NCBI GenBank assembly: GCA_947089145.1
Contig: CAMUJH010000008.1
Location: 27,316 to 91,315, forward strand
Length of the DNA stretch: 64,000 nucleotides
Direction: 5' to 3'
Source of the DNA: an uncultured Hungatella sp.
GTDB taxonomy: Bacteria > Bacillota > Clostridia > Lachnospirales > Lachnospiraceae
The position numbers and the translations under genes are program-made. Below, one piece after another: positions 1 through 64,000 of this stretch (its first letter is position 1; every line of letters starts with the position of its first letter). The notes under the pieces are model-generated. The model made no database searches. It saw nothing but the letters and a program-made list of their open reading frames with translations, and had not been told where the DNA came from.

Positions 1-486
1 ACGGCGGTATCCCCGGCCAGAATCTTCTTTCATAATATAATTAAATTTCTCTTCCATCGTTTTAGCCTGTTTGGCGGACACGAACTTGCCAATAGGTTTC
101 GAGGGAGCGCTGAATGCCGGATCAGTTTCATCCACCCTTACCTGGGTTATCATGGTGGCAACCGGGATGTTCTCAATACCCCGGTTCAGCATTTCCTCCC
201 TTAAAGCATTCTGCAAGTCATACCCTATGTAGGCCTGGCTCATGGCAACGCATACGGACAAGGGCGTGTTAGGCTGGTCAGCATCCTCATGAGTCAAGGC
301 AATCATGGCGTTATTTACCATGCCTACCTGGGGTCCGTTTCCATGGGCGACTACAACTTCGCATCCTTCCTCAATCAAATCCACAATAGCTTTAGCCGTA
401 ATCTTTACGGCCTTCATCTGTTCAGGAAGCGTGTTGCCCAGCGCATTTCCGCCAAGGGCAATGACGATTCGTTTCTTCTTTGACAT
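1..486 (-). CDS. arcC: Carbamate kinase, N-terminal 162 residues (cut by window edge)
   Basis: Carbamate kinase transfers phosphate from carbamoyl phosphate to ADP, giving ATP, CO2 and ammonia in the cytoplasm. Reading leftward from the ATG at 486, the protein begins MSKKKRIVIALGGNALGN, the family's glycine-rich N-terminal motif, and continues with HGNGPQVG, EDADQPNTPLSVCVAMSQ and, at the edge, MKEDSGRGYRR; all are recognisable carbamate kinase segments. The frame is open to base 1, so the C-terminal half lies outside the window. It is the last gene of the leftward ygeX-ygeY-ygeW-arcC run, 97 bases after ygeW. The context suggests that the carbamoyl group released by YgeW is used here for substrate-level ATP formation. 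The assignment is firm; the pathway role is inferred from gene order. Confidence 0.93.
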   Translation of the reverse strand, partial: MSKKKRIVIALGGNALGNTLPEQMKAVKITAKAIVDLIEEGCEVVVAHGNGPQVGMVNNAMIALTHEDADQPNTPLSVCVAMSQAYIGYDLQNALREEMLNRGIENIPVATMITQVRVDETDPAFSAPSKPIGKFVSAKQAKTMEEKFNYIMKEDSGRGYRR

Positions 487-583
487 AACGTTCCATTCCT
501 TTCAAAAAATACCGCAGGCATTTGCAAAACGGAAAGCTTCGAGACAACTTCGGTTTTCACAAATGCCTGTATATCAGTACAGA

Positions 584-1777
584 TTATTTAAACACTCTTG
601 GGGTCCCTTTTTCTTCCAGCTTTTTGAGAACGTCAGCCGGGTCGGCAAATTTTGCAAGGAAAATCATGGCTGCAATAATATAAGGCTTAAAGCTGGCCTC
701 CTTGTAAAGCGGATCTCTGTAGCGGTCGAATACCGTCGCATCCACTTCCCCCTCTTCGCAGCTGACGCCGGAGATATCCGCCGGGAGGCAGTGCATATAA
801 AGGGCCTTTCCGTTCTTCGTAGTGGCCATAAGCTCTTCTGTGCAGGCCCAGTCCTTGTGCTGCGCATTCTGAGCCAAAAGTTCCTTCTCCAGAGCCTTGA
901 TGCCTTCCGTGTCGCCGTTGCCGTAAAGTTCTGTCCTTTTCTCCATGGCTGCAAATGGAGCCCAGCTTTTTGGATATACGATGTCAGCATCTCTAAAGGC
1001 TTCTGCCATGCTGTTAGTCTTGGTAAATGAGCCGCCGGATTTCTTCGCATTGGCAGCAGCCACTTCCTCAACCTCCGGGAACACCTCATAGCCTTCCGGA
1101 TGAGCCAGCACCACGTCCATGCCAAAGCGGGTCATCAGTCCGATAACGCCCTGGGGAACAGACAGGGGCTTCCCGTAGGAGGGAGAGTAAGCCCAGGTCA
1201 TGGCCAGCTTTTTGCCCTTTAAATTCTCAACGCCGCCGAACTCGTGGATAATGTGGAGCATATCGGCCATGGCCTGCGTAGGATGGTCGATATCGCACTG
1301 CAGGTTAACCAAAGTCGGCTTCTGCTCCAAAATGCCGTCTTTATTGCCCTGTGTCACGGCGTCAACCACTTCGTGCATATATTTGTTGCCTTTTCCGATG
1401 TACATGTCATCACGGATGCCGATGACGTCAGCCATGAAAGAGATCATGTTGGCAGTTTCGCGGACTGTCTCGCCGTGCGCCACCTGAGATTTGCCTTCAT
1501 CCAGATCCTGAACCTCCAGTCCCAGCAGATTGCAGGCGGAAGCAAATGAGAAACGGGTGCGGGTAGAGTTGTCACGGAACAGAGAAATGCCCAGACCGCT
1601 TTCAAACACCTTGGTGGAAATGTTGTTTTCTCTCATGAAACGAAGGGCATCAGCGACGGTGAACACTGCTTCCAGCTCCTCGTCCGTCTTCTCCCAGGTA
1701 AGGAAAAAGTCGCCGTTGTACATGTCCTTAAAGTTTAATTTATTTAATTTGTCAATATAATCCTGTAATGTTTTCAT
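584..1777 (-). CDS. ygeW: Knotted carbamoyltransferase YgeW
   Basis: This is a 397-residue protein of the aspartate/ornithine carbamoyltransferase superfamily, matching the YgeW branch in length and motifs. The carbamoyl-phosphate loop NSTRTRFSFA lies near residue 70, HPTQAMADML near residue 165 and the MHCLPAD motif near residue 330. YgeW enzymes have no settled textbook substrate; in the purine/urate loci they are thought to work in the phosphorolytic direction on a ureido or carbamoyl intermediate, handing carbamoyl phosphate to ArcC. The ATG is preceded by an AGGAGG-type ribosome binding site. It sits between ygeY and arcC in the leftward operon. Ordinary ornithine or aspartate carbamoyltransferase is less likely given the neighbours, and no arginine or pyrimidine synthesis genes are nearby. 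Confidence 0.93.
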   Translation of the reverse strand: MKTLQDYIDKLNKLNFKDMYNGDFFLTWEKTDEELEAVFTVADALRFMRENNISTKVFESGLGISLFRDNSTRTRFSFASACNLLGLEVQDLDEGKSQVAHGETVRETANMISFMADVIGIRDDMYIGKGNKYMHEVVDAVTQGNKDGILEQKPTLVNLQCDIDHPTQAMADMLHIIHEFGGVENLKGKKLAMTWAYSPSYGKPLSVPQGVIGLMTRFGMDVVLAHPEGYEVFPEVEEVAAANAKKSGGSFTKTNSMAEAFRDADIVYPKSWAPFAAMEKRTELYGNGDTEGIKALEKELLAQNAQHKDWACTEELMATTKNGKALYMHCLPADISGVSCEEGEVDATVFDRYRDPLYKEASFKPYIIAAMIFLAKFADPADVLKKLEEKGTPRVFK

Positions 1778-1902
1778 ATATCCTCCTGATAAGCTTTATA
1801 GTAATTATTTAAATAAAATGGATTTGCATGGATTCAGTAGGCCAAGTGCGCCCGCCAGGCTTTCATGTGCGGCGGTGCGCCTTCTGCCGGGCGTATGCAG
1901 GC

Positions 1903-3219
1903 TTACTCTGCAAAATACTCTGCAGGAAGGGCCGCATACACGGCTGCGCAGGTAACCAGATCCTGCTTCCAGGTCTTCTCATTGGGAGCATGAGCCTGTG
2001 CCTCTGCACCTGGTCCAAAGCCGATGCATGGAATCTTGTTTCTTCCCATGATCGAAACGCCGTTGGTGGAGAACGTCCATTTGTCAGTCAGAGGGCGGGC
2101 CTGGCGCATTTCCAGAGTCTCTTGGGCGCCGATTCTCTTGTCTCCGTAAAGGCTTATGTAGGCGCTTTCCAGAGCCTTGGTCACCTTGTGATCCTTGGGA
2201 ATGGCCCAGGTGGGGAAGTAGCACTCAATCTCATACACGCATCCGGTATAGGACGGGCGGTCATAGTTGTACATGGACACTTTCACGTCGTCACCGTACT
2301 TTTTCACGCTGGGAAGGGAGCGGATCTCTTCCAGGCAGCTTTCCCATGTCTCGCCGAAAGTCATGCGGCGGTCTAAAGATACGGAGCAGGAGTCAGCAAC
2401 TGCGCAGCGGCTTGGGGAGGTGTAGAAAATCTGGGAGGTGGTAATCGTGCCTCTTCCAAGGAACCTGGCCTCTTCCCAGTCCTTGTTGTACTTGGGGTCA
2501 AGCATTTTTACAAGGCCTTTGATTTCTGTCTTGTCGTCTGCGTCATTTTCATTTAAAGCCCGGATGTCCTGAAGAATGTCGGCCATTTTATAGATGGCAT
2601 TGTCTCCTCTTTCCGGTGCGGAGCCGTGGCAGGAAACGCCTCTTACATCCACCCTGATTTCCATGCGCCCTCTCTGGCCGCGGTAAATGCCGCCGTCCGT
2701 AGGTTCCGTGGATACCACAAATTCTGGGCGGACTTTATCTTCGTTAATAATGTACTGCCAGCAAAGCCCGTCACAGTCTTCTTCCTGCACGCTTCCCACT
2801 ACCATAACCTTGCAGCCTTCAGGAATCAGATTCAAGTCTTTCATAATCTTTGCGCCGTATACAGAAGAGACAATGCCGCCGCACTGGTCGGAAACTCCGC
2901 GTCCGCCGATTTCTGTCTCATTTTCATAACCCTCATAAGGGTCAAAATCCCAGTTTTCGATATTTCCGATGCCCACAGTATCAATGTGCGCATCATAGGC
3001 AATGATCCTGTCCCCGGTTCCCATGTATCCGATAACATTGCCTTGGGGATCAATCTGAACCTCATCAAACCCGACCTTTTTCATTTCAGCAGCAATGGTT
3101 TCTATATGAGCTTTTTCGTCACAGCTCTCCCCTGGATTTTTTACAATTGCTCTTAAAAACGCATTCATATCCCCGCTGTAATTCTGGGCGGCTTCCTTGA
3201 TTTTTGCAAAATCTGACAT
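1903..3219 (-). CDS. ygeY: M20-family hydrolase YgeY
   Basis: This 438-residue member of the M20 metallopeptidase/amidohydrolase family belongs to the YgeY branch found with selenium-dependent molybdenum hydroxylases. Metal-site motifs are visible: YDAHIDTVG near residue 75, [10 protein letters not shown] near residue 108 and the catalytic pair in VQEEDCDG near residue 145. There is no signal peptide, so it should be cytoplasmic. In the published gut urate-degradation loci YgeY is needed late in the pathway and probably cleaves an acyl or carbamoyl group from a diaminopropionate-type intermediate; the exact reaction is inference here. It lies 34 bases after ygeX and 125 bases before ygeW, on the same strand, with a clear GGAG ribosome binding site. 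Confidence 0.92.
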
Positions 3220-3253
3220 AATAGGTATCTCCTTTTATAATTTTTAAATCTGT

Positions 3254-4504
3254 TTAGCTTTCCAAATCCGCAAAGGGCTTTTTCTCAGTCCCGCACAATC
3301 CTTCCCATGTAATCTCGCGGTAGCGTTCCGGGTCGGTGTCGCCTTCGGACGATACAAGAAGGACTTCAGAACCGGAATTCAGCTTCAGCGCATTTTTAAG
3401 CTCTTCATACTGGGGATTGGTCATCAGCGCATGAACCAGGCCCAGAGTTACGGAGCCGGATTCACCGGAAATTACCCGCTCATCATTACCTATGGGAGCG
3501 CCGTAAATGCGCGTCCCGTTGGCGCTTACCCAGTCCGGGCAGGAAACAAATGCGTCCGCATGATTTCTCAAAATATCCCAGGAAACCGTGTTGGGCTCCC
3601 CGCAGGCAAGTCCGGCCATGATGGTAAGCATATCTCCTGTGACATTGACCCGGGTGCCGTCGGCCTGCATTGCGGACTGGTAAAGGCAATCTGCAGCTTT
3701 TGCCTCTACAACCACCATGACTGGCGGATTTTCTCTAAAACGATTGGCAAAATAACCGATTACAGCACCTGCAAGAGAACCTACGCCGGCCTGTATGAAA
3801 ATATGGGTAGGGCGGCTTCCGTCTGCAGAAAGCTGCTGGTCAGCTTCCATGGCAAGAGTGCCGTAGCCCTGCATAATCCATGTGGGAATCTCTTCATACC
3901 CTTCCCAGGCAGTGTCCTGTACCATAATGCCCCGTGTCGTCTCAGAAGCCTCCCTGGCAGCCATGCGGACACAGTCGTCATAGTTAAGATTTTCAATGGT
4001 AACCGTGGCATTTTCCTTGGCAATGTTCTGCAGGCGGGTCTGAGTGGTTCCTTTTGGCATTCTGACTACGCATTTCTGTCCCAGCTTGTTGGCGGCCCAT
4101 GCAACACCCCGGCCATGGTTTCCGTCAGTGGCAGTGAAGAAGGTTGCCTGGCCAAATTCGTCCTTTAAATGCTTAGAAGTGAGGACATTGTATGGAACCT
4201 GGCTTACATCCTTGCCAAGCTCCTGGGCAATATGCCTTGCAATGGCATAAGAGCCGCCCAGTACTTTAAATGCGTTAAGGCCGAACCGGTAAGATTCGTC
4301 TTTTACGTAAAGACGCTTCAGTCCCAGGTACTCAGCCAGACTTGAAAGCCGGGTAAGAGGGGTTACGGAATATTGAGGAAAGCTTTTGTGAAAATCGCTG
4401 GCTTTCTTCATTTCCTTAAGAGACATATTCGGAAGCTGCTTGTCATCGCTCTTCGGAATATGGTTGAGGGTCCACTTAATGGAAGCCCCTTGTGAGTTGC
4501 ACAT
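3254..4504 (-). CDS. ygeX: Diaminopropionate ammonia-lyase
   Basis: This PLP-dependent enzyme splits 2,3-diaminopropionate into pyruvate and two ammonia. The 416-residue protein shows the PLP lysine in GLNAFKVLGGSYA near residue 75, the asparagine-containing TDGNHGRGVAWAA segment, and the phosphate-binding loop QAGVGSLAGAV near residue 245, as expected for the fold-type II family. I chose the ATG at 4504 (protein start MCNSQGASIKW) because a near-perfect AAAGGAGG site at 4513-4520 precedes it; the open frame continues 21 codons upstream but without a suitable site. It is the first gene of the leftward operon, driven by the promoter at 4566-4593. In this pathway it would be the step delivering carbon to pyruvate. 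Confidence 0.95.
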   Translation of the reverse strand: MCNSQGASIKWTLNHIPKSDDKQLPNMSLKEMKKASDFHKSFPQYSVTPLTRLSSLAEYLGLKRLYVKDESYRFGLNAFKVLGGSYAIARHIAQELGKDVSQVPYNVLTSKHLKDEFGQATFFTATDGNHGRGVAWAANKLGQKCVVRMPKGTTQTRLQNIAKENATVTIENLNYDDCVRMAAREASETTRGIMVQDTAWEGYEEIPTWIMQGYGTLAMEADQQLSADGSRPTHIFIQAGVGSLAGAVIGYFANRFRENPPVMVVVEAKAADCLYQSAMQADGTRVNVTGDMLTIMAGLACGEPNTVSWDILRNHADAFVSCPDWVSANGTRIYGAPIGNDERVISGESGSVTLGLVHALMTNPQYEELKNALKLNSGSEVLLVSSEGDTDPERYREITWEGLCGTEKKPFADLES

Positions 4505-4565
4505 GATACAATCCTCCTTTGAAATTGAGCGTTTCAATTGGTTATTATGTCGTCTCCCTAAGGTC

Positions 4566-4593
4566 ATTATAGCATGGAATTTTAAAAAATCAA
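4566..4593 (-). promoter_or_regulatory. Promoter of the ygeX-ygeY-ygeW-arcC operon
   Basis: On the minus strand there is a perfect TATAAT (4566-4571) with an extended -10 TGC (4572-4574), a 16-base spacer and a TTGATT -35 (4588-4593). It lies 62 bases upstream of the ygeX start. The AT-rich block at 4590-4635 abuts its -35 box. Confidence 0.8.
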
Positions 4594-4635
4594 CAGAAAA
4601 ATAAAAAATTTTTATTACGATAAAAAATTATTAAA
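4590..4635. promoter_or_regulatory. AT-rich shared block, putative regulator site (copy 1)
   Basis: This block begins TCAACAGAAAAATAA and contains a dyad at 4612-4626, TTATTA-CGA-TAAAAA. Similar blocks occur at 12769-12803 and 28341-28375. It sits between the divergent -35 boxes of ygeX and the permease gene, the expected place for an activator site or an UP element. In sequence this AT-rich, part of the similarity could be chance. Confidence 0.45.
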
Positions 4636-4640
4636 AATGC

Positions 4641-4669
4641 TTGCAATAAGCGAAAACCCATGATAAGAT
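4641..4669 (+). promoter_or_regulatory. Promoter of the permease-ssnA-ygfK-hydA operon
   Basis: TTGCAA (4641-4646) and TAAGAT (4664-4669) are separated by 17 bases. The AT-rich block lies immediately upstream. Transcription would start near 4676, giving a leader of about 120 bases to the chosen start of the permease. Confidence 0.65.
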
Positions 4670-4798
4670 AGGAGTAATGGGATGTGAATTTGTTAAAATT
4701 TCCCAAAGTATTGGAATCGTCTCCCTGATGAAGATACCAATATGCAGCAGATTAACAAAAAAATCACTGCAGCAGGAAGAGGAGGAGAGAAACAGGAA

Positions 4799-6139
4799 AT
4801 GAATGGAGGAGCAAAGGAACAGACATCCGCTATGTTATTTGATTTGTATGGAAAGCCGTCTGCCAGTCAGGCATTCCCTTTGGCATTGCAGCATGTAGTC
4901 GCCATGATTGTAGGATGCGTGACCCCGGCTATTATTGTAGCAGGGGTGGGAGGGCTTTCTGATAAAGATTCAGTTATCTTGATACAGGCGGCACTGGTAT
5001 TGTCAGCTCTCACCACTCTGGTGCAGCTGTATCCGTTTCAAAAGGGAAAGGTACGGATTGGGTCCGGGCTTCCGGTGATAATGGGCATCAGCTTTGCCTA
5101 CGTACCTACCATGCAGGCCATTGCCGGTGACTTTGGCGTGGGAACAATTTTGGGAGCCCAGATCGTGGGCGGAATCATTGCGGTTCTTGTGGGAATCTTC
5201 ATTAAACAGATTCGGAAGTTTTTCCCGCCTCTGATTACAGGAACCGTGGTGTTTTCCATTGGGCTTTCTCTGTATCCCACAGCTATTAATTACATGGCGG
5301 GAGGAGTGGGAAACCCTCAGTACGGTTCATGGCAGAACTGGGTGATTGCCATTATTACTCTGATTATCGTTACAGGACTGAACCACTACGGAAAAGGGAT
5401 CTGGAAATTGTCTTCTATTTTAATAGGGATTTTTGCAGGGTATGGAGTGGCGCTCCTTTTTGGGATAGTAGATTTTTCCGCGGTTTCCGGAGCGTCTTTC
5501 TTTCAGCTTCCCATGCCTCTGCATTTTGGAGTGGTTTTTGAACCCTCAGCCTGCGTTGCAATTGGGATTCTGTTTGCCATCAATTCCATTCAGGCGATTG
5601 GGGATTTTACAGCTACCACCACGGGCGGTATGGACAGAATGCCAACAGACGAGGAGCTGAACGGCGGTATTGTGGCTTACGGGTGCTGCAACATTATAAG
5701 CGCGCTGTTTGGAGGGCTTCCTACTGCTACTTTCAGCCAGAATGTAGGGATCGTATCTTCTACTAAGGTAGTGGCCAAGAGGGTGTTCGGCATGGCGGCA
5801 GGGATTCTTTTGGTTGCAGGGCTGATTCCCAAATTTTCTTCGGTGCTGCTGACGATCCCCAACTGCGTTTTAGGCGGGGCTACTGTGTCCGTGTTTGCTT
5901 CGATTGCCATGACAGGAGTGAAACTGATTACGGCTGCTCCTATGGATTATCGGAATACCACCATTGTCGGGCTGGCTGTTGCGTTGGGAATGGGGATTAC
6001 GCAGGCCAATGCGGCGCTGGGGAGTTTCCCGGCCTGGGTCACAACAATTTTTGGAAAATCGCCGGTGGTATTGGCTACAATAACGGCAATTGTGCTGAAT
6101 CTTGTTTTGCCGGGAAGAGATGCAAAAAATACAAAATAA
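4799..6139 (+). CDS. NCS2-family xanthine/uracil (purine) permease
   Basis: This is a polytopic membrane protein of the nucleobase-ascorbate transporter (NCS2) family, 446 residues from the chosen start, with roughly 12-14 hydrophobic segments. Family signatures include ATTTGGMDRMP and the QN-containing motif TATFSQNVGIVSS. Close relatives transport xanthine, urate or uracil by proton symport; next to ssnA, ygfK and hydA a purine such as xanthine or urate is the likely substrate. The start is uncertain: ATG 4742 has no obvious ribosome binding site, while ATG 4799 follows the purine-rich GGAAGAGGAGGAG stretch, although spacing is long. It is the first gene of the rightward operon, 24 bases before ssnA. 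Confidence 0.88.
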   Translation: MNGGAKEQTSAMLFDLYGKPSASQAFPLALQHVVAMIVGCVTPAIIVAGVGGLSDKDSVILIQAALVLSALTTLVQLYPFQKGKVRIGSGLPVIMGISFAYVPTMQAIAGDFGVGTILGAQIVGGIIAVLVGIFIKQIRKFFPPLITGTVVFSIGLSLYPTAINYMAGGVGNPQYGSWQNWVIAIITLIIVTGLNHYGKGIWKLSSILIGIFAGYGVALLFGIVDFSAVSGASFFQLPMPLHFGVVFEPSACVAIGILFAINSIQAIGDFTATTTGGMDRMPTDEELNGGIVAYGCCNIISALFGGLPTATFSQNVGIVSSTKVVAKRVFGMAAGILLVAGLIPKFSSVLLTIPNCVLGGATVSVFASIAMTGVKLITAAPMDYRNTTIVGLAVALGMGITQANAALGSFPAWVTTIFGKSPVVLATITAIVLNLVLPGRDAKNTK

Positions 6140-6163
6140 AAACTTTAAAACGGGAGGATATCT

Positions 6164-7495
6164 ATGCTGATAGTAGGAAATGGAAAATTAGTAACAAGGG
6201 ACAGCAAGTTGCCGTTTATTGAAAACGGCGCCCTGGCCATTGACGGAACGAAAATCGTGAAAGTCGGAACCACGCCAGACTTGAGAAACTTATATAAGGG
6301 CGCTGATTACATAGATGCCAAAAACCGCATTATTATGCCGGCGTTTATTAATACCCATGAGCATATTTACAGCGCTATGGCAAGAGGCTTAAGCATTAAA
6401 GGATATAACCCTAAAGGATTTTTGGATATACTGGATGGCCAGTGGTGGACCATTGACCGGAGACTTACCCTGGAGCAGATCAGGTACAGCGCCATGGATA
6501 CGATGATTTCCTGTATCCGCAATGGAGTTACCACCATATTTGACCATCATGCAAGCTTTGGCCACATTAAGGGCAGCTTGTTTACCATTGCGGAGGCCGC
6601 TAAGGAGCTGGGAATAAGAGCTTGTCTCTGTTATGAGGTTTCGGACAGGGACGGGGCGGAGAAAGCGAAAGAGGCAGTTCTGGAGAACGGGGAATTTATC
6701 CGATTTGCATTGAAAGATGATACGGATATGATTGCAGGGATGATGGGGATGCACGCTCAGTTTACCATTTCGGATGCCACTATGGAATTGGCGGCAGCCA
6801 ATAAGCCGGAGGAGGCAGGATATCATATCCATGTGGCAGAAGGGATTGAGGATCTGCATGACTGTCTGAAAAAGTACGGCAAGCGGATAGCGGATCGGCT
6901 GATGGACTGGAACATATTGGGGAAAAAGACGCTGCTCGGGCACTGTATCTATATTAATTCCCATGAGATGGATTTGATCAGGGATACAGGGACCATGGTA
7001 GTGCACAATCCGGAGTCCAATATGGGAAATGCCTGCGGGTGTCCGCCTGTCATGGAACTGGTTCACCGGGGGATTTTGACAGGGCTAGGAACAGACGGGT
7101 ATACCCATGACATGACGGAATCTTATAAGGTGGCCAACGTGCTTCACAAACACCATTTGTGCGATGCCAATGCCGCCTGGAGCGAAGTACCGGAAATGCT
7201 GTTTAAAAACAATGCCGCCATTGCCGGCCGGTACTTTAAGGCTCCTCTTGGAGTCCTGAAAGAAGGGGCTGCGGCAGACGTGATCGTGGTGGACTATGAT
7301 CCGCCTACTTATTTAGACGAAAATAATATTAACGGCCATATTTTGTTCGGCATGACCGGAAGAGATGTGGTTACCACGATTGGAAACGGAAAAGTCCTTA
7401 TGCAGGACAGGGAAGTCAAGGTGGCGGATACCGAGAAAGTCATGGCAAAATGCAGGGAAGAATCTGCAAAGCTGTGGAAGAACATAAACGGATAG
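6164..7495 (+). CDS. ssnA: Amidohydrolase SsnA (guanine deaminase-like)
   Basis: This is a 443-residue metal-dependent amidohydrolase of the cytosine/guanine deaminase group, SsnA branch. The metal ligands are visible in NTHEHIYSAMARG (HxH motif, near residue 66), HIHVAEG near residue 222, GHCIYIN near residue 262 and LGTDGYTHDM near residue 308. By homology it should deaminate an aminated purine, for example guanine to xanthine, in the cytoplasm. It has a GGGAGGA ribosome binding site just upstream and is followed after only 12 bases by ygfK, so the two are co-transcribed. SsnA with YgfK, HydA and Xdh is a conserved group in E. coli and clostridia. The family call is firm; the substrate is inferred. 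Confidence 0.92.
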   Translation: MLIVGNGKLVTRDSKLPFIENGALAIDGTKIVKVGTTPDLRNLYKGADYIDAKNRIIMPAFINTHEHIYSAMARGLSIKGYNPKGFLDILDGQWWTIDRRLTLEQIRYSAMDTMISCIRNGVTTIFDHHASFGHIKGSLFTIAEAAKELGIRACLCYEVSDRDGAEKAKEAVLENGEFIRFALKDDTDMIAGMMGMHAQFTISDATMELAAANKPEEAGYHIHVAEGIEDLHDCLKKYGKRIADRLMDWNILGKKTLLGHCIYINSHEMDLIRDTGTMVVHNPESNMGNACGCPPVMELVHRGILTGLGTDGYTHDMTESYKVANVLHKHHLCDANAAWSEVPEMLFKNNAAIAGRYFKAPLGVLKEGAAADVIVVDYDPPTYLDENNINGHILFGMTGRDVVTTIGNGKVLMQDREVKVADTEKVMAKCREESAKLWKNING

Positions 7496-7507
7496 GAGGA
7501 GAATAGC

Positions 7508-10495
7508 ATGAGCGATATGATGCGTTGTATGAGTTTTGGACAGCTTTTAAACTGGATGCGGACAGAACACCATAAGAAGAACTCTGTCTTTGGAGTGCGA
7601 AGGCCTTACATAGGGGATTCAAAAAACAGCCAGGTGATTTTCGGGCGCAGCCTGGAGACTCCCATAGGGCTTGCGGCAGGGCCGAACAGCCAGCTGGCCC
7701 AGAATATTGCGGCATCCTATTATGCGGGAAGCAGATTTTTTGAGCTGAAGACCGTGCAGATCATGGATGGAGCCGAACTGGCTGCCTGTGTGAATAAGCC
7801 TTGTATCAAGGCAGATGACGAGTGCTACAACTGTGAGTGGTCCACAGAGCTTTACGTTGGCCAGGCTCAGGACGAATATATTAAGGCCTGGTTCTTGCTG
7901 TCGTTTATGGCAAAAGAATATGGCCTGGGAAGCATGGATGGATTCCAGTTTAACATTAGCGTTGGATATGATTTGAAGGGTATCCAATCTGAAAAAATAG
8001 ACACTTTTATTGAGAACATGAAAAATGCCGGGCAGACTCCGGTTTTTAAGGAGTGCAGGGAAACTCTTCTGGCCCATGCGGGAGAGTTTAAGCACATGAG
8101 AAAGGAAGATATCGAACATATCTCTCCAGAAATATGCAATTCGGCAACTATTTCTACGCTCCACGGATGTCCGCCTCAGGAGATTGAGAGCATTGCCAAT
8201 TATCTGCTGACCAAAAAGAACATGCATACATTTATCAAATGCAACCCTACCCTTTTGGGATATGAGTTTGCACGGGAAACCCTGGATAAGATGGGGTATG
8301 ACTACATTGCATTTGGTCGGTTCCACTTTGAAGATGATCTGCAATACAGGGATGCAGTGCCCATGCTGAGACGGCTCATGAAGCTTTCCGGTGATTTGGG
8401 GCTGGAGTTTGGCGTGAAGATTACCAATACATTCCCTGTAGACGTGAAAGCAGGGGAATTGCCCAGCCAGGAGATGTATATGTCCGGGAAATCCCTGTAC
8501 CCGCTGTCCATTGCCTTGGCGGCAAAGCTGTCGGCGGACTTTGACGGGAAACTTCGCATAGCCTATTCCGGCGGGGCGGATGCGTTTAATATCTGCAGGA
8601 TCGTGGGAGCCGGCGTATGGCCCGTTACCATTGCCACTTCCATTTTAAAGCCAGGCGGTTATCAGAGGCTGAAGCAGATGGCAGAGCTTTTGGATGACAT
8701 GGGAGTGAAGCCCTTTACAGGAATTGACGTGGATGGGCTGAGGCAGACGGCCAAGGACGCCGTGACGGATAAGCACCATGTAAAGCCGGCCAAAATGCCC
8801 GTGTCCAGGAAGTCCGGGGAAAAAGTGCCGCTGATCGGATGCTTTACGGCTCCCTGCCAGGACGCCTGCCCTATTCACCAGGAGATTGCCACTTACATGA
8901 AAATGTCAGGGGAAGGGCGGTATGAGGAGGCGCTGCAGGTAATCTTAAATAGAAATGCACTGCCCTTTATTACAGGAACCATTTGCGCCCACGGGTGTCA
9001 GAGCCACTGTACCCGCAATTTCTATGAGTCTTCAGTAGAAATCCGCAATACCAAGCTTTTATGTGCCCAGAAGGCCTATGACAAGGTGCTGGCAACACTG
9101 AAGCCGGGAAAATCCTGCGGCAAGAAGGCGGCAGTGGTAGGAGGCGGGCCTTCCGGCATGGCGGCGGCTTACTATCTGGCCAAAACGGGCGTGGAAGTGA
9201 CGCTTTATGAGAAGCGGGAAAAGCTGGGAGGCATCGTAAGCGCTGTGATTCCTGATTTTCGGATTGACGATGAGGCCATTGGAAAGGATGCAGCCTTGCT
9301 TACCCGGCTGGGTGTGGATATCCGGTGCGGGGCAGAGGCTCCGGCAGTAAAGGATTTGCGGGCAATGTATGACAGCGTGGTTCTGGCTGTAGGCGCCTGC
9401 AAACGGGGACAGCTTGAGCTGGAGGGAAAACAGGCCCGCAATGCCCTGGATTTTTTGGAGGATTTCAACAGGAATAAGGGAAATGTGGATCTGGGGAGAA
9501 ATGTAGTTGTCATCGGCGGCGGCAATACGGCTATGGACACGGCCAGGGCTGCCAAAAGGTGCAAAGGTGTGGAACACGTTTACCTTGTTTACCGCCGCAC
9601 GAAGCGATATATGCCTGCAGATGAACAGGAACTGCAGCTTGCCGTGGAAGACGGCGTGGAATTTAAAGAGCTTCTGGCCCCTGTCAGAATGGAAAACGGC
9701 ACGCTGCTGTGCAATAAAATGGCCCTGGGAGCCATGGACGCTTCAGGAAGAGCCGGCGTGAATCGCACAGGGGACACAGAGACGGTTCCTGCAGACACGG
9801 TGATTGCGGCAGTAGGGGAGAAGGTTCCCACAGATTTTTATGAGAGCAGCGAAATCCGTGTGGATGAGAGAGGAAGGGCTCTGGTAAGTTCCAGTCTTGA
9901 GACTAATTTGGACGGCGTGTACGTGATTGGCGACGGATTGTATGGCCCGTCTCTGGTGGTTAAGGGAATGGCGGATGCCATGAAGGCCGCAGAGGCCATT
10001 GCAGGCAGGCGGGTATCTGAGGATATGAGCCAGCCTGTGGATGCGGATGCCATCTACGAAAGAAAGGGAATTCTGGCTGAACCTGGCAGCGGCAGCGAGG
10101 CCGAAAGGTGCCTGGGATGCTCTTCCGTATGTGAAAATTGTGCAGATGTTTGCCCCAACCGGGCCAATGTGGCTATTCAGGTGCCGGGACTTTTGCAGCC
10201 CCAGATTGTCCATGTGGATTACATGTGCAATGAGTGCGGAAACTGCAGGAGCTTCTGTCCTTACGCAAGCGCACCGTATCTGGATAAATTTACTTTGTTT
10301 GCCAGCGAGAAAGACATGGCTGACAGCAAAAACCAGGGCTTTGCAGTTTTAGATCAAGAAAACGTGGTGTGCAGGGTAAGGTACCTGGGAGAGGAGTTTA
10401 CCTGGAAAAAAGGGCAGGAGAGCCGGCTGGAAAAGGGGCTTGAGATGGTGATGGAGACGGTTTGCAGAGACTATGCTTACTTGCTGGATATTTGA
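7508..10495 (+). CDS. ygfK: YgfK, multidomain FAD / iron-sulfur oxidoreductase
   Basis: This 995-residue fusion has a dihydroorotate-dehydrogenase-like N-terminal half (to about residue 430) with STLHGCPPQEIE. Next come a cysteine-rich linker (CQDACPIHQE, CAHGCQSHCTRN), a glutamate-synthase-beta-like FAD domain (VVGGGPSGMAAAYYLA near 540), a pyridine-nucleotide domain (VVVIGGGNTAMDTARAA near 665) and a C-terminal ferredoxin domain (CSSVCENCADVC and CNECGNCRSFC). The architecture resembles dihydropyrimidine dehydrogenase with domains rearranged. It was named a putative selenate reductase subunit, but its place in purine loci argues that it reduces a purine-derived ring, such as urate or a dioxopurine, using NAD(P)H. 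The length matches the family. It is co-transcribed with ssnA and hydA. Confidence 0.92.
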   Translation: MSDMMRCMSFGQLLNWMRTEHHKKNSVFGVRRPYIGDSKNSQVIFGRSLETPIGLAAGPNSQLAQNIAASYYAGSRFFELKTVQIMDGAELAACVNKPCIKADDECYNCEWSTELYVGQAQDEYIKAWFLLSFMAKEYGLGSMDGFQFNISVGYDLKGIQSEKIDTFIENMKNAGQTPVFKECRETLLAHAGEFKHMRKEDIEHISPEICNSATISTLHGCPPQEIESIANYLLTKKNMHTFIKCNPTLLGYEFARETLDKMGYDYIAFGRFHFEDDLQYRDAVPMLRRLMKLSGDLGLEFGVKITNTFPVDVKAGELPSQEMYMSGKSLYPLSIALAAKLSADFDGKLRIAYSGGADAFNICRIVGAGVWPVTIATSILKPGGYQRLKQMAELLDDMGVKPFTGIDVDGLRQTAKDAVTDKHHVKPAKMPVSRKSGEKVPLIGCFTAPCQDACPIHQEIATYMKMSGEGRYEEALQVILNRNALPFITGTICAHGCQSHCTRNFYESSVEIRNTKLLCAQKAYDKVLATLKPGKSCGKKAAVVGGGPSGMAAAYYLAKTGVEVTLYEKREKLGGIVSAVIPDFRIDDEAIGKDAALLTRLGVDIRCGAEAPAVKDLRAMYDSVVLAVGACKRGQLELEGKQARNALDFLEDFNRNKGNVDLGRNVVVIGGGNTAMDTARAAKRCKGVEHVYLVYRRTKRYMPADEQELQLAVEDGVEFKELLAPVRMENGTLLCNKMALGAMDASGRAGVNRTGDTETVPADTVIAAVGEKVPTDFYESSEIRVDERGRALVSSSLETNLDGVYVIGDGLYGPSLVVKGMADAMKAAEAIAGRRVSEDMSQPVDADAIYERKGILAEPGSGSEAERCLGCSSVCENCADVCPNRANVAIQVPGLLQPQIVHVDYMCNECGNCRSFCPYASAPYLDKFTLFASEKDMADSKNQGFAVLDQENVVCRVRYLGEEFTWKKGQESRLEKGLEMVMETVCRDYAYLLDI

Positions 10496-10521
10496 TTGTT
10501 TGATGGTCAGGGGGCTTATTT

Positions 10522-11889
10522 ATGGAGAGACGATTATTTCACGGAGGTCTGGTGGTTTCCGGGACCGAGGTCAGAAAAGCCGATGTCCTGGTGGAAGACG
10601 GAAAGATTAAGGCGGTTGGAATGAACCTGGAGGCGGGGAACGCTGGACGGATTGATGTGACAGGGAAATATATTTTTCCAGGATTTATTGACGCTCACAC
10701 TCACATGGACCTGGAGGTGTCCGGCACGGTAACTGTCGACGGGTTTGACACTGGGACAAAGGCGGAGCTTTCAGGGGGAACTACCTGCATTGTGGATTTT
10801 GCCACGCAGAACCGGGGAGAGAGCCTTAAATATGCCCTTGACCGCTGGCATGAAAAAGCGGACAAAAAAGCAAGCTGCGATTATGCGTTTCATCTGGCTT
10901 TGTCTGACTGGAATGACAGCGTGAGCCGTGAGCTGGAGACGGTGACAGCTCACGGGATTCGTTCTTTTAAACTGTACACTACCTATGACGGCATGGTGGT
11001 TGACGACAAAACCATTTACCAGATTTTTTCCAGGCTGAAGGAACTGGGAGGGATTGCCGGGGTACACTGCGAGAATAAGGGAATCATTGACGCACGGCTG
11101 GAGCAGGTGCTGAAAGACAGAGGCAGCAGGAAAAAGGTTTCTGATTACCCCTGGACCAGACCCAGGCTTGCAGAGGCAGAGGCAATAAGCCGTATTTTGA
11201 AAATTGCTGCCTGTGCAGATACGCCTGTAATAATTGTCCATTTAAGCTCTAAGGAAGGGTATGAGGAGATAAGGAAGGCCAGGCAGAAGGGGCAGCAGGT
11301 GTTTGTCGAGACTTGTCCCCAGTACCTTTTGATGGATCAGAGCCGATATGATCTGACAGACCGGGAAGCAAGAAAATACATGATTGCCCCGCCTTTGCGC
11401 GGGGAAGAGGATCGGCAGGTTCTGTGGAAAGCTTTGGCGGAGGGACAGATTCAGACCATTGCCACGGATCACTGCAGCTTTACAACAGGACAGAAGAATA
11501 TGGGAGCGGAGGATTTTTCCAGGACGCCCTGCGGAATGCCTGGAGCAGAAGAACGGCCGGGACTGATTTACCATTTCGGAGTAAGCCAGGGCAGGATAAG
11601 CCTGGAGCAGATGTGCGGCTGCCTTGCGGAGAATCCGGCGAAACTGTATGGCCTGTACCCCCAAAAAGGCGTCATTGCGCCGGGAAGCGACGGGGATCTG
11701 GTGGTGTGGAATCCGCAGACAGAATGGACTTTGTCAGCAAAGACCCAGCAGTCAGCGTCCGATTACTGCCCCTTAGAAGGAATGCGCCTGAAAGGCAGGG
11801 CGGAGCAGGTGTATCTGCGGGGAATGCTGGCTGCAAGGGACGGCATGATTGAGAAGGCCTGCGAAGGGAATTATGTGACAGCCATTTAA
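10522..11889 (+). CDS. hydA: Dihydropyrimidinase / hydantoinase-type hydrolase
   Basis: This 455-residue cyclic amidohydrolase opens amide rings of dihydropyrimidines, hydantoins or related purine products. Metal ligands are seen in DAHTHMDLEVSG near residue 60. The lysine normally carbamylated is in SFKLYTTYDG near residue 155, and further ligands are in GVHCENKG, IIVHLSSKEG and IATDHCSF near residue 315. It starts 26 bases after ygfK, with a GGGGG-type site upstream, and ends the rightward operon; the hairpin at 11918-11958 follows. In the locus it would act right after YgfK, opening the reduced ring. A second hydantoinase-like gene lies at 21097-22611, so the two probably act on different rings. 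Confidence 0.9.
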   Translation: MERRLFHGGLVVSGTEVRKADVLVEDGKIKAVGMNLEAGNAGRIDVTGKYIFPGFIDAHTHMDLEVSGTVTVDGFDTGTKAELSGGTTCIVDFATQNRGESLKYALDRWHEKADKKASCDYAFHLALSDWNDSVSRELETVTAHGIRSFKLYTTYDGMVVDDKTIYQIFSRLKELGGIAGVHCENKGIIDARLEQVLKDRGSRKKVSDYPWTRPRLAEAEAISRILKIAACADTPVIIVHLSSKEGYEEIRKARQKGQQVFVETCPQYLLMDQSRYDLTDREARKYMIAPPLRGEEDRQVLWKALAEGQIQTIATDHCSFTTGQKNMGAEDFSRTPCGMPGAEERPGLIYHFGVSQGRISLEQMCGCLAENPAKLYGLYPQKGVIAPGSDGDLVVWNPQTEWTLSAKTQQSASDYCPLEGMRLKGRAEQVYLRGMLAARDGMIEKACEGNYVTAI

Positions 11890-11917
11890 CAGAAAGCTTT
11901 TTTCAGACACACTCTGG

Positions 11918-11958
11918 TACTGCCTTGGGTTCATTTCCATGAATTTTTCAAGGCAGTA
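11918..11958. terminator. Hairpin between convergent hydA and regulator gene
   Basis: TACTGCCTTG (11918-11927) pairs perfectly with CAAGGCAGTA (11949-11958) around a 21-base loop. There is no strong T-tract on either side, so it may be a weak bidirectional terminator or an mRNA 3'-end stabiliser. Confidence 0.45.
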
Positions 11959-11979
11959 TCAGTATGGATTAAGGCTCTG

Positions 11980-12675
11980 TCAGTTTTCAAGTTCGCCTAA
12001 GTAACGGTACACAGTGGCCGGAGAACAGGAAAGCCGCTTGGCAACAAACGAAATGCCGCCTTTCAGTTTGAATACGCCCCGTTCCTGCAGCTTTTGGACA
12101 ATAGTTCTTTTTTCCTGTTGGGTTAAACGTTCCAATGGAGTGGCTAAGGAGACGGTGACAGTGTTAAAGGATTTCTCCATTAGAGTGGAGATGTCCATGG
12201 AGAAATCATCAGCCAGAGAGGCCGGCTGGGCTACCGGATTTTCCAAGACAGAGGCAGTTGGGGAAAAAGCAGGGATTACTTTTAAAAAATCATCCGGGTG
12301 AATATTGGTAAACAGCTTTTTACAGAAATCTTTGTATCGGCTGTCATCAAAATTAATCCCCAGAAGGCCAATAGGGCTGCCGTCGTCATCTTTAATGAAC
12401 ATGGTGGAGGCGCGGAGGATACGCCCGTCTTCTGTGGATACCTGGTAGTTATACAGGTAATTGTTGGTCTTGTACGAGTTGGCGGCAAGCATCTGCAGGG
12501 CGGCATTGGTGGTAGGACTGCCAACAGTCCTGTCGCTGATATGGCTGTTGGCAATGGCAATAACTTTGCTGGGTTCGCAGGTAATATCATGAAGTACCAC
12601 TTCATAGTCAGGGCCAAGGGTCTTGCCCAGAAAGTTTACTAACAGGGTGTACTGATGGAGGATGGAAGGGGTCAT
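11980..12675 (-). CDS. PAS/HTH transcriptional regulator, YheO-like (copy 1)
   Basis: This is a 231-residue regulator. The N-terminal two thirds match the YheO-type PAS-like sensor (GPDYEVVLHDIT near residue 20, then a segment ending DGSPIGLLGINFDD near 122). The C-terminus is a helix-turn-helix of the YheO class (GISFVAKRLSCSPATVYRYL). It lies divergent from xdh and convergent with the permease operon, flanked by purine genes on both sides. A close paralogue is at 28518-29216. The sensor probably binds a purine or purine-derived small molecule; this is inference. Its own promoter (12744-12772) nearly duplicates that of the paralogue, and an AT-rich shared block sits just upstream, so it probably controls this locus and perhaps itself. 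Confidence 0.87.
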   Translation of the reverse strand: MTPSILHQYTLLVNFLGKTLGPDYEVVLHDITCEPSKVIAIANSHISDRTVGSPTTNAALQMLAANSYKTNNYLYNYQVSTEDGRILRASTMFIKDDDGSPIGLLGINFDDSRYKDFCKKLFTNIHPDDFLKVIPAFSPTASVLENPVAQPASLADDFSMDISTLMEKSFNTVTVSLATPLERLTQQEKRTIVQKLQERGVFKLKGGISFVAKRLSCSPATVYRYLGELEN

Positions 12676-12743
12676 GGGAAAGATTCCTTTCTGATGTGTT
12701 GATTTAATATAGTCATTCTATCAGCCAAAAATAAGGTTTCTTT

Positions 12744-12772
12744 ATTATCCCATGGGGCAGAGAAAATTTCAA
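12744..12772 (-). promoter_or_regulatory. Promoter of PAS/HTH regulator copy 1
   Basis: On the minus strand TTGAAA (12767-12772) is followed by a 17-base spacer and GATAAT (12744-12749) with an extended -10 TGG. The stretch 12744-12774 matches 29353-29383, upstream of the second regulator, at 27 of 31 positions. Confidence 0.7.
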
Positions 12773-12803
12773 GAGAAAAAATAAAAAATTATTACAATAA
12801 TAA
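12769..12803. promoter_or_regulatory. AT-rich shared block, putative regulator site (copy 2)
   Basis: TCAAGAGAAAAAATAA at 12769 is followed by the dyad TTATTA-CAA-TAATAA at 12789-12803, the most symmetric of the three copies. It lies between the divergent regulator and xdh genes, 30 bases before the xdh start. No clean sigma-70 promoter for xdh was identified in this gap. Confidence 0.5.
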
Positions 12804-12832
12804 ATTTTAATTATTTTAAGGAGGAGCGTCTA

Positions 12833-15394
12833 ATGTTCGAATTATACATTAACGGAAAAACCGTATATTCCGAGACAGACAAAACCCTGCTGTCATTTTT
12901 GAGAGATGATTTGAAGATTACTTCGGCAAAGGACGGATGCAGCGAAGGCGCCTGCGGAACCTGTACAGTGCTGGTGGACGGCAGGGCCGTAAAAGCCTGC
13001 GTTCAGAAGGTCTCCAAATTTGCGGGAAAATCCGTTCTGACAGTAGAAGGCTTAAGCCAGCGGGAGCGGGAAGTGTATGAATACTGCTTCGCAGCGGCAG
13101 GCGCAGTACAGTGCGGGTTCTGTATTCCCGGCATGGTAATCTGCGCCAAGGGGCTTCTGGATAAAAACCCAGACCCTGCAGCGGCTGATGTGAAAAAGGC
13201 AATCAGAGGAAATATCTGCCGCTGTACAGGGTACAAAAAGATTGAGGAGGCCATTCTTATGGCCGGGAAATATTTCCGGGAGAACCTGGCAATCCCCCAG
13301 GATGCGAAAACGCTGCACATGAATGAGCATTTTAACCGTCCGGACGCAGCAGGAAAAGTAAACGGAACCGGAAAATACGCAGATGATTTGGATTTTGAGG
13401 GGATGCTTTATGCAAAGGCAGTGCGCTCCAAATACCCCCGTGCAAAAGTAAATAAAATCAACATTTCCAAGGCTCTGGCTCACCCGGACTGTGTCCGCAT
13501 CCTGCTGAAAGAGGATGTGCCGGATAATGTGATTGGACATATGAAAAAGGACTGGGACGTGCTGCTGGGCGAGGGCGATATTACCCGATATGTGGGAGAC
13601 TGCCTGGCTCTGGTGGCAGTAAGCAGGAAGGAAAGCCTGGAAGAGGTGGTTTCCCTGGTTGAGGTAGACTACACGGAGCTGACTCCCATAACAACGCCCC
13701 AGGATGCCCTTCGGGGAGACGCCCCCCTGATCCATGAGGACGGAAATATAATGAGCAAATCCACTCTTGTAAACGGGGATGTGAGGACGGCTATCGCCAA
13801 TTCAAAATATGTGGTCACAAAGAAATATAAGACGCCCCATCAGGAACATGCATTTATGGAGCCGGAGTGTGCCGTTGCGCTGCCGGAGGGCGAAGATGGG
13901 CTTGTTGTGTATACAGGCGGACAGTCCGTATATGACGAGCAGCGCGAGATCGCAGGAATGCTTAAAATCCCCAGGGAAAAAGTCCGCTGCCATTCCATGC
14001 TGGTAGGCGGCGGTTTTGGGGGAAAGGAGGACATGAGCGTGCAGCATCATGCGGCGCTGATGGCCTGGCATACCAAAAAGCCGGTTAAGGTAAAGTTTAC
14101 CAGGCAGGAAAGCCTGGCTTACCACACCAAGCGCCATCCAATGGAAATCGAAATTACGACAGCCTGTGATGAAAACGGAATCCTGACCGGAATGAAGGCA
14201 GTTATCATCGCTGACACAGGAGCCTATGCATCCCTGGGCGGCCCCGTCCTTGACCGGGCCTGCACCCATGCGGCAGGACCTTACAATTACCAGAACGTGG
14301 ATATCTTAGGAATGTCGGTTTACACCAACAACATGGTGTCAGGAGCATTCCGGGGATTCGGAGCGGCCCAGAGTAACTTTGCCATGGAGCAGAACCTGAA
14401 TCTTCTGGCTGAAAAGGCTGGCATTTCTCCATGGGAGATCCGTTACCGAAACGCCATCCGTCCGGGCCAGATCCTGCCAAACGGCCAGATTGCGGATGAA
14501 AGTACAGGAGCCGTGGAATGCCTGGAAGCGGTGAAAGAAATTTTCGAGTCCAATCCTAACGCCGGCATTGCCCTTGGATGGAAGAACAGCGGAAAAGGGG
14601 TTGGCATTATTGACAGCGGGCGGTGCAGGCTTGAGGTAAAAGACGGCAAAGTACATGTGCTTACCTCTGCAGCCTGTATGGGCCAGGGAATCGCCATAAT
14701 GTGCAAGACCATTCTCTGTGAAGCGGCCGACATTGATCCAAGCCTGGTCATCCATGAGGATGCAGACACTTTGACAACCCCGGATTCCGGTACCAGCACC
14801 GCATCCCGCCAGACCGTGATAACCGGGGAGGCCACAAGAATAGCTGCTGAGAAGCTAAGGAAGGATTTGGAAAAGGGAAAGACATTGGCCGACCTGGAGG
14901 GGAAGGAGTATTACGGCGAATATCATCCTATGACAGACGGCTTGACTTCTACCAAAGAATTTCCCGTGCGCCATGTAAGCTACAGCTACGGAGTGCAGGT
15001 GGTGCTTCCGGATGAAAAGGGAAAGATTGAGAAAGTGGTGGCTGCCTACGACGTGGGAACGCCGGTAAATATCCAGTCCGTGGAAGGCCAGATTGAAGGC
15101 GGGATGGTTATGGGACTGGGATACGCCCTGACAGAGGAATTTAAGTGCGTGGATGGATACTGCAAAACCAAGCTGGGCACGCTGGGACTGATGCGGGCAA
15201 CAGACGTGCCGGAGCTTGAAGTAAAGCTGGTTCAGGGGCCGGGGAAGATTCCGCTGGCTTACGGGGCGAAGGGATGCGGGGAATTATGCATGATTCCCAC
15301 AGGAGCTGCCTGTGCCCATGCATATTACCGGCTGGATGGAAAACTGCGGACAGCAATGCCGCTGCAGGATACATATTATAAGAAAACAAAATAA
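12833..15394 (+). CDS. xdh: Fused 2Fe-2S / molybdopterin xanthine dehydrogenase (selenium-dependent type)
   Basis: This 853-residue molybdenum hydroxylase joins the iron-sulfur and molybdopterin domains in one chain. The plant-type 2Fe-2S cluster ligands are CSEGACGTC near residue 42 and the second cluster shows CGFCIPG near 99 and ICRCTGYKK near 135. The molybdopterin domain follows, with GGGFGGKEDMSVQHHAAL, AFRGFGAAQ and, near the C-terminus, the catalytic glutamate region AYGAKGCGELC. No FAD domain is present, so electrons must leave through a partner, plausibly the adjacent NfnAB-like pair or ferredoxin. Length and neighbours match the selenium-dependent xanthine dehydrogenase family that accompanies ygfK and ssnA; selenium is a loosely bound cofactor, and no in-frame TGA is seen. 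The start has a strong AAGGAGGAG site. Confidence 0.9.
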   Translation: MFELYINGKTVYSETDKTLLSFLRDDLKITSAKDGCSEGACGTCTVLVDGRAVKACVQKVSKFAGKSVLTVEGLSQREREVYEYCFAAAGAVQCGFCIPGMVICAKGLLDKNPDPAAADVKKAIRGNICRCTGYKKIEEAILMAGKYFRENLAIPQDAKTLHMNEHFNRPDAAGKVNGTGKYADDLDFEGMLYAKAVRSKYPRAKVNKINISKALAHPDCVRILLKEDVPDNVIGHMKKDWDVLLGEGDITRYVGDCLALVAVSRKESLEEVVSLVEVDYTELTPITTPQDALRGDAPLIHEDGNIMSKSTLVNGDVRTAIANSKYVVTKKYKTPHQEHAFMEPECAVALPEGEDGLVVYTGGQSVYDEQREIAGMLKIPREKVRCHSMLVGGGFGGKEDMSVQHHAALMAWHTKKPVKVKFTRQESLAYHTKRHPMEIEITTACDENGILTGMKAVIIADTGAYASLGGPVLDRACTHAAGPYNYQNVDILGMSVYTNNMVSGAFRGFGAAQSNFAMEQNLNLLAEKAGISPWEIRYRNAIRPGQILPNGQIADESTGAVECLEAVKEIFESNPNAGIALGWKNSGKGVGIIDSGRCRLEVKDGKVHVLTSAACMGQGIAIMCKTILCEAADIDPSLVIHEDADTLTTPDSGTSTASRQTVITGEATRIAAEKLRKDLEKGKTLADLEGKEYYGEYHPMTDGLTSTKEFPVRHVSYSYGVQVVLPDEKGKIEKVVAAYDVGTPVNIQSVEGQIEGGMVMGLGYALTEEFKCVDGYCKTKLGTLGLMRATDVPELEVKLVQGPGKIPLAYGAKGCGELCMIPTGAACAHAYYRLDGKLRTAMPLQDTYYKKTK

Positions 15395-15492
15395 ATACCA
15401 TTGATGTATCTCCCAGCCAATCACGGATATGGAGCGGCTGGGAGGATGCATAGATTAGATTTGCATTTGTATGGAAAGGCGGGAGGAAGCAG

Positions 15493-16374
15493 ATGTATAA
15501 GATCGTCAAAGCCCGGCAGCTGGCAGAGAGAATCTATCTCATGGAAGTGGAAGCATCCAGAGTGGCCAGGGCCTGTGAACCGGGAGAATTTGTCATTGTA
15601 AAAATGGATGAAGCGGGAGAGCGGATTCCTCTGACTATCTGCGATTATGACAGAGGGAAAGGACTTGTTACCATCGTATTCCAGGTTGCAGGGGCTTCTA
15701 CCCAGAAAATGGCTGGGCTGAAAACCGGGGATAGTTTCCGGGATTTTGCAGGCCCTCTTGGAAGGCCGTCAGAATTTGTCAGCCAGGATTTGGAAGCTTT
15801 GAAGAAAAAAAGAATACTGTTTGTGGCAGGAGGGGTGGGAGCGGCTCCTGTATATCCCCAGGTCAAATGGCTAAGAAGCCATGGCATTGACGCAGACGTT
15901 GTGGTGGGGGCAAAGACAAGGGATATGCTGATTCTGGAAGAAGAGATGAAGGCAGCGGCCGGGAACCTTTACATAACCACTGACGACGGTTCTTATGTAC
16001 AAAAAGGCATGGTTACTGACTTGGTAAAGGATTTGGTAGAAAATCAGGGCAGGCATTACGATGCCTGCGTGGCTATCGGCCCTATGATCATGATGAAATT
16101 TGTATGCCTGCTGACGAAAAAGCTGAATATCCCTACTACCGTCAGCATGAATCCTATTATGGTAGACGGTACGGGAATGTGCGGGGCCTGCCGTCTGACG
16201 GTTGGGGATGAAGTGAAATTTGCCTGCGTCGACGGACCGGAATTTGACGGCCACAAAGTGAACTTTGACGAGGCTATGAAGCGGCAGCAAATGTACCGGA
16301 CAGAAGAAGGGCGTGCTGTGCTGAAACTGAATGAAGGAGATACTCATCATGGAGGGTGCGGCCATTGCCATTAG
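15493..16374 (+). CDS. NfnA-like / sulfide dehydrogenase beta-like FAD, 2Fe-2S subunit
   Basis: This is a 293-residue ferredoxin-NADP reductase-family protein. The N-terminal beta-barrel FAD domain has the motif RIPLTICDYD near residue 38. The NAD(P)-binding domain has FVAGGVGAAPVYPQV near 111. The C-terminus carries the 2Fe-2S ligands GTGMCGACRLTVG, then FACVDGPEFDG. This domain order is that of NfnA (small subunit of the electron-bifurcating NADH-dependent ferredoxin:NADP oxidoreductase) and of SudB. The next gene is the matching large subunit, 59 bases on. Placed right after xdh, the pair may take electrons from purine oxidation or supply reductant to YgfK. The complex assignment is strong by gene pairing; its metabolic partner is inferred. 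The start has a GGAGGAAG site. Confidence 0.87.
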   Translation: MYKIVKARQLAERIYLMEVEASRVARACEPGEFVIVKMDEAGERIPLTICDYDRGKGLVTIVFQVAGASTQKMAGLKTGDSFRDFAGPLGRPSEFVSQDLEALKKKRILFVAGGVGAAPVYPQVKWLRSHGIDADVVVGAKTRDMLILEEEMKAAAGNLYITTDDGSYVQKGMVTDLVKDLVENQGRHYDACVAIGPMIMMKFVCLLTKKLNIPTTVSMNPIMVDGTGMCGACRLTVGDEVKFACVDGPEFDGHKVNFDEAMKRQQMYRTEEGRAVLKLNEGDTHHGGCGHCH

Positions 16375-16433
16375 GCCCAAAAGCACATAAACTCAGATTT
16401 CGGAAATATGTTTTGTATGGAATGGAGGAGATT

Positions 16434-17828
16434 ATGGATATGTTAAAAAAAGTTCCGGTTCGGGAACAAGATCCGAAAACAAGGGCCGCAAATTTTCAGG
16501 AAGTTTGTCTTGGATATAATGAAGAGGAGGCTGTAAAAGAGGCCTCCAGGTGTTTAAACTGTAAGAATGCCAAGTGCGTGAAAGGCTGTCCGGTAGCCAT
16601 TGACATACCAGGATTTGTCTGGCAGGTCAAGGAAGGAAATTTTCAGGAAGCGGCAAAGATCATTGCAAAATCTTCATCTCTTCCCGCCGTGTGCGGCCGT
16701 GTGTGTCCGCAGGAAAGCCAGTGCGAAGGACAGTGCATCCGCGGAATAAAGGGGGAATCGGTTTCCATCGGCAAACTGGAGCGGTTCGTGGCGGACTGGT
16801 CCAGAGAAAATGGATTTGTGCCGGATAAGCCAGAACATACCAACGGAAAGAAAGTGGCTGTCATCGGCTCTGGTCCGGCAGGACTGACCTGCGCCGGGGA
16901 TTTAGCTAAGATGGGCTATGAGGTAACGGTTTTTGAGGCCCTCCATGAGGCCGGCGGCGTACTGCTCTATGGGATTCCAGAGTTCCGGCTTCCAAAAGAA
17001 GGCGTAGTAAAGCCGGAGATTGAAAATGTGAAAAAGTTGGGCGTAAAGATTGAGACAAATGTGATTATCGGAAAATCGGTGACCATCGACCAGCTTTTGG
17101 AGGAAGAGGGATTTGACGCCGTATTTATCGGTTCCGGCGCGGGTCTTCCCATGTTTATGGGGATTCCTGGGGAAAATGCAAATGGAGTGTTCTCAGCCAA
17201 TGAGTATCTGACCAGAAGCAATCTGATGAAAGCGTTCCGGGATGATTATGATACGCCTATTGCGGCAGGCAAGAAAGTGGCCGTAGTGGGCGGCGGCAAC
17301 GTGGCTATGGATGCAGCCAGGACAGCACTGCGCCTGGGAGCTGACGTGCATATTGTGTACAGAAGAAGTGAGTCAGAGCTTCCGGCCAGGGCGGAGGAAG
17401 TTCACCATGCCAAGGAAGAAGGGATTATCTTTGATTTGCTGACTAACCCTACGGAAATTCTAACAGATGACAGCGGGTGGGTGAAAGGAATGCGGTGCAT
17501 CCGCATGGAACTGGGCGAGCCGGATAGTTCCGGGAGAAGACGGCCGGTACCTGTCGAGGGTTCTGAATTTGTGATTGATGCAGATACGGTTATTATGTCC
17601 TTGGGAACTTCGCCAAACCCTCTGATTTCCAGTTCTACTGAGGGACTGGAAGTGAATGGGAGAAAATGCATTGTGGCAAAAGAGGCTAACGGGAAGACCA
17701 GCAAAAAGGGCGTGTATGCCGGAGGAGATGCAGTGACCGGGGCTGCCACGGTGATTCTTGCCATGGAGGCGGGGCGGGCAGGCGCCAGAGGGATTGACGA
17801 GTATTTGAGGGAAACCCGGACACCATAG
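16434..17828 (+). CDS. NfnB-like / NADPH-dependent glutamate synthase-type large subunit
   Basis: This 464-residue protein has the GltD/SudA/NfnB architecture. An N-terminal double 4Fe-4S domain carries CLNCKNAKCVKGCPVAIDIP near residue 40 and CGRVCPQESQCEGQC near residue 90. It is followed by an FAD Rossmann motif (VAVIGSGPAGLTCAGDLA near 143) and a second nucleotide motif (VAVVGGGNVAMDAARTALRL near 283). Paired with the preceding gene it should form an NfnAB-type transhydrogenase that couples NADH, ferredoxin and NADPH. ATG 16434 was chosen because GGAGGAG lies at 16425-16431; the frame also holds ATG 16422. A true glutamate synthase is unlikely since no large GOGAT subunit is nearby. Confidence 0.88.
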   Translation: MDMLKKVPVREQDPKTRAANFQEVCLGYNEEEAVKEASRCLNCKNAKCVKGCPVAIDIPGFVWQVKEGNFQEAAKIIAKSSSLPAVCGRVCPQESQCEGQCIRGIKGESVSIGKLERFVADWSRENGFVPDKPEHTNGKKVAVIGSGPAGLTCAGDLAKMGYEVTVFEALHEAGGVLLYGIPEFRLPKEGVVKPEIENVKKLGVKIETNVIIGKSVTIDQLLEEEGFDAVFIGSGAGLPMFMGIPGENANGVFSANEYLTRSNLMKAFRDDYDTPIAAGKKVAVVGGGNVAMDAARTALRLGADVHIVYRRSESELPARAEEVHHAKEEGIIFDLLTNPTEILTDDSGWVKGMRCIRMELGEPDSSGRRRPVPVEGSEFVIDADTVIMSLGTSPNPLISSSTEGLEVNGRKCIVAKEANGKTSKKGVYAGGDAVTGAATVILAMEAGRAGARGIDEYLRETRTP

Positions 17829-17883
17829 CAGTCTGCCATGCCTTATTCATTGGAGAAAAGTCTTCCATGAAGAGAGAAGCTTT

Positions 17884-19290
17884 TTACGGTTTATATGCTT
17901 TCTTATGCAGAGGGTTCCACACCCCGTTTACATAACAGTACAAAAAGATTGCAAACAGAAACAGATTATGGGCGATCATACACCCCCAGGCTGACACCAG
18001 GCCCAGCCCTAACATCTGGGTACAGATGAAAGTCCCTGCGATGCGAATTCCCCACATGCCGATAATATTAAAGACGAAAGGCTCCTTTGTTTTTCCGACC
18101 CCCTGCATCAAGCCTTCAATGATAATGGAAAATCCGTAAAATGGTTCTGAGACGGCAACCATCCGCAGCACTGTACTCCCAAGCAAAATTACGTCCTCAC
18201 TGCTGGAAAAGATCCTCATAAGTCCGGGAGCCAGCAAAAACAGAGCGCTTCCGGAGAAGATCATCAGACCGATTTCGATGGGAATAAACATGGCTGCCAG
18301 TTCCTTCATCCGCTTCCCGTCCCTGGCCCCGTAGGCATTGCCTGCCAAGGTTGCCGCCGCAGTCTGCATCCCGTACCCAGGAATATAGAAAGCCGATTCT
18401 ACGGTGTTGGCTATGGTGTGGGCCGCAGTAGAAACCTCCCCCAGGGAATTGATCATGGAAGCAAAGGCCACATATCCCAGAGAAGTTCCGAACCGCTGCA
18501 GCATATTGGGAAACGCAACCTGCAGACAGGGCCTGAGAATCCTGACATCAGGCCGGAAGCTTTGCCCTTTAGGTGAGATTTTTGGATGCCTCCAGACCAC
18601 AGCCGTAATGGAGATGCCGCCTGCGGTAAATGCCGCGGCGCTGGCAGCGGCAGCCCCGATAACCCCCATACCGGCCCCGGGCATAGAAAAAGAAATACCC
18701 AGCACATTTACCGGCCTGGTGGGATAAATAAGAAGAAAATTCAGTACAACATTAATCAGATTGACAATCACTCCGATTTTCATGGGGGTTTTCGTATCCC
18801 CTGCCGCCCGCAGAACCGTGCCGAAAATAATGCTGGCCGTCCTGGGAAGCATGGGAATATACAATATGAAGAAATACTGGGCCGCCAATGCCTGGATGCT
18901 TTTATCCACCCGCATCCACACAGGCACATACCGGCTCAAAGCCAGAGTCAGAGCCGTAAAAAATATCCCCGTAACCACCACTGCTAGTACCGCCTGGGAC
19001 ACAGAGCGTTTTGCTGCCTCCTCATCCCCTGCCCCGCAGGATCTGGCGATAAAAGACAGAAATCCCACGCTCAGGGCCGAGATCGTGCTTCCGATAAGCC
19101 AGTTTACAGTGCTGGTAGCCCCGACAGCAGCCGTTGCCTGGGTTCCCAGAGAGCCCACCATGGCAGTGTCAATATACTGAACCGCAGTCTGCATCAGCTG
19201 CTCCAGCATGGTAGGCCACGCCAGAGCCATGATAACAGATACCATTTCCAAATTTAATTTCTGTGAACGCTTTTTCGCTTTTTCCATCAT
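17884..19290 (-). CDS. MATE-family efflux transporter (1)
   Basis: This 468-residue polytopic membrane protein has about 12 hydrophobic segments and the MATE-typical start region, with AWPTMLEQLMQTAVQYIDT near residue 25 followed by an alanine-rich MVGSLGTQATAAVG turn. MATE proteins export cationic drugs or metabolites using sodium or proton gradients. ATG 19290 is preferred because GGAGAG lies six bases upstream; the frame stays open 32 codons further but without a site. It diverges from a second MATE gene across a 250-base region with two good promoters and a 31-base palindrome. It converges with the nfnB-like gene. The substrate is unknown; adjacency to purine genes is only circumstantial. 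Confidence 0.87.
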   Translation of the reverse strand: MMEKAKKRSQKLNLEMVSVIMALAWPTMLEQLMQTAVQYIDTAMVGSLGTQATAAVGATSTVNWLIGSTISALSVGFLSFIARSCGAGDEEAAKRSVSQAVLAVVVTGIFFTALTLALSRYVPVWMRVDKSIQALAAQYFFILYIPMLPRTASIIFGTVLRAAGDTKTPMKIGVIVNLINVVLNFLLIYPTRPVNVLGISFSMPGAGMGVIGAAAASAAAFTAGGISITAVVWRHPKISPKGQSFRPDVRILRPCLQVAFPNMLQRFGTSLGYVAFASMINSLGEVSTAAHTIANTVESAFYIPGYGMQTAAATLAGNAYGARDGKRMKELAAMFIPIEIGLMIFSGSALFLLAPGLMRIFSSSEDVILLGSTVLRMVAVSEPFYGFSIIIEGLMQGVGKTKEPFVFNIIGMWGIRIAGTFICTQMLGLGLVSAWGCMIAHNLFLFAIFLYCYVNGVWNPLHKKAYKP

Positions 19291-19347
19291 GTACAACTCT
19301 CCACAAGTCCGTTTAATTTCTGTATGGCCACAAACCCATCTGGTCAC

Positions 19348-19376
19348 ATTATACAAAATGTTGGCAGGTCTTTCAA
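19348..19376 (-). promoter_or_regulatory. Promoter of MATE gene 1
   Basis: On the minus strand TTGAAA (19371-19376), a 17-base spacer and perfect TATAAT (19348-19353) lie 58 bases upstream of the chosen start codon. Confidence 0.8.
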
Positions 19377-19406
19377 CTTCAAACACACGAAAATGTACTT
19401 TGTAAA

Positions 19407-19437
19407 ATACTTTAGAGCAACTACTGCTTTAAAGTAT
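19407..19437. promoter_or_regulatory. Palindromic operator candidate between divergent MATE genes
   Basis: ATACTTTAGAGCA (19407-19419) and TGCTTTAAAGTAT (19425-19437) form an inverted repeat matching at 12 of 13 positions around 5 bases. It lies between the two -35 boxes, as a shared repressor or activator site would. No regulator gene is adjacent. Confidence 0.5.
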
Positions 19438-19450
19438 AAAAGTTTTTTCA

Positions 19451-19479
19451 TTGAAAGTTGTTTAGGACTATGTTATAAT
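19451..19479 (+). promoter_or_regulatory. Promoter of MATE gene 2
   Basis: TTGAAA (19451-19456), a 17-base spacer and perfect TATAAT (19474-19479) with an extended -10 TGT. Confidence 0.8.
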
Positions 19480-19540
19480 GAGAACCGTTTTTAATTTAGT
19501 TCAGAATGATTATCAGGGGATTGCGGGGAGGAAGAAAACG

Positions 19541-20881
19541 ATGAATGAAAAAAATAAGCTGATTACCGGAAGCGTAGGAAAGACACTGATTCTTTTCGCC
19601 GTGCCCTATCTGCTGTCCAGCTTTATGCAGACCTTTTACGGAATGGCCGACCTGTTTATCACCGGATTGTATAACGGTTCCGCTACCATTACCGCCGTGT
19701 CCATCGGAAGCCAGGTCATGCACATGCTCACGGTTATCCTGCTGGGATTTGCCATGGGGACCACGGTGCGCATCGGCCATGCGGTAGGAGCCGGGGACGG
19801 GAAGGCGGCAGCCAGGACCATGGGGACCACCGCCGTATTTTTTATCGGGTTTGCCTGTGTCCTGACCGTGACGTTGTTTTTGCTGGCAGGAAATATCGCC
19901 CGCATCATGCTGACTCCCCCGGAGGCGGAGGCTCAGACTGTCGTCTATCTGCGCATCTGCTTTTTGGGAATCCCCTTTATCACTGCTTACAACGTGATCA
20001 GCAGCCTGTTTCGGGGGGCCGGAGATTCCCGCAGCCCCATGTACTTTGTAGCGGTAGCCTGCGTGGTCAATATTGTCCTAGACTTCGCCTTTATCGGTCT
20101 CCTGGGCATGGGAGCCGCAGGAGCCGCCCTGGGGACCATCTGCGGCCAGGCAGTCAGCGTCCTGACAGCCCTTTTAATGCTCCGGAAAAAAGACTTTGGC
20201 TTTGCCATGAACCGTCAGACCATGAAGCCCAGCCGCCAGATCCTGTCCGATATCCTGAAAGTTGGAGCTCCCATTGCCCTCCAGGACGGCCTGATCCAGG
20301 TGGCCTTTGTGGTCATCACCATAATCGCTAACAGCCGGGGCCTTATTGCGGCGGCCAGCGTGGGGATCGTGGAAAAGCTTATCGGATTTATGTTCCTTGT
20401 GCCATCCTCCTTTCTGTCCGCCATTTCCGCGGTCACTGCCCAGAATATGGGCGCCGGAAAACCGGAGCGGGCCAGAAAATCCCTGTACTACGGCCTGATG
20501 ATAACCGTTGGCTGGGGAATCTTATGCTGCCTGTACAATCAGGTTCTGCCCCACACGCTGATCGGACTGTTTACCAAAGAAGAGGCCGTGCTGGCGGCAG
20601 GCTGCGCCTATATGCGATCCTACTCCTTTGACTGTATCTTTGCGGCAGTGCATTTCTGCTTCAGCGGTTACTTTTGCGGGGACCAGAAATCATTGATCTC
20701 CTTTATCCATAACATCATATCCATTCTGCTGATTCGAATCCCAGGCTCCTACATGGCCAGCAGGATGTTTCCTGAAAACCTGTACCCTATGGGCTGGGCA
20801 GCGCCCTTAGGGTCCCTGCTTTCAGCGGTAATCTGCGTTGGGCTTTATGTGTATTTCAGAAATAGAGAAAAATCGGCATAA
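19541..20881 (+). CDS. MATE-family efflux transporter (2)
   Basis: This 446-residue polytopic membrane protein of the MATE family has a DinF/VmrA-like look: LFAVPYLLSSFMQTFYGMAD near residue 17 and the family-typical RGAGDSRSPMYF near residue 160. Around 12 hydrophobic stretches are evident. It is not a tandem copy of the divergent gene; the two proteins differ clearly in sequence. ATG 19541 follows a GGGGAGGA site and lies 62 bases past the -10 box, so the longer open frame starting at 19478 is not favoured. A 163-base inverted-repeat element starts directly after the stop. Substrate unknown. Confidence 0.87.
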   Translation: MNEKNKLITGSVGKTLILFAVPYLLSSFMQTFYGMADLFITGLYNGSATITAVSIGSQVMHMLTVILLGFAMGTTVRIGHAVGAGDGKAAARTMGTTAVFFIGFACVLTVTLFLLAGNIARIMLTPPEAEAQTVVYLRICFLGIPFITAYNVISSLFRGAGDSRSPMYFVAVACVVNIVLDFAFIGLLGMGAAGAALGTICGQAVSVLTALLMLRKKDFGFAMNRQTMKPSRQILSDILKVGAPIALQDGLIQVAFVVITIIANSRGLIAAASVGIVEKLIGFMFLVPSSFLSAISAVTAQNMGAGKPERARKSLYYGLMITVGWGILCCLYNQVLPHTLIGLFTKEEAVLAAGCAYMRSYSFDCIFAAVHFCFSGYFCGDQKSLISFIHNIISILLIRIPGSYMASRMFPENLYPMGWAAPLGSLLSAVICVGLYVYFRNREKSA

Positions 20882-20882
20882 A

Positions 20883-21045
20883 ATGTACTTTCGGAATCTC
20901 TCCTGCACCTGCCTTTGTGGCTGATTTTCCGTCATATTCACATAAATTTAATCAACGTACGTTCCACGTACGCCTCATAAATTTATGTACATCTGACAAA
21001 AAATCATCTCACAAAATCAGGCACAGAGAGACTCCGAGAGTACAT
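20883..21045. repeat. Inverted-repeat element, long copy (MITE/REP-like)
   Basis: The ends ATGTACTTTCGGAATCTCT and AGAGACTCCGAGAGTACAT are imperfect inverted repeats, and complementarity continues inward. A nested hairpin holds ACATAAATTTA / TAAATTTATGT arms and CGTACG / CGTACG. The same ends occur as a 56-base short copy at 26951-27006 and as a single arm at 32605-32623. It has no coding capacity. It lies between the MATE gene and the convergent hydantoinase gene and may double as a terminator. Confidence 0.7.
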
Positions 21046-21096
21046 AAAAAGAAAAGGGGGCTGCCATGTAAATGGAACAGCCCCCGACTCTCGATT

Positions 21097-22611
21097 TTAA
21101 ACAAGATCCCTCTCAATAAAAAGCCCCAGGGAGGCATTTTCATTATAAACGCCGTCCTTCACAAGATACTCTCCCCGACGGATCGTCGTGACAGGATAAC
21201 CCATGACCTCAAAATCCTCATACAGGGCATATTCCAGCTGCTCAGGATAATGAAGAGATTCCCTGTTTAAAGTAACCCGTTTCATTCTGTCCACAATAAC
21301 AATATCTGCGTCATATCCTTCTTTGAGGAATCCCTTGCGGTTTCCGCATCCGAAATAGACTGCAGGATTCTCGCAGGCAACACGGACTAAATCCTGAATT
21401 CCGATTTTCCCCTCATTAACTGCCCTCATAAGAACCCCAAACCGTTCTTCCAGGCCGGAGACGCCGCTGATAGGCTTGCGGAAATCCGGTTTATTGTCCG
21501 TCAAAGGAGCTTCCTTCATGGCGCGGGGAAATGTGCAGTTGTCAGAGCTTACAATCTTGATATCATCATTTTTAACAGCCTGCCACAAAGCTTCCTGATC
21601 ATCTTTTGTGCGCAGAGGAGGACTCATGAGATAAAGGATTCCGTCTTTCCCTTCATTTTTCTCTTTGGTAAAAGCCAGATAATGACAGCAGGTTTCCGCA
21701 ATCACGTCAACCCCCTTTTTCCGCGCCTCTTTTACTGCCTCAATGGCTTCTCTTGTAGAGAGGTGGAAAAAATACACGGGAGCCTTGAGAAGCTGTGCAT
21801 AGTAAAGCACCCGGCGGACAGCTTCCGCCTCGCATAGATTTCCTTTGTATTCTGCAAAATAGCTCCAATCCAGCTTGCCTTCCTTCTCAAAAAGTTCTTC
21901 ATTATACTCTGCAATGGCATTGCTTTCTGCATGGAATCCGCACCGGCCCCCTGCATCCCTGACCGCAGCCATGACCTTAAGCATAGAAACATCGTCAATC
22001 ATGACATTGGCTTTCCGGTACGTCATAAAAAGCTTAAATGTAGGGATCTTTCCGTTTTTAACAATATCCGGTATTTCTTCCAGCCTGGCTTTAACTTGGG
22101 AATTAACCCGTTCATTTGCCTCCTTAACTGCGGCCATGTTTTTTTCGCTTTTATCCTTTGCAAAGGCAGCCTCCGCAGCCATGGCGCCGGCAATATCCTG
22201 GGCATCCGCAAGATTTACCACTTTGCAGTGGAGAGAATAATCAAGATTGGAGATCTGCATCTCCTCCCTCCGCGCCTTTACAGCGGCTTTCAGGGAATCC
22301 CCCGGAAGGGTAGAAGAAAAATCCATAAACGTAGTAACCCCGCCATAGGCTGCGCATACACTGGCGCTGTCAAAATCCAGAATGTCAACAATCCCTCCCA
22401 AAGGCGCTTTTATATGCATATGAGGTTCTATAAGTCCGGGAAGCACGTAATTTCCTTTTGCATCATAAATTTCTTCGGCATTCTTTTCCTCATCCAGAAA
22501 ATCGCCGGGCTCTCCGATGGCTTTAATCGTTCCATTTTCAATATAAATATCCTTTTGGCAGACTTTGCTGGAAGATACCAGGGCGCCGTTTTTAATAATC
22601 ATTTTTGACAT
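21097..22611 (-). CDS. Dihydropyrimidinase / allantoinase-type cyclic amidohydrolase (second copy)
   Basis: This 504-residue hydantoinase-family enzyme is longer than HydA at 10522. Metal-site elements are EPHMHIKAPLGG near residue 62, FKLFMTYRKANVMIDD with the probable carbamylated lysine near 170, CGFHAESNAIAEY near 200, FFHLSTREAIEAV near 252 and IVSSDNCTF near 330. An insertion of charged helical sequence near residues 120-155 (rich in K, E and A) is unusual for the family. ATG 22611 follows an AAAGGA site. It is followed on the same strand upstream by a racemase and a BMP-type importer, so it probably opens an imported hydantoin-like, dihydropyrimidine or purine-derived ring. Allantoinase activity is possible; the substrate cannot be read from sequence. 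Confidence 0.82.
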   Translation of the reverse strand: MSKMIIKNGALVSSSKVCQKDIYIENGTIKAIGEPGDFLDEEKNAEEIYDAKGNYVLPGLIEPHMHIKAPLGGIVDILDFDSASVCAAYGGVTTFMDFSSTLPGDSLKAAVKARREEMQISNLDYSLHCKVVNLADAQDIAGAMAAEAAFAKDKSEKNMAAVKEANERVNSQVKARLEEIPDIVKNGKIPTFKLFMTYRKANVMIDDVSMLKVMAAVRDAGGRCGFHAESNAIAEYNEELFEKEGKLDWSYFAEYKGNLCEAEAVRRVLYYAQLLKAPVYFFHLSTREAIEAVKEARKKGVDVIAETCCHYLAFTKEKNEGKDGILYLMSPPLRTKDDQEALWQAVKNDDIKIVSSDNCTFPRAMKEAPLTDNKPDFRKPISGVSGLEERFGVLMRAVNEGKIGIQDLVRVACENPAVYFGCGNRKGFLKEGYDADIVIVDRMKRVTLNRESLHYPEQLEYALYEDFEVMGYPVTTIRRGEYLVKDGVYNENASLGLFIERDLV

Positions 22612-22648
22612 AATCATTTCCTTTCTTTCCGCCATCCTACAGTGCGGT

Positions 22649-23341
22649 TCAGGCATAAAGGCCGCTGCGGGAAACAGCAAAACCGCCTCTTAAAATCCCT
22701 TTCAGCTGTTCCAGGCCGGCTTTAATCGGGTCAATAACCGGAATATCCGATAATTCAGAAAGCTTGTCCTGAACCATGGTCATGCCGGCGCATCCAAGCA
22801 AAAGCACATCAGCTCCATTGCTGACAGCTTTTTTCGAGGCTTCCCTAATATAAGCGCACAGCCTTTTTTCATCCTGCATAAAATCCTCAATCGGAACGCC
22901 AAACGTCTCGACAGAAGCAAGGCGGGCCATAAGTCCATATGTCATGACCATGGATTCCATCATAGGTTTAGCCTTATTGGAAGAAGCCAGAATAGAAAAT
23001 TTGTAACCAGTTAAAAGCGCAGTAGAAATACCCGCTTCCGCAATGCCGATAAGAGGGACAGGACACACCTCTTTAACCCCATATAAACAGGGATCGCCCA
23101 TGCAGGCCAATAACACTCCGTCATATGGAAATACCCCCTGGGCCGTCATATTTTTCAGAAAAGCGATCACTTCCCTGCCAGCCTCTGTATAATCAGCAAA
23201 GCTTTCCAAAACATCAGGGCTGTTTGGGGTCTTAGTCACATCAATTGAAAAATCTTTATCAATCCCATAGGATACGGTGTTTCTGATATCCTGGGTCATT
23301 TTATCAGAGCTGTTTGGGTTAACAATCAGTAATCGTTTCAT
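22649..23341 (-). CDS. Asp/Glu/hydantoin racemase family protein
   Basis: This is a 230-residue member of the Asp/Glu/hydantoin racemase superfamily. The two catalytic cysteines are visible in LLACMGDPCLYG near residue 85 and LLGCAGMTMVQ near residue 187, and the N-terminus MKRLLIVNPNSSDKMTQDIR is characteristic of hydantoin/allantoin racemases. It would interconvert enantiomers of a ring compound before hydrolysis by the neighbouring hydantoinase-like enzyme. I chose ATG 23341, with AAGGAGAG just upstream, over a longer open frame. It lies 19 bases after the permease gene and 37 bases before the hydrolase, so all are in one operon. Other superfamily roles, such as arylmalonate decarboxylase or maleate isomerase, are less likely with both cysteines and this context. 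Confidence 0.85.
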   Translation of the reverse strand: MKRLLIVNPNSSDKMTQDIRNTVSYGIDKDFSIDVTKTPNSPDVLESFADYTEAGREVIAFLKNMTAQGVFPYDGVLLACMGDPCLYGVKEVCPVPLIGIAEAGISTALLTGYKFSILASSNKAKPMMESMVMTYGLMARLASVETFGVPIEDFMQDEKRLCAYIREASKKAVSNGADVLLLGCAGMTMVQDKLSELSDIPVIDPIKAGLEQLKGILRGGFAVSRSGLYA

Positions 23342-23360
23342 TTCTCTCCTTAAAGGTTCT

Positions 23361-24287
23361 CTAATGGCTGTCAGGGTCATAGGCAGCGCCCCAGGTTTTC
23401 GGCACATGGGAACTCTTAACCATGCCAGTGAGGGCGACAACAGTAATCAGATAAGGAAGCATCTGCAAAAACTGATACGGGATCACAGAGCCCATTCCCT
23501 GGAGACGGAGCTGCGCCGCATCCGCCGCACCAAAAATAATGCAGGCAATGGCAGTTCTAAGGGGGTCCCATCCTCCAACCACAACGGCAGCCATTACGAT
23601 AAATCCTCTTCCTCCGGTCATGCCGCCGGATGCAAAATAGCCTACCTCTCCCAGAGTCAGCACGCATCCTCCTAAAGCAGCGAAGATACCGCTGCAGATA
23701 ACCGCCTGATACTTAATCTTTATAACAGAAAGACCGGCTGTAGCAACTGCCTGAGGATGATCCCCCACAGCCCGTACATTCAGCCCCCATTTCGTCTTAT
23801 ACAGCACAACCGCAGCTATAAAAGGAAGGATAAAGGCGATCCAGGTACTAATGGGCTGGCAAAAGAAAATTTCGCCCAAGATCGGTATTCTCTGCATTGC
23901 CTGAGGAAAAATAATGGGGAATGTGCCTACACGGGTGCTGCGGGTTTCCGACATCATGGCAAACAGCAGGTTGGTTGCCCCTGTGGCAAGCATATTTACC
24001 ATGAGTCCCGTAACAACCTGGTTTGTGCGGCGGGATACGGTCAGATACGCCACGGCAAGGCCCATAACGGCTCCAAGGGCTATGGTTGCCAGCACTGCCA
24101 CGAGGATGCTTTCCGAATAGAATGAAGCGGCAATGCCGCACAATGCCCCGCACAGCATAATGCCCTCAATTCCCATATTGATAATTCCCGAACGCTCAGA
24201 AAATATTTCGCCGACAGCTACTAAAAGCAGGGGAGCAGACCAGCGCAGAGTCGCTTGCAGCCAGCTAATGATAATATCATACGACAT
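23361..24287 (-). CDS. BMP-type ABC transporter permease (NupQ-like)
   Basis: This 308-residue inner-membrane permease of the BPD_transp_2 group, with about 8-9 hydrophobic stretches, matches the second permease of nucleoside importers. Family motifs include GEIFSERSGIINMGIEGIML near residue 26 and a loop GGRGFIVMAAVVVGGWDP near residue 235. It should form the translocation channel together with the permease at 24290-25408, from which it is separated by two bases. The substrate set by the binding protein is most likely a nucleoside or purine-like compound. Confidence 0.9.
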   Translation of the reverse strand: MSYDIIISWLQATLRWSAPLLLVAVGEIFSERSGIINMGIEGIMLCGALCGIAASFYSESILVAVLATIALGAVMGLAVAYLTVSRRTNQVVTGLMVNMLATGATNLLFAMMSETRSTRVGTFPIIFPQAMQRIPILGEIFFCQPISTWIAFILPFIAAVVLYKTKWGLNVRAVGDHPQAVATAGLSVIKIKYQAVICSGIFAALGGCVLTLGEVGYFASGGMTGGRGFIVMAAVVVGGWDPLRTAIACIIFGAADAAQLRLQGMGSVIPYQFLQMLPYLITVVALTGMVKSSHVPKTWGAAYDPDSH

Positions 24288-24289
24288 AA

Positions 24290-25408
24290 TTATTCCTCCT
24301 TCTGTTTAACGACAGCCACGGCGTCAGCTTTATTTGATTTTTTCTTAACCCGATGATTGTCTGTCAATCCGACGCCAATGACAAACAGCACGCATAAAGC
24401 CATAATAATGCTGGTCATGGATGAACTGACGCCGGTTTCAATGGACATGGTGGCGCCGCCTACTTTCAGTATCGCAAAGAAGAAACCGGCAAAAATAACG
24501 CCGACAGGATTTCCTCCGGCCAGAAGCGCTACAGCGATACATTCATAGCCGACCCCGGTAACAAAATCGCTGTACACCCGGTGCCTTAAGCCGATAACCT
24601 CAATGGCTCCGCCCAGGCCGCCCAGCATTGCGCCCAGCACCATAACAAGGATAATCTGTTTTTTAATATCCACCCCGCTGTAGCGCGCTGCATTGGGGTT
24701 TCCTCCAAGCATGCGGGTGCGGAAACCAAAAGGAGTGTACTTCAAAAGGAAGAAAAATATCAGGCAGACAATAATCCCCACAAAAACTCCCGGATGCAGG
24801 CTTGTGCCTCTTAACAAAATCGGCAGCTGCGCGCTGTCCTGAAATATTTTAGACATAGGGAAAAACGCACCTGATTCCGCAAAAAATCCGGCATCTGATA
24901 CCAGCCAGTTGGTCAGGTAGATTGCAACATAGTTCAGCATAATGGTGCAGGTAACTTCATTGACGCCCCTGTGGGCTCTTAAGTATCCGGGAATCAGTCC
25001 CCAGGCAGCTGCAAAAGCCATCCCCGCAATGACAGCGAGGAGAATATGAAGGGCAGAGGGAAGCCCCCAGTCCTGGATCGCCACAAGCCCTGAACCAATA
25101 GCCCCCAGGTACATGTACCCTTCAATACCCGTATTCCAGATGCCTGCTTTATTGCCGATGGCAACCCCCATGCCGCCTAAAAGCAAAGGAGATACTCGTA
25201 CAAGCACATTACAAAATGCGTAGATATCTCCAAATGCGCCTTTGATCATAGCCCCGTAAGCCACAAGAGGATTGGCATTGGACAATGCAATAAGAATGCC
25301 GCTGGTCAAAAGTCCCAGGGCGATGCCGATGAGGGTCCGGGACCCGGATAAGATAATGTCTCCCAAAAACGGGATCGTAGTAATGTTTGCCTTTTTTTCT
25401 GTTTTCAT
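24290..25408 (-). CDS. BMP-type ABC transporter permease (NupP-like)
   Basis: This is a 372-residue polytopic permease. The motif GVAIGNKAGIWNTGIEGYMY near residue 80 and GVNEVTCTIMLNYVAIYL near residue 155 are typical of the first permease of nucleoside/lipoprotein-BMP importers. A lysine-rich tail ends the protein. It overlaps the ATPase gene by four bases (ATGA), indicating translational coupling, and precedes the second permease by two bases. It acts in the cytoplasmic membrane. Ribose/galactose-type permeases are related, but the BMP-type binding protein upstream supports nucleoside or nucleobase transport. Confidence 0.9.
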   Translation of the reverse strand: MKTEKKANITTIPFLGDIILSGSRTLIGIALGLLTSGILIALSNANPLVAYGAMIKGAFGDIYAFCNVLVRVSPLLLGGMGVAIGNKAGIWNTGIEGYMYLGAIGSGLVAIQDWGLPSALHILLAVIAGMAFAAAWGLIPGYLRAHRGVNEVTCTIMLNYVAIYLTNWLVSDAGFFAESGAFFPMSKIFQDSAQLPILLRGTSLHPGVFVGIIVCLIFFFLLKYTPFGFRTRMLGGNPNAARYSGVDIKKQIILVMVLGAMLGGLGGAIEVIGLRHRVYSDFVTGVGYECIAVALLAGGNPVGVIFAGFFFAILKVGGATMSIETGVSSSMTSIIMALCVLFVIGVGLTDNHRVKKKSNKADAVAVVKQKEE

Positions 25409-26925
25409 GTTTTTTCCTCCAGTGCCTGTCCTAACATCAGCTGGCCAATGGTAAAGGCATCCGCTGTATCTCCATCTACTTCGCCCATGATTTCCCCCCG
25501 GAATAATACAATGATGCGGTCGCTTAAAGCCAGAATCTCCTGCAATTCCGCAGAGACAAACAAGACGGCAGCCCCGCGCTCGCGCTCCTTCATTAACACG
25601 TCATGAACCCCTGAAACAGCCCCCATATCCAAGCCGCGGGTGGGATGGCATGCGATATCCAGGATCGGTTCCGAGTCCAGTTCTCTGGCGATAATGACTT
25701 TCTGCTGGTTGCCTCCGGAGAGAGTGCTTACTTTAACCGTGTCCGTAGGGGTCTTGATGCCGTATTTTTTAATCATGTCCTGGGCATGTTTTTTGATATT
25801 CTGAAGATTAAGCAGCCTTTTTTCCGCATAAGGCTCCTTATCGTACTCTTTGATAATCAGATTTTCCGCAACGCTGAAATCCATCACAAGCCCGGTTTTC
25901 TGGCGATCCTCAGGAATAAACCCGATAAACTTCGGGTCCGCCACAACATCGGTAATCAGGGTGTCATTGACAGAAATCGTTCCGCTTACCGGTTTTTTAA
26001 GGCCGGAAATACATTCTGCCAGTTCCTTCTGCCCATTGCCGTCCACCCCGGCAACCCCAACAATCTCGCCGGCATGGACCGTCAGGTTAAAGTTTTTTAA
26101 AGCCTGAATGCCCCGCTCGTCAAGAGCATTTACATCTTTCATAACCAGTACCGGCTTTTTCTGCTGCAAAGCCTGGCGGGGACGGCGGTCGATAGAAACG
26201 GGACGCCCCACCATCATGTGGGCAAGTTTTGCCTGAGTGGCCTCGGAAGTAGGGATGGTTCCCACCAGCTTGCCGTCACGGATTATGGTAACCCTGTCCG
26301 TAATCTCCACCACTTCCCTCAGTTTGTGGCTGATAAAAATAATAGAGCGGCCTTCACTTGTAAGGCGCCGGATAGCGCGGCACAGCTGGTCGCTCTCAGA
26401 AGGGGTCAGAACAGCAGTAGGTTCATCCAGCACCAAAACCTGGGCATTTCTGTACAGGGCTTTCAAGATTTCCACCCACTGCTGCTGGCCCACAGGCAGT
26501 TTCCACACTTCGGCGTCCGGGTCCACATACAATTCATACTCTTGGCAAAGTTCCAAAAGCCGTTTGCGTATAGGCTCCAGGTCAAGAAACACTTTGTTTG
26601 AAGGAATGCCAAGGACAATGTTCTCTAAAACCGTAAGGGTTTCCACCAGCTTAAAGTGCTGGTGAACCATGCCGATACCAAGCTCAATAGCCTTTGACGG
26701 AGATGTAATTTCTACCTCCTTTTCATTTATGAGGATTTTCCCGCTGTCTGGCTGATGCATTCCATATAGTACATTCATCAGCGTTGTTTTACCTGCGCCG
26801 TTTTCTCCCAACAGCCCCAGAACTTCCCCTTTTTTACAATCAAGACTGATACGGTCATTTGCCAGAACGCCGGGAAAACGCTTTGTAATATCAGTCATCT
26901 GTAAAGCAAATTTAGGTTCTTCCAT
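25405..26925 (-). CDS. BMP-type ABC transporter ATP-binding protein, two ABC domains (NupO-like)
   Basis: This 506-residue protein has two fused nucleotide-binding domains. The first has an intact Walker A GENGAGKTTLMNVL near residue 39, a signature LPVGQQQ and Walker B VLVLDEPTAVLT near 160. The second has a degenerate Walker A (GVDGNGQKELAE), signature LSGGNQQKV and a Walker B lacking the usual glutamate (ACHPTRGLD). This asymmetry is normal for nucleoside and ribose importers of this class and is not a sign of decay. It energises uptake through the two permeases. It is separated from the binding-protein gene by 123 bases holding a short repeat and a strong hairpin, which would lower its expression relative to the binding protein. 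Confidence 0.92.
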   Translation of the reverse strand: MEEPKFALQMTDITKRFPGVLANDRISLDCKKGEVLGLLGENGAGKTTLMNVLYGMHQPDSGKILINEKEVEITSPSKAIELGIGMVHQHFKLVETLTVLENIVLGIPSNKVFLDLEPIRKRLLELCQEYELYVDPDAEVWKLPVGQQQWVEILKALYRNAQVLVLDEPTAVLTPSESDQLCRAIRRLTSEGRSIIFISHKLREVVEITDRVTIIRDGKLVGTIPTSEATQAKLAHMMVGRPVSIDRRPRQALQQKKPVLVMKDVNALDERGIQALKNFNLTVHAGEIVGVAGVDGNGQKELAECISGLKKPVSGTISVNDTLITDVVADPKFIGFIPEDRQKTGLVMDFSVAENLIIKEYDKEPYAEKRLLNLQNIKKHAQDMIKKYGIKTPTDTVKVSTLSGGNQQKVIIARELDSEPILDIACHPTRGLDMGAVSGVHDVLMKERERGAAVLFVSAELQEILALSDRIIVLFRGEIMGEVDGDTADAFTIGQLMLGQALEEKT

Positions 26926-26950
26926 ATGAGTCCGCCTCCTTTTTTAATAG

Positions 26951-27006
26951 ATGTACTCTCGGAATCTCTACTGCACCTGCCTTTGAGAGAGACTACGAGA
27001 GTACAT
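26951..27006. repeat. Inverted-repeat element, short copy
   Basis: A 56-base element has ends ATGTACTCTCGGAATCTCT and AGAGACTACGAGAGTACAT. It shares the inner CTGCACCTGCCTTTG sequence with the long copy at 20883-21045 and appears to be an internal-deletion version of it. It lies inside the importer operon, between the binding protein and ATPase genes. Confidence 0.7.
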
Positions 27007-27037
27007 GTAGGCAGCATCCGCAAAGGATGCTGCCTAC
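27007..27037 (-). terminator. 13-bp perfect hairpin between binding protein and ATPase genes
   Basis: GTAGGCAGCATCC (27007-27019) and GGATGCTGCCTAC (27025-27037) form a perfect 13-bp stem with a 5-base loop, 12 bases after the stop of the binding-protein gene. No T-tract follows, so it more likely stabilises the upstream mRNA or partly attenuates transcription than ends it completely. Confidence 0.65.
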
Positions 27038-27048
27038 AGTATAAGATG

Positions 27049-28026
27049 TCAAGGATCAATATCGACTTTTCCGGCTTTTAAGTCTTCTACAGCCGTATCC
27101 ACAGCTGCTTTGCCTTCGTCAGAGAGCAAATCCGTGGTCACGGGAAGGATGCCGTTATCAGCAATGCCCAGTACGTGGGTTCCTCCGTCTGCAAGAGAGC
27201 CGGTACACTCCTGGTATCCCAGTTCCTCCCAGTTAAATACAACGCTTCCAATGGTTACATCAGGCGCAATTTCAGACGAGTCCACAACGGCGGAAACCAC
27301 ATACACATCGCTGGAATCCTGCGCTGCCGCAATAACGCCTACATAAGCTGCATCCAGATTAAAGAAGAGTACATCATAACCGCTGGCAATCAATGCAAGA
27401 GATGCCTCCCTGGCCTTGGTAACATCGGACCAGGAACCGGTGGTTATAGCCGTTGACTCAATACTTGGGTCAACATATTCAACACCTTTGTAGAAACTTG
27501 CCTCCATCTGACGATGGGGGTCATACCACTCGCCTGTGACAAAGGCCACCTTTTTATTTTTCGTGGCCGATGCGGCCATGATGCCGGCTAAATAACCTGC
27601 ATGGCTGTAGCTGACTGTGGAAGCCGTCAGATTGGGAACGCCGCCAGTGTCTGTCGCCACGCTGAAAATGAAATTTTTATCAGGGAATTCTTTGGCTACC
27701 GTCTGCAGGGCCTCGCCAAACTGCCCGCCCTGTCCAATGATTGTCTCGTATCCCTGCTGTGCAAACTGGCGGAGCACTTCAATCTGCTCATCCTGCGCAA
27801 CTTCCTCTCTGTAGGCTGTCTTGATGCCAAGTTCTTTGCTGGCTCTTACCATGCCTTCATACGTGTATTGATTAAATGCTTCATCCGTAATCAGGCCAGG
27901 CATGACCATGGCCACGCTGCCTTTCCACTCAGGATTATCGGCCTTACTGTTATTACCGTTTCCACAGGCGGCCAGTGTGGTAAGAACTATGGATGATGCT
28001 AATAGCAGCGCTAACTTTTTTTTCAT
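27049..28026 (-). CDS. BMP-family substrate-binding lipoprotein of nucleoside/purine importer
   Basis: This is a 325-residue secreted lipoprotein. The N-terminal KKKLALLLASSIVLTTLAAC is a signal peptide ending in a lipobox cysteine near residue 20, so the mature protein is lipid-anchored outside the membrane. The body starts MVMPGLITDEAFNQYTYEGM, the PnrA/BMP (basic membrane protein) family opening, and GQGGQFGEAL and YDVLFFNLDAAYVG also fit. PnrA-like proteins bind purine nucleosides. It is the first gene of the importer-racemase-hydantoinase operon, with an AGGAGGAAAA site and a 283-base structured leader. In this setting a purine nucleoside, nucleobase or ring-derived compound is the probable ligand. 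Confidence 0.9.
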   Translation of the reverse strand: MKKKLALLLASSIVLTTLAACGNGNNSKADNPEWKGSVAMVMPGLITDEAFNQYTYEGMVRASKELGIKTAYREEVAQDEQIEVLRQFAQQGYETIIGQGGQFGEALQTVAKEFPDKNFIFSVATDTGGVPNLTASTVSYSHAGYLAGIMAASATKNKKVAFVTGEWYDPHRQMEASFYKGVEYVDPSIESTAITTGSWSDVTKAREASLALIASGYDVLFFNLDAAYVGVIAAAQDSSDVYVVSAVVDSSEIAPDVTIGSVVFNWEELGYQECTGSLADGGTHVLGIADNGILPVTTDLLSDEGKAAVDTAVEDLKAGKVDIDP

Positions 28027-28309
28027 ATGTTTTTCCTCCTGACTGTTTTTAATCTTAAACTTAGTTTTTCACTAAAATTCCACATAATAACAAATGTACA
28101 GGCAAAATTCGGTTCCATTTTTTACCTGGCCGCCAGCCCATGGAAATCTTAAATGTTATCCATTTAGTTTCCTGCAGGGAGACGCGGGAAGCGGCCAGAT
28201 ACAGGTCCTTAAAAACTTACCTGAAAACCCTTGGGGTTCAATTGAGACTGGCACATGGATGCGATCCTCCTTCTCGCATGCATAAGATTGGCTGTTTTAT
28301 CATCTCTTT
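28027..28309 (-). ncRNA. Structured 5' leader of the importer operon (possible riboswitch, class unknown)
   Basis: From the promoter at 28316-28344 the message has about 283 untranslated bases. On the minus-strand RNA a 10-bp helix joins 28191-28200 with 28124-28133 (one G-U pair), enclosing nested GGAAA/UUUCC and AAAUG/CAUUU stems. Further 5' are small hairpins, for example an AUGCGA/UCGCAU stem and AACCC/GGGUU. I see no intrinsic terminator and no consensus of the guanine, xanthine, TPP, PRPP or ZTP riboswitches. It could be a regulatory leader controlling translation or merely a structured leader. Confidence 0.45.
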
Positions 28310-28315
28310 AAGGAA

Positions 28316-28344
28316 ATTATATTATATTGATTGTAAGAAGTCAA
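28316..28344 (-). promoter_or_regulatory. Promoter of the BMP importer-racemase-hydantoinase operon
   Basis: On the minus strand TTGACT (28339-28344), a 17-base spacer and perfect TATAAT (28316-28321). The AT-rich shared block starts at its -35 box. Confidence 0.82.
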
Positions 28345-28375
28345 CAAAAATATAAGAAAAATATCATCATAATAA
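28341..28375. promoter_or_regulatory. AT-rich shared block, putative regulator site (copy 3)
   Basis: TCAACAAAAATATAAG is followed by ATATCA-TCA-TAATAA (28361-28375), matching the TTATTA-N3-TAATAA pattern at 10 of 12 positions. As at 4590 and 12769, it lies directly upstream of the -35 box of the minus-strand promoter. Confidence 0.45.
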
Positions 28376-28456
28376 GTTTTTATTATATTTTTATGAGGTA
28401 AAAAGTACAGAAAAAGCAGAAATTTCCCACAAAAAATATGGAAAACATATAAAATA

Positions 28457-28485
28457 CCGCCTTTTGGGAAAAGCCCAAAGGGCGG
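28457..28485 (-). terminator. Terminator of PAS/HTH regulator copy 2
   Basis: CCGCCTTTTGGG and CCCAAAGGGCGG form a 12-bp stem with one G-U pair and a 5-base loop. On the minus strand it is followed by TATTTTATATGTTTT. It ends the regulator gene whose stop is at 28518. Confidence 0.7.
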
Positions 28486-28517
28486 CAGATATAAGAAAAG
28501 GTGAAACTTGCCTAAAT

Positions 28518-29216
28518 TTAATTTTCCAGTTCGCCTAAGTAGCGATACACGGTTGCAGGGGAGCAGGAAAGCCGCTTAGCCACAAAAGAGATCCCCCCCT
28601 TTAGCTTGAACATCCCCCGTTCCTGAAGCTTTTGGACGATATCACGTTTTTCCTGCTGGTTTAAACGTTCCATTGGGGTGCTTAAAGAAGCGGTAACGCT
28701 GTCAAAGGATTTTTCCATCAAGGTAGAGATATCCATGGAAAAATCATCCGCAAGGGTATAGGGCTGCAGGGAAATAGCCTCCGGGGCTGCAGGGACAGCC
28801 GGAAAGGGCGTAAGGGATGGTTTTAAAAACTGGTCAGGATGGATGACAGAGAGCATTTTTGCACAGAGCTCCCGATAGCGGGCATCGTCAAAATTTATTC
28901 CCAGAAGTCCGATGGGATTTCCGTCATCATCCTTTATAAACATGGTAGAGGCCCGGAGAATACGTCCGTCTTTTGTGGATATCTGATAATTATACAGGAA
29001 ATCATTGGTTTTATAGGGGTTGGCAGCCAATGTCTGCAATGCGGAATTGGTAGTGGGGCTTCCTATGGCCCGGCCGCTTATGTGGCCGTTGGCAATGGCG
29101 ATGATTCTGCTTGGCTCGGCAGTGATGTCATGAAGTACGATTTCATAATCCGGGCCCAGCGCTTTTCCCAGAAAATCTACAAGGATGGTGTATTGGTGAA
29201 GGATAGGTGGGGTCAT
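28518..29216 (-). CDS. PAS/HTH transcriptional regulator, YheO-like (copy 2)
   Basis: This 232-residue paralogue of the regulator at 11980-12675 is near-identical over the sensor core and the C-terminal helix-turn-helix (GISFVAKRLSCSPATVYRYL is shared exactly). The main divergence is a short linker around residues 150-165 between sensor and DNA-binding domain. ATG 29216 gives the start MTPPILHQYTILVDFLG, matching the other copy, and follows an AAAGGA site; a longer frame extends upstream without support. It lies upstream of the importer operon on the same strand but has its own promoter and terminator. Identical recognition helices suggest both copies read the same DNA sites, while the sensor differences may tune ligand response. 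Confidence 0.87.
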   Translation of the reverse strand: MTPPILHQYTILVDFLGKALGPDYEIVLHDITAEPSRIIAIANGHISGRAIGSPTTNSALQTLAANPYKTNDFLYNYQISTKDGRILRASTMFIKDDDGNPIGLLGINFDDARYRELCAKMLSVIHPDQFLKPSLTPFPAVPAAPEAISLQPYTLADDFSMDISTLMEKSFDSVTASLSTPMERLNQQEKRDIVQKLQERGMFKLKGGISFVAKRLSCSPATVYRYLGELEN

Positions 29217-29352
29217 GGCGATTCCTTTCTGCTTACTTTGCTCTAAAATCTGCCGTTGGGAGGCGGCCTGCATTTGGGGATGGCAGATGTGCCCGTCACA
29301 TATTGACAGTTATTGGCAGCGCTGCCAGGCTAATAAGAGATTTGTAAGTTTC

Positions 29353-29381
29353 ATTATCGCATGGTGCGGCGAAAATTTCAA
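29353..29381 (-). promoter_or_regulatory. Promoter of PAS/HTH regulator copy 2
   Basis: On the minus strand TTGAAA (29376-29381), a 17-base spacer and GATAAT (29353-29358) with an extended -10 TGC. It is nearly the same sequence as the promoter of copy 1, but the AT-rich block is absent upstream. Confidence 0.7.
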
Positions 29382-29424
29382 GAAGGGAATCGACTTTTGC
29401 TTTTCTGACCAATCGGCAGCAGAT

Positions 29425-29835
29425 TTACTTTGCCGTTTTCCTTATCTTTACCAACAGGATAATCATAGAACCGCACATCAAAATATGCCCAATCCCCGCA
29501 ATTCCGGAAATCGAAGCATCCATTCCCCTGCTTAACGGTGTTTCCCAAACCTGAGTCAGCCCTCTGATAAGAAAACCAATCCCTGTAATATTCAACCCAG
29601 CCTGGTAGACGGCAACTGTTTTTCCAATTCCCTTATCAGAAAAAGCAAACACCTTTTCAATTACCATCAGCATAAGAAAGAAAAACATTCCCAGCAGAAA
29701 ATAGTGGGTGTGCATCACGGAGAGATTCGTCCTGCCGGAAAAACGGCTGAACTTGGTAAATTCCCTGTAAAACACCCCAAATACCATAGCTGCAATCCCA
29801 TAAACCAAAGCCAGATTCGCATAACGCTTAACCAT
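29425..29835 (-). CDS. DUF2871-type small membrane protein
   Basis: This is a 136-residue membrane protein with four hydrophobic segments. The conserved MHTHYFLLGMFFFLMLMVIE segment near residue 41 identifies what I recall as the DUF2871 family, whose function is not known; the paired histidines in HTH might bind metal or heme, but that is speculation. It is the last gene of a three-gene operon (TetR regulator, seven-helix membrane protein, this protein), two bases after its neighbour. The TetR regulator and its two operators imply induction by a small molecule. Confidence 0.75.
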   Translation of the reverse strand: MVKRYANLALVYGIAAMVFGVFYREFTKFSRFSGRTNLSVMHTHYFLLGMFFFLMLMVIEKVFAFSDKGIGKTVAVYQAGLNITGIGFLIRGLTQVWETPLSRGMDASISGIAGIGHILMCGSMIILLVKIRKTAK

Positions 29836-29837
29836 GA

Positions 29838-30512
29838 CTATAAATCCTCCTCCTTTTTATAAAGTTTCCAGCCCATTAATACAATCCACACATAAGCCAT
29901 TGTCTTTGGGATCATAAGGACGCCTACAATGGGAGCCGTCCCGCTAAACAGCACTACCGGAAGATAGAATCCAAAAGAGAGCCCAACTGCCAGAGGCATA
30001 AACCGAAATACATGGTCACCGATCCGTTTCACCTCTTGAGCAAAAATAACGATAATGATAATTCCGATAAGTGCAAAAGGCACATTGCGCAGGATGCCGA
30101 ACAGAAGCGGCTGACGGTAAGAAAGCCACTGATTTTGGGGAAGCAGGCATAAACCGATGCGCAGCGCAGCCAAGCCCCATATGGCTTTAGTAAGCCCGTT
30201 TCTGTCCTTCACCTGAAAATATTCCCGCCATATATAATACAGGATCACATAAAAGATTGTCATGGTAATGGAAGTGATAAACTTTCCAATCCCCAGAGCA
30301 GCTGCATTTGCCTCCAGCCCTAAGGTCCAGAGGGCATAGGAGCGGGGAACCAGGTGAAACGAGTCACCAGATCCAAGAAGGACAGCCATAATTCCTGCCT
30401 TTTTCACCAGCCGGGTCTTTCCTTTCACGGCCATAGTAAGCCCTGCAATCAATGCGAAGCCAAGGTATAAAATATCAAAAACAGTTTCTCCAATCGCCTG
30501 CGGCATTATCAT
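29838..30512 (-). CDS. Unrecognised polytopic membrane protein
   Basis: This protein of about 224 residues has seven predicted hydrophobic segments, starting near MPQAIGETVFDILYLGFALI. A segment GDSFHLVPRSYALWTLG near residue 52 contains H and R residues within a hydrophobic context. I do not recognise a family with certainty. The start is taken as ATG 30512, with AAGGAAGGGG upstream; ATG 30506 is equally possible and a TTG at 30533 is less likely. It lies 17 bases after the TetR gene and two bases before the DUF2871-type gene, so the three are co-expressed. Whether it is a transporter or an enzyme cannot be told. Confidence 0.7.
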   Translation of the reverse strand: MIMPQAIGETVFDILYLGFALIAGLTMAVKGKTRLVKKAGIMAVLLGSGDSFHLVPRSYALWTLGLEANAAALGIGKFITSITMTIFYVILYYIWREYFQVKDRNGLTKAIWGLAALRIGLCLLPQNQWLSYRQPLLFGILRNVPFALIGIIIIVIFAQEVKRIGDHVFRFMPLAVGLSFGFYLPVVLFSGTAPIVGVLMIPKTMAYVWIVLMGWKLYKKEEDL

Positions 30513-30529
30513 TTCCCCTTCCTTTGACT

Positions 30530-31078
30530 TCAATAAATGGTGCGTCTGATAATGGCAAGAAAAAAGTCAATATCCGGCGCTTTCGTCTTTAACAGCATCA
30601 TTAAGTTCACCATAATGAATCTTGCAAACTGCTCTTTGGTGAATGTCTCACTCCACACGTCCTTACGGATCTCCGGGTCCTGTTCTATACGGTACACGAA
30701 AGCGGTTTCAAGGGCAGACTGCATAGAAGCCATGCGTGCCAGTCCAGCCGTTTCCACGCTTCTAAGGCTGTTCATCAGCTTTCCTGCAGACTGGTCAATC
30801 CTCTCTTTCAAAAAGAAAAACATCTCTTCTACCTGCCCGCAGAATGAGTCAGCGGTAACAGAACTTTCCATCTCCGCCAGGGTCTGCCTCCAGTATTCCT
30901 CTGTCAGGACAAGAAGAATCTCTTCTTTATTGGAAAAATAATTGTATACTGTTCCTGTGGCCACCCCGGCTTTCCTGGCGATAGAGCGGATATTTACAGC
31001 CTCAATGCCCTCTGTGTCTGCAATCTTATGGGACAGATTCAGCAGCGTATTGCGGAGGGTATCATCCTTTTTCCTCAT
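30530..31078 (-). CDS. TetR-family transcriptional repressor
   Basis: This 182-residue protein has an N-terminal TetR helix-turn-helix, with VNIRSIARKAGVATGTVYNY near residue 25 followed by FSNKEEILLVLTEEYW. The C-terminal ligand-binding half is helical and not informative. It is the first gene of the operon with the two membrane proteins and is preceded by a consensus promoter bracketed by two TGAAC-N2-GTTCA palindromes, which points to autorepression. The ligand is unknown. The nearby hydE promoter (31193-31221) lies 26 bases beyond the outer palindrome, so some influence on hydE is possible. Confidence 0.88.
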   Translation of the reverse strand: MRKKDDTLRNTLLNLSHKIADTEGIEAVNIRSIARKAGVATGTVYNYFSNKEEILLVLTEEYWRQTLAEMESSVTADSFCGQVEEMFFFLKERIDQSAGKLMNSLRSVETAGLARMASMQSALETAFVYRIEQDPEIRKDVWSETFTKEQFARFIMVNLMMLLKTKAPDIDFFLAIIRRTIY

Positions 31079-31102
31079 ATCTCTCCCTTCTTTCTCTTAT
31101 TT

Positions 31103-31167
31103 GTGAACGGGTTCATTTATATTATAATCAGCAAAGATCTGTTTGTCAATCTTATATGAACAGGTTC
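31103..31167 (-). promoter_or_regulatory. tetR operon promoter with two TetR operators
   Basis: A consensus minus-strand promoter, TTGACA (31143-31148), 17-base spacer, TATAAT (31120-31125), is flanked by palindromes TGAACGGGTTCA (31103-31114) and TGAACAGGTTCA (31156-31167). One sits downstream of the -10 box and one upstream of the -35 box, an arrangement suited to repression by the adjacent TetR protein. Confidence 0.8.
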
Positions 31168-31192
31168 ATAAATAATTCACAGATAATTCCCC

Positions 31193-31221
31193 ATTGACAT
31201 TACATCCCGATTAATTTAAAA
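31193..31221 (+). promoter_or_regulatory. Promoter of the hydE operon
   Basis: TTGACA (31193-31198), a 17-base spacer and TAAAAT (31216-31221). Transcription would start near 31228, giving a leader of more than 300 bases that contains an intrinsic terminator. Confidence 0.75.
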
Positions 31222-31227
31222 TAATAA

Positions 31228-31373
31228 AGATTCCTGTAACTGAGGCGTGAGTGCGTATCCTTACCCCAAAGCCAAGGAAGATTCAAAAACCAAACCCATG
31301 CACTGACACAAGGAAGAATCCAAGTAGGAAGGCAAAGGAGTAAAATTGCGAATAACCAGGATAAGTCTGTCAG
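31228..31373 (+). ncRNA. Leader RNA upstream of the hydE terminator (attenuator or riboswitch candidate)
   Basis: About 145 bases lie between the predicted transcription start and a perfect intrinsic terminator. CACTGAC (31301-31307) is complementary to GTCAGTG (31369-31375), which overlaps the 5' arm of the terminator. TACCCCAAA (31262-31270) could pair, with one bulge, with TTTGGGTA in its 3' arm (31382-31389). Such mutually exclusive helices are the hallmark of an attenuator. No known riboswitch, T-box or leader peptide was recognised. A stand-alone small RNA of about 170 nt is the alternative reading. Confidence 0.55.
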
Positions 31374-31398
31374 TGTACCCATTTGGGTACATTTTTTT
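31374..31398 (+). terminator. Intrinsic terminator inside the hydE leader
   Basis: TGTACCC (31374-31380), a 4-base loop and GGGTACA (31385-31391) are followed directly by seven T residues. It is 149 bases upstream of the hydE start and on the same strand, so readthrough must be controlled if hydE is expressed from the promoter at 31193. Confidence 0.88.
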
Positions 31399-31546
31399 GC
31401 GTGGAAGAGTGTCTTTGCTTTGAAATGTCTAAAGGCAGATTAAAAAGTCATTTTGGTAAAAGAAACTCCAGAAAGCGGCGCCATAGTATTTCAAACGCGC
31501 TCTAAAAGCTGAACAAGAAGAACCTGGACAAAAAGGAAGTGTGATA

Positions 31547-32575
31547 ATGGCAACAACCGGAGAAAGGGAGCAGTGGAGAGAATGGATTGAGACAAAAAAT
31601 AAGGTTCTTGAGGAGCAGCTGTACGCCCTGGCCAGACAGACAAGAGAAAACTGGTATGGAAAGGATGTATACATCCGCGGGTTGATTGAGTTTACCAACT
31701 ACTGCAAAAATGACTGCTACTATTGCGGAATCCGCAGAAGCAACAACAAGGCTTTGCGGTATCGTCTGACAGAGGAGGAAATCCTTGCCTGCTGTAAAAC
31801 GGGATATGAACTGGGATTTAGGACCTTTGTGCTTCAGGGCGGGGAAGACTTGTTCTTTACGGATCTGCGTCTTGCCCGGATTGTGGCAGCCATAAAGGAA
31901 ACTTACCTGGACTGCGCCGTGACCCTATCCGTAGGGGAGAGAAGCCGGAAATCCTATGAGATGTTCTATGAGGCTGGAGCGGACAGGTATCTTCTCCGCC
32001 ATGAGACGGCCAATGATGCTCACTACGGACAGCTTCACCCAAAAGAGATGTCTCTGGAAAACAGAAAACGGTGCCTGTGGGATCTAAAGGAGATCGGCTT
32101 TCAGGTGGGAGCCGGCATGATGGTGGGAAGTCCGGGACAGACGGTGGAGTGCATACTGGAAGATCTGGAGTTTCTCAAGGAACTGCAGCCGGACATGGTG
32201 GGAATCGGCCCATTTATCCCCCATTGCGAAACACCGTTTTACGGCCAAAAGGCAGGAACAGTGGATCAGACTTTACGCCTTTTAGCTGTTGTCCGGCTGA
32301 TTCTTCCCCAGGTCCTTCTTCCTGCCACCACGGCGCTGGGAACCATTGAACAGGACGGGCGTGAAAGGGGGATGCTGGCAGGGGCCAATGTGGTTATGCC
32401 TAATCTTTCCCCGTCAAATGTGAGAGACAAGTATCAGCTTTACGACGGAAAATTATGCACTGGATCAGAAGCGGCAGAAAATCTTGACAATTTGAAACGC
32501 TCCATGGAGGCCATAGGCTACAGAGTAGTGTCCGGCAGAGGGGATCGGGCCGGATATGTTAGGAAAGCGATTTAG
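31547..32575 (+). CDS. hydE: [FeFe]-hydrogenase maturase HydE (radical SAM)
   Basis: This 342-residue radical SAM enzyme helps build the di-iron subcluster of [FeFe]-hydrogenase. The CX3CX2C cluster motif is CKNDCYYC near residue 60, followed by RYRLTEEEIL, the GGE-type SAM motif in LQGGEDLFF and a C-terminal SPSNVRDKYQLYDGK that is typical of HydE. The related BioB/PylB/ThiH enzymes share the fold, but pairing with hydF supports HydE. ATG 31547 follows AAGGAAG; a GTG two codons upstream is less well placed. hydG is not in this window. The gene is preceded by a leader with an internal terminator. Confidence 0.92.
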   Translation: MATTGEREQWREWIETKNKVLEEQLYALARQTRENWYGKDVYIRGLIEFTNYCKNDCYYCGIRRSNNKALRYRLTEEEILACCKTGYELGFRTFVLQGGEDLFFTDLRLARIVAAIKETYLDCAVTLSVGERSRKSYEMFYEAGADRYLLRHETANDAHYGQLHPKEMSLENRKRCLWDLKEIGFQVGAGMMVGSPGQTVECILEDLEFLKELQPDMVGIGPFIPHCETPFYGQKAGTVDQTLRLLAVVRLILPQVLLPATTALGTIEQDGRERGMLAGANVVMPNLSPSNVRDKYQLYDGKLCTGSEAAENLDNLKRSMEAIGYRVVSGRGDRAGYVRKAI

Positions 32576-32604
32576 GATTTGAATCCGGCAATGGATGCCT
32601 ATAA

Positions 32605-32623
32605 AGAGACTCTGAGAGTACAT
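32605..32623 (+). repeat. Single arm of the inverted-repeat element
   Basis: AGAGACTCTGAGAGTACAT matches the right end of the elements at 20883-21045 and 26951-27006 with one or two differences. No left arm is visible, because hydE coding sequence precedes it. Confidence 0.55.
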
Positions 32624-32648
32624 TACACAAAAAGAGAGGGACAAGAAA

Positions 32649-33896
32649 ATGGGAAGAAATGAGACGCCTGCTTCAGAGAGAATCCACATCGGGTTTTTCG
32701 GAAGGAGAAATGCGGGAAAGTCCAGTGTGATGAATGCGGTTACCGGACAGAACCTGGCTGTAGTTTCTGAGGTAAAGGGAACCACTACAGATCCGGTTTA
32801 TAAGTCTATGGAACTGCTTCCCCTGGGACCGGTGGTCATGATTGACACCCCTGGAATCGACGATGAAGGGGGACTGGGAGAGCTTCGGGTAAAGAAAAGC
32901 CGCCAGGTGCTGAACAAAACCGATCTGGCAGTTCTGGTGGTGGACGGCCAGGAAGGAATGAGAGAAGAGGACTACCAGATAGCAGATCTGTTTCGGAAAA
33001 AACAGGTGCCTTATGTGGTGGTGTTTAATAAAGCGGATTTGGGCAGGGAAGACTTGGTATGGGAAAAACGCCGGTCAGATGAAAGCGCCCATCCATCCGA
33101 AAACTGCCTCTGGGTCAGCGCTGTCGACAAATCAGGAATCGAAGAATTGAAGAACCTTTTAGGTTCTATGATCCCCTCAAGGAAGGAGCGGGATCTGCTG
33201 GAAGGTCTGGTAAATCCCGGCAGCCTGGTAATCCTTGTAACTCCCATCGACAAGGCCGCACCAAAAGGAAGGCTGATCCTGCCCCAGCAGCAGACCATAC
33301 GGGCGCTGCTGGATCACGGGTGCATGACTGTGACTGTCCGTGAGACAGAACTGGAAATGGCTTTTAAAAGTCTTGGGAGAAAACCGGATCTGGTGATTAC
33401 GGACAGCCAGGCATTTGGAAAGGTATCGGCCATGGTGCCAAGGGAAATCCGCCTTACCTCATTTTCTATTCTGTTTGCCAGATACAAAGGGAACCTGCGG
33501 CAGGCTGTAGAAGGCGTCTGCGGGCTGGACGAGATCCGGGATAACGATACCATTCTCATCAGCGAGGGGTGTACCCACCACCGCCAATGCGGCGATATCG
33601 GCACCACAAAACTTCCGGCGTGGATTGGGCAGTATACAGGAAAGGAACCCCGGTTCGTTTTTACCTCAGGAACCGAGTTTCCCGAAGACCTTTCCCCGTA
33701 CCGCTTGATCGTCCACTGCGGCGGGTGCATGCTTAATGAGCGGGAAATGGAGTATCGTCAGGCTTGTGCCAGGGAGCAGAACATCCCCATGACAAACTAC
33801 GGAATCCTCATTGCCCATGTTCATGGAATCCTGCAGCGAAGTCTGGAACCGTTTCCCGATATCTGTGCTTTGCTGCAAAAAAGGGGCAGAGCATGA
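32649..33896 (+). CDS. hydF: [FeFe]-hydrogenase maturation GTPase HydF
   Basis: This is a 415-residue scaffold GTPase that carries the hydrogenase di-iron precursor. The G1 loop FGRRNAGKSSVMNAV lies near residue 17, the switch motif VMIDTPGIDDEGG near 65, and NKAD near 120. The C-terminal iron-sulfur ligands are in EGCTHHRQCGD near residue 305 and VHCGGCMLNEREMEYR near 358, as in HydF. It starts 73 bases after hydE, with GAGGGAC upstream, and its stop overlaps the start of the next permease gene (ATGA), so the ABC transporter is translationally coupled to it. That coupling is unusual and discussed in the findings. Confidence 0.94.
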   Translation: MGRNETPASERIHIGFFGRRNAGKSSVMNAVTGQNLAVVSEVKGTTTDPVYKSMELLPLGPVVMIDTPGIDDEGGLGELRVKKSRQVLNKTDLAVLVVDGQEGMREEDYQIADLFRKKQVPYVVVFNKADLGREDLVWEKRRSDESAHPSENCLWVSAVDKSGIEELKNLLGSMIPSRKERDLLEGLVNPGSLVILVTPIDKAAPKGRLILPQQQTIRALLDHGCMTVTVRETELEMAFKSLGRKPDLVITDSQAFGKVSAMVPREIRLTSFSILFARYKGNLRQAVEGVCGLDEIRDNDTILISEGCTHHRQCGDIGTTKLPAWIGQYTGKEPRFVFTSGTEFPEDLSPYRLIVHCGGCMLNEREMEYRQACAREQNIPMTNYGILIAHVHGILQRSLEPFPDICALLQKRGRA

Positions 33897-34675
33897 ATCG
33901 GTGGGGGAAACAGGCCCTTGGCATTATTCTTCTGGCAGTTATCTGGCAGGGTGCATCCTGGTCTGGCATATGGAGTTCATACATTCTCCCCTCGCCAGGC
34001 AAAGTGGCCAAAGCTTTGTGGACAATGATGGAAAGCGGAGTGCTGTGGCAGCACATATTTGTCAGCCTGAAACGGGTTTTCCAGGGATTTTCCATTGCTT
34101 TTCTGCTGGCATTTGCTGGAGGAGCGGCAGCTTATGAGCTGCCTGGAATAGAAGAGTATTACAAGGGATTTCTGGAGTTTATGAGAAACGTCCCGCCAAT
34201 CAGTTTAATCGCTCTGCTGATTTTGTGGTTTGGCATTGGAGAGACTTCTAAAATTATCATCATTGTGCTGGCATCCTTTTTTCCCATGTATCTCAATATC
34301 CGAAAAGGCTTTGTTTCCATAGACAAAAAGCTTTTGGAGGTAGGGCAGGCCTTTGGGTTTGGAAGATGGAGACAATTTATCAGGATTGTCCTTCCTGGGG
34401 CGGTTCCGGATATTCTCGTCGGCATGAAAGTGGGACTTGGATACAGTTGGCGGGCCATTATCGGCGCAGAAATGATTGCGGCATCCAAAGGAATCGGATA
34501 TCTGATTCTGGATGCCCAGCAGATGTCAAGATCCGATAAAGTGGTGGCAGGGATTCTCACCATAGGGGCTGTGGGGATTGCCTGTGACAAAGTATTTCAG
34601 GTGATGATTGGCCGGATGGCTGTAAGGGGAAGTGCAGAAGGAGCGTCAGGGCATGAGAATCAGGGATTTGTGTAA
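33893..34675 (+). CDS. NitT/TauT (SsuC-like) family ABC transporter permease
   Basis: This 260-residue permease of the binding-protein-dependent transport group 1 has about six hydrophobic segments and the cytoplasmic EAA-type loop LLEVGQAFGFGRWRQFIRIV near residue 148, followed by LPGAVPDILVGMKVGLGYSW. The ATG at 33893 overlaps the hydF stop by four bases, and the gene overlaps the ATPase gene by 23 bases. The family includes importers for sulfonates, nitrate, taurine and thiamine precursors. The binding protein downstream does not show which compound is carried; linkage to hydrogenase maturation genes hints at a cofactor- or sulfur-related compound, but this is inference. Confidence 0.9.
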   Translation: MNRWGKQALGIILLAVIWQGASWSGIWSSYILPSPGKVAKALWTMMESGVLWQHIFVSLKRVFQGFSIAFLLAFAGGAAAYELPGIEEYYKGFLEFMRNVPPISLIALLILWFGIGETSKIIIIVLASFFPMYLNIRKGFVSIDKKLLEVGQAFGFGRWRQFIRIVLPGAVPDILVGMKVGLGYSWRAIIGAEMIAASKGIGYLILDAQQMSRSDKVVAGILTIGAVGIACDKVFQVMIGRMAVRGSAEGASGHENQGFV

Positions 34676-35396
34676 GGAATATCAGGTTGCGGCAAAGCGC
34701 ATTGAAGTGTTGAAAGGCCTGAACCTGGATGTAGATAACCATGGGATCACAGTGGTGCTTGGACGCAGCGGATGCGGAAAAACCACCCTTCTCCGTCTGG
34801 CAGCAGGGCTGGAACAGGCAGACAGGGGGAGTGTGGAAATGGGATCAGATGCAAAGATGGGAGTGATTTTCCAGGAACCTCGCCTTATGCCTTGGCTTAC
34901 GGTAGGAGACAATATTCTTTTCGGAACCGGAAAGAGACAGGGGAGAGGCAGGCACAGAGTTCTGAACAGACATCTCGATTATCTGCTGGATCTGACCGGC
35001 CTGAAGGGATTTGAAGATGCGTATCCGTCCCAGCTTTCCGGCGGAATGCAGCAGAGGGCAGCTCTTGCCAGGGCGCTGGCTTATAAGCCGGATTACCTTT
35101 TGATGGATGAGCCTTTTGCGGCTCTGGACTACTTTACCAGGAGTCAGATGCAGAAAGAACTTTTAAAGATTCATCAGGCGGAACAAAAGGGGATTCTGTT
35201 TGTGACCCACAGCATTGATGAGGCGCTGACCATTGGAAAAAAGGTGGTTATATTGGAAGACGGGGGATGCAGGAAAGAGTACGATTTGGGAGATATTCCT
35301 TATCCCAGGGATTTGCTTTCAGAGAAAATTGGGAAGATTAAGAAGGGGATCGTTGAGGAGATGGAAAAGACCGGTGAAATTGGAATGTTACCATGA
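34653..35396 (+). CDS. NitT/TauT (SsuB-like) family ABC transporter ATPase
   Basis: This is a 247-residue ATP-binding subunit. It has Walker A GRSGCGKTTLLRL near residue 37, Q-loop VIFQEPRLMPW, signature LSGGMQQRAALARAL near 127, Walker B LLMDEPFAALD near 150 and the H-loop FVTHSIDEAL. The start MRIRDLCKEY at 34653 overlaps the permease gene and has AAGGAG upstream. It would power the permease at 33893 together with the lipoprotein at 35466. The motif set is that of SsuB/TauB/NrtD proteins, a group that cannot be split by substrate from sequence alone. Confidence 0.92.
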   Translation: MRIRDLCKEYQVAAKRIEVLKGLNLDVDNHGITVVLGRSGCGKTTLLRLAAGLEQADRGSVEMGSDAKMGVIFQEPRLMPWLTVGDNILFGTGKRQGRGRHRVLNRHLDYLLDLTGLKGFEDAYPSQLSGGMQQRAALARALAYKPDYLLMDEPFAALDYFTRSQMQKELLKIHQAEQKGILFVTHSIDEALTIGKKVVILEDGGCRKEYDLGDIPYPRDLLSEKIGKIKKGIVEEMEKTGEIGMLP

Positions 35397-35465
35397 GGCG
35401 GCGTTTTTGAAAGACAGGCTGACATAATCAAACAATGATTTTTGAAAATGGAGGAGTAAAAGAAG

Positions 35466-36557
35466 ATGAAATTCAGAGAAAAGGTTTTGAAAAAAGCAAT
35501 TGCATGGATGCTGGCTGGCGCATTGAGCGCCGGGATGCTGGCAGGATGCGGAGACGGACAGCAGAAAGATCAGGTCAGTGGGGCAGCCAGGCAGGAGGAA
35601 AGCAGCAGTGAGCAGGGGACAGAGACAGAAGCACAGACCCAGTCTGATTCTCAGATCGAAACCGGATCTCAGGAAGATGCAAAAACTGAACCTAAAGGAA
35701 CGATTATGGTGACATATGTGAAGTCTCCTCTTAATGTGCCTTCAATTGTGGAAAAGGATCAGGAGATCTTTACGGAGGCTTTTGGGAAACTGGGGTATGA
35801 GGTGGGATATTCAGATTTAACTACAGGGCCGGAACAGACCCAGGCTTTGGCTTCAGGGGATATTCAGTTTTTGAATGCAGTGGGAGCCACATCCGTAATT
35901 TTGGCGGCGTCCAATGGGCTGGATATAAAAATTATAAGCACATACAGCCGTTCCCCAAAAGCCTTTAAGCTTTTCAGCAAGGACGGGGCCATTCAGTCGC
36001 CGGAGGATTTGCGGGGCAAGAAAGTGGCAGGCCCCAAGGGAACCATTCTCCATGAACTGCTCACAGCATATCTGGCCAGTGCAGGAATGACGGAACAGGA
36101 TATTGAATTTTTGTCCATGGGCATTCCGGACTCCCAGGCAGCTCTCATGGGCGGCAGCGTGGATGCAGCCCTTTTGGCAGGGCCTGCGGCCTATAACACG
36201 GAAAAGGACGGCTTCAATGTGGTGACGGACGGCGAGGGGCTGACAGAGGCTACTATCGTGGTAGCTGTTGGGGGCCAGTATGCGAAAGAGCATCAGGAAG
36301 AGATAAAGACATTCCTGGAGGCCCAGAAACAGGTGCTGGATTATATAGATGCTGAGGAAGAGAAGGCCATGGAAGCCGCAGCCAAAGAGACAGAGCTGAC
36401 AGTGGAAGCCGTGAAAGAGATGTATCCTTTATATGACTTTAATATGACCATAAAGGATTCGGATATTGAGGCTATGAAGAAAACAGAACAGTTTATGAAA
36501 GAGAATCAGATGATAGAGACGGATGTGGATATTGAGGAACTGATTTTTGCGCCTTAA
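35466..36557 (+). CDS. NitT/TauT-type substrate-binding lipoprotein
   Basis: This 363-residue exported lipoprotein has the signal region KKAIAWMLAGALSAGMLAGC with its lipobox cysteine near residue 27. A low-complexity Gln/Glu/Ser/Thr-rich linker of about 50 residues follows. The binding domain starts at MVTYVKSPLNVPSIVEKDQE. Segments such as SGDIQFLNAVGATSVILAA and LRGKKVAGPKGTILHELLTAYL are those of the SsuA/TauA/NMT1-like binding proteins. It is the last gene of the hydE-hydF-ABC run and is followed by a strong terminator. Ligand unknown; aliphatic sulfonate, thiamine precursor or another small anion are candidates from the family. Confidence 0.88.
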   Translation: MKFREKVLKKAIAWMLAGALSAGMLAGCGDGQQKDQVSGAARQEESSSEQGTETEAQTQSDSQIETGSQEDAKTEPKGTIMVTYVKSPLNVPSIVEKDQEIFTEAFGKLGYEVGYSDLTTGPEQTQALASGDIQFLNAVGATSVILAASNGLDIKIISTYSRSPKAFKLFSKDGAIQSPEDLRGKKVAGPKGTILHELLTAYLASAGMTEQDIEFLSMGIPDSQAALMGGSVDAALLAGPAAYNTEKDGFNVVTDGEGLTEATIVVAVGGQYAKEHQEEIKTFLEAQKQVLDYIDAEEEKAMEAAAKETELTVEAVKEMYPLYDFNMTIKDSDIEAMKKTEQFMKENQMIETDVDIEELIFAP

Positions 36558-36584
36558 GGACTGGAAAGAGGGACTGCTAAAAGC

Positions 36585-36640
36585 CTGGCAGAGGGCGGCA
36601 TGGTGGCCGTCCTCTGCCAGATGCCTTCTTTTGCGTTTTC
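36585..36640 (+). terminator. Terminator of the hydE-hydF-ABC operon
   Basis: CTGGCAGAGG (36585-36594) and CCTCTGCCAG (36611-36620) pair perfectly, and the enclosed GGCGGC/GGCCGT sequence extends the stem. It is followed by a T-rich stretch (TTCTTTTGCGTTTT). Confidence 0.78.
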
Positions 36641-36683
36641 TCCATAAAGCTGTTTTCTGCTGAAAGTATAATGAATGACTGCT

Positions 36684-38297
36684 CTACACTTCCCCACCCA
36701 GCATCATCCCCAGCCGCTTCACGCAGACCCAGTAATTCCTCTCCCTGGTGCCCTTTGCACGCCTAATCTGCCCTTCCGCATAATCCGGCCCTCGTTTCCA
36801 GTCTGCCCGGACAATTCCAAGTTTTAAACAATATTCGGCCTCCCTAAGTTTATCTTCGCCTGCTCCGGCATCTGCCAGATTTTCAAGCACCTTTGTGGCT
36901 GCCTCATCGTAAACAGGGTTAAAAAATCTTCTCCAGCCCGAATCGTATCCCAGTTCGATTACCGTATTCTCCTTGCCGTCCGGCAGGAAGCACACATCCT
37001 CGGATGTCTCTTCAATATGGAGATAGTACAGAGACGCCCTATCTTTTCCTTTACTGATACGCAGAATCCTTCCCAGCCTTTGAATGCGCTGCCGTCTGGC
37101 GGCAGTACCTGACAGGATGATCCCAATGGATGCATCCGGCACGTCCACGCCTTCATCCATGGCTCTGCAGGCAATGAGGATTCGTATTTGTCCGGTTTGA
37201 AACCGTTCCAGTGTATTTCTGTTGGCCTGATCTCCCATTTCAGAATGATACCGTCCCACTCTTCCCGGATACCGTTCCTGCAAAAGCCTGTACAGCTTCT
37301 CCGCCTGGCGGATTCGCTCTCCGAAAATGAGGATTTTTTCATGTTCATCGAGCCTCTGTACCAAATCCCAGGCACAGGAAATCCTGTCAGACGCCAGGCA
37401 CACAAGGCTCTTTCTTTTATAAGACAGCTTCATATATGCTGACGCTGCTTCCGCAATCTTTATATCTTTACTGCTGCAGAGATTCCGAAGCAGGTCAAAT
37501 TGTTCTTTTATATCCATTTTTCTCAGCAGCGGATGGGCATTTACCAAAGTGCTGTACAGCAGAGTCATTTTATCTGTAAGCTCCTCATATTCCAGCCGTT
37601 CTTCCCCTTGAAAGGAAAGCCGTATATGGAAAACGTCATAGCGGCACACAGTTCCCAGCTTGGACGCCTCCGCCATTCCATAGCTGTATATCCTGCGTCC
37701 CAAAGCAGATGTCAGAAACTGCCGTGATTGTCCTGACGGCAGGGTAGCGGAAAGCCCTAAGGTGAAATAATTCGCCCGGTAAGGCTCTATAAATGGCAGG
37801 AACTCAAAAATAAGGCTGTTCTCACTGCTGTCATAGTGATGGCATTCATCTGCAATAAGGAAAACGGCTTCTCCCTGTTTCAGCTCTGTAAGTATCTGCC
37901 TGGCCAGTTCATAACGGGCGGAATTGATTACATAGATCATATACTGGCACTCCGCCGGGTCTTTATATCCGCCGCCTCGCAGTCCGATTCTGCATCTTTG
38001 GCTGCTGATTCCGGCGTCCTCCTTCAAAAGACTGCCGGTTCGGCAGATTTCCGATCCTTCCTGAGATTTGGTTAAAAATTCTTTTATAGAACGGCTCCAC
38101 TGCAGCATCAGTGCGCTTGTTGGAACCACAATTTTGACCTTCAGATCAGGGTTTACATTTTTTAGCAGCCTGTCCGCCGCCGCCAGGGCCAGTAGCGTTT
38201 TTCCCGATCCGGTGACCGCCTGTACCATCCCGCGGCAGCCATTAGACTGCCACAGATCCAGACATTCCTTCTGCCATTTATACAGTTTTTTCTCCAT
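36684..38297 (-). CDS. SF2 DEAD/DEAH-type helicase of a putative defence module
   Basis: This is a 537-residue superfamily 2 helicase with a compact XPB/Res-like layout. Motif I is AVTGSGKTLLAL near residue 30, motif II IADECHHYDS near 148, motif III GLSATLP near 180, and the C-terminal RecA domain has ACRAMDEGVDVPDA and motif VI QRIQRLGRILR near 415. No nuclease or methylase domain is visible. It is divergent from a three-gene operon encoding an unrecognised protein and two BrxC/BrxD-like ATPases, about 240 bases away. This combination recalls the ATPase-plus-helicase part of the Shango and BREX defence systems. A role in recognising or translocating on foreign DNA is plausible but inferred. 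Confidence 0.85.
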   Translation of the reverse strand: MEKKLYKWQKECLDLWQSNGCRGMVQAVTGSGKTLLALAAADRLLKNVNPDLKVKIVVPTSALMLQWSRSIKEFLTKSQEGSEICRTGSLLKEDAGISSQRCRIGLRGGGYKDPAECQYMIYVINSARYELARQILTELKQGEAVFLIADECHHYDSSENSLIFEFLPFIEPYRANYFTLGLSATLPSGQSRQFLTSALGRRIYSYGMAEASKLGTVCRYDVFHIRLSFQGEERLEYEELTDKMTLLYSTLVNAHPLLRKMDIKEQFDLLRNLCSSKDIKIAEAASAYMKLSYKRKSLVCLASDRISCAWDLVQRLDEHEKILIFGERIRQAEKLYRLLQERYPGRVGRYHSEMGDQANRNTLERFQTGQIRILIACRAMDEGVDVPDASIGIILSGTAARRQRIQRLGRILRISKGKDRASLYYLHIEETSEDVCFLPDGKENTVIELGYDSGWRRFFNPVYDEAATKVLENLADAGAGEDKLREAEYCLKLGIVRADWKRGPDYAEGQIRRAKGTRERNYWVCVKRLGMMLGGEV

Positions 38298-38413
38298 TTT
38301 GCCACCTGTCTGCGTCTCCGAAAAGTATCATGCCTTAATTTTACCATATCCGTGGCATTTCTGAAAGTATCTAATACCTATAGAAAGAAAGTTCGCCATT
38401 CTTAAAGAAATTG

Positions 38414-38442
38414 TTGAAAACTCATCACGTATCGTTTATACT
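38414..38442 (+). promoter_or_regulatory. Promoter of the ATPase operon
   Basis: TTGAAA (38414-38419), a 17-base spacer and TATACT (38437-38442), about 100 bases before the start of the first gene. No clear promoter for the divergent helicase was picked out in the same gap. Confidence 0.7.
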
Positions 38443-38541
38443 TTTTATAGTTTTGCTTATAACCGCAACCTTACGCTTCGAACCTGCTTACTGATATTTT
38501 GTAACCACAATAAAAATATTATTGCAAAGGAAAACCCACTT

Positions 38542-39318
38542 ATGAACTATGAGAATCTCTATGAAACTTTACAGCCCCGGCATAAATCTTTAAAAGAAAG
38601 TCTTGCCTTGTTACAGAAGCTTTCAAAAACTGCTGCAAAGGAAACTGACAGCGGAGATATCAGGAACCTTTTAAAAGACTTGGATTCTATGGCTGAAACC
38701 ACAGCCGTTCTCTCCTCTGTTTTAGAATCCATGAGAGATGCTGTCAGCGGATTTGACACAAAAGCATATTTTGAAAGCGGAGAATTTGCCCGGCAGATGC
38801 TGGATGCCTGTCAGGAAAAAGGCGTTGACGTCCGTGGATCTTCACCTGTTTTTGAGATGTTCCCTTATCGTATAAAGCTGGATATGGAAAATCAAGACGT
38901 TTATCTTGACAGGAAAAAGATCCAGTGCATGCGGCCCAGAAGCTTCGTAGATACGGTCCGCAGCAGCCAGGAAAAACTGAATAAGGCGGCCTTCAATCCC
39001 GGTGCTTTTGCCAGCGAACTGGCGGATGCTTATGACACTGCCATCCTAAAGATGAAGCGGCAGTCTGGTGCGGATATTTATTTAAACAGCCTTTACAAAT
39101 ATCTGGCTCCCATGAGCCGTTTCAGGAAGGACTATGATCAGCAGAGCTTTGCCTTTGACCTGGCCAGACTATATATTTCCGGGATTGAGGAGACAAAAAA
39201 CGGAAGAAAGTTCCAGTTTGGCCCCAGCAGGGAGAGTAATAAATCCATTCGGATACTGGACGGAAACGGCAAAGAATATTTTCTGTCCACCATTTGCTTC
39301 TATAATCAAGAGGCATAA
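38542..39318 (+). CDS. Unrecognised 258-residue protein, first gene of the ATPase operon
   Basis: I do not recognise this protein. The first 80 residues are charged and probably helical or coiled-coil (LKESLALLQKLSKTAAKETD, then LESMRDAVSGFD). A middle segment, VFEMFPYRIKLDMENQDVYL near residue 113, looks like a beta-rich domain, and the C-terminus holds RKFQFGPSRESNKSIRIL. No signal peptide, membrane segment, TerB motif or nuclease motif is visible. It is encoded directly ahead of two P-loop ATPases and opposite a helicase, the position taken by the adaptor or TerB protein in Shango-like loci. It may be a specificity or docking subunit. AAAGGAAA lies upstream of the start. Confidence 0.75.
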   Translation: MNYENLYETLQPRHKSLKESLALLQKLSKTAAKETDSGDIRNLLKDLDSMAETTAVLSSVLESMRDAVSGFDTKAYFESGEFARQMLDACQEKGVDVRGSSPVFEMFPYRIKLDMENQDVYLDRKKIQCMRPRSFVDTVRSSQEKLNKAAFNPGAFASELADAYDTAILKMKRQSGADIYLNSLYKYLAPMSRFRKDYDQQSFAFDLARLYISGIEETKNGRKFQFGPSRESNKSIRILDGNGKEYFLSTICFYNQEA

Positions 39319-39421
39319 GCACGGACATGTCCTTCGTAGCCTGCCTGCGTCTGAAATAAAACTGCAGAGAGTGAAGGCATCCTCCAAACGTGTTTATACC
39401 TGGAAAGGAATGGTGAATTGC

Positions 39422-40627
39422 ATGATGTCGGAATTTGGCGAAAATATGGATCAGGAAGGCGTAGTCTCCGATTGTTTGGAGACTACGCTTTCCTGCGGGA
39501 TAGAATTTCTTACGGATTTCTGGGAGGAAAAATATCTTCGGGAATACATCAAAAACGGCGGCAGCAAGATTAAGTTTATAACCGGACGGATTGGAAGCGG
39601 GAAGACCCATTTTCTGCATCTGATGACTTCCATTGCCGCAAAGGAAAATTATAAAACCGTGTGGTTTTCCGCAAAAAATGTGTGGATGCATGATTTTAAA
39701 GAGGTGTATGTGGAAATCTTTCATCAATCCGGTCTTTTAGACTGCCTGGAAATCCTTAGCCGGCAGGTGATAAAGGATATGGGGTTTGATCATGGCGATA
39801 TCCCGGAGGGGATGAAATTTTTTGATTACCTTTCCCAAAACGGCATGGGGGATGCCATAAACAAGAGGGAGATCCGTTTGCTTTTGAAACAGATGTTTCT
39901 GGATAATCCTATGCTTGACAATAACTTTGCTTTGGCCTGCTCCATGCTTACAGGAAGTATTCTGGGGTATCCTATTTTGGAGGATTCCAGCAGGGACATG
40001 CTTCTTGCATGGCTGGAGGGAGATCGGACAGTAAAGCTTTCTCAGCTGCGGTCCCTCGGTTTTTATCCCAGCCGCATTACTAAGTTTAATGCCCGCAATA
40101 TGCTGCGTTCTCTGGCGGAGGTGGTTCGGTTAAGCGGATTTTCCGGGCTTTTTATTGCCATTGATGATTTGGAAATCCTTATCAGCCGGTCCAGCCTGGA
40201 ACCGATCCATTACACGAAGATGAAGCGGGAGGATACCTATGAGAGCATTCGCCAGCTGATTGACGATATTGACTCCATGAAAAACATTATGTTTATCTAT
40301 GCATTTGACCGGGAACTGATGGATCATGAAAATGCAGGGCTGAAGGCTTATCAGGCTCTTTGGATGCGGATACAAAACGAGATCGTGGGCGAGCGGTTTA
40401 ACCGGTTCGCTGACATGGTGGATTTGGATCTGCTGGCAGCCCAGGAATATACGCCGGATGTAATTATTGCCATGTCAGAAAGTATTGCCCATGTTAAGAA
40501 ACATGTATCGGCGGCTCCTCTGGATATGGACGCTGCAAAGGAGATTGCGGCTCAGGCGCGGACGGGGGCTGTAGGTATCCCCAGGCTGATTCAGATTGCC
40601 ATGGAGGAGGTGCATGGAGATGTATGA
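39422..40627 (+). CDS. P-loop ATPase, BrxC/BrxD-like (DUF2791-like), first copy
   Basis: This is a P-loop ATPase of about 401 residues. Walker A is FITGRIGSGKTHFLHLM near residue 50 and Walker B is GLFIAIDDLEIL near residue 245. A probable sensor stretch is NIMFIYAFDREL, and an arginine-rich segment follows. The AAA+-like layout with a helical C-terminus is that of the BREX ATP-binding family (BrxC/BrxD, DUF2791). The open frame reaches back into the preceding gene; ATG 39422 is chosen because AAAGGA lies 12 bases upstream and the earlier stretch overlaps the 258-residue protein. It overlaps the next ATPase gene by eight bases, suggesting an equimolar hetero-oligomer. Confidence 0.8.
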   Translation: MMSEFGENMDQEGVVSDCLETTLSCGIEFLTDFWEEKYLREYIKNGGSKIKFITGRIGSGKTHFLHLMTSIAAKENYKTVWFSAKNVWMHDFKEVYVEIFHQSGLLDCLEILSRQVIKDMGFDHGDIPEGMKFFDYLSQNGMGDAINKREIRLLLKQMFLDNPMLDNNFALACSMLTGSILGYPILEDSSRDMLLAWLEGDRTVKLSQLRSLGFYPSRITKFNARNMLRSLAEVVRLSGFSGLFIAIDDLEILISRSSLEPIHYTKMKREDTYESIRQLIDDIDSMKNIMFIYAFDRELMDHENAGLKAYQALWMRIQNEIVGERFNRFADMVDLDLLAAQEYTPDVIIAMSESIAHVKKHVSAAPLDMDAAKEIAAQARTGAVGIPRLIQIAMEEVHGDV

Positions 40628-41810
40628 TATGGAAGCCAGACACGTCATTGAGGCACTGCGTTCCGGCGTTCCTTCCAGGGCGGTAGGACAATATTTTTCC
40701 GAAGCGCGGCCTAAAATTATGAAGGATATTTCCGGGCGGCTGGACATGGTGCGGGAAAAGGGAAAATCTAACGGAATGATCATCAGCGGAAAGTACGGTG
40801 AGGGAAAAACACATCTTCTGAATACGATCTTTAATCTGGCCCATTCCAGCAATATGGTGGTTTCTTATCTGTGCTTAAGCAAAGAGACGCCAATGGACAA
40901 GCTGCATTTGGTGTATCAGAAGGCTTTGCAGAACCTGTACCTGCCGGGACGTCAGCAGCCGGGATTTATGCATGAGCTGGATAAGATTTCTCCCAACAGC
41001 CCTTTAGCCGGAGAAATGCTCCCTTTTGCAGCTAAATATCTGGAGACGGATAAACTGTACTATCTGTTTCGCTCTTATTTGAATACGGAGGATTCGGATG
41101 AGAAATTTCTTCTCCTTGCGGATTTGGAGGGAGATTTTGTTGCCAACGGATCGCTGAAGAAAATCTACAAGAGGATTTTCGGGCAGGTTGTAAAATATAA
41201 TGAAAATTTTACCAAGACGCGGCACTGCGGAGATTATTTTTCTTTTATGAGCCATCTGTTTACTCAGATGGGATACGACGGATGGGTCATCCTTATTGAC
41301 GAAACCGAGCTTATGGGGCGCCTGAGCAAAAAGGCCCGAATTAACGCATATCGGAATATGGCCAGGTTCCTTCTTCCTGAGTTGTGCCCGGAATCTACGT
41401 TTACCTTGTTTGCCCTTACTTCTTCTTACGTGGAAGATGTGATCGAGGGAAAACATGATTATGAGAATCTGGAGAATATTTACCCTATCAGTCAGGAGCC
41501 GGCGCGGACGGTTCTGGATATGCTGGTTAAGGCTCCTCAGCTTATGCCGTTAACAAAAGATGAGATTCACAATGCTCTTTGCAAGATACAGGATTTTCAC
41601 GGACAGGCCTATGGGTGGACTCCCAATGTATCTGCAGAATCCCTGGCGGAGGCTACCAGATCCGGCGGGTATCTCCTGCGGACGAAGATCCGGGCAGCCA
41701 TTGAATTTCTGGATCAGCTTTATCAATATGGGAAAGCGGGCAGGACTACCATCAATGAACTGGGGCAGGAGACGTTTGAGGAGGATGTGCCTTCCATTGA
41801 GGAGTTTTGA
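40620..41810 (+). CDS. P-loop ATPase, BrxC/BrxD-like (DUF2791-like), second copy
   Basis: This ATPase of about 396 residues starts with ARHVIEALRSGVPSRAVGQY, a region I associate with DUF2791/BREX ATP-binding proteins. Walker A is IISGKYGEGKTHLLNTIF near residue 52, Walker B GWVILIDETELMG near residue 222 and a sensor-like TLFALTSSYVEDV near 265. ATG 40620 was chosen for spacing of nine bases after GGAGGAGG; ATG 40614 and TTG 40596 are alternatives. It is related to, but clearly diverged from, the preceding ATPase. No PglX methylase, PglZ phosphatase or BrxL protease is nearby, so it is not a full BREX system. The operon ends at a hairpin shared with the restriction genes. Confidence 0.83.
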   Translation: MYDMEARHVIEALRSGVPSRAVGQYFSEARPKIMKDISGRLDMVREKGKSNGMIISGKYGEGKTHLLNTIFNLAHSSNMVVSYLCLSKETPMDKLHLVYQKALQNLYLPGRQQPGFMHELDKISPNSPLAGEMLPFAAKYLETDKLYYLFRSYLNTEDSDEKFLLLADLEGDFVANGSLKKIYKRIFGQVVKYNENFTKTRHCGDYFSFMSHLFTQMGYDGWVILIDETELMGRLSKKARINAYRNMARFLLPELCPESTFTLFALTSSYVEDVIEGKHDYENLENIYPISQEPARTVLDMLVKAPQLMPLTKDEIHNALCKIQDFHGQAYGWTPNVSAESLAEATRSGGYLLRTKIRAAIEFLDQLYQYGKAGRTTINELGQETFEEDVPSIEEF

Positions 41811-41817
41811 CAGGGAA

Positions 41818-41860
41818 AGGCTGCCGTGCTGAAACGGGCGGGTTTTTAGTACGGCAGCCT
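41818..41860. terminator. Hairpin between convergent ATPase and res genes
   Basis: AGGCTGCCGT (41818-41827) and ACGGCAGCCT (41851-41860) form a perfect 10-bp stem. T-tracts are weak on both strands, so termination strength is uncertain. Confidence 0.55.
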
Positions 41861-41914
41861 CAAAAAAGCTTTCCATGTGAGTAAGAAATGTTCAGCATTA
41901 TCTAATCAGCTTAT

Positions 41915-44110
41915 TTAAAACACATCTGATAATAGTTTCCAGTTGTCACTCTTAATATCATCAGAATAAGTTTTTGTGCAAATGCAAAGTTCACTGCTTT
42001 GCTTATCCTGTCGAACAATACCTCCCAACAAATGATATTTGTCTATGTATTTCTTTAATACTTCAAATTTTTTGGCAGTGTATTTGTCAATATCCTCGCT
42101 ATTACCTGTTTTTGTAAATCCGCCTTTTGTTTCGATTATCCATATACTCCCATCATCCGCTCCAACGATATAATCGGGATAAAATGATTTTTGTTTTCCA
42201 AAATTATCTACATATACAATAGAAAGATACTCAATACCTTTATCCCCATTTTTGTAAAACCATTGAATATGTGAACTGCTCTCACAATAGCGTTCAAAAA
42301 GCTTTTCCGGCGTTGAACGCTTTTCGGCAGAGGAAAGGTAGCCCTTATATACATTTTTGGTCAGTTCCGCCTGCGATTTTGCAGTTCCATCATAAGTAAA
42401 AATCATTTCGAACGGAAAACCAATAGGCTTTTCTGATATTTTCGGTATTGCCATGGAAAGCTGCAGAGTTTCATCTGCCATAGCCTGGCGGACATCCTCA
42501 ACTAACAGATATTTATTGTTAATGACAAAAGCATATAATTCCCTTGTTTCAATTTTGAGAATCTTAGATTCACACCTTAATCCATGAAGAAACAGCTTAC
42601 GTATAATGGTGTTCATACTATTGTAATCCAGGTTAACCTTATACCCAATCTCGGCGACACAATGGTGATACTCTTTACCATGCTTATGTGTATTAAGAGG
42701 TTCATGTATGGATATATTGTTAAGTTCAGCTATGGTTTCTTTTGACAAAGTACTTACGGCACCTGATTTTGTAAAATCGACAATATCTTTTGAAAAAGAG
42801 TATCCATGTGATGTTAATGTTGCCTTATTCTTGGAGGTGTCCCTTTCAATGTGGTATTTCTTTTCGAAATGCTTGTAAATTACTTTCAACGATAATTTTC
42901 CATCACGTGGGTAGGGAACATCGGTTTTATATTCACTGATAAGTATAATGGAACGGTACTCAGGTTTTAGAAACACTTTGTAGGCGTCAAGGGCACCTTT
43001 ACCTAAACTTAACTTTACGCTTTCAGTAAATTTTTCATCCAATGTATACAGATAGCAGCTATCAAGCAAATCGCTTTCATAATGCCTTGCTTCGGGCATA
43101 CGGCGAATTCGACCGATTGTCTGAATTTCAAATACTTCACTCATATTATCTCGAAGCTTAACAAGGATTTGTGCTCTTGGACAGTCCCAACCGGTGGCAA
43201 CTGCCTGTTTTATAATTACAGCAATAGGCCTTGCATTTGAATCTTCGATATCTTCAAGATTCTGCTTTTTATTAGAAAGCCACACAGCGAGAGTATTATT
43301 TTCATAGGTAATTCCCTTGTTTTCAAAATATTTTTCTGTTCGTTCAAGCAAAGCGTCCGATTTATTCGGAATTTGTACTATAATAAGAGGATTGATTTGT
43401 GCCTTCCGATTCAGATACTCTGCTCGCAGTTCTCTTTGCTTTGCAATCGCTTTATCAAGCAGATATGTAATTTGATCGTCAATACTAATATGCTGTTCAA
43501 AATTTTCGTTGATAATAAGCAGTTTTTTGATTAATCCTTCTGCTATAACATCTTCTTCAGGAATATCAATTAAAGTGGCGTTTTTATAATTTTTAGGCGT
43601 GGCAGAACAACGAATTATCTTGTCAGAATGAAAAAGTTCAATGATGTCATCAGCTTTAATGGTGTCGTTTTGGTGAGATTCATCAACAATAATTTTAAAT
43701 TTTAAACCGTTATCAAGTGCATTGCGTATATGTTCTATAAAATTAGTTCGTTCACTTTCTTTAAGCGCATTATTACCTTTCTTCGTGAGTTTTTCCCAGT
43801 TAAAAAAACAGGCATCATTTTCTTCAAAACCAAAAGTCATAATATCAGAAAGTAATTTTGTTTTACTTCCATAAATATACCTATCCATTTTTTCCTTACT
43901 TTGTTCTTCCAGATTACCTTTGCCGGGAGTAAGCCATACAAACACAGATTTGTAATTACTTTTGAAATACTCATCCATAAAGTGTGTAAGAATAATTGTT
44001 TTCCCACTCCCTGTACAACTTTTTAGGATAATATCTCTATTTGGCTTTTCCATTGCAGTAATCAAATCAGCAATTGCTTTTAACTGAAAATTTGCAAGAG
44101 CAATATCCAT
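41915..44110 (-). CDS. res: Type III restriction enzyme, Res subunit
   Basis: This 731-residue restriction subunit joins an SF2 helicase and an endonuclease. Motif I is CTGSGKTIILTHF near residue 30, motif II IIVDESHQND near 143, motif III IRCSATPKN near 170 and motif VI TIGRIRRMPE near 333. The C-terminal PD-(D/E)XK nuclease shows FYPDYIVGADDGSIWIIETK near 650. Typical type III Res subunits are nearer 900-1000 residues, so this is a short form, but all motifs are intact. It lies two bases after mod on the same strand. Base composition is much more AT-rich than its neighbours, which together with mod suggests horizontal acquisition. Confidence 0.92.
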   Translation of the reverse strand: MDIALANFQLKAIADLITAMEKPNRDIILKSCTGSGKTIILTHFMDEYFKSNYKSVFVWLTPGKGNLEEQSKEKMDRYIYGSKTKLLSDIMTFGFEENDACFFNWEKLTKKGNNALKESERTNFIEHIRNALDNGLKFKIIVDESHQNDTIKADDIIELFHSDKIIRCSATPKNYKNATLIDIPEEDVIAEGLIKKLLIINENFEQHISIDDQITYLLDKAIAKQRELRAEYLNRKAQINPLIIVQIPNKSDALLERTEKYFENKGITYENNTLAVWLSNKKQNLEDIEDSNARPIAVIIKQAVATGWDCPRAQILVKLRDNMSEVFEIQTIGRIRRMPEARHYESDLLDSCYLYTLDEKFTESVKLSLGKGALDAYKVFLKPEYRSIILISEYKTDVPYPRDGKLSLKVIYKHFEKKYHIERDTSKNKATLTSHGYSFSKDIVDFTKSGAVSTLSKETIAELNNISIHEPLNTHKHGKEYHHCVAEIGYKVNLDYNSMNTIIRKLFLHGLRCESKILKIETRELYAFVINNKYLLVEDVRQAMADETLQLSMAIPKISEKPIGFPFEMIFTYDGTAKSQAELTKNVYKGYLSSAEKRSTPEKLFERYCESSSHIQWFYKNGDKGIEYLSIVYVDNFGKQKSFYPDYIVGADDGSIWIIETKGGFTKTGNSEDIDKYTAKKFEVLKKYIDKYHLLGGIVRQDKQSSELCICTKTYSDDIKSDNWKLLSDVF

Positions 44111-44112
44111 TG

Positions 44113-45915
44113 TTACCCCTCCAATTCCTTATAATAATAATCTGGAATAATGTTTATTCTTATATTTCTGTCTTTTAACGTCTGTGCCTGCTGTGAATCC
44201 ATTAAAATATCATGTCCTAGATATAGTTTACTGCATTTGCTGTTTTCATCAATATGTGCAATAAATTCATCAAGTTCTTCTTCGGAAAGAACAATAGCGA
44301 TTTCAGAATTTTCCATAAAATTAATGCCATTTTCCAGTTCCACTAGTTCACGAATATGCTTTAATAGTTCGTCAGCATATTCATAATACAGACGATCTGA
44401 GACGGGCACATAATTCACTTTGTAATATTTAAGAGTTGCAGCATAGTGTTTTTTCTCAATGACCCGCCTAAGGCGTTCATAGGTAACATCTTTGCAGATG
44501 TTGTTTTCATTATTAGTACAAAGGATAAATTTACGTTTACTATCCTTATTTATGGCATTATAATCCATAACAGCATGTCCCGTTGAGCCGGAACCTGCAA
44601 AAAAGTCTAGGACAATACTCTCATTGCTTGACGCAATTTGAAGGATACGCTCAAGTAACCTTATGGGTTTAGGTGTATCAAATGGGATGATTCCATCAAA
44701 TATAGATTTTAATTCTTTTTTTGCTTCATCTGTATGACCTACTTCATCATACATCCAATAATTAGTGGCAATTCGTCCGCCTACGGAATCAGCATATACT
44801 TTACGACGGATTCCACCCTTTCCCCCGCTTGTAAAATAAAACCGAGGCCAAGGCCCTTTGTCAAAAACTTTCTTGGCTAAGGGATATGATTCCTCAAACG
44901 GTTTTTCCAAAACAATAGCTTTTACATGTTTCCTCACTTCTGAAACAGAAACTCCGCAGATCTCTGCTCTTTTTTCGTCGTCATGCAGGTCTTCAAGCTT
45001 GTATTTACACCATCCATTCATATATTCCAACATCTGTTCTTGACTATATCGCCAATGTGCAGTGTTATTAGGATAAAGCATTTCACCTGTTAACGGATGT
45101 TGTATAGCATATACCATTCCTTGATGTGTTTTGGCATCTGAAGCAATCGGGGAACCGCTCATCCAAGCACATCTGTCACCATCAGGGTTTTTATAGGAAG
45201 CGTCCATTTTTGCTGTTCTTGGCAATTTGTTCGGTTCCCAATATTCTTGCTTGCTATAGACTAAAATATGTTCTACTTCTAAAGGAATACCTTTAGAATC
45301 ATTACGAATTGAATAAGTGCGCTGCCAGGAAATATTTGCAATAAAACAATTCTCACCAAATATTGAATCGCATAGGAACCTTAAGCCTGCTTCCTCTTTA
45401 TCATCAATAGATATAAAGATCGCACCATTTTTTGATAGCAGATTTTTAGAAATAAGTAAGCGCTTAGACATAAATGAAAGCCATTTGGAATGGGAAAACA
45501 AATCTGTTTTATCCACGAAGACATCGTCATAGATAAAATCTTTGTTTCCTGTGTTATATGGCGGATCTATATAAATAAGGTCGATTTTTCCCTTGTGTGT
45601 TTTTTCGAGCAGCTTCAAAGAGGCAAGATTGTCTCCTTCAACAAGAAAATTCATTTGTCCGCCATTTGAGATAAAAAGCTCTTTTTCTTCTGTTAAAACG
45701 GGAATTTGGGTATCAAGTACTTCATCAATTCCTTCTCTGTGCTCTTCAAACACAAGTCCGTATTTTTTTCCGTACACATCTTTTTCCAGTTCGGCAAGAT
45801 ATGTAAGCAGATTGCCAGTATTTTCGTCTTGCGGAGCAGACGCAATAAAGATTCGAATTTCGCTGATTTTTGCAAGCAGGTCATCTCGCTTTTGTTTTGA
45901 GATATTTGTACTCAT
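44113..45915 (-). CDS. mod: Type III DNA methyltransferase, Mod subunit
   Basis: This is a 600-residue N6-adenine methyltransferase and specificity subunit. The catalytic motif IDPPYNTGNKDF is at residues 116-127 and the SAM-binding motif LDFFAGSGSTGHAVMD near residue 445, the order of beta-group enzymes as in type III Mod. The stretch between them, about residues 190-400, holds the target-recognition domain and sets the methylated site, which cannot be read from sequence. It forms an operon with res, two bases downstream. Its start lies in an AT-rich region with an extended -10 TGC-TATAAT on the minus strand at 46025-46030, a probable promoter without a good -35 box. Confidence 0.93.
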   Translation of the reverse strand: MSTNISKQKRDDLLAKISEIRIFIASAPQDENTGNLLTYLAELEKDVYGKKYGLVFEEHREGIDEVLDTQIPVLTEEKELFISNGGQMNFLVEGDNLASLKLLEKTHKGKIDLIYIDPPYNTGNKDFIYDDVFVDKTDLFSHSKWLSFMSKRLLISKNLLSKNGAIFISIDDKEEAGLRFLCDSIFGENCFIANISWQRTYSIRNDSKGIPLEVEHILVYSKQEYWEPNKLPRTAKMDASYKNPDGDRCAWMSGSPIASDAKTHQGMVYAIQHPLTGEMLYPNNTAHWRYSQEQMLEYMNGWCKYKLEDLHDDEKRAEICGVSVSEVRKHVKAIVLEKPFEESYPLAKKVFDKGPWPRFYFTSGGKGGIRRKVYADSVGGRIATNYWMYDEVGHTDEAKKELKSIFDGIIPFDTPKPIRLLERILQIASSNESIVLDFFAGSGSTGHAVMDYNAINKDSKRKFILCTNNENNICKDVTYERLRRVIEKKHYAATLKYYKVNYVPVSDRLYYEYADELLKHIRELVELENGINFMENSEIAIVLSEEELDEFIAHIDENSKCSKLYLGHDILMDSQQAQTLKDRNIRINIIPDYYYKELEG

Positions 45916-46188
45916 TTCTCATTTTGCCTTTCTTTTGCTTTTTACTATGTAGGAGCAGATGTGTTTTTATCAGCCATTTAAGCAAGATTTCTGTACAAAT
46001 TATGTAAAAACTGTATGTCGTATTATTATAGCATATAAATCAGCAAACCGCCACAATGAGCAGCACGCAATTAATTTTATCAAGATACAAGGCTTTGGGG
46101 CGCCCTTGACATGCGAAGTCCTTCATCAAGCTGCACAGCCAGATCCAGCAGGCATATATATAAGTAAGCTCTTTACGGAATTTGTGGA
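45916..46188. other. Spacer upstream of mod, no gene supported
   Basis: These 273 bases hold the probable mod leader and a minus-strand extended -10 box at 46025-46030. A short plus-strand frame ending at 46192 has no good start or recognisable product and may be a remnant. Composition changes from AT-rich to average near 46090, which could mark the right edge of the acquired restriction cassette. Confidence 0.4.
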
Positions 46189-46217
46189 TTGACAGATACC
46201 TCCAGAACTCTTAGAAT
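46189..46217 (+). promoter_or_regulatory. Promoter of the hydrolase-MurF-like-ddl operon
   Basis: TTGACA (46189-46194), a 17-base spacer and TAGAAT (46212-46217), 52 bases before the start of the hydrolase gene. Confidence 0.75.
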
Positions 46218-46269
46218 AGGAATAACTGTGAAAATATAGCAGACAACCAAAAAAAGAAAGGTTTAAGAC

Positions 46270-47046
46270 ATGGAGATTGTCATAGATGGATACAAAATTT
46301 CCTACAAAGAATCCGGGGACGGGGAAGACACAGCCGTAATCCTGCAGGGCTGGGGCACCAGCATGGCAGTCTACGATTCGGTTGCGTCCTGCCTCACCTC
46401 CAAATACAGAGTCATACAGTTGGATTTCCCTGGCTTTGGAGACAGCGATGAACCCCGCGAACCATGGTCAGTGGAGGACTATGCCAGGTTTTTCCTGAAA
46501 TTTATAGAAATGCTTAACATCAAAAAAGCCGCCCTCATAGGCCACTCTTACGGCGGCAGAGTCATTATCCGACTGGCCTCCAGGCCGTCCCTGCCCTTTG
46601 AGATTTTGAAGATTGTACTCATTGACAGCGCCGGAATCCTGCCCCAGAAGACGTTCAGGCAGAAACTAAGAATAAAAACTTACAAGATAATAAAAAAAAT
46701 CGTCAGCCTGAAGCCGGTCTATGCCATATGCCCCGAATTTATCGACGACTGGAAAAGCCGTCAAGGCTCTGCGGACTATCGCAATGCGTCGCCTATGATG
46801 CGGCAGTGCATGGTAAAGGCCGTTAATGAAGATCTGACCGGCCTTTTAAAAGATATTAAACAGGATACTTTGCTTATTTGGGGCGAAAACGATACGGCAA
46901 CCCCTTTGTCTGACGGAAAGCTGATGGAGCAGCTTATACCGGAGGCGGGATTGGCTGTGATTAAGGGGGCAGGTCATTTCAGCTTTTTAGATCAGCCGGC
47001 AGTATTTCGCAGGATCATGGAATCATATTTTAATATGGGAGATTAG
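46270..47046 (+). CDS. Alpha/beta-fold hydrolase
   Basis: This is a 258-residue cytoplasmic alpha/beta hydrolase. The nucleophile elbow is ALIGHSYGGRVIIR near residue 92, with serine as nucleophile. The acid lies in LLIWGENDTATPL near residue 202 and the catalytic histidine in GAGHFSFLDQ near 240. An oxyanion HG-type motif is seen in LQGWGTSMAVYD near residue 27. It starts the operon with the MurF-like ligase and Ddl, eight bases before the former. The substrate is unknown; co-transcription with two peptidoglycan-precursor enzymes suggests a role in cell-envelope metabolism or amide/ester cleavage of a precursor. Confidence 0.85.
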   Translation: MEIVIDGYKISYKESGDGEDTAVILQGWGTSMAVYDSVASCLTSKYRVIQLDFPGFGDSDEPREPWSVEDYARFFLKFIEMLNIKKAALIGHSYGGRVIIRLASRPSLPFEILKIVLIDSAGILPQKTFRQKLRIKTYKIIKKIVSLKPVYAICPEFIDDWKSRQGSADYRNASPMMRQCMVKAVNEDLTGLLKDIKQDTLLIWGENDTATPLSDGKLMEQLIPEAGLAVIKGAGHFSFLDQPAVFRRIMESYFNMGD

Positions 47047-47054
47047 TTCAGAAA

Positions 47055-48659
47055 ATGAAGATTATATTGGCAGCGGAGATAATACTGAGCTTAGTGGCCA
47101 GCTTTTTCGCCATGTGCTACAACATGCATATGTTTCAGCTTAACGGCTATAAAAATCAGGAACATGCAGCCTGGCTGAGGAAAAATGAAAGAAAACAGAG
47201 ACTGCTTTATGCCGGACTTTTTGTAAGTCTTCTGGCAGGTCTTTTTCCAAATCCGTTTACTGCGGCTCTTTGTGTGGCCTGTACGCTTCTGATTGTATGG
47301 TATTACCGGACGTTAAGATTAAACAATACCAAGAAAAAGCTTGTGTATACCAACCGGGTAAAAAGGCTTATAGCTACAGACATATGTCTGAGCCTTATTT
47401 TGCTGCCTGTTGTGTATCTGACAGGAAAGATTCAGGGATTATGGGTTTACACCGGCATTGTTATGTGCATCCAGGGGGTTATTCTCTTGCCTGCCAACGT
47501 GATTAACAGCCCTGTTGAAAAGGGAATTAACCAGCGCTATATCAATGATGCCAAAAGACTTCTGAAAGAAAATGACCGCCTGACCGTTATCGGCATAACC
47601 GGAAGTTACGGGAAAACCAGTGTAAAATATTTTCTTAATACCCTTCTGCAAAGCAGATTTAACGTGCTGATGACTCCGGCCAGCTATAATACCCCCATGG
47701 GTGTGGTCAAGACCATAAGAGGTTCCTTAAAACCCGCTCATGAGATCTTTATTTGCGAAATGGGAGCCCGCCATGTAGGTGACATAAAAGAAATATGCGA
47801 CATCGTACATCCAAACCATGGAATCATCACCTCCATCGGCCCTCAGCATCTGGAAACCTTTTTCAATATGGACAACATAAAATCCACCAAATTTGAACTG
47901 GCTGACGCCCTGCCAAAAGACGGAATGCTGTTCTTAAACGGAGACAATTCCTATATAAATGACCATATAAAGGAAAAAGGCCAGATGTATGGCAACAGGA
48001 TCTTTTACGGCGCAGACTTTGGCACCGACAGGGTTCCAGGGGCGCTGGAACCCGGCAAAAGTTACCATGCTTCTGATATCAGACTGTCCCGGCTTGGAAC
48101 AGAGTTTAAAGTCACAGCTCCTGACGGCGAAACGGAGCAGTTTCAGATGCGCCTTATCGGTGCGCACAATGTGGCCAATGTTGTGGGGGCCATAGCAGTG
48201 TCCCACAAACTGGGCATTGCCCTCAAAGATTTAAAAGTTCCTGTGCGCCGCCTCCAGTCGGTGGAACACCGCATGAAGATACTGGATAAAGGCCCGGTGA
48301 CTATTATTGATGATGCGTTCAATTCCAATCCTGCAGGCTCCAGGGCGGCAGTGGAAACCCTGGCCATGTTTGACGGGGTGCGGATTCTCATTACCCCAGG
48401 CATGGTAGAACTGGGGGCGGAAGAAGAGCGGTATAATTATGAGTTCGGCACCTACGCCGCTGCTTGCTGCGACTATATTGCCCTGGTAGGAAAAAAGCAC
48501 ACAGAGCCCATTCGCAGGGGGATTCAGGATTCCGGGTTTTCCATGGATAAATGTAAAACCGTGGAAAAACTGGAGGAGGCTTTAACCTGGGCCTATGCCG
48601 TAAAAGAGCAGGAGCATAAATATATTCTGCTGGAAAACGATTTGCCGGATAATTATTGA
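47055..48659 (+). CDS. Membrane-anchored MurF-like Mur ligase
   Basis: This 534-residue protein has an N-terminal membrane part of four to five hydrophobic segments (residues 1-150) fused to a Mur ligase. The ATP loop is IGITGSYGKTSVKYFLN near residue 178, then CEMGARHVGDIKEI near 235, IGPQHLETF near 260, IIDDAFNSNPAG near 418 and LITPGMVELG near 440, as in MurF (UDP-MurNAc-tripeptide--D-Ala-D-Ala ligase). Standard MurF is about 450 residues and soluble; the membrane anchor is unusual. It is followed by ddl, which would supply the dipeptide. It may be a second MurF acting at the membrane or on a modified substrate. The C-terminus LLENDLPDNY is conserved-looking. Confidence 0.83.
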   Translation: MKIILAAEIILSLVASFFAMCYNMHMFQLNGYKNQEHAAWLRKNERKQRLLYAGLFVSLLAGLFPNPFTAALCVACTLLIVWYYRTLRLNNTKKKLVYTNRVKRLIATDICLSLILLPVVYLTGKIQGLWVYTGIVMCIQGVILLPANVINSPVEKGINQRYINDAKRLLKENDRLTVIGITGSYGKTSVKYFLNTLLQSRFNVLMTPASYNTPMGVVKTIRGSLKPAHEIFICEMGARHVGDIKEICDIVHPNHGIITSIGPQHLETFFNMDNIKSTKFELADALPKDGMLFLNGDNSYINDHIKEKGQMYGNRIFYGADFGTDRVPGALEPGKSYHASDIRLSRLGTEFKVTAPDGETEQFQMRLIGAHNVANVVGAIAVSHKLGIALKDLKVPVRRLQSVEHRMKILDKGPVTIIDDAFNSNPAGSRAAVETLAMFDGVRILITPGMVELGAEEERYNYEFGTYAAACCDYIALVGKKHTEPIRRGIQDSGFSMDKCKTVEKLEEALTWAYAVKEQEHKYILLENDLPDNY

Positions 48660-48703
48660 GAAAAACTGCTGGAATTTAGGAGATTGAGAGGAGATTTGAG
48701 ATT

Positions 48704-49882
48704 ATGAAGACAAAAGTAGCAGTACTCTTTGGGGGAAAGAGCGTGGAACATGAGGTTTCCATCATCTCAGCCATCCAGGCCATTATGAATATGGATAAAG
48801 AGAAATATGAGATTATCCCGGTGTATATCACAAAAGACGGTGATATGTATACAGGGGAAAAGGCCGGCGACATTGAAGCCTACAAAAATATCCCGGAACT
48901 TTTGAAAAAATCTCAGAAAGTTATGTTTTTCAGAGAAAACGGCCAGATATCCCTGGTGCCTGTCCCCATGAAAAGATTTGGGAAAAATAACGCCATTGCC
49001 GTGGACATTGCGTTTCCCATTGTCCACGGGACCAATGAGGAAGACGGAGCCCTCCAGGGCTATTTAAAGACCCTGGGGCTTCCCTTTGTAGGCTGCGATG
49101 TGACTGCTGCCGCTTTGGGAATGGACAAATATTATACGAAGGCGGTTCTGAAAGACAACGGGGTTCCCGTCTTAGACTGCATTCTCTTTAAAGCATCAGA
49201 CTACCAGGATGTGGCTGCCATAATTGCCAGGGTGGAGGAAAAATTCAGGTATCCGGTTATCATTAAGCCGGTAAACCTTGGCTCCAGCGTGGGAATCAGC
49301 GTGGCAAAGAACAAAACGGAACTGGAGAAATCCATAGACGATGCCTACGCCTATGCTGCAAGGATACTTGTGGAACCTGCAATTGTGAATCTTCGGGAGA
49401 TCAACTGCGCCGTACTTGGAGACGAGAATGAAGCCATTGCTTCGGAATGCGAAGAACCTCTCCATTCAGATGATATCTTAAGCTATGAGGATAAATACTT
49501 AAACAACGCCAAAGGAGGTTCCAAAGGGATGGCCAGCGTGTCCAGAAAAATCCCGGCGGAGCTTTCGGCAGAAAGACGGGAAGAGATCCAAAACATGGCA
49601 ATAAAGGCGTTCCAGTGTTTGGGATGCAACGGAGTCTCAAGAATTGATTTTATGATTGACAGGGACACGGACAGACTGTATCTTAATGAGATTAATACCA
49701 TACCTGGATCGCTGGCTTTTTATCTGTGGGAGCCTATAGGCATAAAATATCCGGAACTGTTGGACAGGATGATTCAACTGGCCATGAAGAGGGAGCGGGA
49801 GGAGAAAAGCCTTACCTTTACCTTTGAGACGAATATTTTGAATCAGCAGACACTTTCCGGAGCCAAGGGTGTGAAGCGGTAA
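48704..49882 (+). CDS. ddl: D-alanine--D-alanine ligase
   Basis: This 392-residue ATP-grasp ligase joins two D-alanines for peptidoglycan. The N-terminal motif is LFGGKSVEHEVSIIS near residue 8. ATP-binding elements include PVIIKPVNLGSSVGIS near 185, the omega-loop segment ILSYEDKYL near 265, and the C-terminal metal and substrate motif LYLNEINTIPGSLAFYLWE near 328. The tyrosine in the omega loop argues for D-Ala-D-Ala rather than D-Ala-D-lactate specificity. It follows the MurF-like gene by 44 bases and ends at a strong hairpin. The order MurF-like then Ddl matches successive pathway use of the dipeptide. Confidence 0.93.
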   Translation: MKTKVAVLFGGKSVEHEVSIISAIQAIMNMDKEKYEIIPVYITKDGDMYTGEKAGDIEAYKNIPELLKKSQKVMFFRENGQISLVPVPMKRFGKNNAIAVDIAFPIVHGTNEEDGALQGYLKTLGLPFVGCDVTAAALGMDKYYTKAVLKDNGVPVLDCILFKASDYQDVAAIIARVEEKFRYPVIIKPVNLGSSVGISVAKNKTELEKSIDDAYAYAARILVEPAIVNLREINCAVLGDENEAIASECEEPLHSDDILSYEDKYLNNAKGGSKGMASVSRKIPAELSAERREEIQNMAIKAFQCLGCNGVSRIDFMIDRDTDRLYLNEINTIPGSLAFYLWEPIGIKYPELLDRMIQLAMKREREEKSLTFTFETNILNQQTLSGAKGVKR

Positions 49883-49899
49883 GAGTGTCTCCACAGTTT

Positions 49900-49947
49900 T
49901 ATGGGCTGCTGTATTGAGGACAAAAAGCCTCATTACGGCAGCCCATA
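49900..49947. terminator. Bidirectional terminator between ddl and sulfite reductase gene
   Basis: TATGGGCTGCTGTA (49900-49913) pairs with TACGGCAGCCCATA (49934-49947) with one G-U-type position. It serves two convergent genes. Confidence 0.72.
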
Positions 49948-49995
49948 TATCTCCTGAAACAAAAGCAGTATTGAAATCCTGCTTTTAGGTTTTAG

Positions 49996-51549
49996 CTATA
50001 CGAGAAACTCCTTTGCAATCTCGTCAATCAAATGCGGATTTCTATCATTCCATTCTTCATAACCCATTCCGCTGTCGGCCACAGCATTTCCTAATTTTAC
50101 GAGAAAATCAGGGATAACGGACTGCAGAATAACGCCTGCCTCCCTTCCCATGGCCTCACATCCCTGGCGCTCATTGCCATTGACAAACAGAGAAAAGGTA
50201 GGTTCCATAACCCCGTCCACTTTCTTTGCTCCGCCTCTGAAACCGATGGAACCGGTCTGGTGGGTTCCGCAGGAAGAAGGGCATCCGGAGATATGGATCT
50301 GAGGAAGGGCGCCGTCAGGAATCCCTGCTTTGCGCACTGCATCAACACAGGCGGACAGAAGTGACTGGGAATCCCGAAGCCCCTGCTGGCATGTAGAAGC
50401 CCCGATACAGCTGACAGAAGTTTCAAATAACGTATTGGCACTGTCTTTTGTCAGCTCCAGAACAGCTTTTGCCTCAGAACCAGTCAGATTTACAATGTAG
50501 GCGGTTTCATCCGGGGCCAGGCGAAGCTGGGCATCTGCTACAGGAGCCAGCATACTGCTTAAAGCGCACACCGTATCCGGGTCAGCCATGCCGCCGATGG
50601 GGTGCCATACTACCGTGTAAAGCCCTGGCTGTTTCTGGGGCAGGGCTCTTGGATGGTCTATGACGCTGCCGTCCCCTTGCTTTGCGGCAGGGGCTGTTTT
50701 GGGGGCAATGGTCAGATCCTCTCCGGAATCCAGCACTTCCTTAAGCTTTTCCTCAAATGCCTTTTTGTAATTTTCCAGACCTCCAAGGGCATCCTGCATA
50801 TAGCGGGTGCGGGCCTTTGCGCGGCTTTGGTAATTGCCGTAAGCCCGGAAGGTCAGCCACATGGCTTTAATATAGTACAGGATTTTTTCCGGAGCCACAG
50901 CCTTTGCCACTTGGACGCCAAATTTCGGATTACTTCCCAAGCCGCCTGCGCTGTACACGTCAAAGGTTCCGTCAGGCCGTGCGGCAAACCCCAGATCCCG
51001 GTAGGTGGCATGGGTCAGATTTCTCTCAGAGTTGGAGAAGCCTACTTTCAGCTTTCGGGGCATTTTTTCCGCCTTGATAAATGTCAGAAGATAATCCCCG
51101 GCAGCCAGGGCCCAAGGCAGCACGTCAAAATATTCGTCCTTCTCCACGCCGGAAAGGGGAGAACACATAACATTGCGGGGGTAATCGCCGCCGCCGCCCA
51201 GAGTTACGATTCCCGCTTCCAGTGCCTCCTCCATTATACTGCCTGCGGAGTCCGCCCCCAGGTCGTGGAGCTGGATGGTCTGACAGGTGGTAAAATGTAC
51301 CCGGGGAATCTGGTGTTTTTTAATCATGTCGGCAGTAAAAGCCAGCTTTTCTTTTGTAACCACTCCGCCAGGCATGCGCAGCCGCAGCATATTGGCTTTG
51401 CCGCCCTTTTGCGCGTAGCTGCCGTAATAGCCGGAGAAACTTTTATAAGCCCCCTTGTCCATTTCGCCTGCATAAAATGCTTTCGTTTTTTCCTTAAACT
51501 CTTTCAGATCCGGCTGCCATATTTCGGGGGTTATTGCCGTCTGATTCAT
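49996..51549 (-). CDS. Nitrite/sulfite reductase family protein (siroheme, 4Fe-4S)
   Basis: This is a 517-residue member of the ferredoxin-type nitrite/sulfite reductase family. The siroheme/4Fe-4S cysteines are visible as CIGASTC (CX5C) near residue 385 and CPSSC (CX3C) near residue 425. The N-terminal half contains the ferredoxin-like repeat with LRLRMPGGVVTKEKLAF and VHFTTCQTIQLHDLG. It should carry out the six-electron reduction of sulfite to sulfide, or of nitrite to ammonia, in the cytoplasm. Its start overlaps the stop of the Spx/ArsC-like gene (ATGA), so the two are co-translated. Sulfite is somewhat more likely in an anaerobe, but no sulfate-activation genes are nearby. Confidence 0.86.
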   Translation of the reverse strand: MNQTAITPEIWQPDLKEFKEKTKAFYAGEMDKGAYKSFSGYYGSYAQKGGKANMLRLRMPGGVVTKEKLAFTADMIKKHQIPRVHFTTCQTIQLHDLGADSAGSIMEEALEAGIVTLGGGGDYPRNVMCSPLSGVEKDEYFDVLPWALAAGDYLLTFIKAEKMPRKLKVGFSNSERNLTHATYRDLGFAARPDGTFDVYSAGGLGSNPKFGVQVAKAVAPEKILYYIKAMWLTFRAYGNYQSRAKARTRYMQDALGGLENYKKAFEEKLKEVLDSGEDLTIAPKTAPAAKQGDGSVIDHPRALPQKQPGLYTVVWHPIGGMADPDTVCALSSMLAPVADAQLRLAPDETAYIVNLTGSEAKAVLELTKDSANTLFETSVSCIGASTCQQGLRDSQSLLSACVDAVRKAGIPDGALPQIHISGCPSSCGTHQTGSIGFRGGAKKVDGVMEPTFSLFVNGNERQGCEAMGREAGVILQSVIPDFLVKLGNAVADSGMGYEEWNDRNPHLIDEIAKEFLV

Positions 51550-51905
51550 AGCTTAAGCGCCTCCTTCCACTGTTCCTCCTTAAACCCTGTAAGAACAAAA
51601 TCATCTCCGATCAGCAGAGGCCTTTTTACCAGCATGCCGTCAGAAGCCAGGAGATTTATCTGCTCTTCTTCGCTCATGGAAGGCAGTTTGTCCTTTAATT
51701 TCAGCTCCTTATAGCGCAATCCGCTGGTATTGAAAAATTTTTTCAGGGGAAGCCCACTTTTTTTATGCCACGCTTTTAGCTCATCTGCAGACGGATTCTG
51801 GTCTTTCATATGACGATCCGTATACTCTGTGTTGTTATGATCCAGCCAGGCCTTTGCCTTTCGGCAGGTAGAGCAGGACGGGTATTGAAGAAATAATAAA
51901 CTCAT
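51546..51905 (-). CDS. Spx/ArsC-family thioredoxin-fold protein
   Basis: This 119-residue protein of the ArsC/Spx/MgsR family begins SLLFLQYPSCSTCRKAKAWL, with the redox CXXC pair near residues 10-13, and later shows LPLKKFFNTSG and KRPLLIGDDFVLTGF, both typical of the family. Members are either glutaredoxin-like reductases or RNA polymerase-binding stress regulators; the sequence does not decide between them. It leads the operon with the sulfite/nitrite reductase, with a strong AAGGAGG site. A 15-base perfect palindrome lies just upstream of that site, indicating operator control. Confidence 0.85.
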   Translation of the reverse strand: MSLLFLQYPSCSTCRKAKAWLDHNNTEYTDRHMKDQNPSADELKAWHKKSGLPLKKFFNTSGLRYKELKLKDKLPSMSEEEQINLLASDGMLVKRPLLIGDDFVLTGFKEEQWKEALKL

Positions 51906-51921
51906 GTTTCATAACCTCCTT

Positions 51922-51936
51922 ATAAACAATGTTTAT
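51922..51936. promoter_or_regulatory. 15-base palindrome upstream of the Spx-like gene
   Basis: ATAAACA-A-TGTTTAT is a perfect dyad abutting the ribosome binding site of the Spx-like gene. Its position suits a repressor that blocks transcription start or elongation. The responsible protein is not identifiable here. Confidence 0.5.
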
Positions 51937-52077
51937 TTTACATAAAAGTCAGGCAATTGGGAAGGGGATGCGTAATAAATTTTAAGAAAATGTTATATTT
52001 TATAAAGAGATAATTGCCGCAGGATCACAAAAAAGATCCGCAAAGCATTGAATCAAAAAACAGGAGGCAGCTTTTTC

Positions 52078-52602
52078 ATGAAAATAATTTTTTACATATC
52101 TGACTTTGTGATCCCTCTGACCATATTTTACATCGTGGGCTTTGGACTGCTGATGAAGCGCCCTGTATATGATGACTTTGTAAAAGGGGCTAAAGAAGGG
52201 GCTAAAACCGTAGCAGGAATCATGCCCACGCTGGTGGGCCTTATGGTGGGGGTAGGGGTGCTTCGCGCATCAGGATTCTTAGACGCTTTGGCGGGCTTTT
52301 TAGGACAATGGACAGAAAATCTGGGATTTCCCTCCCAATTGCTTCCCATAGCGCTTATAAAGCTGTTTTCTTCCAGTGCGGCTACAGGGCTGGCTTTGGA
52401 TATTTTCAGTCAGTACGGGCCGGACTCCCATCTGGGGATGATAACGTCCATAATGCTTAGCTGCACAGAAACCGTATTTTACACCATAAGCATTTATTTT
52501 ATGTCAGTAAAAATAAAAAAGACAAGATATGCGCTGCCGGGAGCCCTGCTGGCAACCTTTACAGGAATTGTCATGAGTATCATATTGGGGCAATATTTAT
52601 AA
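52078..52602 (+). CDS. spmB: Spore maturation protein SpmB-like, nucleoside recognition domain
   Basis: This 174-residue membrane protein has about five hydrophobic segments and Gate/nucleoside-recognition motifs typical of SpmB: GAKEGAKTVAGIMPTLVGLM near residue 38, GVLRASGFLD near 60 and ALIKLFSSSAATGLALDIF near 90. In Bacillus SpmA and SpmB are needed for normal spore core dehydration. ATG 52078 follows GGAGG by ten bases; a TTG at 52048 is less likely. The usual partner SpmA is not adjacent, which is unusual but not unknown. It supports a spore-forming host or an ancestor that formed spores. Confidence 0.85.
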   Translation: MKIIFYISDFVIPLTIFYIVGFGLLMKRPVYDDFVKGAKEGAKTVAGIMPTLVGLMVGVGVLRASGFLDALAGFLGQWTENLGFPSQLLPIALIKLFSSSAATGLALDIFSQYGPDSHLGMITSIMLSCTETVFYTISIYFMSVKIKKTRYALPGALLATFTGIVMSIILGQYL

Positions 52603-52653
52603 TTTTTTCCAGAAAACGCCTAAATTTGTTAAGAGATTTTAAGGAATAAACAG

Positions 52654-52682
52654 TTGCCCTGTTTGGGGAAATCATGTATAAT
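52654..52682 (+). promoter_or_regulatory. Promoter of the MarR-lipoprotein operon
   Basis: TTGCCC (52654-52659), a 17-base spacer and perfect TATAAT (52677-52682) with a TG at the extended -10 position. Confidence 0.78.
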
Positions 52683-52758
52683 GAGAAAGCACGCCTGTTT
52701 GGGGTGTAATTATAGTGGAAAGAAAGCTTTGAAGAACCATCAGATGAAAGGACAGACT

Positions 52759-53202
52759 GTGGATACGTACCAAACGTTGAATGAAGTGCTGGTTAACCTG
52801 TTCCGTGATATTATGGACATTGAGCAAAAAGCGATCATTACGGAAGAATATAAGGATCTGACCAATAATGATATGCATGTCATTGAGGCCATTGGAACCG
52901 GGGAACCTAAGAACATGTCAACGATCGCCCGTCTTCTGTCTGTCACTGTAGGTACACTTACCATAGCCATGAACAGCCTGGTAAAGAAAGGATATGTGAT
53001 TCGGCAGCGGGGAACCATGGATCGCCGGGAAGTCTATATTTCTTTATCTGAAAAGGGCAGAGGGGCGTATGAGCATCACGCCAGATTTCATCACGCTATG
53101 ATTGACGGTGTTTCACAAGAACTAAGTCAGGATGAGATGGAGCTGCTGGTTAAGACTTTGACGAAGCTGAATCGATGGTTTCGAAGCTGGCAAGATTACT
53201 AA
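52759..53202 (+). CDS. MarR-family transcriptional regulator (FabT-like)
   Basis: This winged helix-turn-helix regulator has 147 residues from GTG 52759. The core MSTIARLLSVTVGTLTIAMN near residue 52, then VKKGYVIRQRGTMDRREVYI, is the MarR recognition helix and wing. The N-terminus TYQTLNEVLVNLFRDIMDIE resembles FabT-type regulators that control fatty-acid synthesis genes in clostridia, but no fab genes are in this window. GTG 52759 is chosen because AAAGGA is six bases upstream; ATG 52744 is the alternative. It is followed 18 bases later by a lipoprotein gene, probably its co-transcribed target. Confidence 0.84.
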   Translation: MDTYQTLNEVLVNLFRDIMDIEQKAIITEEYKDLTNNDMHVIEAIGTGEPKNMSTIARLLSVTVGTLTIAMNSLVKKGYVIRQRGTMDRREVYISLSEKGRGAYEHHARFHHAMIDGVSQELSQDEMELLVKTLTKLNRWFRSWQDY

Positions 53203-53220
53203 AGGAGGATATTTGTAATT

Positions 53221-53853
53221 ATGAAGAAACTGATTATGTGTTTGGCAGGGGTCATGATGGCATTTTCTCTGGCGGCATGTACGCCAACTGATGTATCGGA
53301 GACAAAAGCTGAAGGCAAGGGGGGCCAGGAAGTACAGAGCACGCAGCGCAATCCTGATGGCATAACCCCGGAGATGGTGGCAGAAAGCAATGCTGCCATA
53401 AAGAGAGAGGCTGATGAAGCGGCTCCGATTTATGAGATGGCGTTTATTTTTGTCCCCAACAGCGATTTTACAAAGCTGCTGCGGCAGAGAATTGACATAG
53501 AGGGCATTACAGAACAGACCCTGGTTGACTGCCTGATTGAAAATGGGGTGCTGGATGAAGACACGACAGTGAATTTGCTTGAAATAGAAGGCGGCGAAAA
53601 AATCGGCCCAGGCATGGATGTAGACTCTGCGGAAGAAGGGGAGAGAATCGGTACCCTTGACCTGTCCAAAATTCCCGAATGGGGGGCAGCTGAGGAAACC
53701 ATGATGCTGAATGCCATTGCCAATACCTTTATCGAGAATTATGAGCTTGATAAATTAAAGCTTCTGATCAACGGGGAGAACTATGAAAGCGCGCAGACTG
53801 CCCAGGGTGACGGAGACTATCTGGAATTTACGGAAAACTATGAAGAGTCATAA
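53221..53853 (+). CDS. Hypothetical lipoprotein
   Basis: This is a 210-residue exported lipoprotein of unknown function. The signal sequence KKLIMCLAGVMMAFSLAAC ends at a lipobox cysteine near residue 20, and an acidic, low-complexity stretch follows. The rest of the protein is acidic with no recognised catalytic motif. A segment YEMAFIFVPNSDFTKLLRQR near residue 75 could form a small beta-alpha domain, perhaps of the GerMN or sporulation-lipoprotein type, which I cannot establish. It is co-transcribed with the MarR regulator, has an AAAGGAGG site, and ends before a strong terminator. Confidence 0.72.
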   Translation: MKKLIMCLAGVMMAFSLAACTPTDVSETKAEGKGGQEVQSTQRNPDGITPEMVAESNAAIKREADEAAPIYEMAFIFVPNSDFTKLLRQRIDIEGITEQTLVDCLIENGVLDEDTTVNLLEIEGGEKIGPGMDVDSAEEGERIGTLDLSKIPEWGAAEETMMLNAIANTFIENYELDKLKLLINGENYESAQTAQGDGDYLEFTENYEES

Positions 53854-53863
53854 CAAATAAAAA

Positions 53864-53907
53864 TGACGGCGGCATCAGGCAGGGGACCATGCTGCCGTCA
53901 CTTTTTT
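53864..53907. terminator. Bidirectional intrinsic terminator
   Basis: TGACGGCGGCAT (53864-53875) pairs with ATGCTGCCGTCA (53889-53900). TTTTTT follows on the plus strand and TTTTTATTTG on the minus strand, so it serves both the lipoprotein and the convergent DUF885 gene. Confidence 0.88.
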
Positions 53908-53912
53908 CAGAC

Positions 53913-55775
53913 TCATTTTGCACAGCCTGCCAGCCACTGTTCATAATAAGGTTTGATTACCGTAAACGGCGCAGGCCCTATATCCAAAATAAAACGGTTG
54001 AATTCTTTTAAGTCAAATCTGTCTTTTAAGACTCTTTCCGCCTGTTCCTTCATGCGGCGGATTTCCAGATATCCAACATAATAGTTGAGATAATTTACCG
54101 GGGATTCCAGCATATAGCTATAAAGCTGGTCAACGACAGAAGCATCGCTGGTATCATAATATTGGGACAGGTAAGAAGAAACCTGTTCCTTATCCCAGCC
54201 GAAATAATTGATATTAATGTCCAGCAATGCGTGGAGAGCCAGGGAAGCAGAGGCATTATGGGCCAGAAGCTTGCCAAGCTCCGGCGGCAGGCCATTGTCC
54301 ATGGTATATGCATAATTTTCTACATAGGTGGCCCAGCCCTCGCTGTAACTGCTGAAGTTAAGGATTTTTCTCAAAGGCGAATCACAATTACTCAAAAAAT
54401 ATACATTTTGATAGAGATGTCCCGGATAGCCTTCATGGGCCAGCGTCGTATAAAGATCACCAGAGATGCTGACAGACCCCTGGTTGATGTAGATAACGCA
54501 ATCCTTATAACGATCCATGGGAGGAACCAGAAAAAATGCCGGGCTTAATGTGTGCTCCAGAGACGACGGCACATATTTAGTAGTATAGCTGCAGTCTTCC
54601 AGCTCCGGAAAATCGGCGCTGATCACGTCTCTTAAATGTTCCAGTATGTCTTCCGGTTCTGTATAGGAGAAATGATAATCATCCAGCATCTCTCCCAATT
54701 CCTGATGATCCAGAAGCAGCTTTGACATGGCAGCCAGATCATAATTAAGCTGACTTTCAATGGCGTCATGAAGCTTATCAACCGTTTCATAGGTAGTTCC
54801 GGTGGAAGAATGAACCAGGTACTCATAATATTGCTTGCCCTGGGGATAATAGCACATTCCTTTATCATTGGTGCATGTTCCCTTTAACTCATTTAAGCCG
54901 TCCAGGAGAAGTTTATAGGCAGGGACAAAATGGCTGGCCAGAACCTCCAGGTTCTCCGCTTTATAAGACGTCTTCTCTTCGTCCGTAAGGTCTGACATGG
55001 CGTCAATACGTTCATTAAACGTGGAAGCCAGAAAATTTTCTTCCGGCACGGCCAAATAGGCGTCACAGTCGCTGATAATGGTGTCTACACATGAGTCAGT
55101 CATAAAAAGGCCGGCCTTTGCCTTTTCCTTTTCAAATTCCAGTATCTGTCCGTAATACTGATCAATAGTAGACAGCAAAGCCAGATAGTCTTCCACATCC
55201 TGTTTAGAATAGAAAATATACTCGGCAAGCAGAACAGGAAGCTGAGCCTGAATACCGACAGTGGGAGCCAGCGGCTGATAGTAAAGCTCCAGACCCTGAA
55301 ACCCCGCTTCGGTTTTGTAGGCATCTTCCAAAATTCTGTAGGTCAGCTGCTGTTTCGGCGTTAAAAGATCAAAGGGAATGGCCTCCAGCGCCGCCTGATC
55401 TTCCTTTTGGCTTTCAGAGGATTCTTTGAGAAGAGCCAGGGAAAAATCACCGAAATTCCGGTTACAGTCCGTGATGCCGTATGCAGCAGGGTCGGCAAGG
55501 GTATAATGAAGAGTCAAATAGTTATCAGACAGCTGGTCATGAAACAGCTTGCCGCATAACTGGTCAAAGTCAGAACGCGCTCTCTGTACTTCCGGAGAGT
55601 CTGGAGGCGAAGAAAGGGAACCAGGGGCCTCCTGGGCCTCATCTGTTTGAGAAGCCCTGTAGGTTTCATAGGGAGAGGGGTCCTTGGGGGAGCTGCGGGC
55701 ACAGGAGCATAAAAGGGACAGGACCAGAAGCAGAGGGATTAAAGTGAAACGGCATTTTCGGATAGTTTTCATCAT
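53913..55775 (-). CDS. DUF885 family lipoprotein, putative metallopeptidase
   Basis: This 620-residue exported lipoprotein has the signal RFTLIPLLLVLSLLCSC with its lipobox cysteine near residue 25. After an acidic, serine-rich linker the body resembles the DUF885 family, which is related to M3-like metallopeptidases. A zinc-type motif LAHEGYPGHLYQNVYF near residue 460 (HExxxxH layout) is visible, with an acidic residue in SYSEGWATYVENYAY about 40 residues later as a third-ligand candidate. It would act outside the membrane, perhaps on peptides. It is alone on its strand, between two terminator-bounded units. Proteolysis is inferred from the motif, not known. Confidence 0.8.
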   Translation of the reverse strand: MMKTIRKCRFTLIPLLLVLSLLCSCARSSPKDPSPYETYRASQTDEAQEAPGSLSSPPDSPEVQRARSDFDQLCGKLFHDQLSDNYLTLHYTLADPAAYGITDCNRNFGDFSLALLKESSESQKEDQAALEAIPFDLLTPKQQLTYRILEDAYKTEAGFQGLELYYQPLAPTVGIQAQLPVLLAEYIFYSKQDVEDYLALLSTIDQYYGQILEFEKEKAKAGLFMTDSCVDTIISDCDAYLAVPEENFLASTFNERIDAMSDLTDEEKTSYKAENLEVLASHFVPAYKLLLDGLNELKGTCTNDKGMCYYPQGKQYYEYLVHSSTGTTYETVDKLHDAIESQLNYDLAAMSKLLLDHQELGEMLDDYHFSYTEPEDILEHLRDVISADFPELEDCSYTTKYVPSSLEHTLSPAFFLVPPMDRYKDCVIYINQGSVSISGDLYTTLAHEGYPGHLYQNVYFLSNCDSPLRKILNFSSYSEGWATYVENYAYTMDNGLPPELGKLLAHNASASLALHALLDININYFGWDKEQVSSYLSQYYDTSDASVVDQLYSYMLESPVNYLNYYVGYLEIRRMKEQAERVLKDRFDLKEFNRFILDIGPAPFTVIKPYYEQWLAGCAK

Positions 55776-55850
55776 AAAAGAATCTCCAATTTTATTGTAT
55801 TGTTAATAGTATAATTTATATTTCCCAATAATACAACAAATGAAAAAATG

Positions 55851-55879
55851 TTGACGAAAAGTATTTTAAAAGGTACACT
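55851..55879 (+). promoter_or_regulatory. Promoter of metG
   Basis: TTGACG (55851-55856), a 17-base spacer and TACACT (55874-55879). The leader of about 40 bases is too short for a T-box element. Confidence 0.7.
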
Positions 55880-55922
55880 AAGAACCAGCTACACTCTATT
55901 TCGCAGAAGGGAGAATAAATTT

Positions 55923-57923
55923 ATGTGCAAAGCGTGTAAAGGGCCTTATTATATGACTACGGCCATTGCCTATACATCAGGAAAGCCCCATATTGGCAAC
56001 ACATATGAGATTGTGCTGGCAGACAGCATTGCCAGATATAAACGGGCTCAGGGATATGATGTCTTCTTTCAGACAGGCACGGACGAGCATGGGCAGAAGA
56101 TTGAGATGAAGGCGCAGGAAGAAGGGATTTCGCCGAAGGAGTATGTGGACAAGGTCGCAGGCCAGGTAAAAGAGGTGTGGGATCTGATGAATACGTCTTA
56201 TGATAAGTTTATCCGTACCACAGATGAAGACCATGAGAGACAGGTACAGAAAATCTTCAAAAAGCTCTTTGACCAGGGCGATATTTACAAGGGATACTAT
56301 GAGGGGATGTACTGTACCCCCTGTGAATCTTTCTTTACAGAGTCCCAGCTGGTGGACGGCCGGTGCCCGGACTGCGGAAGAGAGGTTCAGCCGGCAAAAG
56401 AGGAAGCATATTTCTTTAAAATGAGCAAATATGCGGACCGTCTTATAAAGCATATTGAAGAGCATCCCGAGTTTATTCAGCCGGTTTCCCGAAAAAATGA
56501 GATGATGAATAATTTCCTCCGTCCGGGCCTTCAGGATCTGTGCGTGTCCAGAACGTCCTTTAGCTGGGGAATTCCTGTGGATTTTGATCCGAAGCATGTG
56601 ACATACGTGTGGCTGGACGCGCTGACCAACTATATTACAGGTATTGGATATGACTGCGGCGGGGAGAGTGGGGAGCAGTTTAAAAAACTGTGGCCTGCGG
56701 ATCTGCATTTGATTGGAAAAGACATTATCCGGTTCCATACGATCTACTGGCCGATTTTCCTTATGGCTCTGGATCTTCCTCTGCCTAAGCAGGTATTTGG
56801 CCATCCCTGGCTTCTGCGGGGAGAGGGCAAAATGAGCAAGTCAAAGGGGAACGTGCTGTACGCAGATACCTTAGTAGACTTTTTTGGAGTAGACGCCGTA
56901 AGATATTTTGTACTTCATGAGATGCCGTTTGACAATGACGGAGTGATCTCCTGGGAACTGATTGTGGAGCGGCTTAATTCCGATTTAGCCAATGTGCTGG
57001 GCAATCTGGTAAACCGCACCATCTCCATGTCAAACAAATATTTTGGCGGAACCGTTAAGAACACAAAAGCTGCTGATGATGTAGACCAGGATCTGAAAGA
57101 TACGGTTCTGGCAGCAGTAAAAAAAGCAGACGAGAAGATGGAGCAGCTTCGGGTGGCTGATGCCATCAGTGAAATTTTCAATATTTTCCGCAGATGCAAT
57201 AAATATATTGACGAGACAATGCCGTGGGCTTTAGCGAAAGAGGAAGCCAGCCGCCAGCGCCTGGCAGCAGTGCTTTATAATCTGGTGGAGGCCATTACCA
57301 TAGGCGCATCTCTCCTTGAGCCCTTTATGCCTGAAACATCTAATAAGATTTTAAGCCAGCTGAATACGGATAAAAGACAACTGGATCAGATGAATGTCTT
57401 CGGACTGTACCCTGATAACGGGAAGGTAGTTGAAAAGCCGGAGATCCTTTTTGCCCGCATGGACATGAAGGAGGTTATGGACAAGGTAGAAGCAATGCTC
57501 GCATCAGAAGAAGACAAACCGGCGGAAGGCTCTGAAAACAGGGAAGCCGGCAGTGAAGGCACGAAACCGGAAGAAACAGAAGACGCAGAGGCCAAAGAGG
57601 AAATCACTTACGATGACTTCGCAAAAATGCAGTTCCAGGTAGGGGAGATCATTGCCTGCGAGGAAGTGAAAAAGTCCAGAAAGCTTCTTTGCAGCCAGGT
57701 AAAGATTGGCAGCCAGGTAAGGCAGATTGTCAGCGGAATTAAAGCTTACTACAAGCCGGAAGAAATGGTAGGCAAAAAAGTTATGGTCCTGGTGAACCTG
57801 GCTCCCAGAAAGATGGCAGGGGTTATGTCTGAGGGGATGCTTTTATGCGCGGAAGATAAGGAAGGAAACCTGGCTTTAATGACTCCGGAGAAACCTATGC
57901 CGTCAGGAGCAGAGATCTGCTGA
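55923..57923 (+). CDS. metG: Methionyl-tRNA synthetase
   Basis: This 666-residue synthetase charges tRNA-Met. The class I signature appears as SGKPHIGNTYE (HIGN) near residue 22, a zinc-binding knuckle as CTPCESFF and CPDCGR near residues 130-155, and KMSKS as GEGKMSKSKGN near 300. A C-terminal tRNA-binding domain starts near residue 560 with DFAKMQFQVGEII, preceded by an acidic Glu/Ala-rich linker. ATG 55923 follows GAAGGGAG by nine bases; the frame is open further upstream but overlaps the promoter. Its stop overlaps the start of the next gene (TGATG), indicating coupling to the TraX-like protein. Confidence 0.95.
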   Translation: MCKACKGPYYMTTAIAYTSGKPHIGNTYEIVLADSIARYKRAQGYDVFFQTGTDEHGQKIEMKAQEEGISPKEYVDKVAGQVKEVWDLMNTSYDKFIRTTDEDHERQVQKIFKKLFDQGDIYKGYYEGMYCTPCESFFTESQLVDGRCPDCGREVQPAKEEAYFFKMSKYADRLIKHIEEHPEFIQPVSRKNEMMNNFLRPGLQDLCVSRTSFSWGIPVDFDPKHVTYVWLDALTNYITGIGYDCGGESGEQFKKLWPADLHLIGKDIIRFHTIYWPIFLMALDLPLPKQVFGHPWLLRGEGKMSKSKGNVLYADTLVDFFGVDAVRYFVLHEMPFDNDGVISWELIVERLNSDLANVLGNLVNRTISMSNKYFGGTVKNTKAADDVDQDLKDTVLAAVKKADEKMEQLRVADAISEIFNIFRRCNKYIDETMPWALAKEEASRQRLAAVLYNLVEAITIGASLLEPFMPETSNKILSQLNTDKRQLDQMNVFGLYPDNGKVVEKPEILFARMDMKEVMDKVEAMLASEEDKPAEGSENREAGSEGTKPEETEDAEAKEEITYDDFAKMQFQVGEIIACEEVKKSRKLLCSQVKIGSQVRQIVSGIKAYYKPEEMVGKKVMVLVNLAPRKMAGVMSEGMLLCAEDKEGNLALMTPEKPMPSGAEIC

Positions 57924-58654
57924 TGCCGGCAAGATCCTCCATTCAGTGCCTGAACAGCAACAGGCTAAAAATGATTGCCATTGTTTCCATGCTTATAGAC
58001 CATGGAGCAGTGGTACTGATTGAGAACCGGATTTTGGGAGGCCCTTTTGATTACATTGCTGCTCAGACTTCGGAAACGATTGCTTTTTGGTGGAACGTGA
58101 ATACAGTGCTGCGGCTTATAGGAAGATTGGCATTTCCGATTTTCAGCTTTCAGATTGTGGAAGGATTTATTCACACAAGTGATGTAAAAAAGTATGCCAA
58201 AAGGCTGTTTCTATTTGCCCTTATTTCAGAGATTCCCTTTGACCTGGCAATCTTTAACACATGGTTTTATGCTCAGTACCAAAACGTATTTATTACCCTG
58301 CTTATAGGACTTGCTGCCATAGCGGCTGTCCATAAATTCGAAGCGGAACAAAGCCTGTGGAAACAGGCAGCGGCAATGGCTTTGTGCTGCGGCGGGGCAC
58401 AGTTTCTTAAAGCAGATTATGGAGCATTTGGCGTGTTTTTTATCCTTTTGCTGTATTATTGCCGCAGAGATGCCAGGATGCAGACAATTTTAGGCAGCCT
58501 GGCTCTGCTGTGGGAGGTAACAGCGCCTTTGGCATTTATTCCTATCCGTATGTATAACGGGGAAAAAGGGAACAAGAAATGGCAGTGGCTTTTCTATGTC
58601 TGCTATCCTGCCCATCTTCTCATACTGGCGGGAATCCACAGAGTTTTGCCATAG
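57923..58654 (+). CDS. TraX-family membrane protein
   Basis: This is a 243-residue polytopic membrane protein resembling the TraX family, which in conjugative plasmids acetylates pilin but is common in Firmicute chromosomes with no known function. It has about seven hydrophobic segments. Family-like features are LKMIAIVSMLIDHGAVVLIE near residue 12, GRLAFPIFSFQIVEGFIHT near 65 and FALISEIPFDLAIFN near 98. It starts one base inside the metG stop, so it is translationally coupled to metG, and TatD follows after 84 bases with a hairpin between. There is no sign of conjugation genes, so a pilin role is unlikely. Confidence 0.82.
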   Translation: MPARSSIQCLNSNRLKMIAIVSMLIDHGAVVLIENRILGGPFDYIAAQTSETIAFWWNVNTVLRLIGRLAFPIFSFQIVEGFIHTSDVKKYAKRLFLFALISEIPFDLAIFNTWFYAQYQNVFITLLIGLAAIAAVHKFEAEQSLWKQAAAMALCCGGAQFLKADYGAFGVFFILLLYYCRRDARMQTILGSLALLWEVTAPLAFIPIRMYNGEKGNKKWQWLFYVCYPAHLLILAGIHRVLP

Positions 58655-58679
58655 AGCATATTTGAAAAAAGCAGTTAAA

Positions 58680-58712
58680 ATACTCCCGGATAGAAAACCT
58701 GATCCGGAGTAT
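58680..58712. terminator. Hairpin between TraX-like gene and tatD
   Basis: ATACTCCCGGAT (58680-58691) pairs with ATCCGGAGTAT (58702-58712), with one bulged base. There is no T-tract; it may only dampen readthrough. Confidence 0.45.
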
Positions 58713-58738
58713 ATATAAAATGAGGAGAAGACAGCCCC

Positions 58739-59509
58739 ATGATAATTGATACCCATACCCATTATGACGATGAAGCCTTTCATGAGGACAGAGATGCCCT
58801 GCTATCCAGTTTGGCCAGTCATGGAGTCGAAATGGCGGTTAATATCGGAGCCAGTATCCAGAGTACAAAAAACACGCTGGAACTGATAAAAAAATATTCT
58901 TTTATTTGCGGAGCCGTAGGAGTACACCCCAGCGAAACCGGGGAAATGAATGAGCATCTGATGGACTGGCTGAAGGAAGCCGCAGGACAGCCAAAGGTAG
59001 TGGCAGTCGGCGAGATCGGACTGGACTACTATTGGGATGAACCGCAGCGGGAGATACAGAAAAAATGGTTTATCCGCCAGCTGGATCTGGCAAGAGAGAC
59101 AAAACTTCCTGTGGTCATTCACAGCCGTGATGCGGCAAAGGATACGCTGGATATTATGAAAGGACAGAAAGCCGGCGACATGGGCGGCGTGATCCACTGC
59201 TTTTCCTATGGGGCAGAGCTGGCAAGAGAGTATCTGAACATGGGATTTTATCTGGGAATCGGGGGAGTTGTCACGTTTAAAAATGCCAGAAAGCTGAAAG
59301 AGGTGGTGGAGTATATGCCAATGGAGCGCATGGTGCTGGAAACCGACTGCCCCTATCTTTCCCCGGAGCCGTTCCGAGGCAGGCGCAATTCCTCTCTGAA
59401 CCTGCCATATATAATAAAAGCTGTCAGCCAGATAAAAGGCATTCCGGAAGAAGAGATAATATCCATAACCAATAGTAATGCTAAAGCCATGTACCGTATT
59501 CATGATTGA
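58739..59509 (+). CDS. tatD: TatD-family metal-dependent DNase
   Basis: This 256-residue TIM-barrel hydrolase has all TatD metal motifs: IDTHTHYDDEAF at the start, VAVGEIGLDYYWD near residue 88, VVIHSRDA near 125, VIHCFSYGAEL near 150 and LETDCPYLSPEP near 200. TatD enzymes are 3'-5' exonucleases that act on damaged DNA or RNA ends in the cytoplasm. The start follows GAGGAG. It ends 17 bases before rsmA, and the metG-tatD-rsmA order is a conserved arrangement in Firmicutes. Confidence 0.94.
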   Translation: MIIDTHTHYDDEAFHEDRDALLSSLASHGVEMAVNIGASIQSTKNTLELIKKYSFICGAVGVHPSETGEMNEHLMDWLKEAAGQPKVVAVGEIGLDYYWDEPQREIQKKWFIRQLDLARETKLPVVIHSRDAAKDTLDIMKGQKAGDMGGVIHCFSYGAELAREYLNMGFYLGIGGVVTFKNARKLKEVVEYMPMERMVLETDCPYLSPEPFRGRRNSSLNLPYIIKAVSQIKGIPEEEIISITNSNAKAMYRIHD

Positions 59510-59526
59510 GAAAGGACCCTGTATTT

Positions 59527-60411
59527 ATGGAGCAGACCAGGCAGTCCCAGTTGGACAATCCTCAGAAAACCATTGAGATGATTAAAAAATATCAGTTTGC
59601 GTTCCAGAAAAAGCTTGGACAGAATTTCCTGATTGATCCTCATGTCCTGGATAAAATTATCAATGCGGCTCAGATTACCAAGGAGGACTGTGTTCTGGAG
59701 ATCGGCCCGGGAATCGGTGTTATGACCCAGCGCCTGGCAGAACTGGCCCGCCATGTAGTAACTGTGGAGATTGACAAAAATTTGATTCCGATTCTGGAAG
59801 AAACACTGCAGGGATATGACAATATTACGCTCATCAACCAGGACATTATAAAGGTTGATATCAATGAGCTGGTGGATGCTTACAATGGAGGAACTGCCAT
59901 TAAAGTGGTAGCCAATCTCCCCTATTATATAACAACCCCTATTATTATGGGGCTGTTCGAAAGCCATGTACCTGTTGACAATATTACGGTCATGGTTCAG
60001 AAAGAGGTTGCTGACCGTATGCAGGTGGGGCCGGGCAGCAAAGATTACGGGGCTCTGTCTTTGGCAGTGCAGTATTATGCAGAACCTTATATTGTGGCAA
60101 ATGTACCGCCAAATTGTTTTATTCCCCGTCCCAACGTAGGTTCCGCCGTAATCCGTCTTACCAGGCACCGCAATCCGGCTGTTGAGACAAAGAATCCGGA
60201 ACTTATGTTTCGGATTATTCGGGCTTCCTTTAACCAGAGGAGGAAAACGCTGCAGAACGGGCTGAACAATTCTCCAGAGCTTTCTTATTCTAAAGAAATG
60301 ATTGCCCAGGCCATAGACAGCCTGGGAGTGCCGCCTTTGGTGAGAGGGGAATCTTTGACTTTGAAGCAGTTTGCCCAGCTGGCTGACTGGTTTGCGGATC
60401 ATCCGGTTTAA
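59527..60411 (+). CDS. rsmA: 16S rRNA dimethyladenosine transferase RsmA (KsgA)
   Basis: This is a 294-residue methyltransferase that dimethylates the two adjacent adenosines near the 3' end of 16S rRNA during 30S maturation. Visible motifs are KKLGQNFLIDPHVLDKI near residue 30, the SAM loop LEIGPGIGVMTQRLAELA near 60, and the catalytic VVANLPYYITTPI near 130. ATG 59527 is chosen because AAAGGA lies ten bases upstream and the resulting length fits the family; the frame is open seven more codons from a TTG. It overlaps no neighbour and ends at a strong terminator. Confidence 0.95.
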   Translation: MEQTRQSQLDNPQKTIEMIKKYQFAFQKKLGQNFLIDPHVLDKIINAAQITKEDCVLEIGPGIGVMTQRLAELARHVVTVEIDKNLIPILEETLQGYDNITLINQDIIKVDINELVDAYNGGTAIKVVANLPYYITTPIIMGLFESHVPVDNITVMVQKEVADRMQVGPGSKDYGALSLAVQYYAEPYIVANVPPNCFIPRPNVGSAVIRLTRHRNPAVETKNPELMFRIIRASFNQRRKTLQNGLNNSPELSYSKEMIAQAIDSLGVPPLVRGESLTLKQFAQLADWFADHPV

Positions 60412-60431
60412 ACAAAAGAAGATATTTATTG

Positions 60432-60472
60432 AAAAATGCGTATCCTCAGCTTCCTGAGAGATACGCATTTTT
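60432..60472. terminator. Bidirectional terminator between rsmA and nagB
   Basis: AAAAATGCGTATC (60432-60444) pairs perfectly with GATACGCATTTTT (60460-60472), providing a T-tract in both directions for the convergent rsmA and nagB genes. Confidence 0.88.
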
Positions 60473-60493
60473 ATGGTTATAGATACGCCGTGA

Positions 60494-61225
60494 TTATTTG
60501 GGCATCTTAGAGCAGGCGGCTTCGTCAGCAACAATAACAACATCATTGTGAAGCTGAAGGATAGACGCCGGAAGCTTCGGAGTAATAGGACCGTGGACTG
60601 CCTGAGTCAGAGCATCAGCCTTGTCCTCTCCGCTGACAATCAACAGAATCTTCTTTGCCTTCATGATGGTCTTAATGCCCATAGTGTAAGCCTGCTTGGG
60701 AACGTCGTCAATGCTGGCGAAAAATCTTTTGTTGGCATCAATGGTGCTCTCTGTCAAGTCTACACAATGAGTAATGGTTCCGAATGTTTCATCCGGCTCG
60801 TTGAAGCCGATATGGCCGTTGCGTCCAAGGCCTAAAAGCTGCAGGTCAACGCCGCCCAGTTTGGCAATAACCTCCTCATAGCGAAGACACTCTTTTTCCG
60901 AATCCGGCTCCATGCCGTTTGGAACATTGGTATTGTCAAGCTGAATGTTTACATGCTTAAACAGGTTGTTGTACATAAAATAGTAGTAGCTCTGTTCATT
61001 GTCTCTAGGCAGCCCCTTATACTCGTCCAGATTCACAGATTTTACCTGAGAGAAATCCAGATCTCCTTTATTATACCAGTCAATCAGCTGCTTATAGGTT
61101 CCGATAGGAGAGGAACCGGTTGCCAGGCCCAGAACGCAGTCAGGTTTCATAATAATCTGCGCAGAAATGACATTGGCAGCTTTTCTGCTCATGTCGTCAT
61201 AGTTTTTTACCTTATACACCCTCAT
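60494..61225 (-). CDS. nagB: Glucosamine-6-phosphate deaminase
   Basis: This 243-residue enzyme converts glucosamine-6-phosphate to fructose-6-phosphate and ammonia. The phosphate loop GLATGSSPIGTYKQLI lies near residue 35, and the active-site motif LGLGRNGHIGFNEP, which includes the catalytic histidine, near residue 135. VNLDEYKGLPRDNEQSYYYF near residue 65 is also diagnostic. It is a single-gene unit with its own promoter at 61268-61296 and ends at the terminator shared with rsmA. nagA is not adjacent. Length is normal for the short bacterial form. Confidence 0.95.
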   Translation of the reverse strand: MRVYKVKNYDDMSRKAANVISAQIIMKPDCVLGLATGSSPIGTYKQLIDWYNKGDLDFSQVKSVNLDEYKGLPRDNEQSYYYFMYNNLFKHVNIQLDNTNVPNGMEPDSEKECLRYEEVIAKLGGVDLQLLGLGRNGHIGFNEPDETFGTITHCVDLTESTIDANKRFFASIDDVPKQAYTMGIKTIMKAKKILLIVSGEDKADALTQAVHGPITPKLPASILQLHNDVVIVADEAACSKMPK

Positions 61226-61267
61226 AGAAATACCTCCATAAAAAATTTTTTTATACTTTCACAATAT

Positions 61268-61296
61268 AGGATAACATTTTTATGTCATACTTTCAA
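61268..61296 (-). promoter_or_regulatory. Promoter of nagB
   Basis: On the minus strand TTGAAA (61291-61296), a 17-base spacer and TATCCT (61268-61273), about 40 bases before the start codon. Confidence 0.6.
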
Positions 61297-61335
61297 TGGG
61301 TAATTACATAGAATATTAACCAAAGGGGTGATTGT

Positions 61336-63204
61336 ATGTCTAATTATCGCAGACTGATTTCGTACATATATGCTTACGAGGGCGGAATAAAAGGAAAAAA
61401 CGTGGGTTTTGCAAAATTAGAGGTGAGAAACGGACAGTGTAAGATCCAGGTTAATGTTAGGAATGTCTATATCGGAAGTCAGGATACAGGAGTATATCTT
61501 TTATCCGGTTCCGAAGAGATCCTGGTAGGAAGGATTTTCATCCGAAACGGGGCGGGAGAATTCAGAGCCATAGTTTCTGTTGGAAATGTGGCTGGCTCCG
61601 GACATACCATAGACCAGTGCTATGGGCTTACAGTCCATAACCTGTCAGATTCCTGGCAGAGCTATACCACCATTTGGGAGGATGCGGTGGCACATGCAGC
61701 GGAAGTGGTTCTTGAGGAAGCCACTTCTGAGAGGGTGAAGAAGGAGGAGCCGGAGAAAAGCTTAGTGGCAGAGGCTGTGGAAGCGGAGATTGAAGCCCAG
61801 AGCAGACAGGAGGAAGAGGCACATGGCAGGCAGCAGGAAGATATGCAGGAAGAAGAGCAGCCTGCATCCGTGGTTCCTCCTGCTGAACCGGAAGAGATAC
61901 TGAGGCCGGCTGATATGGGAGTCATGGAAATACGGCCTATGGAAGTGCTCCCTATTGGCAAAGAACTGACGGCCGCAGATTTTAACAGGGAAAGCGAAGC
62001 AGAAAATGCGGGAACTTCGCAGGGAGAACCGGAAATTATGCCCGAGATGTGCGCCGCCCCGGAAGAAAAGCCGGAACCTGACAAAAAAGAACCGGAAAGC
62101 CCTGAGGAACCGGGGCAGGCGGAGGCATATGAGCTGTGGCAGGAATCAAAGACCATGCAGCCGCAGCCGGGAATCGTGGGCAATGAGCCAGCGGACAGAG
62201 AGGAAAGCTTGGCACCGCTGCAGCCACAGCAGACGGCCGCTTTAAACCACATGCCCCAGCAGCAGAATGGGGCGATGACGGAGCCTGTCCGGCAGGCAGG
62301 ACAGCAATCAGGGCAGCCGTCCAGGCTGCAGGAAAACACGCCGCCGCAGCCATCCAGGCAAAATCAGTGGGGACAGTCAGGGATGCTGTTTCCGCCTAAT
62401 TGGTTTGGGCGTCCAACCAGGCAGAACCGTCCCATCCAGCAAAGCAGCCAGCCTCTGTCCGGCCGCACAGGCCAGGGAATGAGAACAGGACAGCCTGGCG
62501 GGCAGGCGCCGATCTATGACAGGCCAGGCTTAAGCGGGCAGACAAAGCCGGATAATCAAGGTTCTGAGTCTGAGCTCCGGATACCTGTCAGCCAGCCTCA
62601 TTTAGAAAACCAGGGAGAGCATCTGACTGCGGACAATCAGGCAGCTTTGTCTCCTGAGTCTTGCGTGACGGAATCTGCAGCGGCGTCAGAGCCAATGACG
62701 GAAGGAACAAAGCCTCAGGAGGCAGTTTTGCAGTCCGCCCAGCAGCCAGCCTCCGGCCAGCCTGACTCTCAGCGGGCCAGCCAGCCGGCCGGAACTGTAC
62801 TGCCGGAACAGCACATCCCTGATGATGAACCTGGAATTGACAGTGTCTGGCAGAGATTTTATAAAACCTATCCCAAAATACAGGCATTTGATTATAATGG
62901 AGGGTGCGAGATCATTACGATTAAGCCCCAGGATATTGGCCTGCTTCCAAGAGAAACATGGGGGTACGGGAATAACAGCTTTCTTCTTCACGGGTACTAT
63001 AACCACCGCTACCTGATTTTTGCAAGGCTGAACAATCCCAAAGGCCGGCCAAGATTTCTTCTGGGGGTACCGGGCCATTATTACAGCAACGAAAAATATA
63101 TGGCGGCCATGTTCGGATTTCCAAATTTTGTTTTATCTAAAGTGCAGCCATCAGGAGAAGACCGTTTTGGATATTGGTATACAGATATACGCCTTGGCTC
63201 ATAA
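61336..63204 (+). CDS. Large Gln/Pro/Glu-rich protein with conserved ends (Lachnospiraceae-type hypothetical)
   Basis: This is a 622-residue protein of unknown function. An N-terminal domain (residues 1-115; LISYIYAYEGGIKGKNVGFA) and a C-terminal domain (about 505-622; GNNSFLLHGYYNHRYLIFAR, then GVPGHYYSNEKYMAAMFGFP) are conserved-looking globular units. They are joined by some 380 residues of low-complexity sequence rich in Glu, Gln, Pro and Ser. I believe the C-terminal part corresponds to a DUF (possibly DUF6128) common in Lachnospiraceae, but the number is uncertain. There is no signal peptide or membrane segment, so it is probably cytoplasmic. A role in spore or cell-envelope assembly is a guess. 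The start follows AAAGGGGTG. Confidence 0.75.
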   Translation: MSNYRRLISYIYAYEGGIKGKNVGFAKLEVRNGQCKIQVNVRNVYIGSQDTGVYLLSGSEEILVGRIFIRNGAGEFRAIVSVGNVAGSGHTIDQCYGLTVHNLSDSWQSYTTIWEDAVAHAAEVVLEEATSERVKKEEPEKSLVAEAVEAEIEAQSRQEEEAHGRQQEDMQEEEQPASVVPPAEPEEILRPADMGVMEIRPMEVLPIGKELTAADFNRESEAENAGTSQGEPEIMPEMCAAPEEKPEPDKKEPESPEEPGQAEAYELWQESKTMQPQPGIVGNEPADREESLAPLQPQQTAALNHMPQQQNGAMTEPVRQAGQQSGQPSRLQENTPPQPSRQNQWGQSGMLFPPNWFGRPTRQNRPIQQSSQPLSGRTGQGMRTGQPGGQAPIYDRPGLSGQTKPDNQGSESELRIPVSQPHLENQGEHLTADNQAALSPESCVTESAAASEPMTEGTKPQEAVLQSAQQPASGQPDSQRASQPAGTVLPEQHIPDDEPGIDSVWQRFYKTYPKIQAFDYNGGCEIITIKPQDIGLLPRETWGYGNNSFLLHGYYNHRYLIFARLNNPKGRPRFLLGVPGHYYSNEKYMAAMFGFPNFVLSKVQPSGEDRFGYWYTDIRLGS

Positions 63205-63353
63205 CAGAAATCCATAATCAGTGTTTTCATTTTAATGTGTTTCGGCTATACTTATTAATAGTATTTTAATCCGATCACATGCCGCATAGGCCCCAGGCAG
63301 GCAAGATCTTGGGAATACGTAAGAGTACTCATAATTAAAAAGGGGAATCCTGT

Positions 63354-63824
63354 ATGACAAAAGAAGAAAAATATATGAAAGAAGCTATCCGACAGGCAAA
63401 GAAAGCAGCTGCTCTTAATGAGGTTCCCATTGGCTGCGTCATTGTTTACGGGGATGAGATTATTGCAAGAGGATATAACCGGAGGAATGTGGATAAAAAC
63501 GTGCTGGCTCACGCGGAGATCATTGCCATACGCAAAGCCTGCAGAAAGATGGGAGACTGGCGGCTGGAGGACTGCACTATGTATGTGACGTTAGAACCAT
63601 GTCCCATGTGTGCGGGAGCCATTGTGCAGGCCCGTATTTCAAAGGTGGTCATAGGATGCATGAATCCCAAAGCCGGGTGTGCAGGCTCTGTGCTTGATAT
63701 ATTTCACCAGGATAAGCTTAACCATCAGGTGGAAGCGGAGACAGGGCTTTTGGGCGAAGAATGCTCCGGCCTTTTAAAAAGCTTTTTTAAGGCGCTGCGC
63801 CAGACAAGGGAAATAACCGTTTAA
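63354..63824 (+). CDS. tadA: tRNA-specific adenosine deaminase TadA
   Basis: This 156-residue zinc deaminase converts adenosine-34 to inosine in tRNA-Arg(ACG). The catalytic HAE motif is LAHAEIIAIRKA near residue 55 and the second zinc motif LEPCPMCAGAIVQARI near residue 82, the defining pair. The phenylalanine- and lysine-rich C-terminus SFFKALRQTR is typical. It is preceded by AAAAGGGGA and lies 70 bases before the SRP RNA gene, a gene order common in Firmicutes. Confidence 0.95.
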   Translation: MTKEEKYMKEAIRQAKKAAALNEVPIGCVIVYGDEIIARGYNRRNVDKNVLAHAEIIAIRKACRKMGDWRLEDCTMYVTLEPCPMCAGAIVQARISKVVIGCMNPKAGCAGSVLDIFHQDKLNHQVEAETGLLGEECSGLLKSFFKALRQTREITV

Positions 63825-63859
63825 ACCCATTGATTTATTGGGCGGCAGGAATCTGTACC

Positions 63860-63888
63860 TTGACAAAATGCGATGTCCAGGGTATACT
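63860..63888 (+). promoter_or_regulatory. Promoter of the SRP RNA gene
   Basis: TTGACA (63860-63865), a 17-base spacer and TATACT (63883-63888), a strong match expected for a highly expressed stable RNA. Confidence 0.82.
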
Positions 63889-63893
63889 TAACT

Positions 63894-64000
63894 CGCTACC
63901 TAAGTCATAAAGTTTCCGTGCAGCCGGGGAGATAGCGGTGCCCTGTACCTGCAATCCGCTCTAGCAGGGGTGATGTCTCACCCCGGGCAGTTTATTGTGG
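63894..64000 (+). ncRNA. ffs: Signal recognition particle RNA (large bacterial type), 3' end outside window
   Basis: The stretch from about 63925 has the conserved SRP helix 8 and Alu-type features, including GAGATAGCGGTGCCCTGTAC and CTGCAATCCGCTCTAGCAGG. These match the Gram-positive SRP RNA (scRNA) pattern I know from Bacillus. The gene follows tadA and a strong promoter. Its start is set from the -10 box, and the 3' end lies beyond base 64,000. Confidence 0.88.

Follow-up and report, generated by a model that had tools for sequence, protein, structure and literature searches.

Sequence comparison confirmed that an SF2 helicase (Hel), a 258-residue protein (P258) and two BrxC/BrxD-family ATPases (ATP1 and ATP2) constitute a discrete, recurrent four-gene unit, which, as far as gene content and context indicate, most likely serves to defend the cell against phages or plasmids. 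The unit was found in a 64,000-nucleotide stretch of DNA, which was analysed as a whole and is called the window here (Table 1).

Organization of the locus

Table 1. Features of the module and its surroundings, in positions of the window
Feature	Position	Strand	Basis
SF2 helicase (Hel), 537 aa	36684..38297	-	ORF, Pfam and PADLOC matches
P258, 258 aa, first core gene	38542..39318	+	ORF
ATP1, BrxC/BrxD-family ATPase, 401 aa with start 39422	39422..40627	+	
ATP2, second BrxC/BrxD-family ATPase, 396 aa	40620..41810	+	
Divergent intergenic region Hel/P258	38298..38541	not applicable	
Sigma-70-like promoter TTGAAA-17-TATACT ahead of P258	38414-38442	+	elements conserved in related loci
Hairpin 3' of ATP2, candidate terminator	41818..41860	+	inverted repeat, by eye
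Inverted repeat between ABC-transporter gene and Hel stop, candidate terminator	36585..36620		by eye
Type III restriction-modification Res and Mod, neighbours outside the module	41915..45915	-	

The preliminary description placed the four genes at 36684-41810, with Hel divergent from P258-ATP1-ATP2 and an 8-base overlap of ATP1 and ATP2; the ORF table agrees with this layout, and the ATP2 start does lie over the ATP1 stop. The ATP1 ORF of the program-made table opens at 39134, inside P258, and the true start is likely at 39410-39425 (39422 was used, a choice that we infer), which gives a P258-ATP1 spacing of about 100 bp. Motifs were counted in the 56 intergenic regions below 320 bp taken from a set of 75. 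TTGAAAA was present in 38 of them (shuffled maximum 16 for 7-mers) and AAAGTATA in 28 (shuffled maximum 7 for 8-mers). The idea that the divergent intergenic region encodes a structured RNA was rejected because its folding was at the level of shuffles (z 0.93). The hairpin downstream of ATP2 is absent from the list of the terminator scan.

Recurrence and mobility of the four genes

The locus set consisted of the best 80 of 153 P258 relatives in the genome collection, and all four genes were located in 71 of these 80 loci, which bears out the proposed co-occurrence. Hel is divergent from the other three genes in 69 of the 71 and co-directional and downstream in the remaining two (L058 and L087). 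One gene is partial in four of the 71, i.e., Hel in L050 and L095 and ATP2 in L069 at contig ends, and Hel in L093 as a 46-codon remnant. Rank correlations between distance matrices ranged from 0.78 to 0.90 for the six gene pairs over 67 loci (permutation maximum 0.31), which points to co-divergence of the four genes. Presence across the family is patchy, with 10 of 299 genomes matched, the window's own genome and one apparently false match included, and P258 was found in 4 of 13 other genomes of the genus. The match treated as false (L010/L019) lies within a long ORF which, by its appearance to the eye, we take to resemble MutS2.

A same-genus relative is collinear with the window on both sides at about 91% identity and is missing positions 36558-41846. 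This indel contains the four module genes only; the inverted repeat beside the Hel stop belongs to the module-specific segment, and the right edge sits within the hairpin downstream of ATP2. P258 was not found elsewhere in this relative, the assembly of which is 82% complete. Among 58 loci with both flanks there were 56 different flank pairs. Because the flank pairs nearly all differ and a relative shows a precise absence, the four genes are, on this comparative evidence, a mobile accessory module on a three-gene core, P258-ATP1-ATP2. Discrete insertion at variable sites would also suit a cryptic integrative element that uses these genes for its replication or maintenance, with an AAA+ loader and a helicase replicating the element, and such a pair does resemble replication modules. 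We regard this as quite improbable, since the indel is limited to four genes, no target duplication was seen at it, and no relatives were found in viral contigs (pattern scans), nor P258 relatives in phages.

The type III restriction genes, taken earlier as a clue because of their nearness, are real Mod and Res genes by Pfam and PADLOC, but their use as a clue found no support. Since the relative without the module keeps them, they are not part of it, and the system was not found in any of the 80 related loci; membership was rejected. The 127 flanking proteins, counted without a matched control set, gave matches to 55 PADLOC models at 1e-20; among the best 25 of these 55, mads_3 hit four proteins and each of the remaining 24 hit a single protein, and the models listed are largely redundant and of the DpdF, reverse transcriptase, AbiEi, JetD, PsyrT and Cas1 kinds. 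In the same uncontrolled set no Pfam family occurred in more than 5 of the 127 proteins, and the most frequent families, as far as the top 25 of 134 show, include regulators and transporters. No clear defence island is apparent among the immediate neighbours in the window's lineage, which would favour an accessory host DNA-repair or replication-restart module, with ATPases that load the helicase where forks stall or DNA is damaged and no role in defence. This reading is rather unlikely in our judgement, because the patchy presence, the precise indel and a site that differs nearly every time all argue against it.

Helicase and P258

Hel contains ResIII/DEAD (4.7e-20) and Helicase_C (1.6e-17) domains in Pfam, and its helicase-motif residues were invariant across 30 aligned sequences. 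The top PADLOC match was the helicase part of PbeA (1.2e-63, profile positions 252-627), Cas3-type helicases came next, and SngC was not among the best 25 of 63 PADLOC matches. No nuclease domain was detected in Hel by domain profile searches. The XPB, RecG and UvrB models also scored on Hel, all of them far under cut-off, and this, together with a module of DNA-processing folds only and no recognised nuclease, is consistent with a repair function.

P258 belongs to a family that none of the searched libraries names. Nothing in Pfam was above cut-off (best 0.044), PADLOC and NCBIfam gave no match at E up to 1, and the sole PHROG match was weak (2.7e-4) and to a family of unknown function. The N-terminal part is coiled-coil-like and the C-terminal part is conserved; against solved structures only weak matches were obtained, the best being a designed coiled coil (5.5e-4). 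A search of plasmids with P0002 itself gave nothing useful.

The ATPase pair

ATP1 and ATP2 match BrxC_BrxD (PF10923) with 1.5e-28 and 3.4e-27, respectively, and with 100.3 and 95.8 bits both pass the cut-off of 22.2, while both miss the BrxD equivalog cut-off of 350 bits (69.1 and 48.4). Against solved structures the ATPase profiles gave weak P-loop matches only, such as DnaI, DnaA and FtsE. In this locus the Walker A motif of ATP1 is intact (GRIGSGKT), and ATP2 has GKYGEGKT as Walker A and ILIDETE as Walker B. A quick tree with long branches supported the ATP1 group with 71 (86 with one intermediate row) and the ATP2 group with 94 (with one intermediate row). These matches and the tree agree with the earlier description of two different BrxD-like ATPases, and sequence comparison showed them to be old, co-inherited paralogues in separate, co-diverging lineages. 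Matches of ATP2 on plasmids were also seen in Halocatena and archaeon DL31.

The Walker A motif is gone from all six CRISPR-linked ATP1 rows, whereas ATP2 keeps it in 43 of 44 rows, the remaining one being a 106-aa fragment. Since the CRISPR-linked rows all fall in one clade of the tree, these losses are not independent events. An ATP1 that has lost Walker A next to an ATP2 that keeps it suggests an active/inactive AAA+ pair. The proposal that the two ATPases act as a hetero-oligomer is strengthened, only indirectly, by their co-divergence and by this ATP1 branch.

The three-gene core and its partners

The core was complete and in order in 37 of 40 further loci, counted after L129 (a 60-aa open frame) had been left out; of the exceptions, L182 has only a broken P258, and in L188 and L191 the core meets the contig end. 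The partners in these 40 loci, with domains checked on representatives, were an SF1 helicase in 14, type I CRISPR-cas genes in 7, a divergent helicase in 5, an HTH protein in 3, an SNF2 helicase in 2, BrxL in 2 and an unknown gene in 1, and none was visible in 6. L018 and L093 have cores without a recognised adjacent helicase, and the same holds, by profile and by eye, for the HTH-linked L124, L128 and L189. In L120, L121, L166 and L167 the core lies between the effector genes and cas1 on one strand, with CRISPR arrays of 44 repeats in L120 and 46 in L167; no array-like repeats were found in the 64-kb window. Relatives of the module are rare on plasmids. On an Aulosira laxa plasmid, genes read as PglZ, BrxD and BrxHI immediately precede the core and a helicase, and a Desulfomonile tiedjei plasmid carries core and helicase with AbiE nearby.

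Comparison of these loci showed a core that is conserved as a unit and, by all appearances, older than the four-gene module, and that evidently pairs with exchangeable motors, i.e., SF2, SF1 and SNF2 helicases, Cas3 of type I CRISPR-Cas, and BrxL. Plasmid-borne copies are in keeping with an integrative element, but replication of such an element leaves the core in CRISPR-cas operons unexplained. Likewise, a core within these operons and beside BREX-like genes or BrxL speaks against host repair.

Relation to known systems

Shango consists of SngA (a TerB protein), the SngB ATPase and the SngC helicase. The module shares with it a small gene set, the order adaptor - BrxD-family ATPase - helicase and a DNA helicase as probable motor, but it has no TerB and two ATPases, and its Hel, which in most loci is divergent, falls short of the SngC genes seen by some 170-210 aa. 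The like gene logic and the SngB profile, which matches both ATPases in PADLOC (1.9e-16 and 1.7e-16), would accord with a divergent Shango that has duplicated its ATPase and reduced its TerB protein to P258. We give this very little credence. The P258 profile aligned to SngA-position genes with an hhalign probability of 0.8% (genes counted as SngA because they precede a strong SngB; the annotation names TerB only for the plasmids of Natrinema and Methylorubrum), and TerB (PF05099) had no match in the genome, which is 87% complete, while the control matched in 4/14. SngB forms its own clade in the tree (11 rows, support 100), excluding ATP1 and ATP2, and three-gene loci with a strong SngB exist separately in the same phylum. 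Membership in Shango was therefore rejected, and the profiles do not describe a canonical Shango. Of the preliminary label "Shango/BREX-related but distinct", the distinctness holds; kinship with Shango holds only at the level of the ATPase superfamily and gene logic.

The module resembles the BrxD-BrxHI dyad of type 2 BREX in the tight linkage of a BrxD-family ATPase to an SF2 helicase; PMC12839542 proposes that BrxD, as an ORC/Cdc6 AAA+ protein, possibly loads the BrxHI helicase. The module differs in having four genes without PglZ, PglX, PglW or BrxC, and with P258 and a second ATPase as extras. As first described, no PglX, PglZ, BrxL or TerB is among the module genes; by domain profiles none of the four genes in the indel belongs to the PglX or BrxL families, and the genome's single PglZ match adjoins a BREX-1 PglX on a different contig. 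By its gene content, the module is not BREX.

PbeA is an HKD nuclease fused to an SF2 helicase, according to PMC10853773. Hel is like its helicase part but lacks the N-terminal nuclease part (no PLD domain), and the four genes include no PbeB, PbeC or PbeD. A DndE search gave no match in the genome and was likewise silent in all 14 controls. PMC10853773 also describes ORC/CDC6 proteins that occur as a pair together with a KAP NTPase, Walker B being disrupted in one of the two. Here too two ORC/Cdc6-type proteins share one operon and one is degenerate, but it is the Walker A of ATP1 that is lost, in some branches only, the partner is a helicase or Cas3 instead of a KAP NTPase, and P258 precedes the ATPases. 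Type I-D/I-B CRISPR-Cas loci have related cores among cas genes, while the window's module has no cas genes.

No published description of the module was found in a search that covered little subscription literature and left bioRxiv as such outside. The module is not described in the accessible portions of PMC12839542, PMC10250203, PMC10952713, PMC10910872, PMC12669027 and PMC10853773, and those of PMC12669027 do not mention genes like the core.

Proposed mechanism

We lean, with modest confidence, toward a mobile defence module whose helicase is loaded or gated by an AAA+ complex of the ORC/Cdc6 type that P258 puts in place. ATP1 and ATP2 would form a hetero-complex of this type on DNA, with ATP2 as the obligatory ATPase and ATP1 as a regulatory or structural partner able to lose ATP binding. 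P258 would act as adaptor, placing this complex on the target DNA or linking it with the motor. The assembled complex may then load or license the helicase on invading DNA, probably a replicating phage or plasmid, which would be unwound or blocked and, because the module has no recognisable nuclease, left to host nucleases. If so, this is a new, widespread helicase-centred defence module.

More tentatively, and with the chances somewhat against it, P258-ATP1-ATP2 could serve prokaryotic immunity in general as a plug-in AAA+ coupling engine, in which the active/inactive pair of ATPases is the ORC-like loader for different DNA motors, i.e., stand-alone SF1, SF2 and SNF2 helicases, BrxL, and Cas3 of type I-D/I-B. 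In CRISPR loci, because it sits between the effector genes and cas1, the core might have gone unrecognised as a component of these systems, one that licenses the loading of Cas3 or connects interference with spacer acquisition. An AAA+ core common to CRISPR, BREX-like and stand-alone systems would be the more important outcome. The role of BrxD/SngB-type ATPases beside defence helicases would become directly testable, because the ATPase pair, the adaptor and interchangeable motors can be compared, and the comparison set includes natural variants in which one ATPase is, by its motif, dead.

The four genes as an inherited unit

A search of the genome collection with an alignment of the 258-residue protein P258 brought up 153 relatives, of which the best 80 were analysed. 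Judging by record titles, almost all of these come from Lachnospiraceae or further Clostridia, and one is a Sphaerochaetaceae MAG. The preliminary description read the SF2 helicase, P258 and the two BrxC/BrxD-family ATPases (ATP1 and ATP2) as one candidate module, and all four genes were found in 71 of these 80 loci; eight of the other nine are truncated by a contig end, and in the ninth (L071) ATP2 is split over two frames. One gene is partial in 4 of the 71, namely the helicase in L050 and L095 and ATP2 in L069, all at contig ends, and the helicase in L093, a remnant beside an intact P258-ATP1-ATP2 core. The helicase is divergent and upstream in 69 of the 71 loci and co-directional and downstream in two. 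Rank correlations of divergence among the four proteins were 0.78-0.90 over 67 loci against a permutation maximum of 0.31, which shows joint inheritance, not contact. The split ATP2 of L071 and the shortened ATP1 of L075 and L090 represent decay or assembly errors. The core is also intact in L018, where no helicase was seen, and to judge from L093 and L018 it may persist without an adjacent helicase.

In the window, the ORF reading gives an 8-base overlap between ATP1 and ATP2, and the junction of P258 and ATP1 is about 100 bp given the placement of the ATP1 start. Sigma-70-like promoter elements lie 5' of P258 and are kept across related loci. The helicase carries ResIII/DEAD and Helicase_C domains (Pfam search); in PADLOC it matches best to the helicase portion of PbeA (1.2e-63) and next to Cas3-type helicases, and in NCBIfam it falls far below the cut-off for the Dnd-associated restriction helicase (149 against 600 bits). 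Both ATPases belong to Pfam BrxC_BrxD and score far under the BrxD equivalog cut-off. Searches of Pfam, PADLOC, NCBIfam, PHROG and solved structures returned nothing useful for P258.

Coordinates of the module, its surroundings and selected features of other loci
Feature	Position	Strand	Remark
SF2 helicase	window, within 36684-41810	minus	divergent from P258, ATP1, ATP2
P258, ATP1, ATP2	window, within 36684-41810	plus	
P258 end	window 39318		
ATP1 start	window 39410-39425		most likely placement
Upstream genes	window 31541-36557		by eye, presumably a radical-SAM ORF, a HydF-like GTPase ORF, then a NitT/sulfonate-type ABC importer set
Stretches collinear with G806	window 28442-36558 and 41846-50569		
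BREX-1 type PglX and PglZ genes	L241:485-6648		own genome, contig C22
ATP2 in two frames	L071:10279-11497		
Helicase remnant	L093:8431-8568		46 codons
Core and following genes	L127:3901-10509		
Distant P258 locus	L213:1839-10127		

Mobility and genomic surroundings

The module is mobile and accessory. P258 was matched in 10 of 299 genomes of the family sample (own genome counted; one match apparently false) and in 4 of 13 other genomes of the same genus. One genome of that genus (G806) lacks the module: the window stretches on either side of it have collinear counterparts there, of about 91% identity and next to each other, and 209 bp of different sequence takes the place of the module. No duplication marks its edges, and 56 different flank pairs were counted among the 58 loci with both flanks visible. 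The neighbouring type III restriction genes had been taken as a clue, but they are retained in G806 and were not found on any of the 80 related stretches (best 80 of 153 relatives). By raw counts, the 127 immediate flank proteins matched 55 PADLOC models at 1e-20, and the most frequent Pfam family reached at most 5 of 127. Among the best 25 of the 55 models, mads_3 was found in four proteins and the other 24 in one each; many of the models listed duplicate one another within a kind (DpdF, reverse transcriptase, AbiEi, JetD). These uncontrolled counts weigh somewhat against a defence island around the module in the window's lineage.

Relationship to Shango and BREX

A quick maximum-likelihood tree of 79 ATPase rows, whose long branches make the deep joins unsure, set the ATP1 rows apart at a single branch (support 71, or 86 with one intermediate row) and grouped the ATP2 rows (94, including one intermediate row). 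SngB, the Shango ATPase, formed a separate clade (100) apart from both, and the single presumed BrxD row paired with an unassigned one (99), the two lying towards SngB (88). The ATP1 and ATP2 profiles match each other (hhalign 75%, E 2.4e-5). Nine strong SngB loci of the same phylum (E 1e-156 or better) are separate three-gene units, and their genes at the SngA position show no detectable kinship to P258 (hhalign 0.8%). A search of the own genome (87% complete) for TerB gave no match. The proposed distinction from Shango is supported. That genome encodes BREX-1 type PglX and PglZ on a contig other than that of the module, and its only BrxC_BrxD family matches are ATP1 and ATP2. The portions of the literature that our searches returned describe neither P258-ATP1-ATP2 nor its position within CRISPR-cas loci. 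On this comparison, and as far as these searches reach, the module is a novel variant among BrxD-ATPase-plus-helicase systems.

A constant core with exchangeable partners

Further core loci came from three samples. The first, phylum-wide, had matches in 14 of 398 genomes, counting the own genome and one match of 45 aa; the other two, each of a different class, had matches in 30 of 113 genomes (some few of them weak) and in 4 of 20. Leaving out the fragment L129, these gave 40 loci (L116-L128, L165-L191), 37 of which hold the complete core in the order P258-ATP1-ATP2; of the other three, L182 retains nothing of it but a broken P258, while L188 and L191 have a core that stops at a contig end. 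The partners were a divergent SF2 helicase (5 loci), type I CRISPR-cas (7), an SF1 UPF1-like helicase (14), an SNF2 helicase (2), BrxL (2), an HTH protein (3, two domain-scanned) and an unknown gene (1); in six no partner was visible, the core lying at or near a contig end. The SF1 helicase, with its C-terminal topoisomerase zinc ribbon, was assigned by clustering (two domain-scanned) and adjoins the core in L168-L175, L177-L181 and L183, all of one class, and the one tested is closest in PADLOC to Mokosh MkoA (1.3e-44).

The association with CRISPR would be the more surprising part, if true. L120 is type I-D, with Cas3' (4e-48), Csc1, Csc2, Cas1, Cas4, Csa1 and a 44-repeat array, and in L166 Cas10d and Cas3 are matched over their full length and Cas7d in part. 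L121 encodes Cas3, Cas8b (7e-180), Cas5 and Cas1, with a DevR match under the cut-off; L122 encodes Cas3 with an HD domain, with a Cas6 match under the cut-off; and L123 encodes Cas6. L167, placed here by shared clusters, has a 46-repeat array and seven gene clusters common to L120 or L121, and L182 has five. In L120, L121, L166 and L167, effector genes, P258, ATP1, ATP2 and cas1 follow one another on one strand, with small ORFs interspersed.

The ATP1 and ATP2 subclades mirror each other and track partner type, with equal support in both: 98 for the CRISPR-linked rows with L176 and L190, and 100 each for the SF1-linked and SF2-helicase-linked rows. Walker A is present in 43 of 44 ATP2 rows, the exception being a fragment. 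It is missing in 9 of 42 ATP1 rows (counted without L116-L119, L181 and L184), namely in every one of the six CRISPR-linked rows, in the two SNF2-linked ones and in L190, where the short contig leaves no room to see a partner; the window's ATP1 retains it.

Our results showed that the core is constant and the DNA motor exchangeable and, as judged from motifs, that one ATPase is competent throughout and the other lacks Walker A in some branches. The two ATPases may assemble into an ORC/Cdc6-like hetero-complex for loading or gating the motor; P258 would be its adaptor, and defence is the probable role. A loader function of BrxD for its helicase is proposed in a published paper (PMC12839542). 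No nuclease is recognisable among the window module's genes, so any DNA destruction would presumably fall to host enzymes.

Other settings of the core were also seen. The genome holding L121 (G470) has a second core on its contig C13 (L124), HTH-P258-ATP1-ATP2, near and opposite in direction to genes for a full-length DUF6079 (BrxC-like) protein and an N6/N4 methyltransferase. Behind the core in L127 come a 437-aa gene of unknown kind, an ORF that looks Hsp70-like by eye and two more ORFs in the same direction, and in L213 a distant P258, two ATPases and a DEAD helicase adjoin a PLD-SNF2 helicase fusion. Among named plasmids, only two records hold a P258 relative. On Aulosira laxa NIES-50 plasmid3, phosphatase, ATPase and helicase genes, which we read as PglZ-BrxD-BrxHI, are directly followed by P258-ATP1-ATP2-helicase; on Desulfomonile tiedjei pDESTI.01 the gene order is HTH-P258-ATP1-ATP2-helicase, with AbiE genes nearby.
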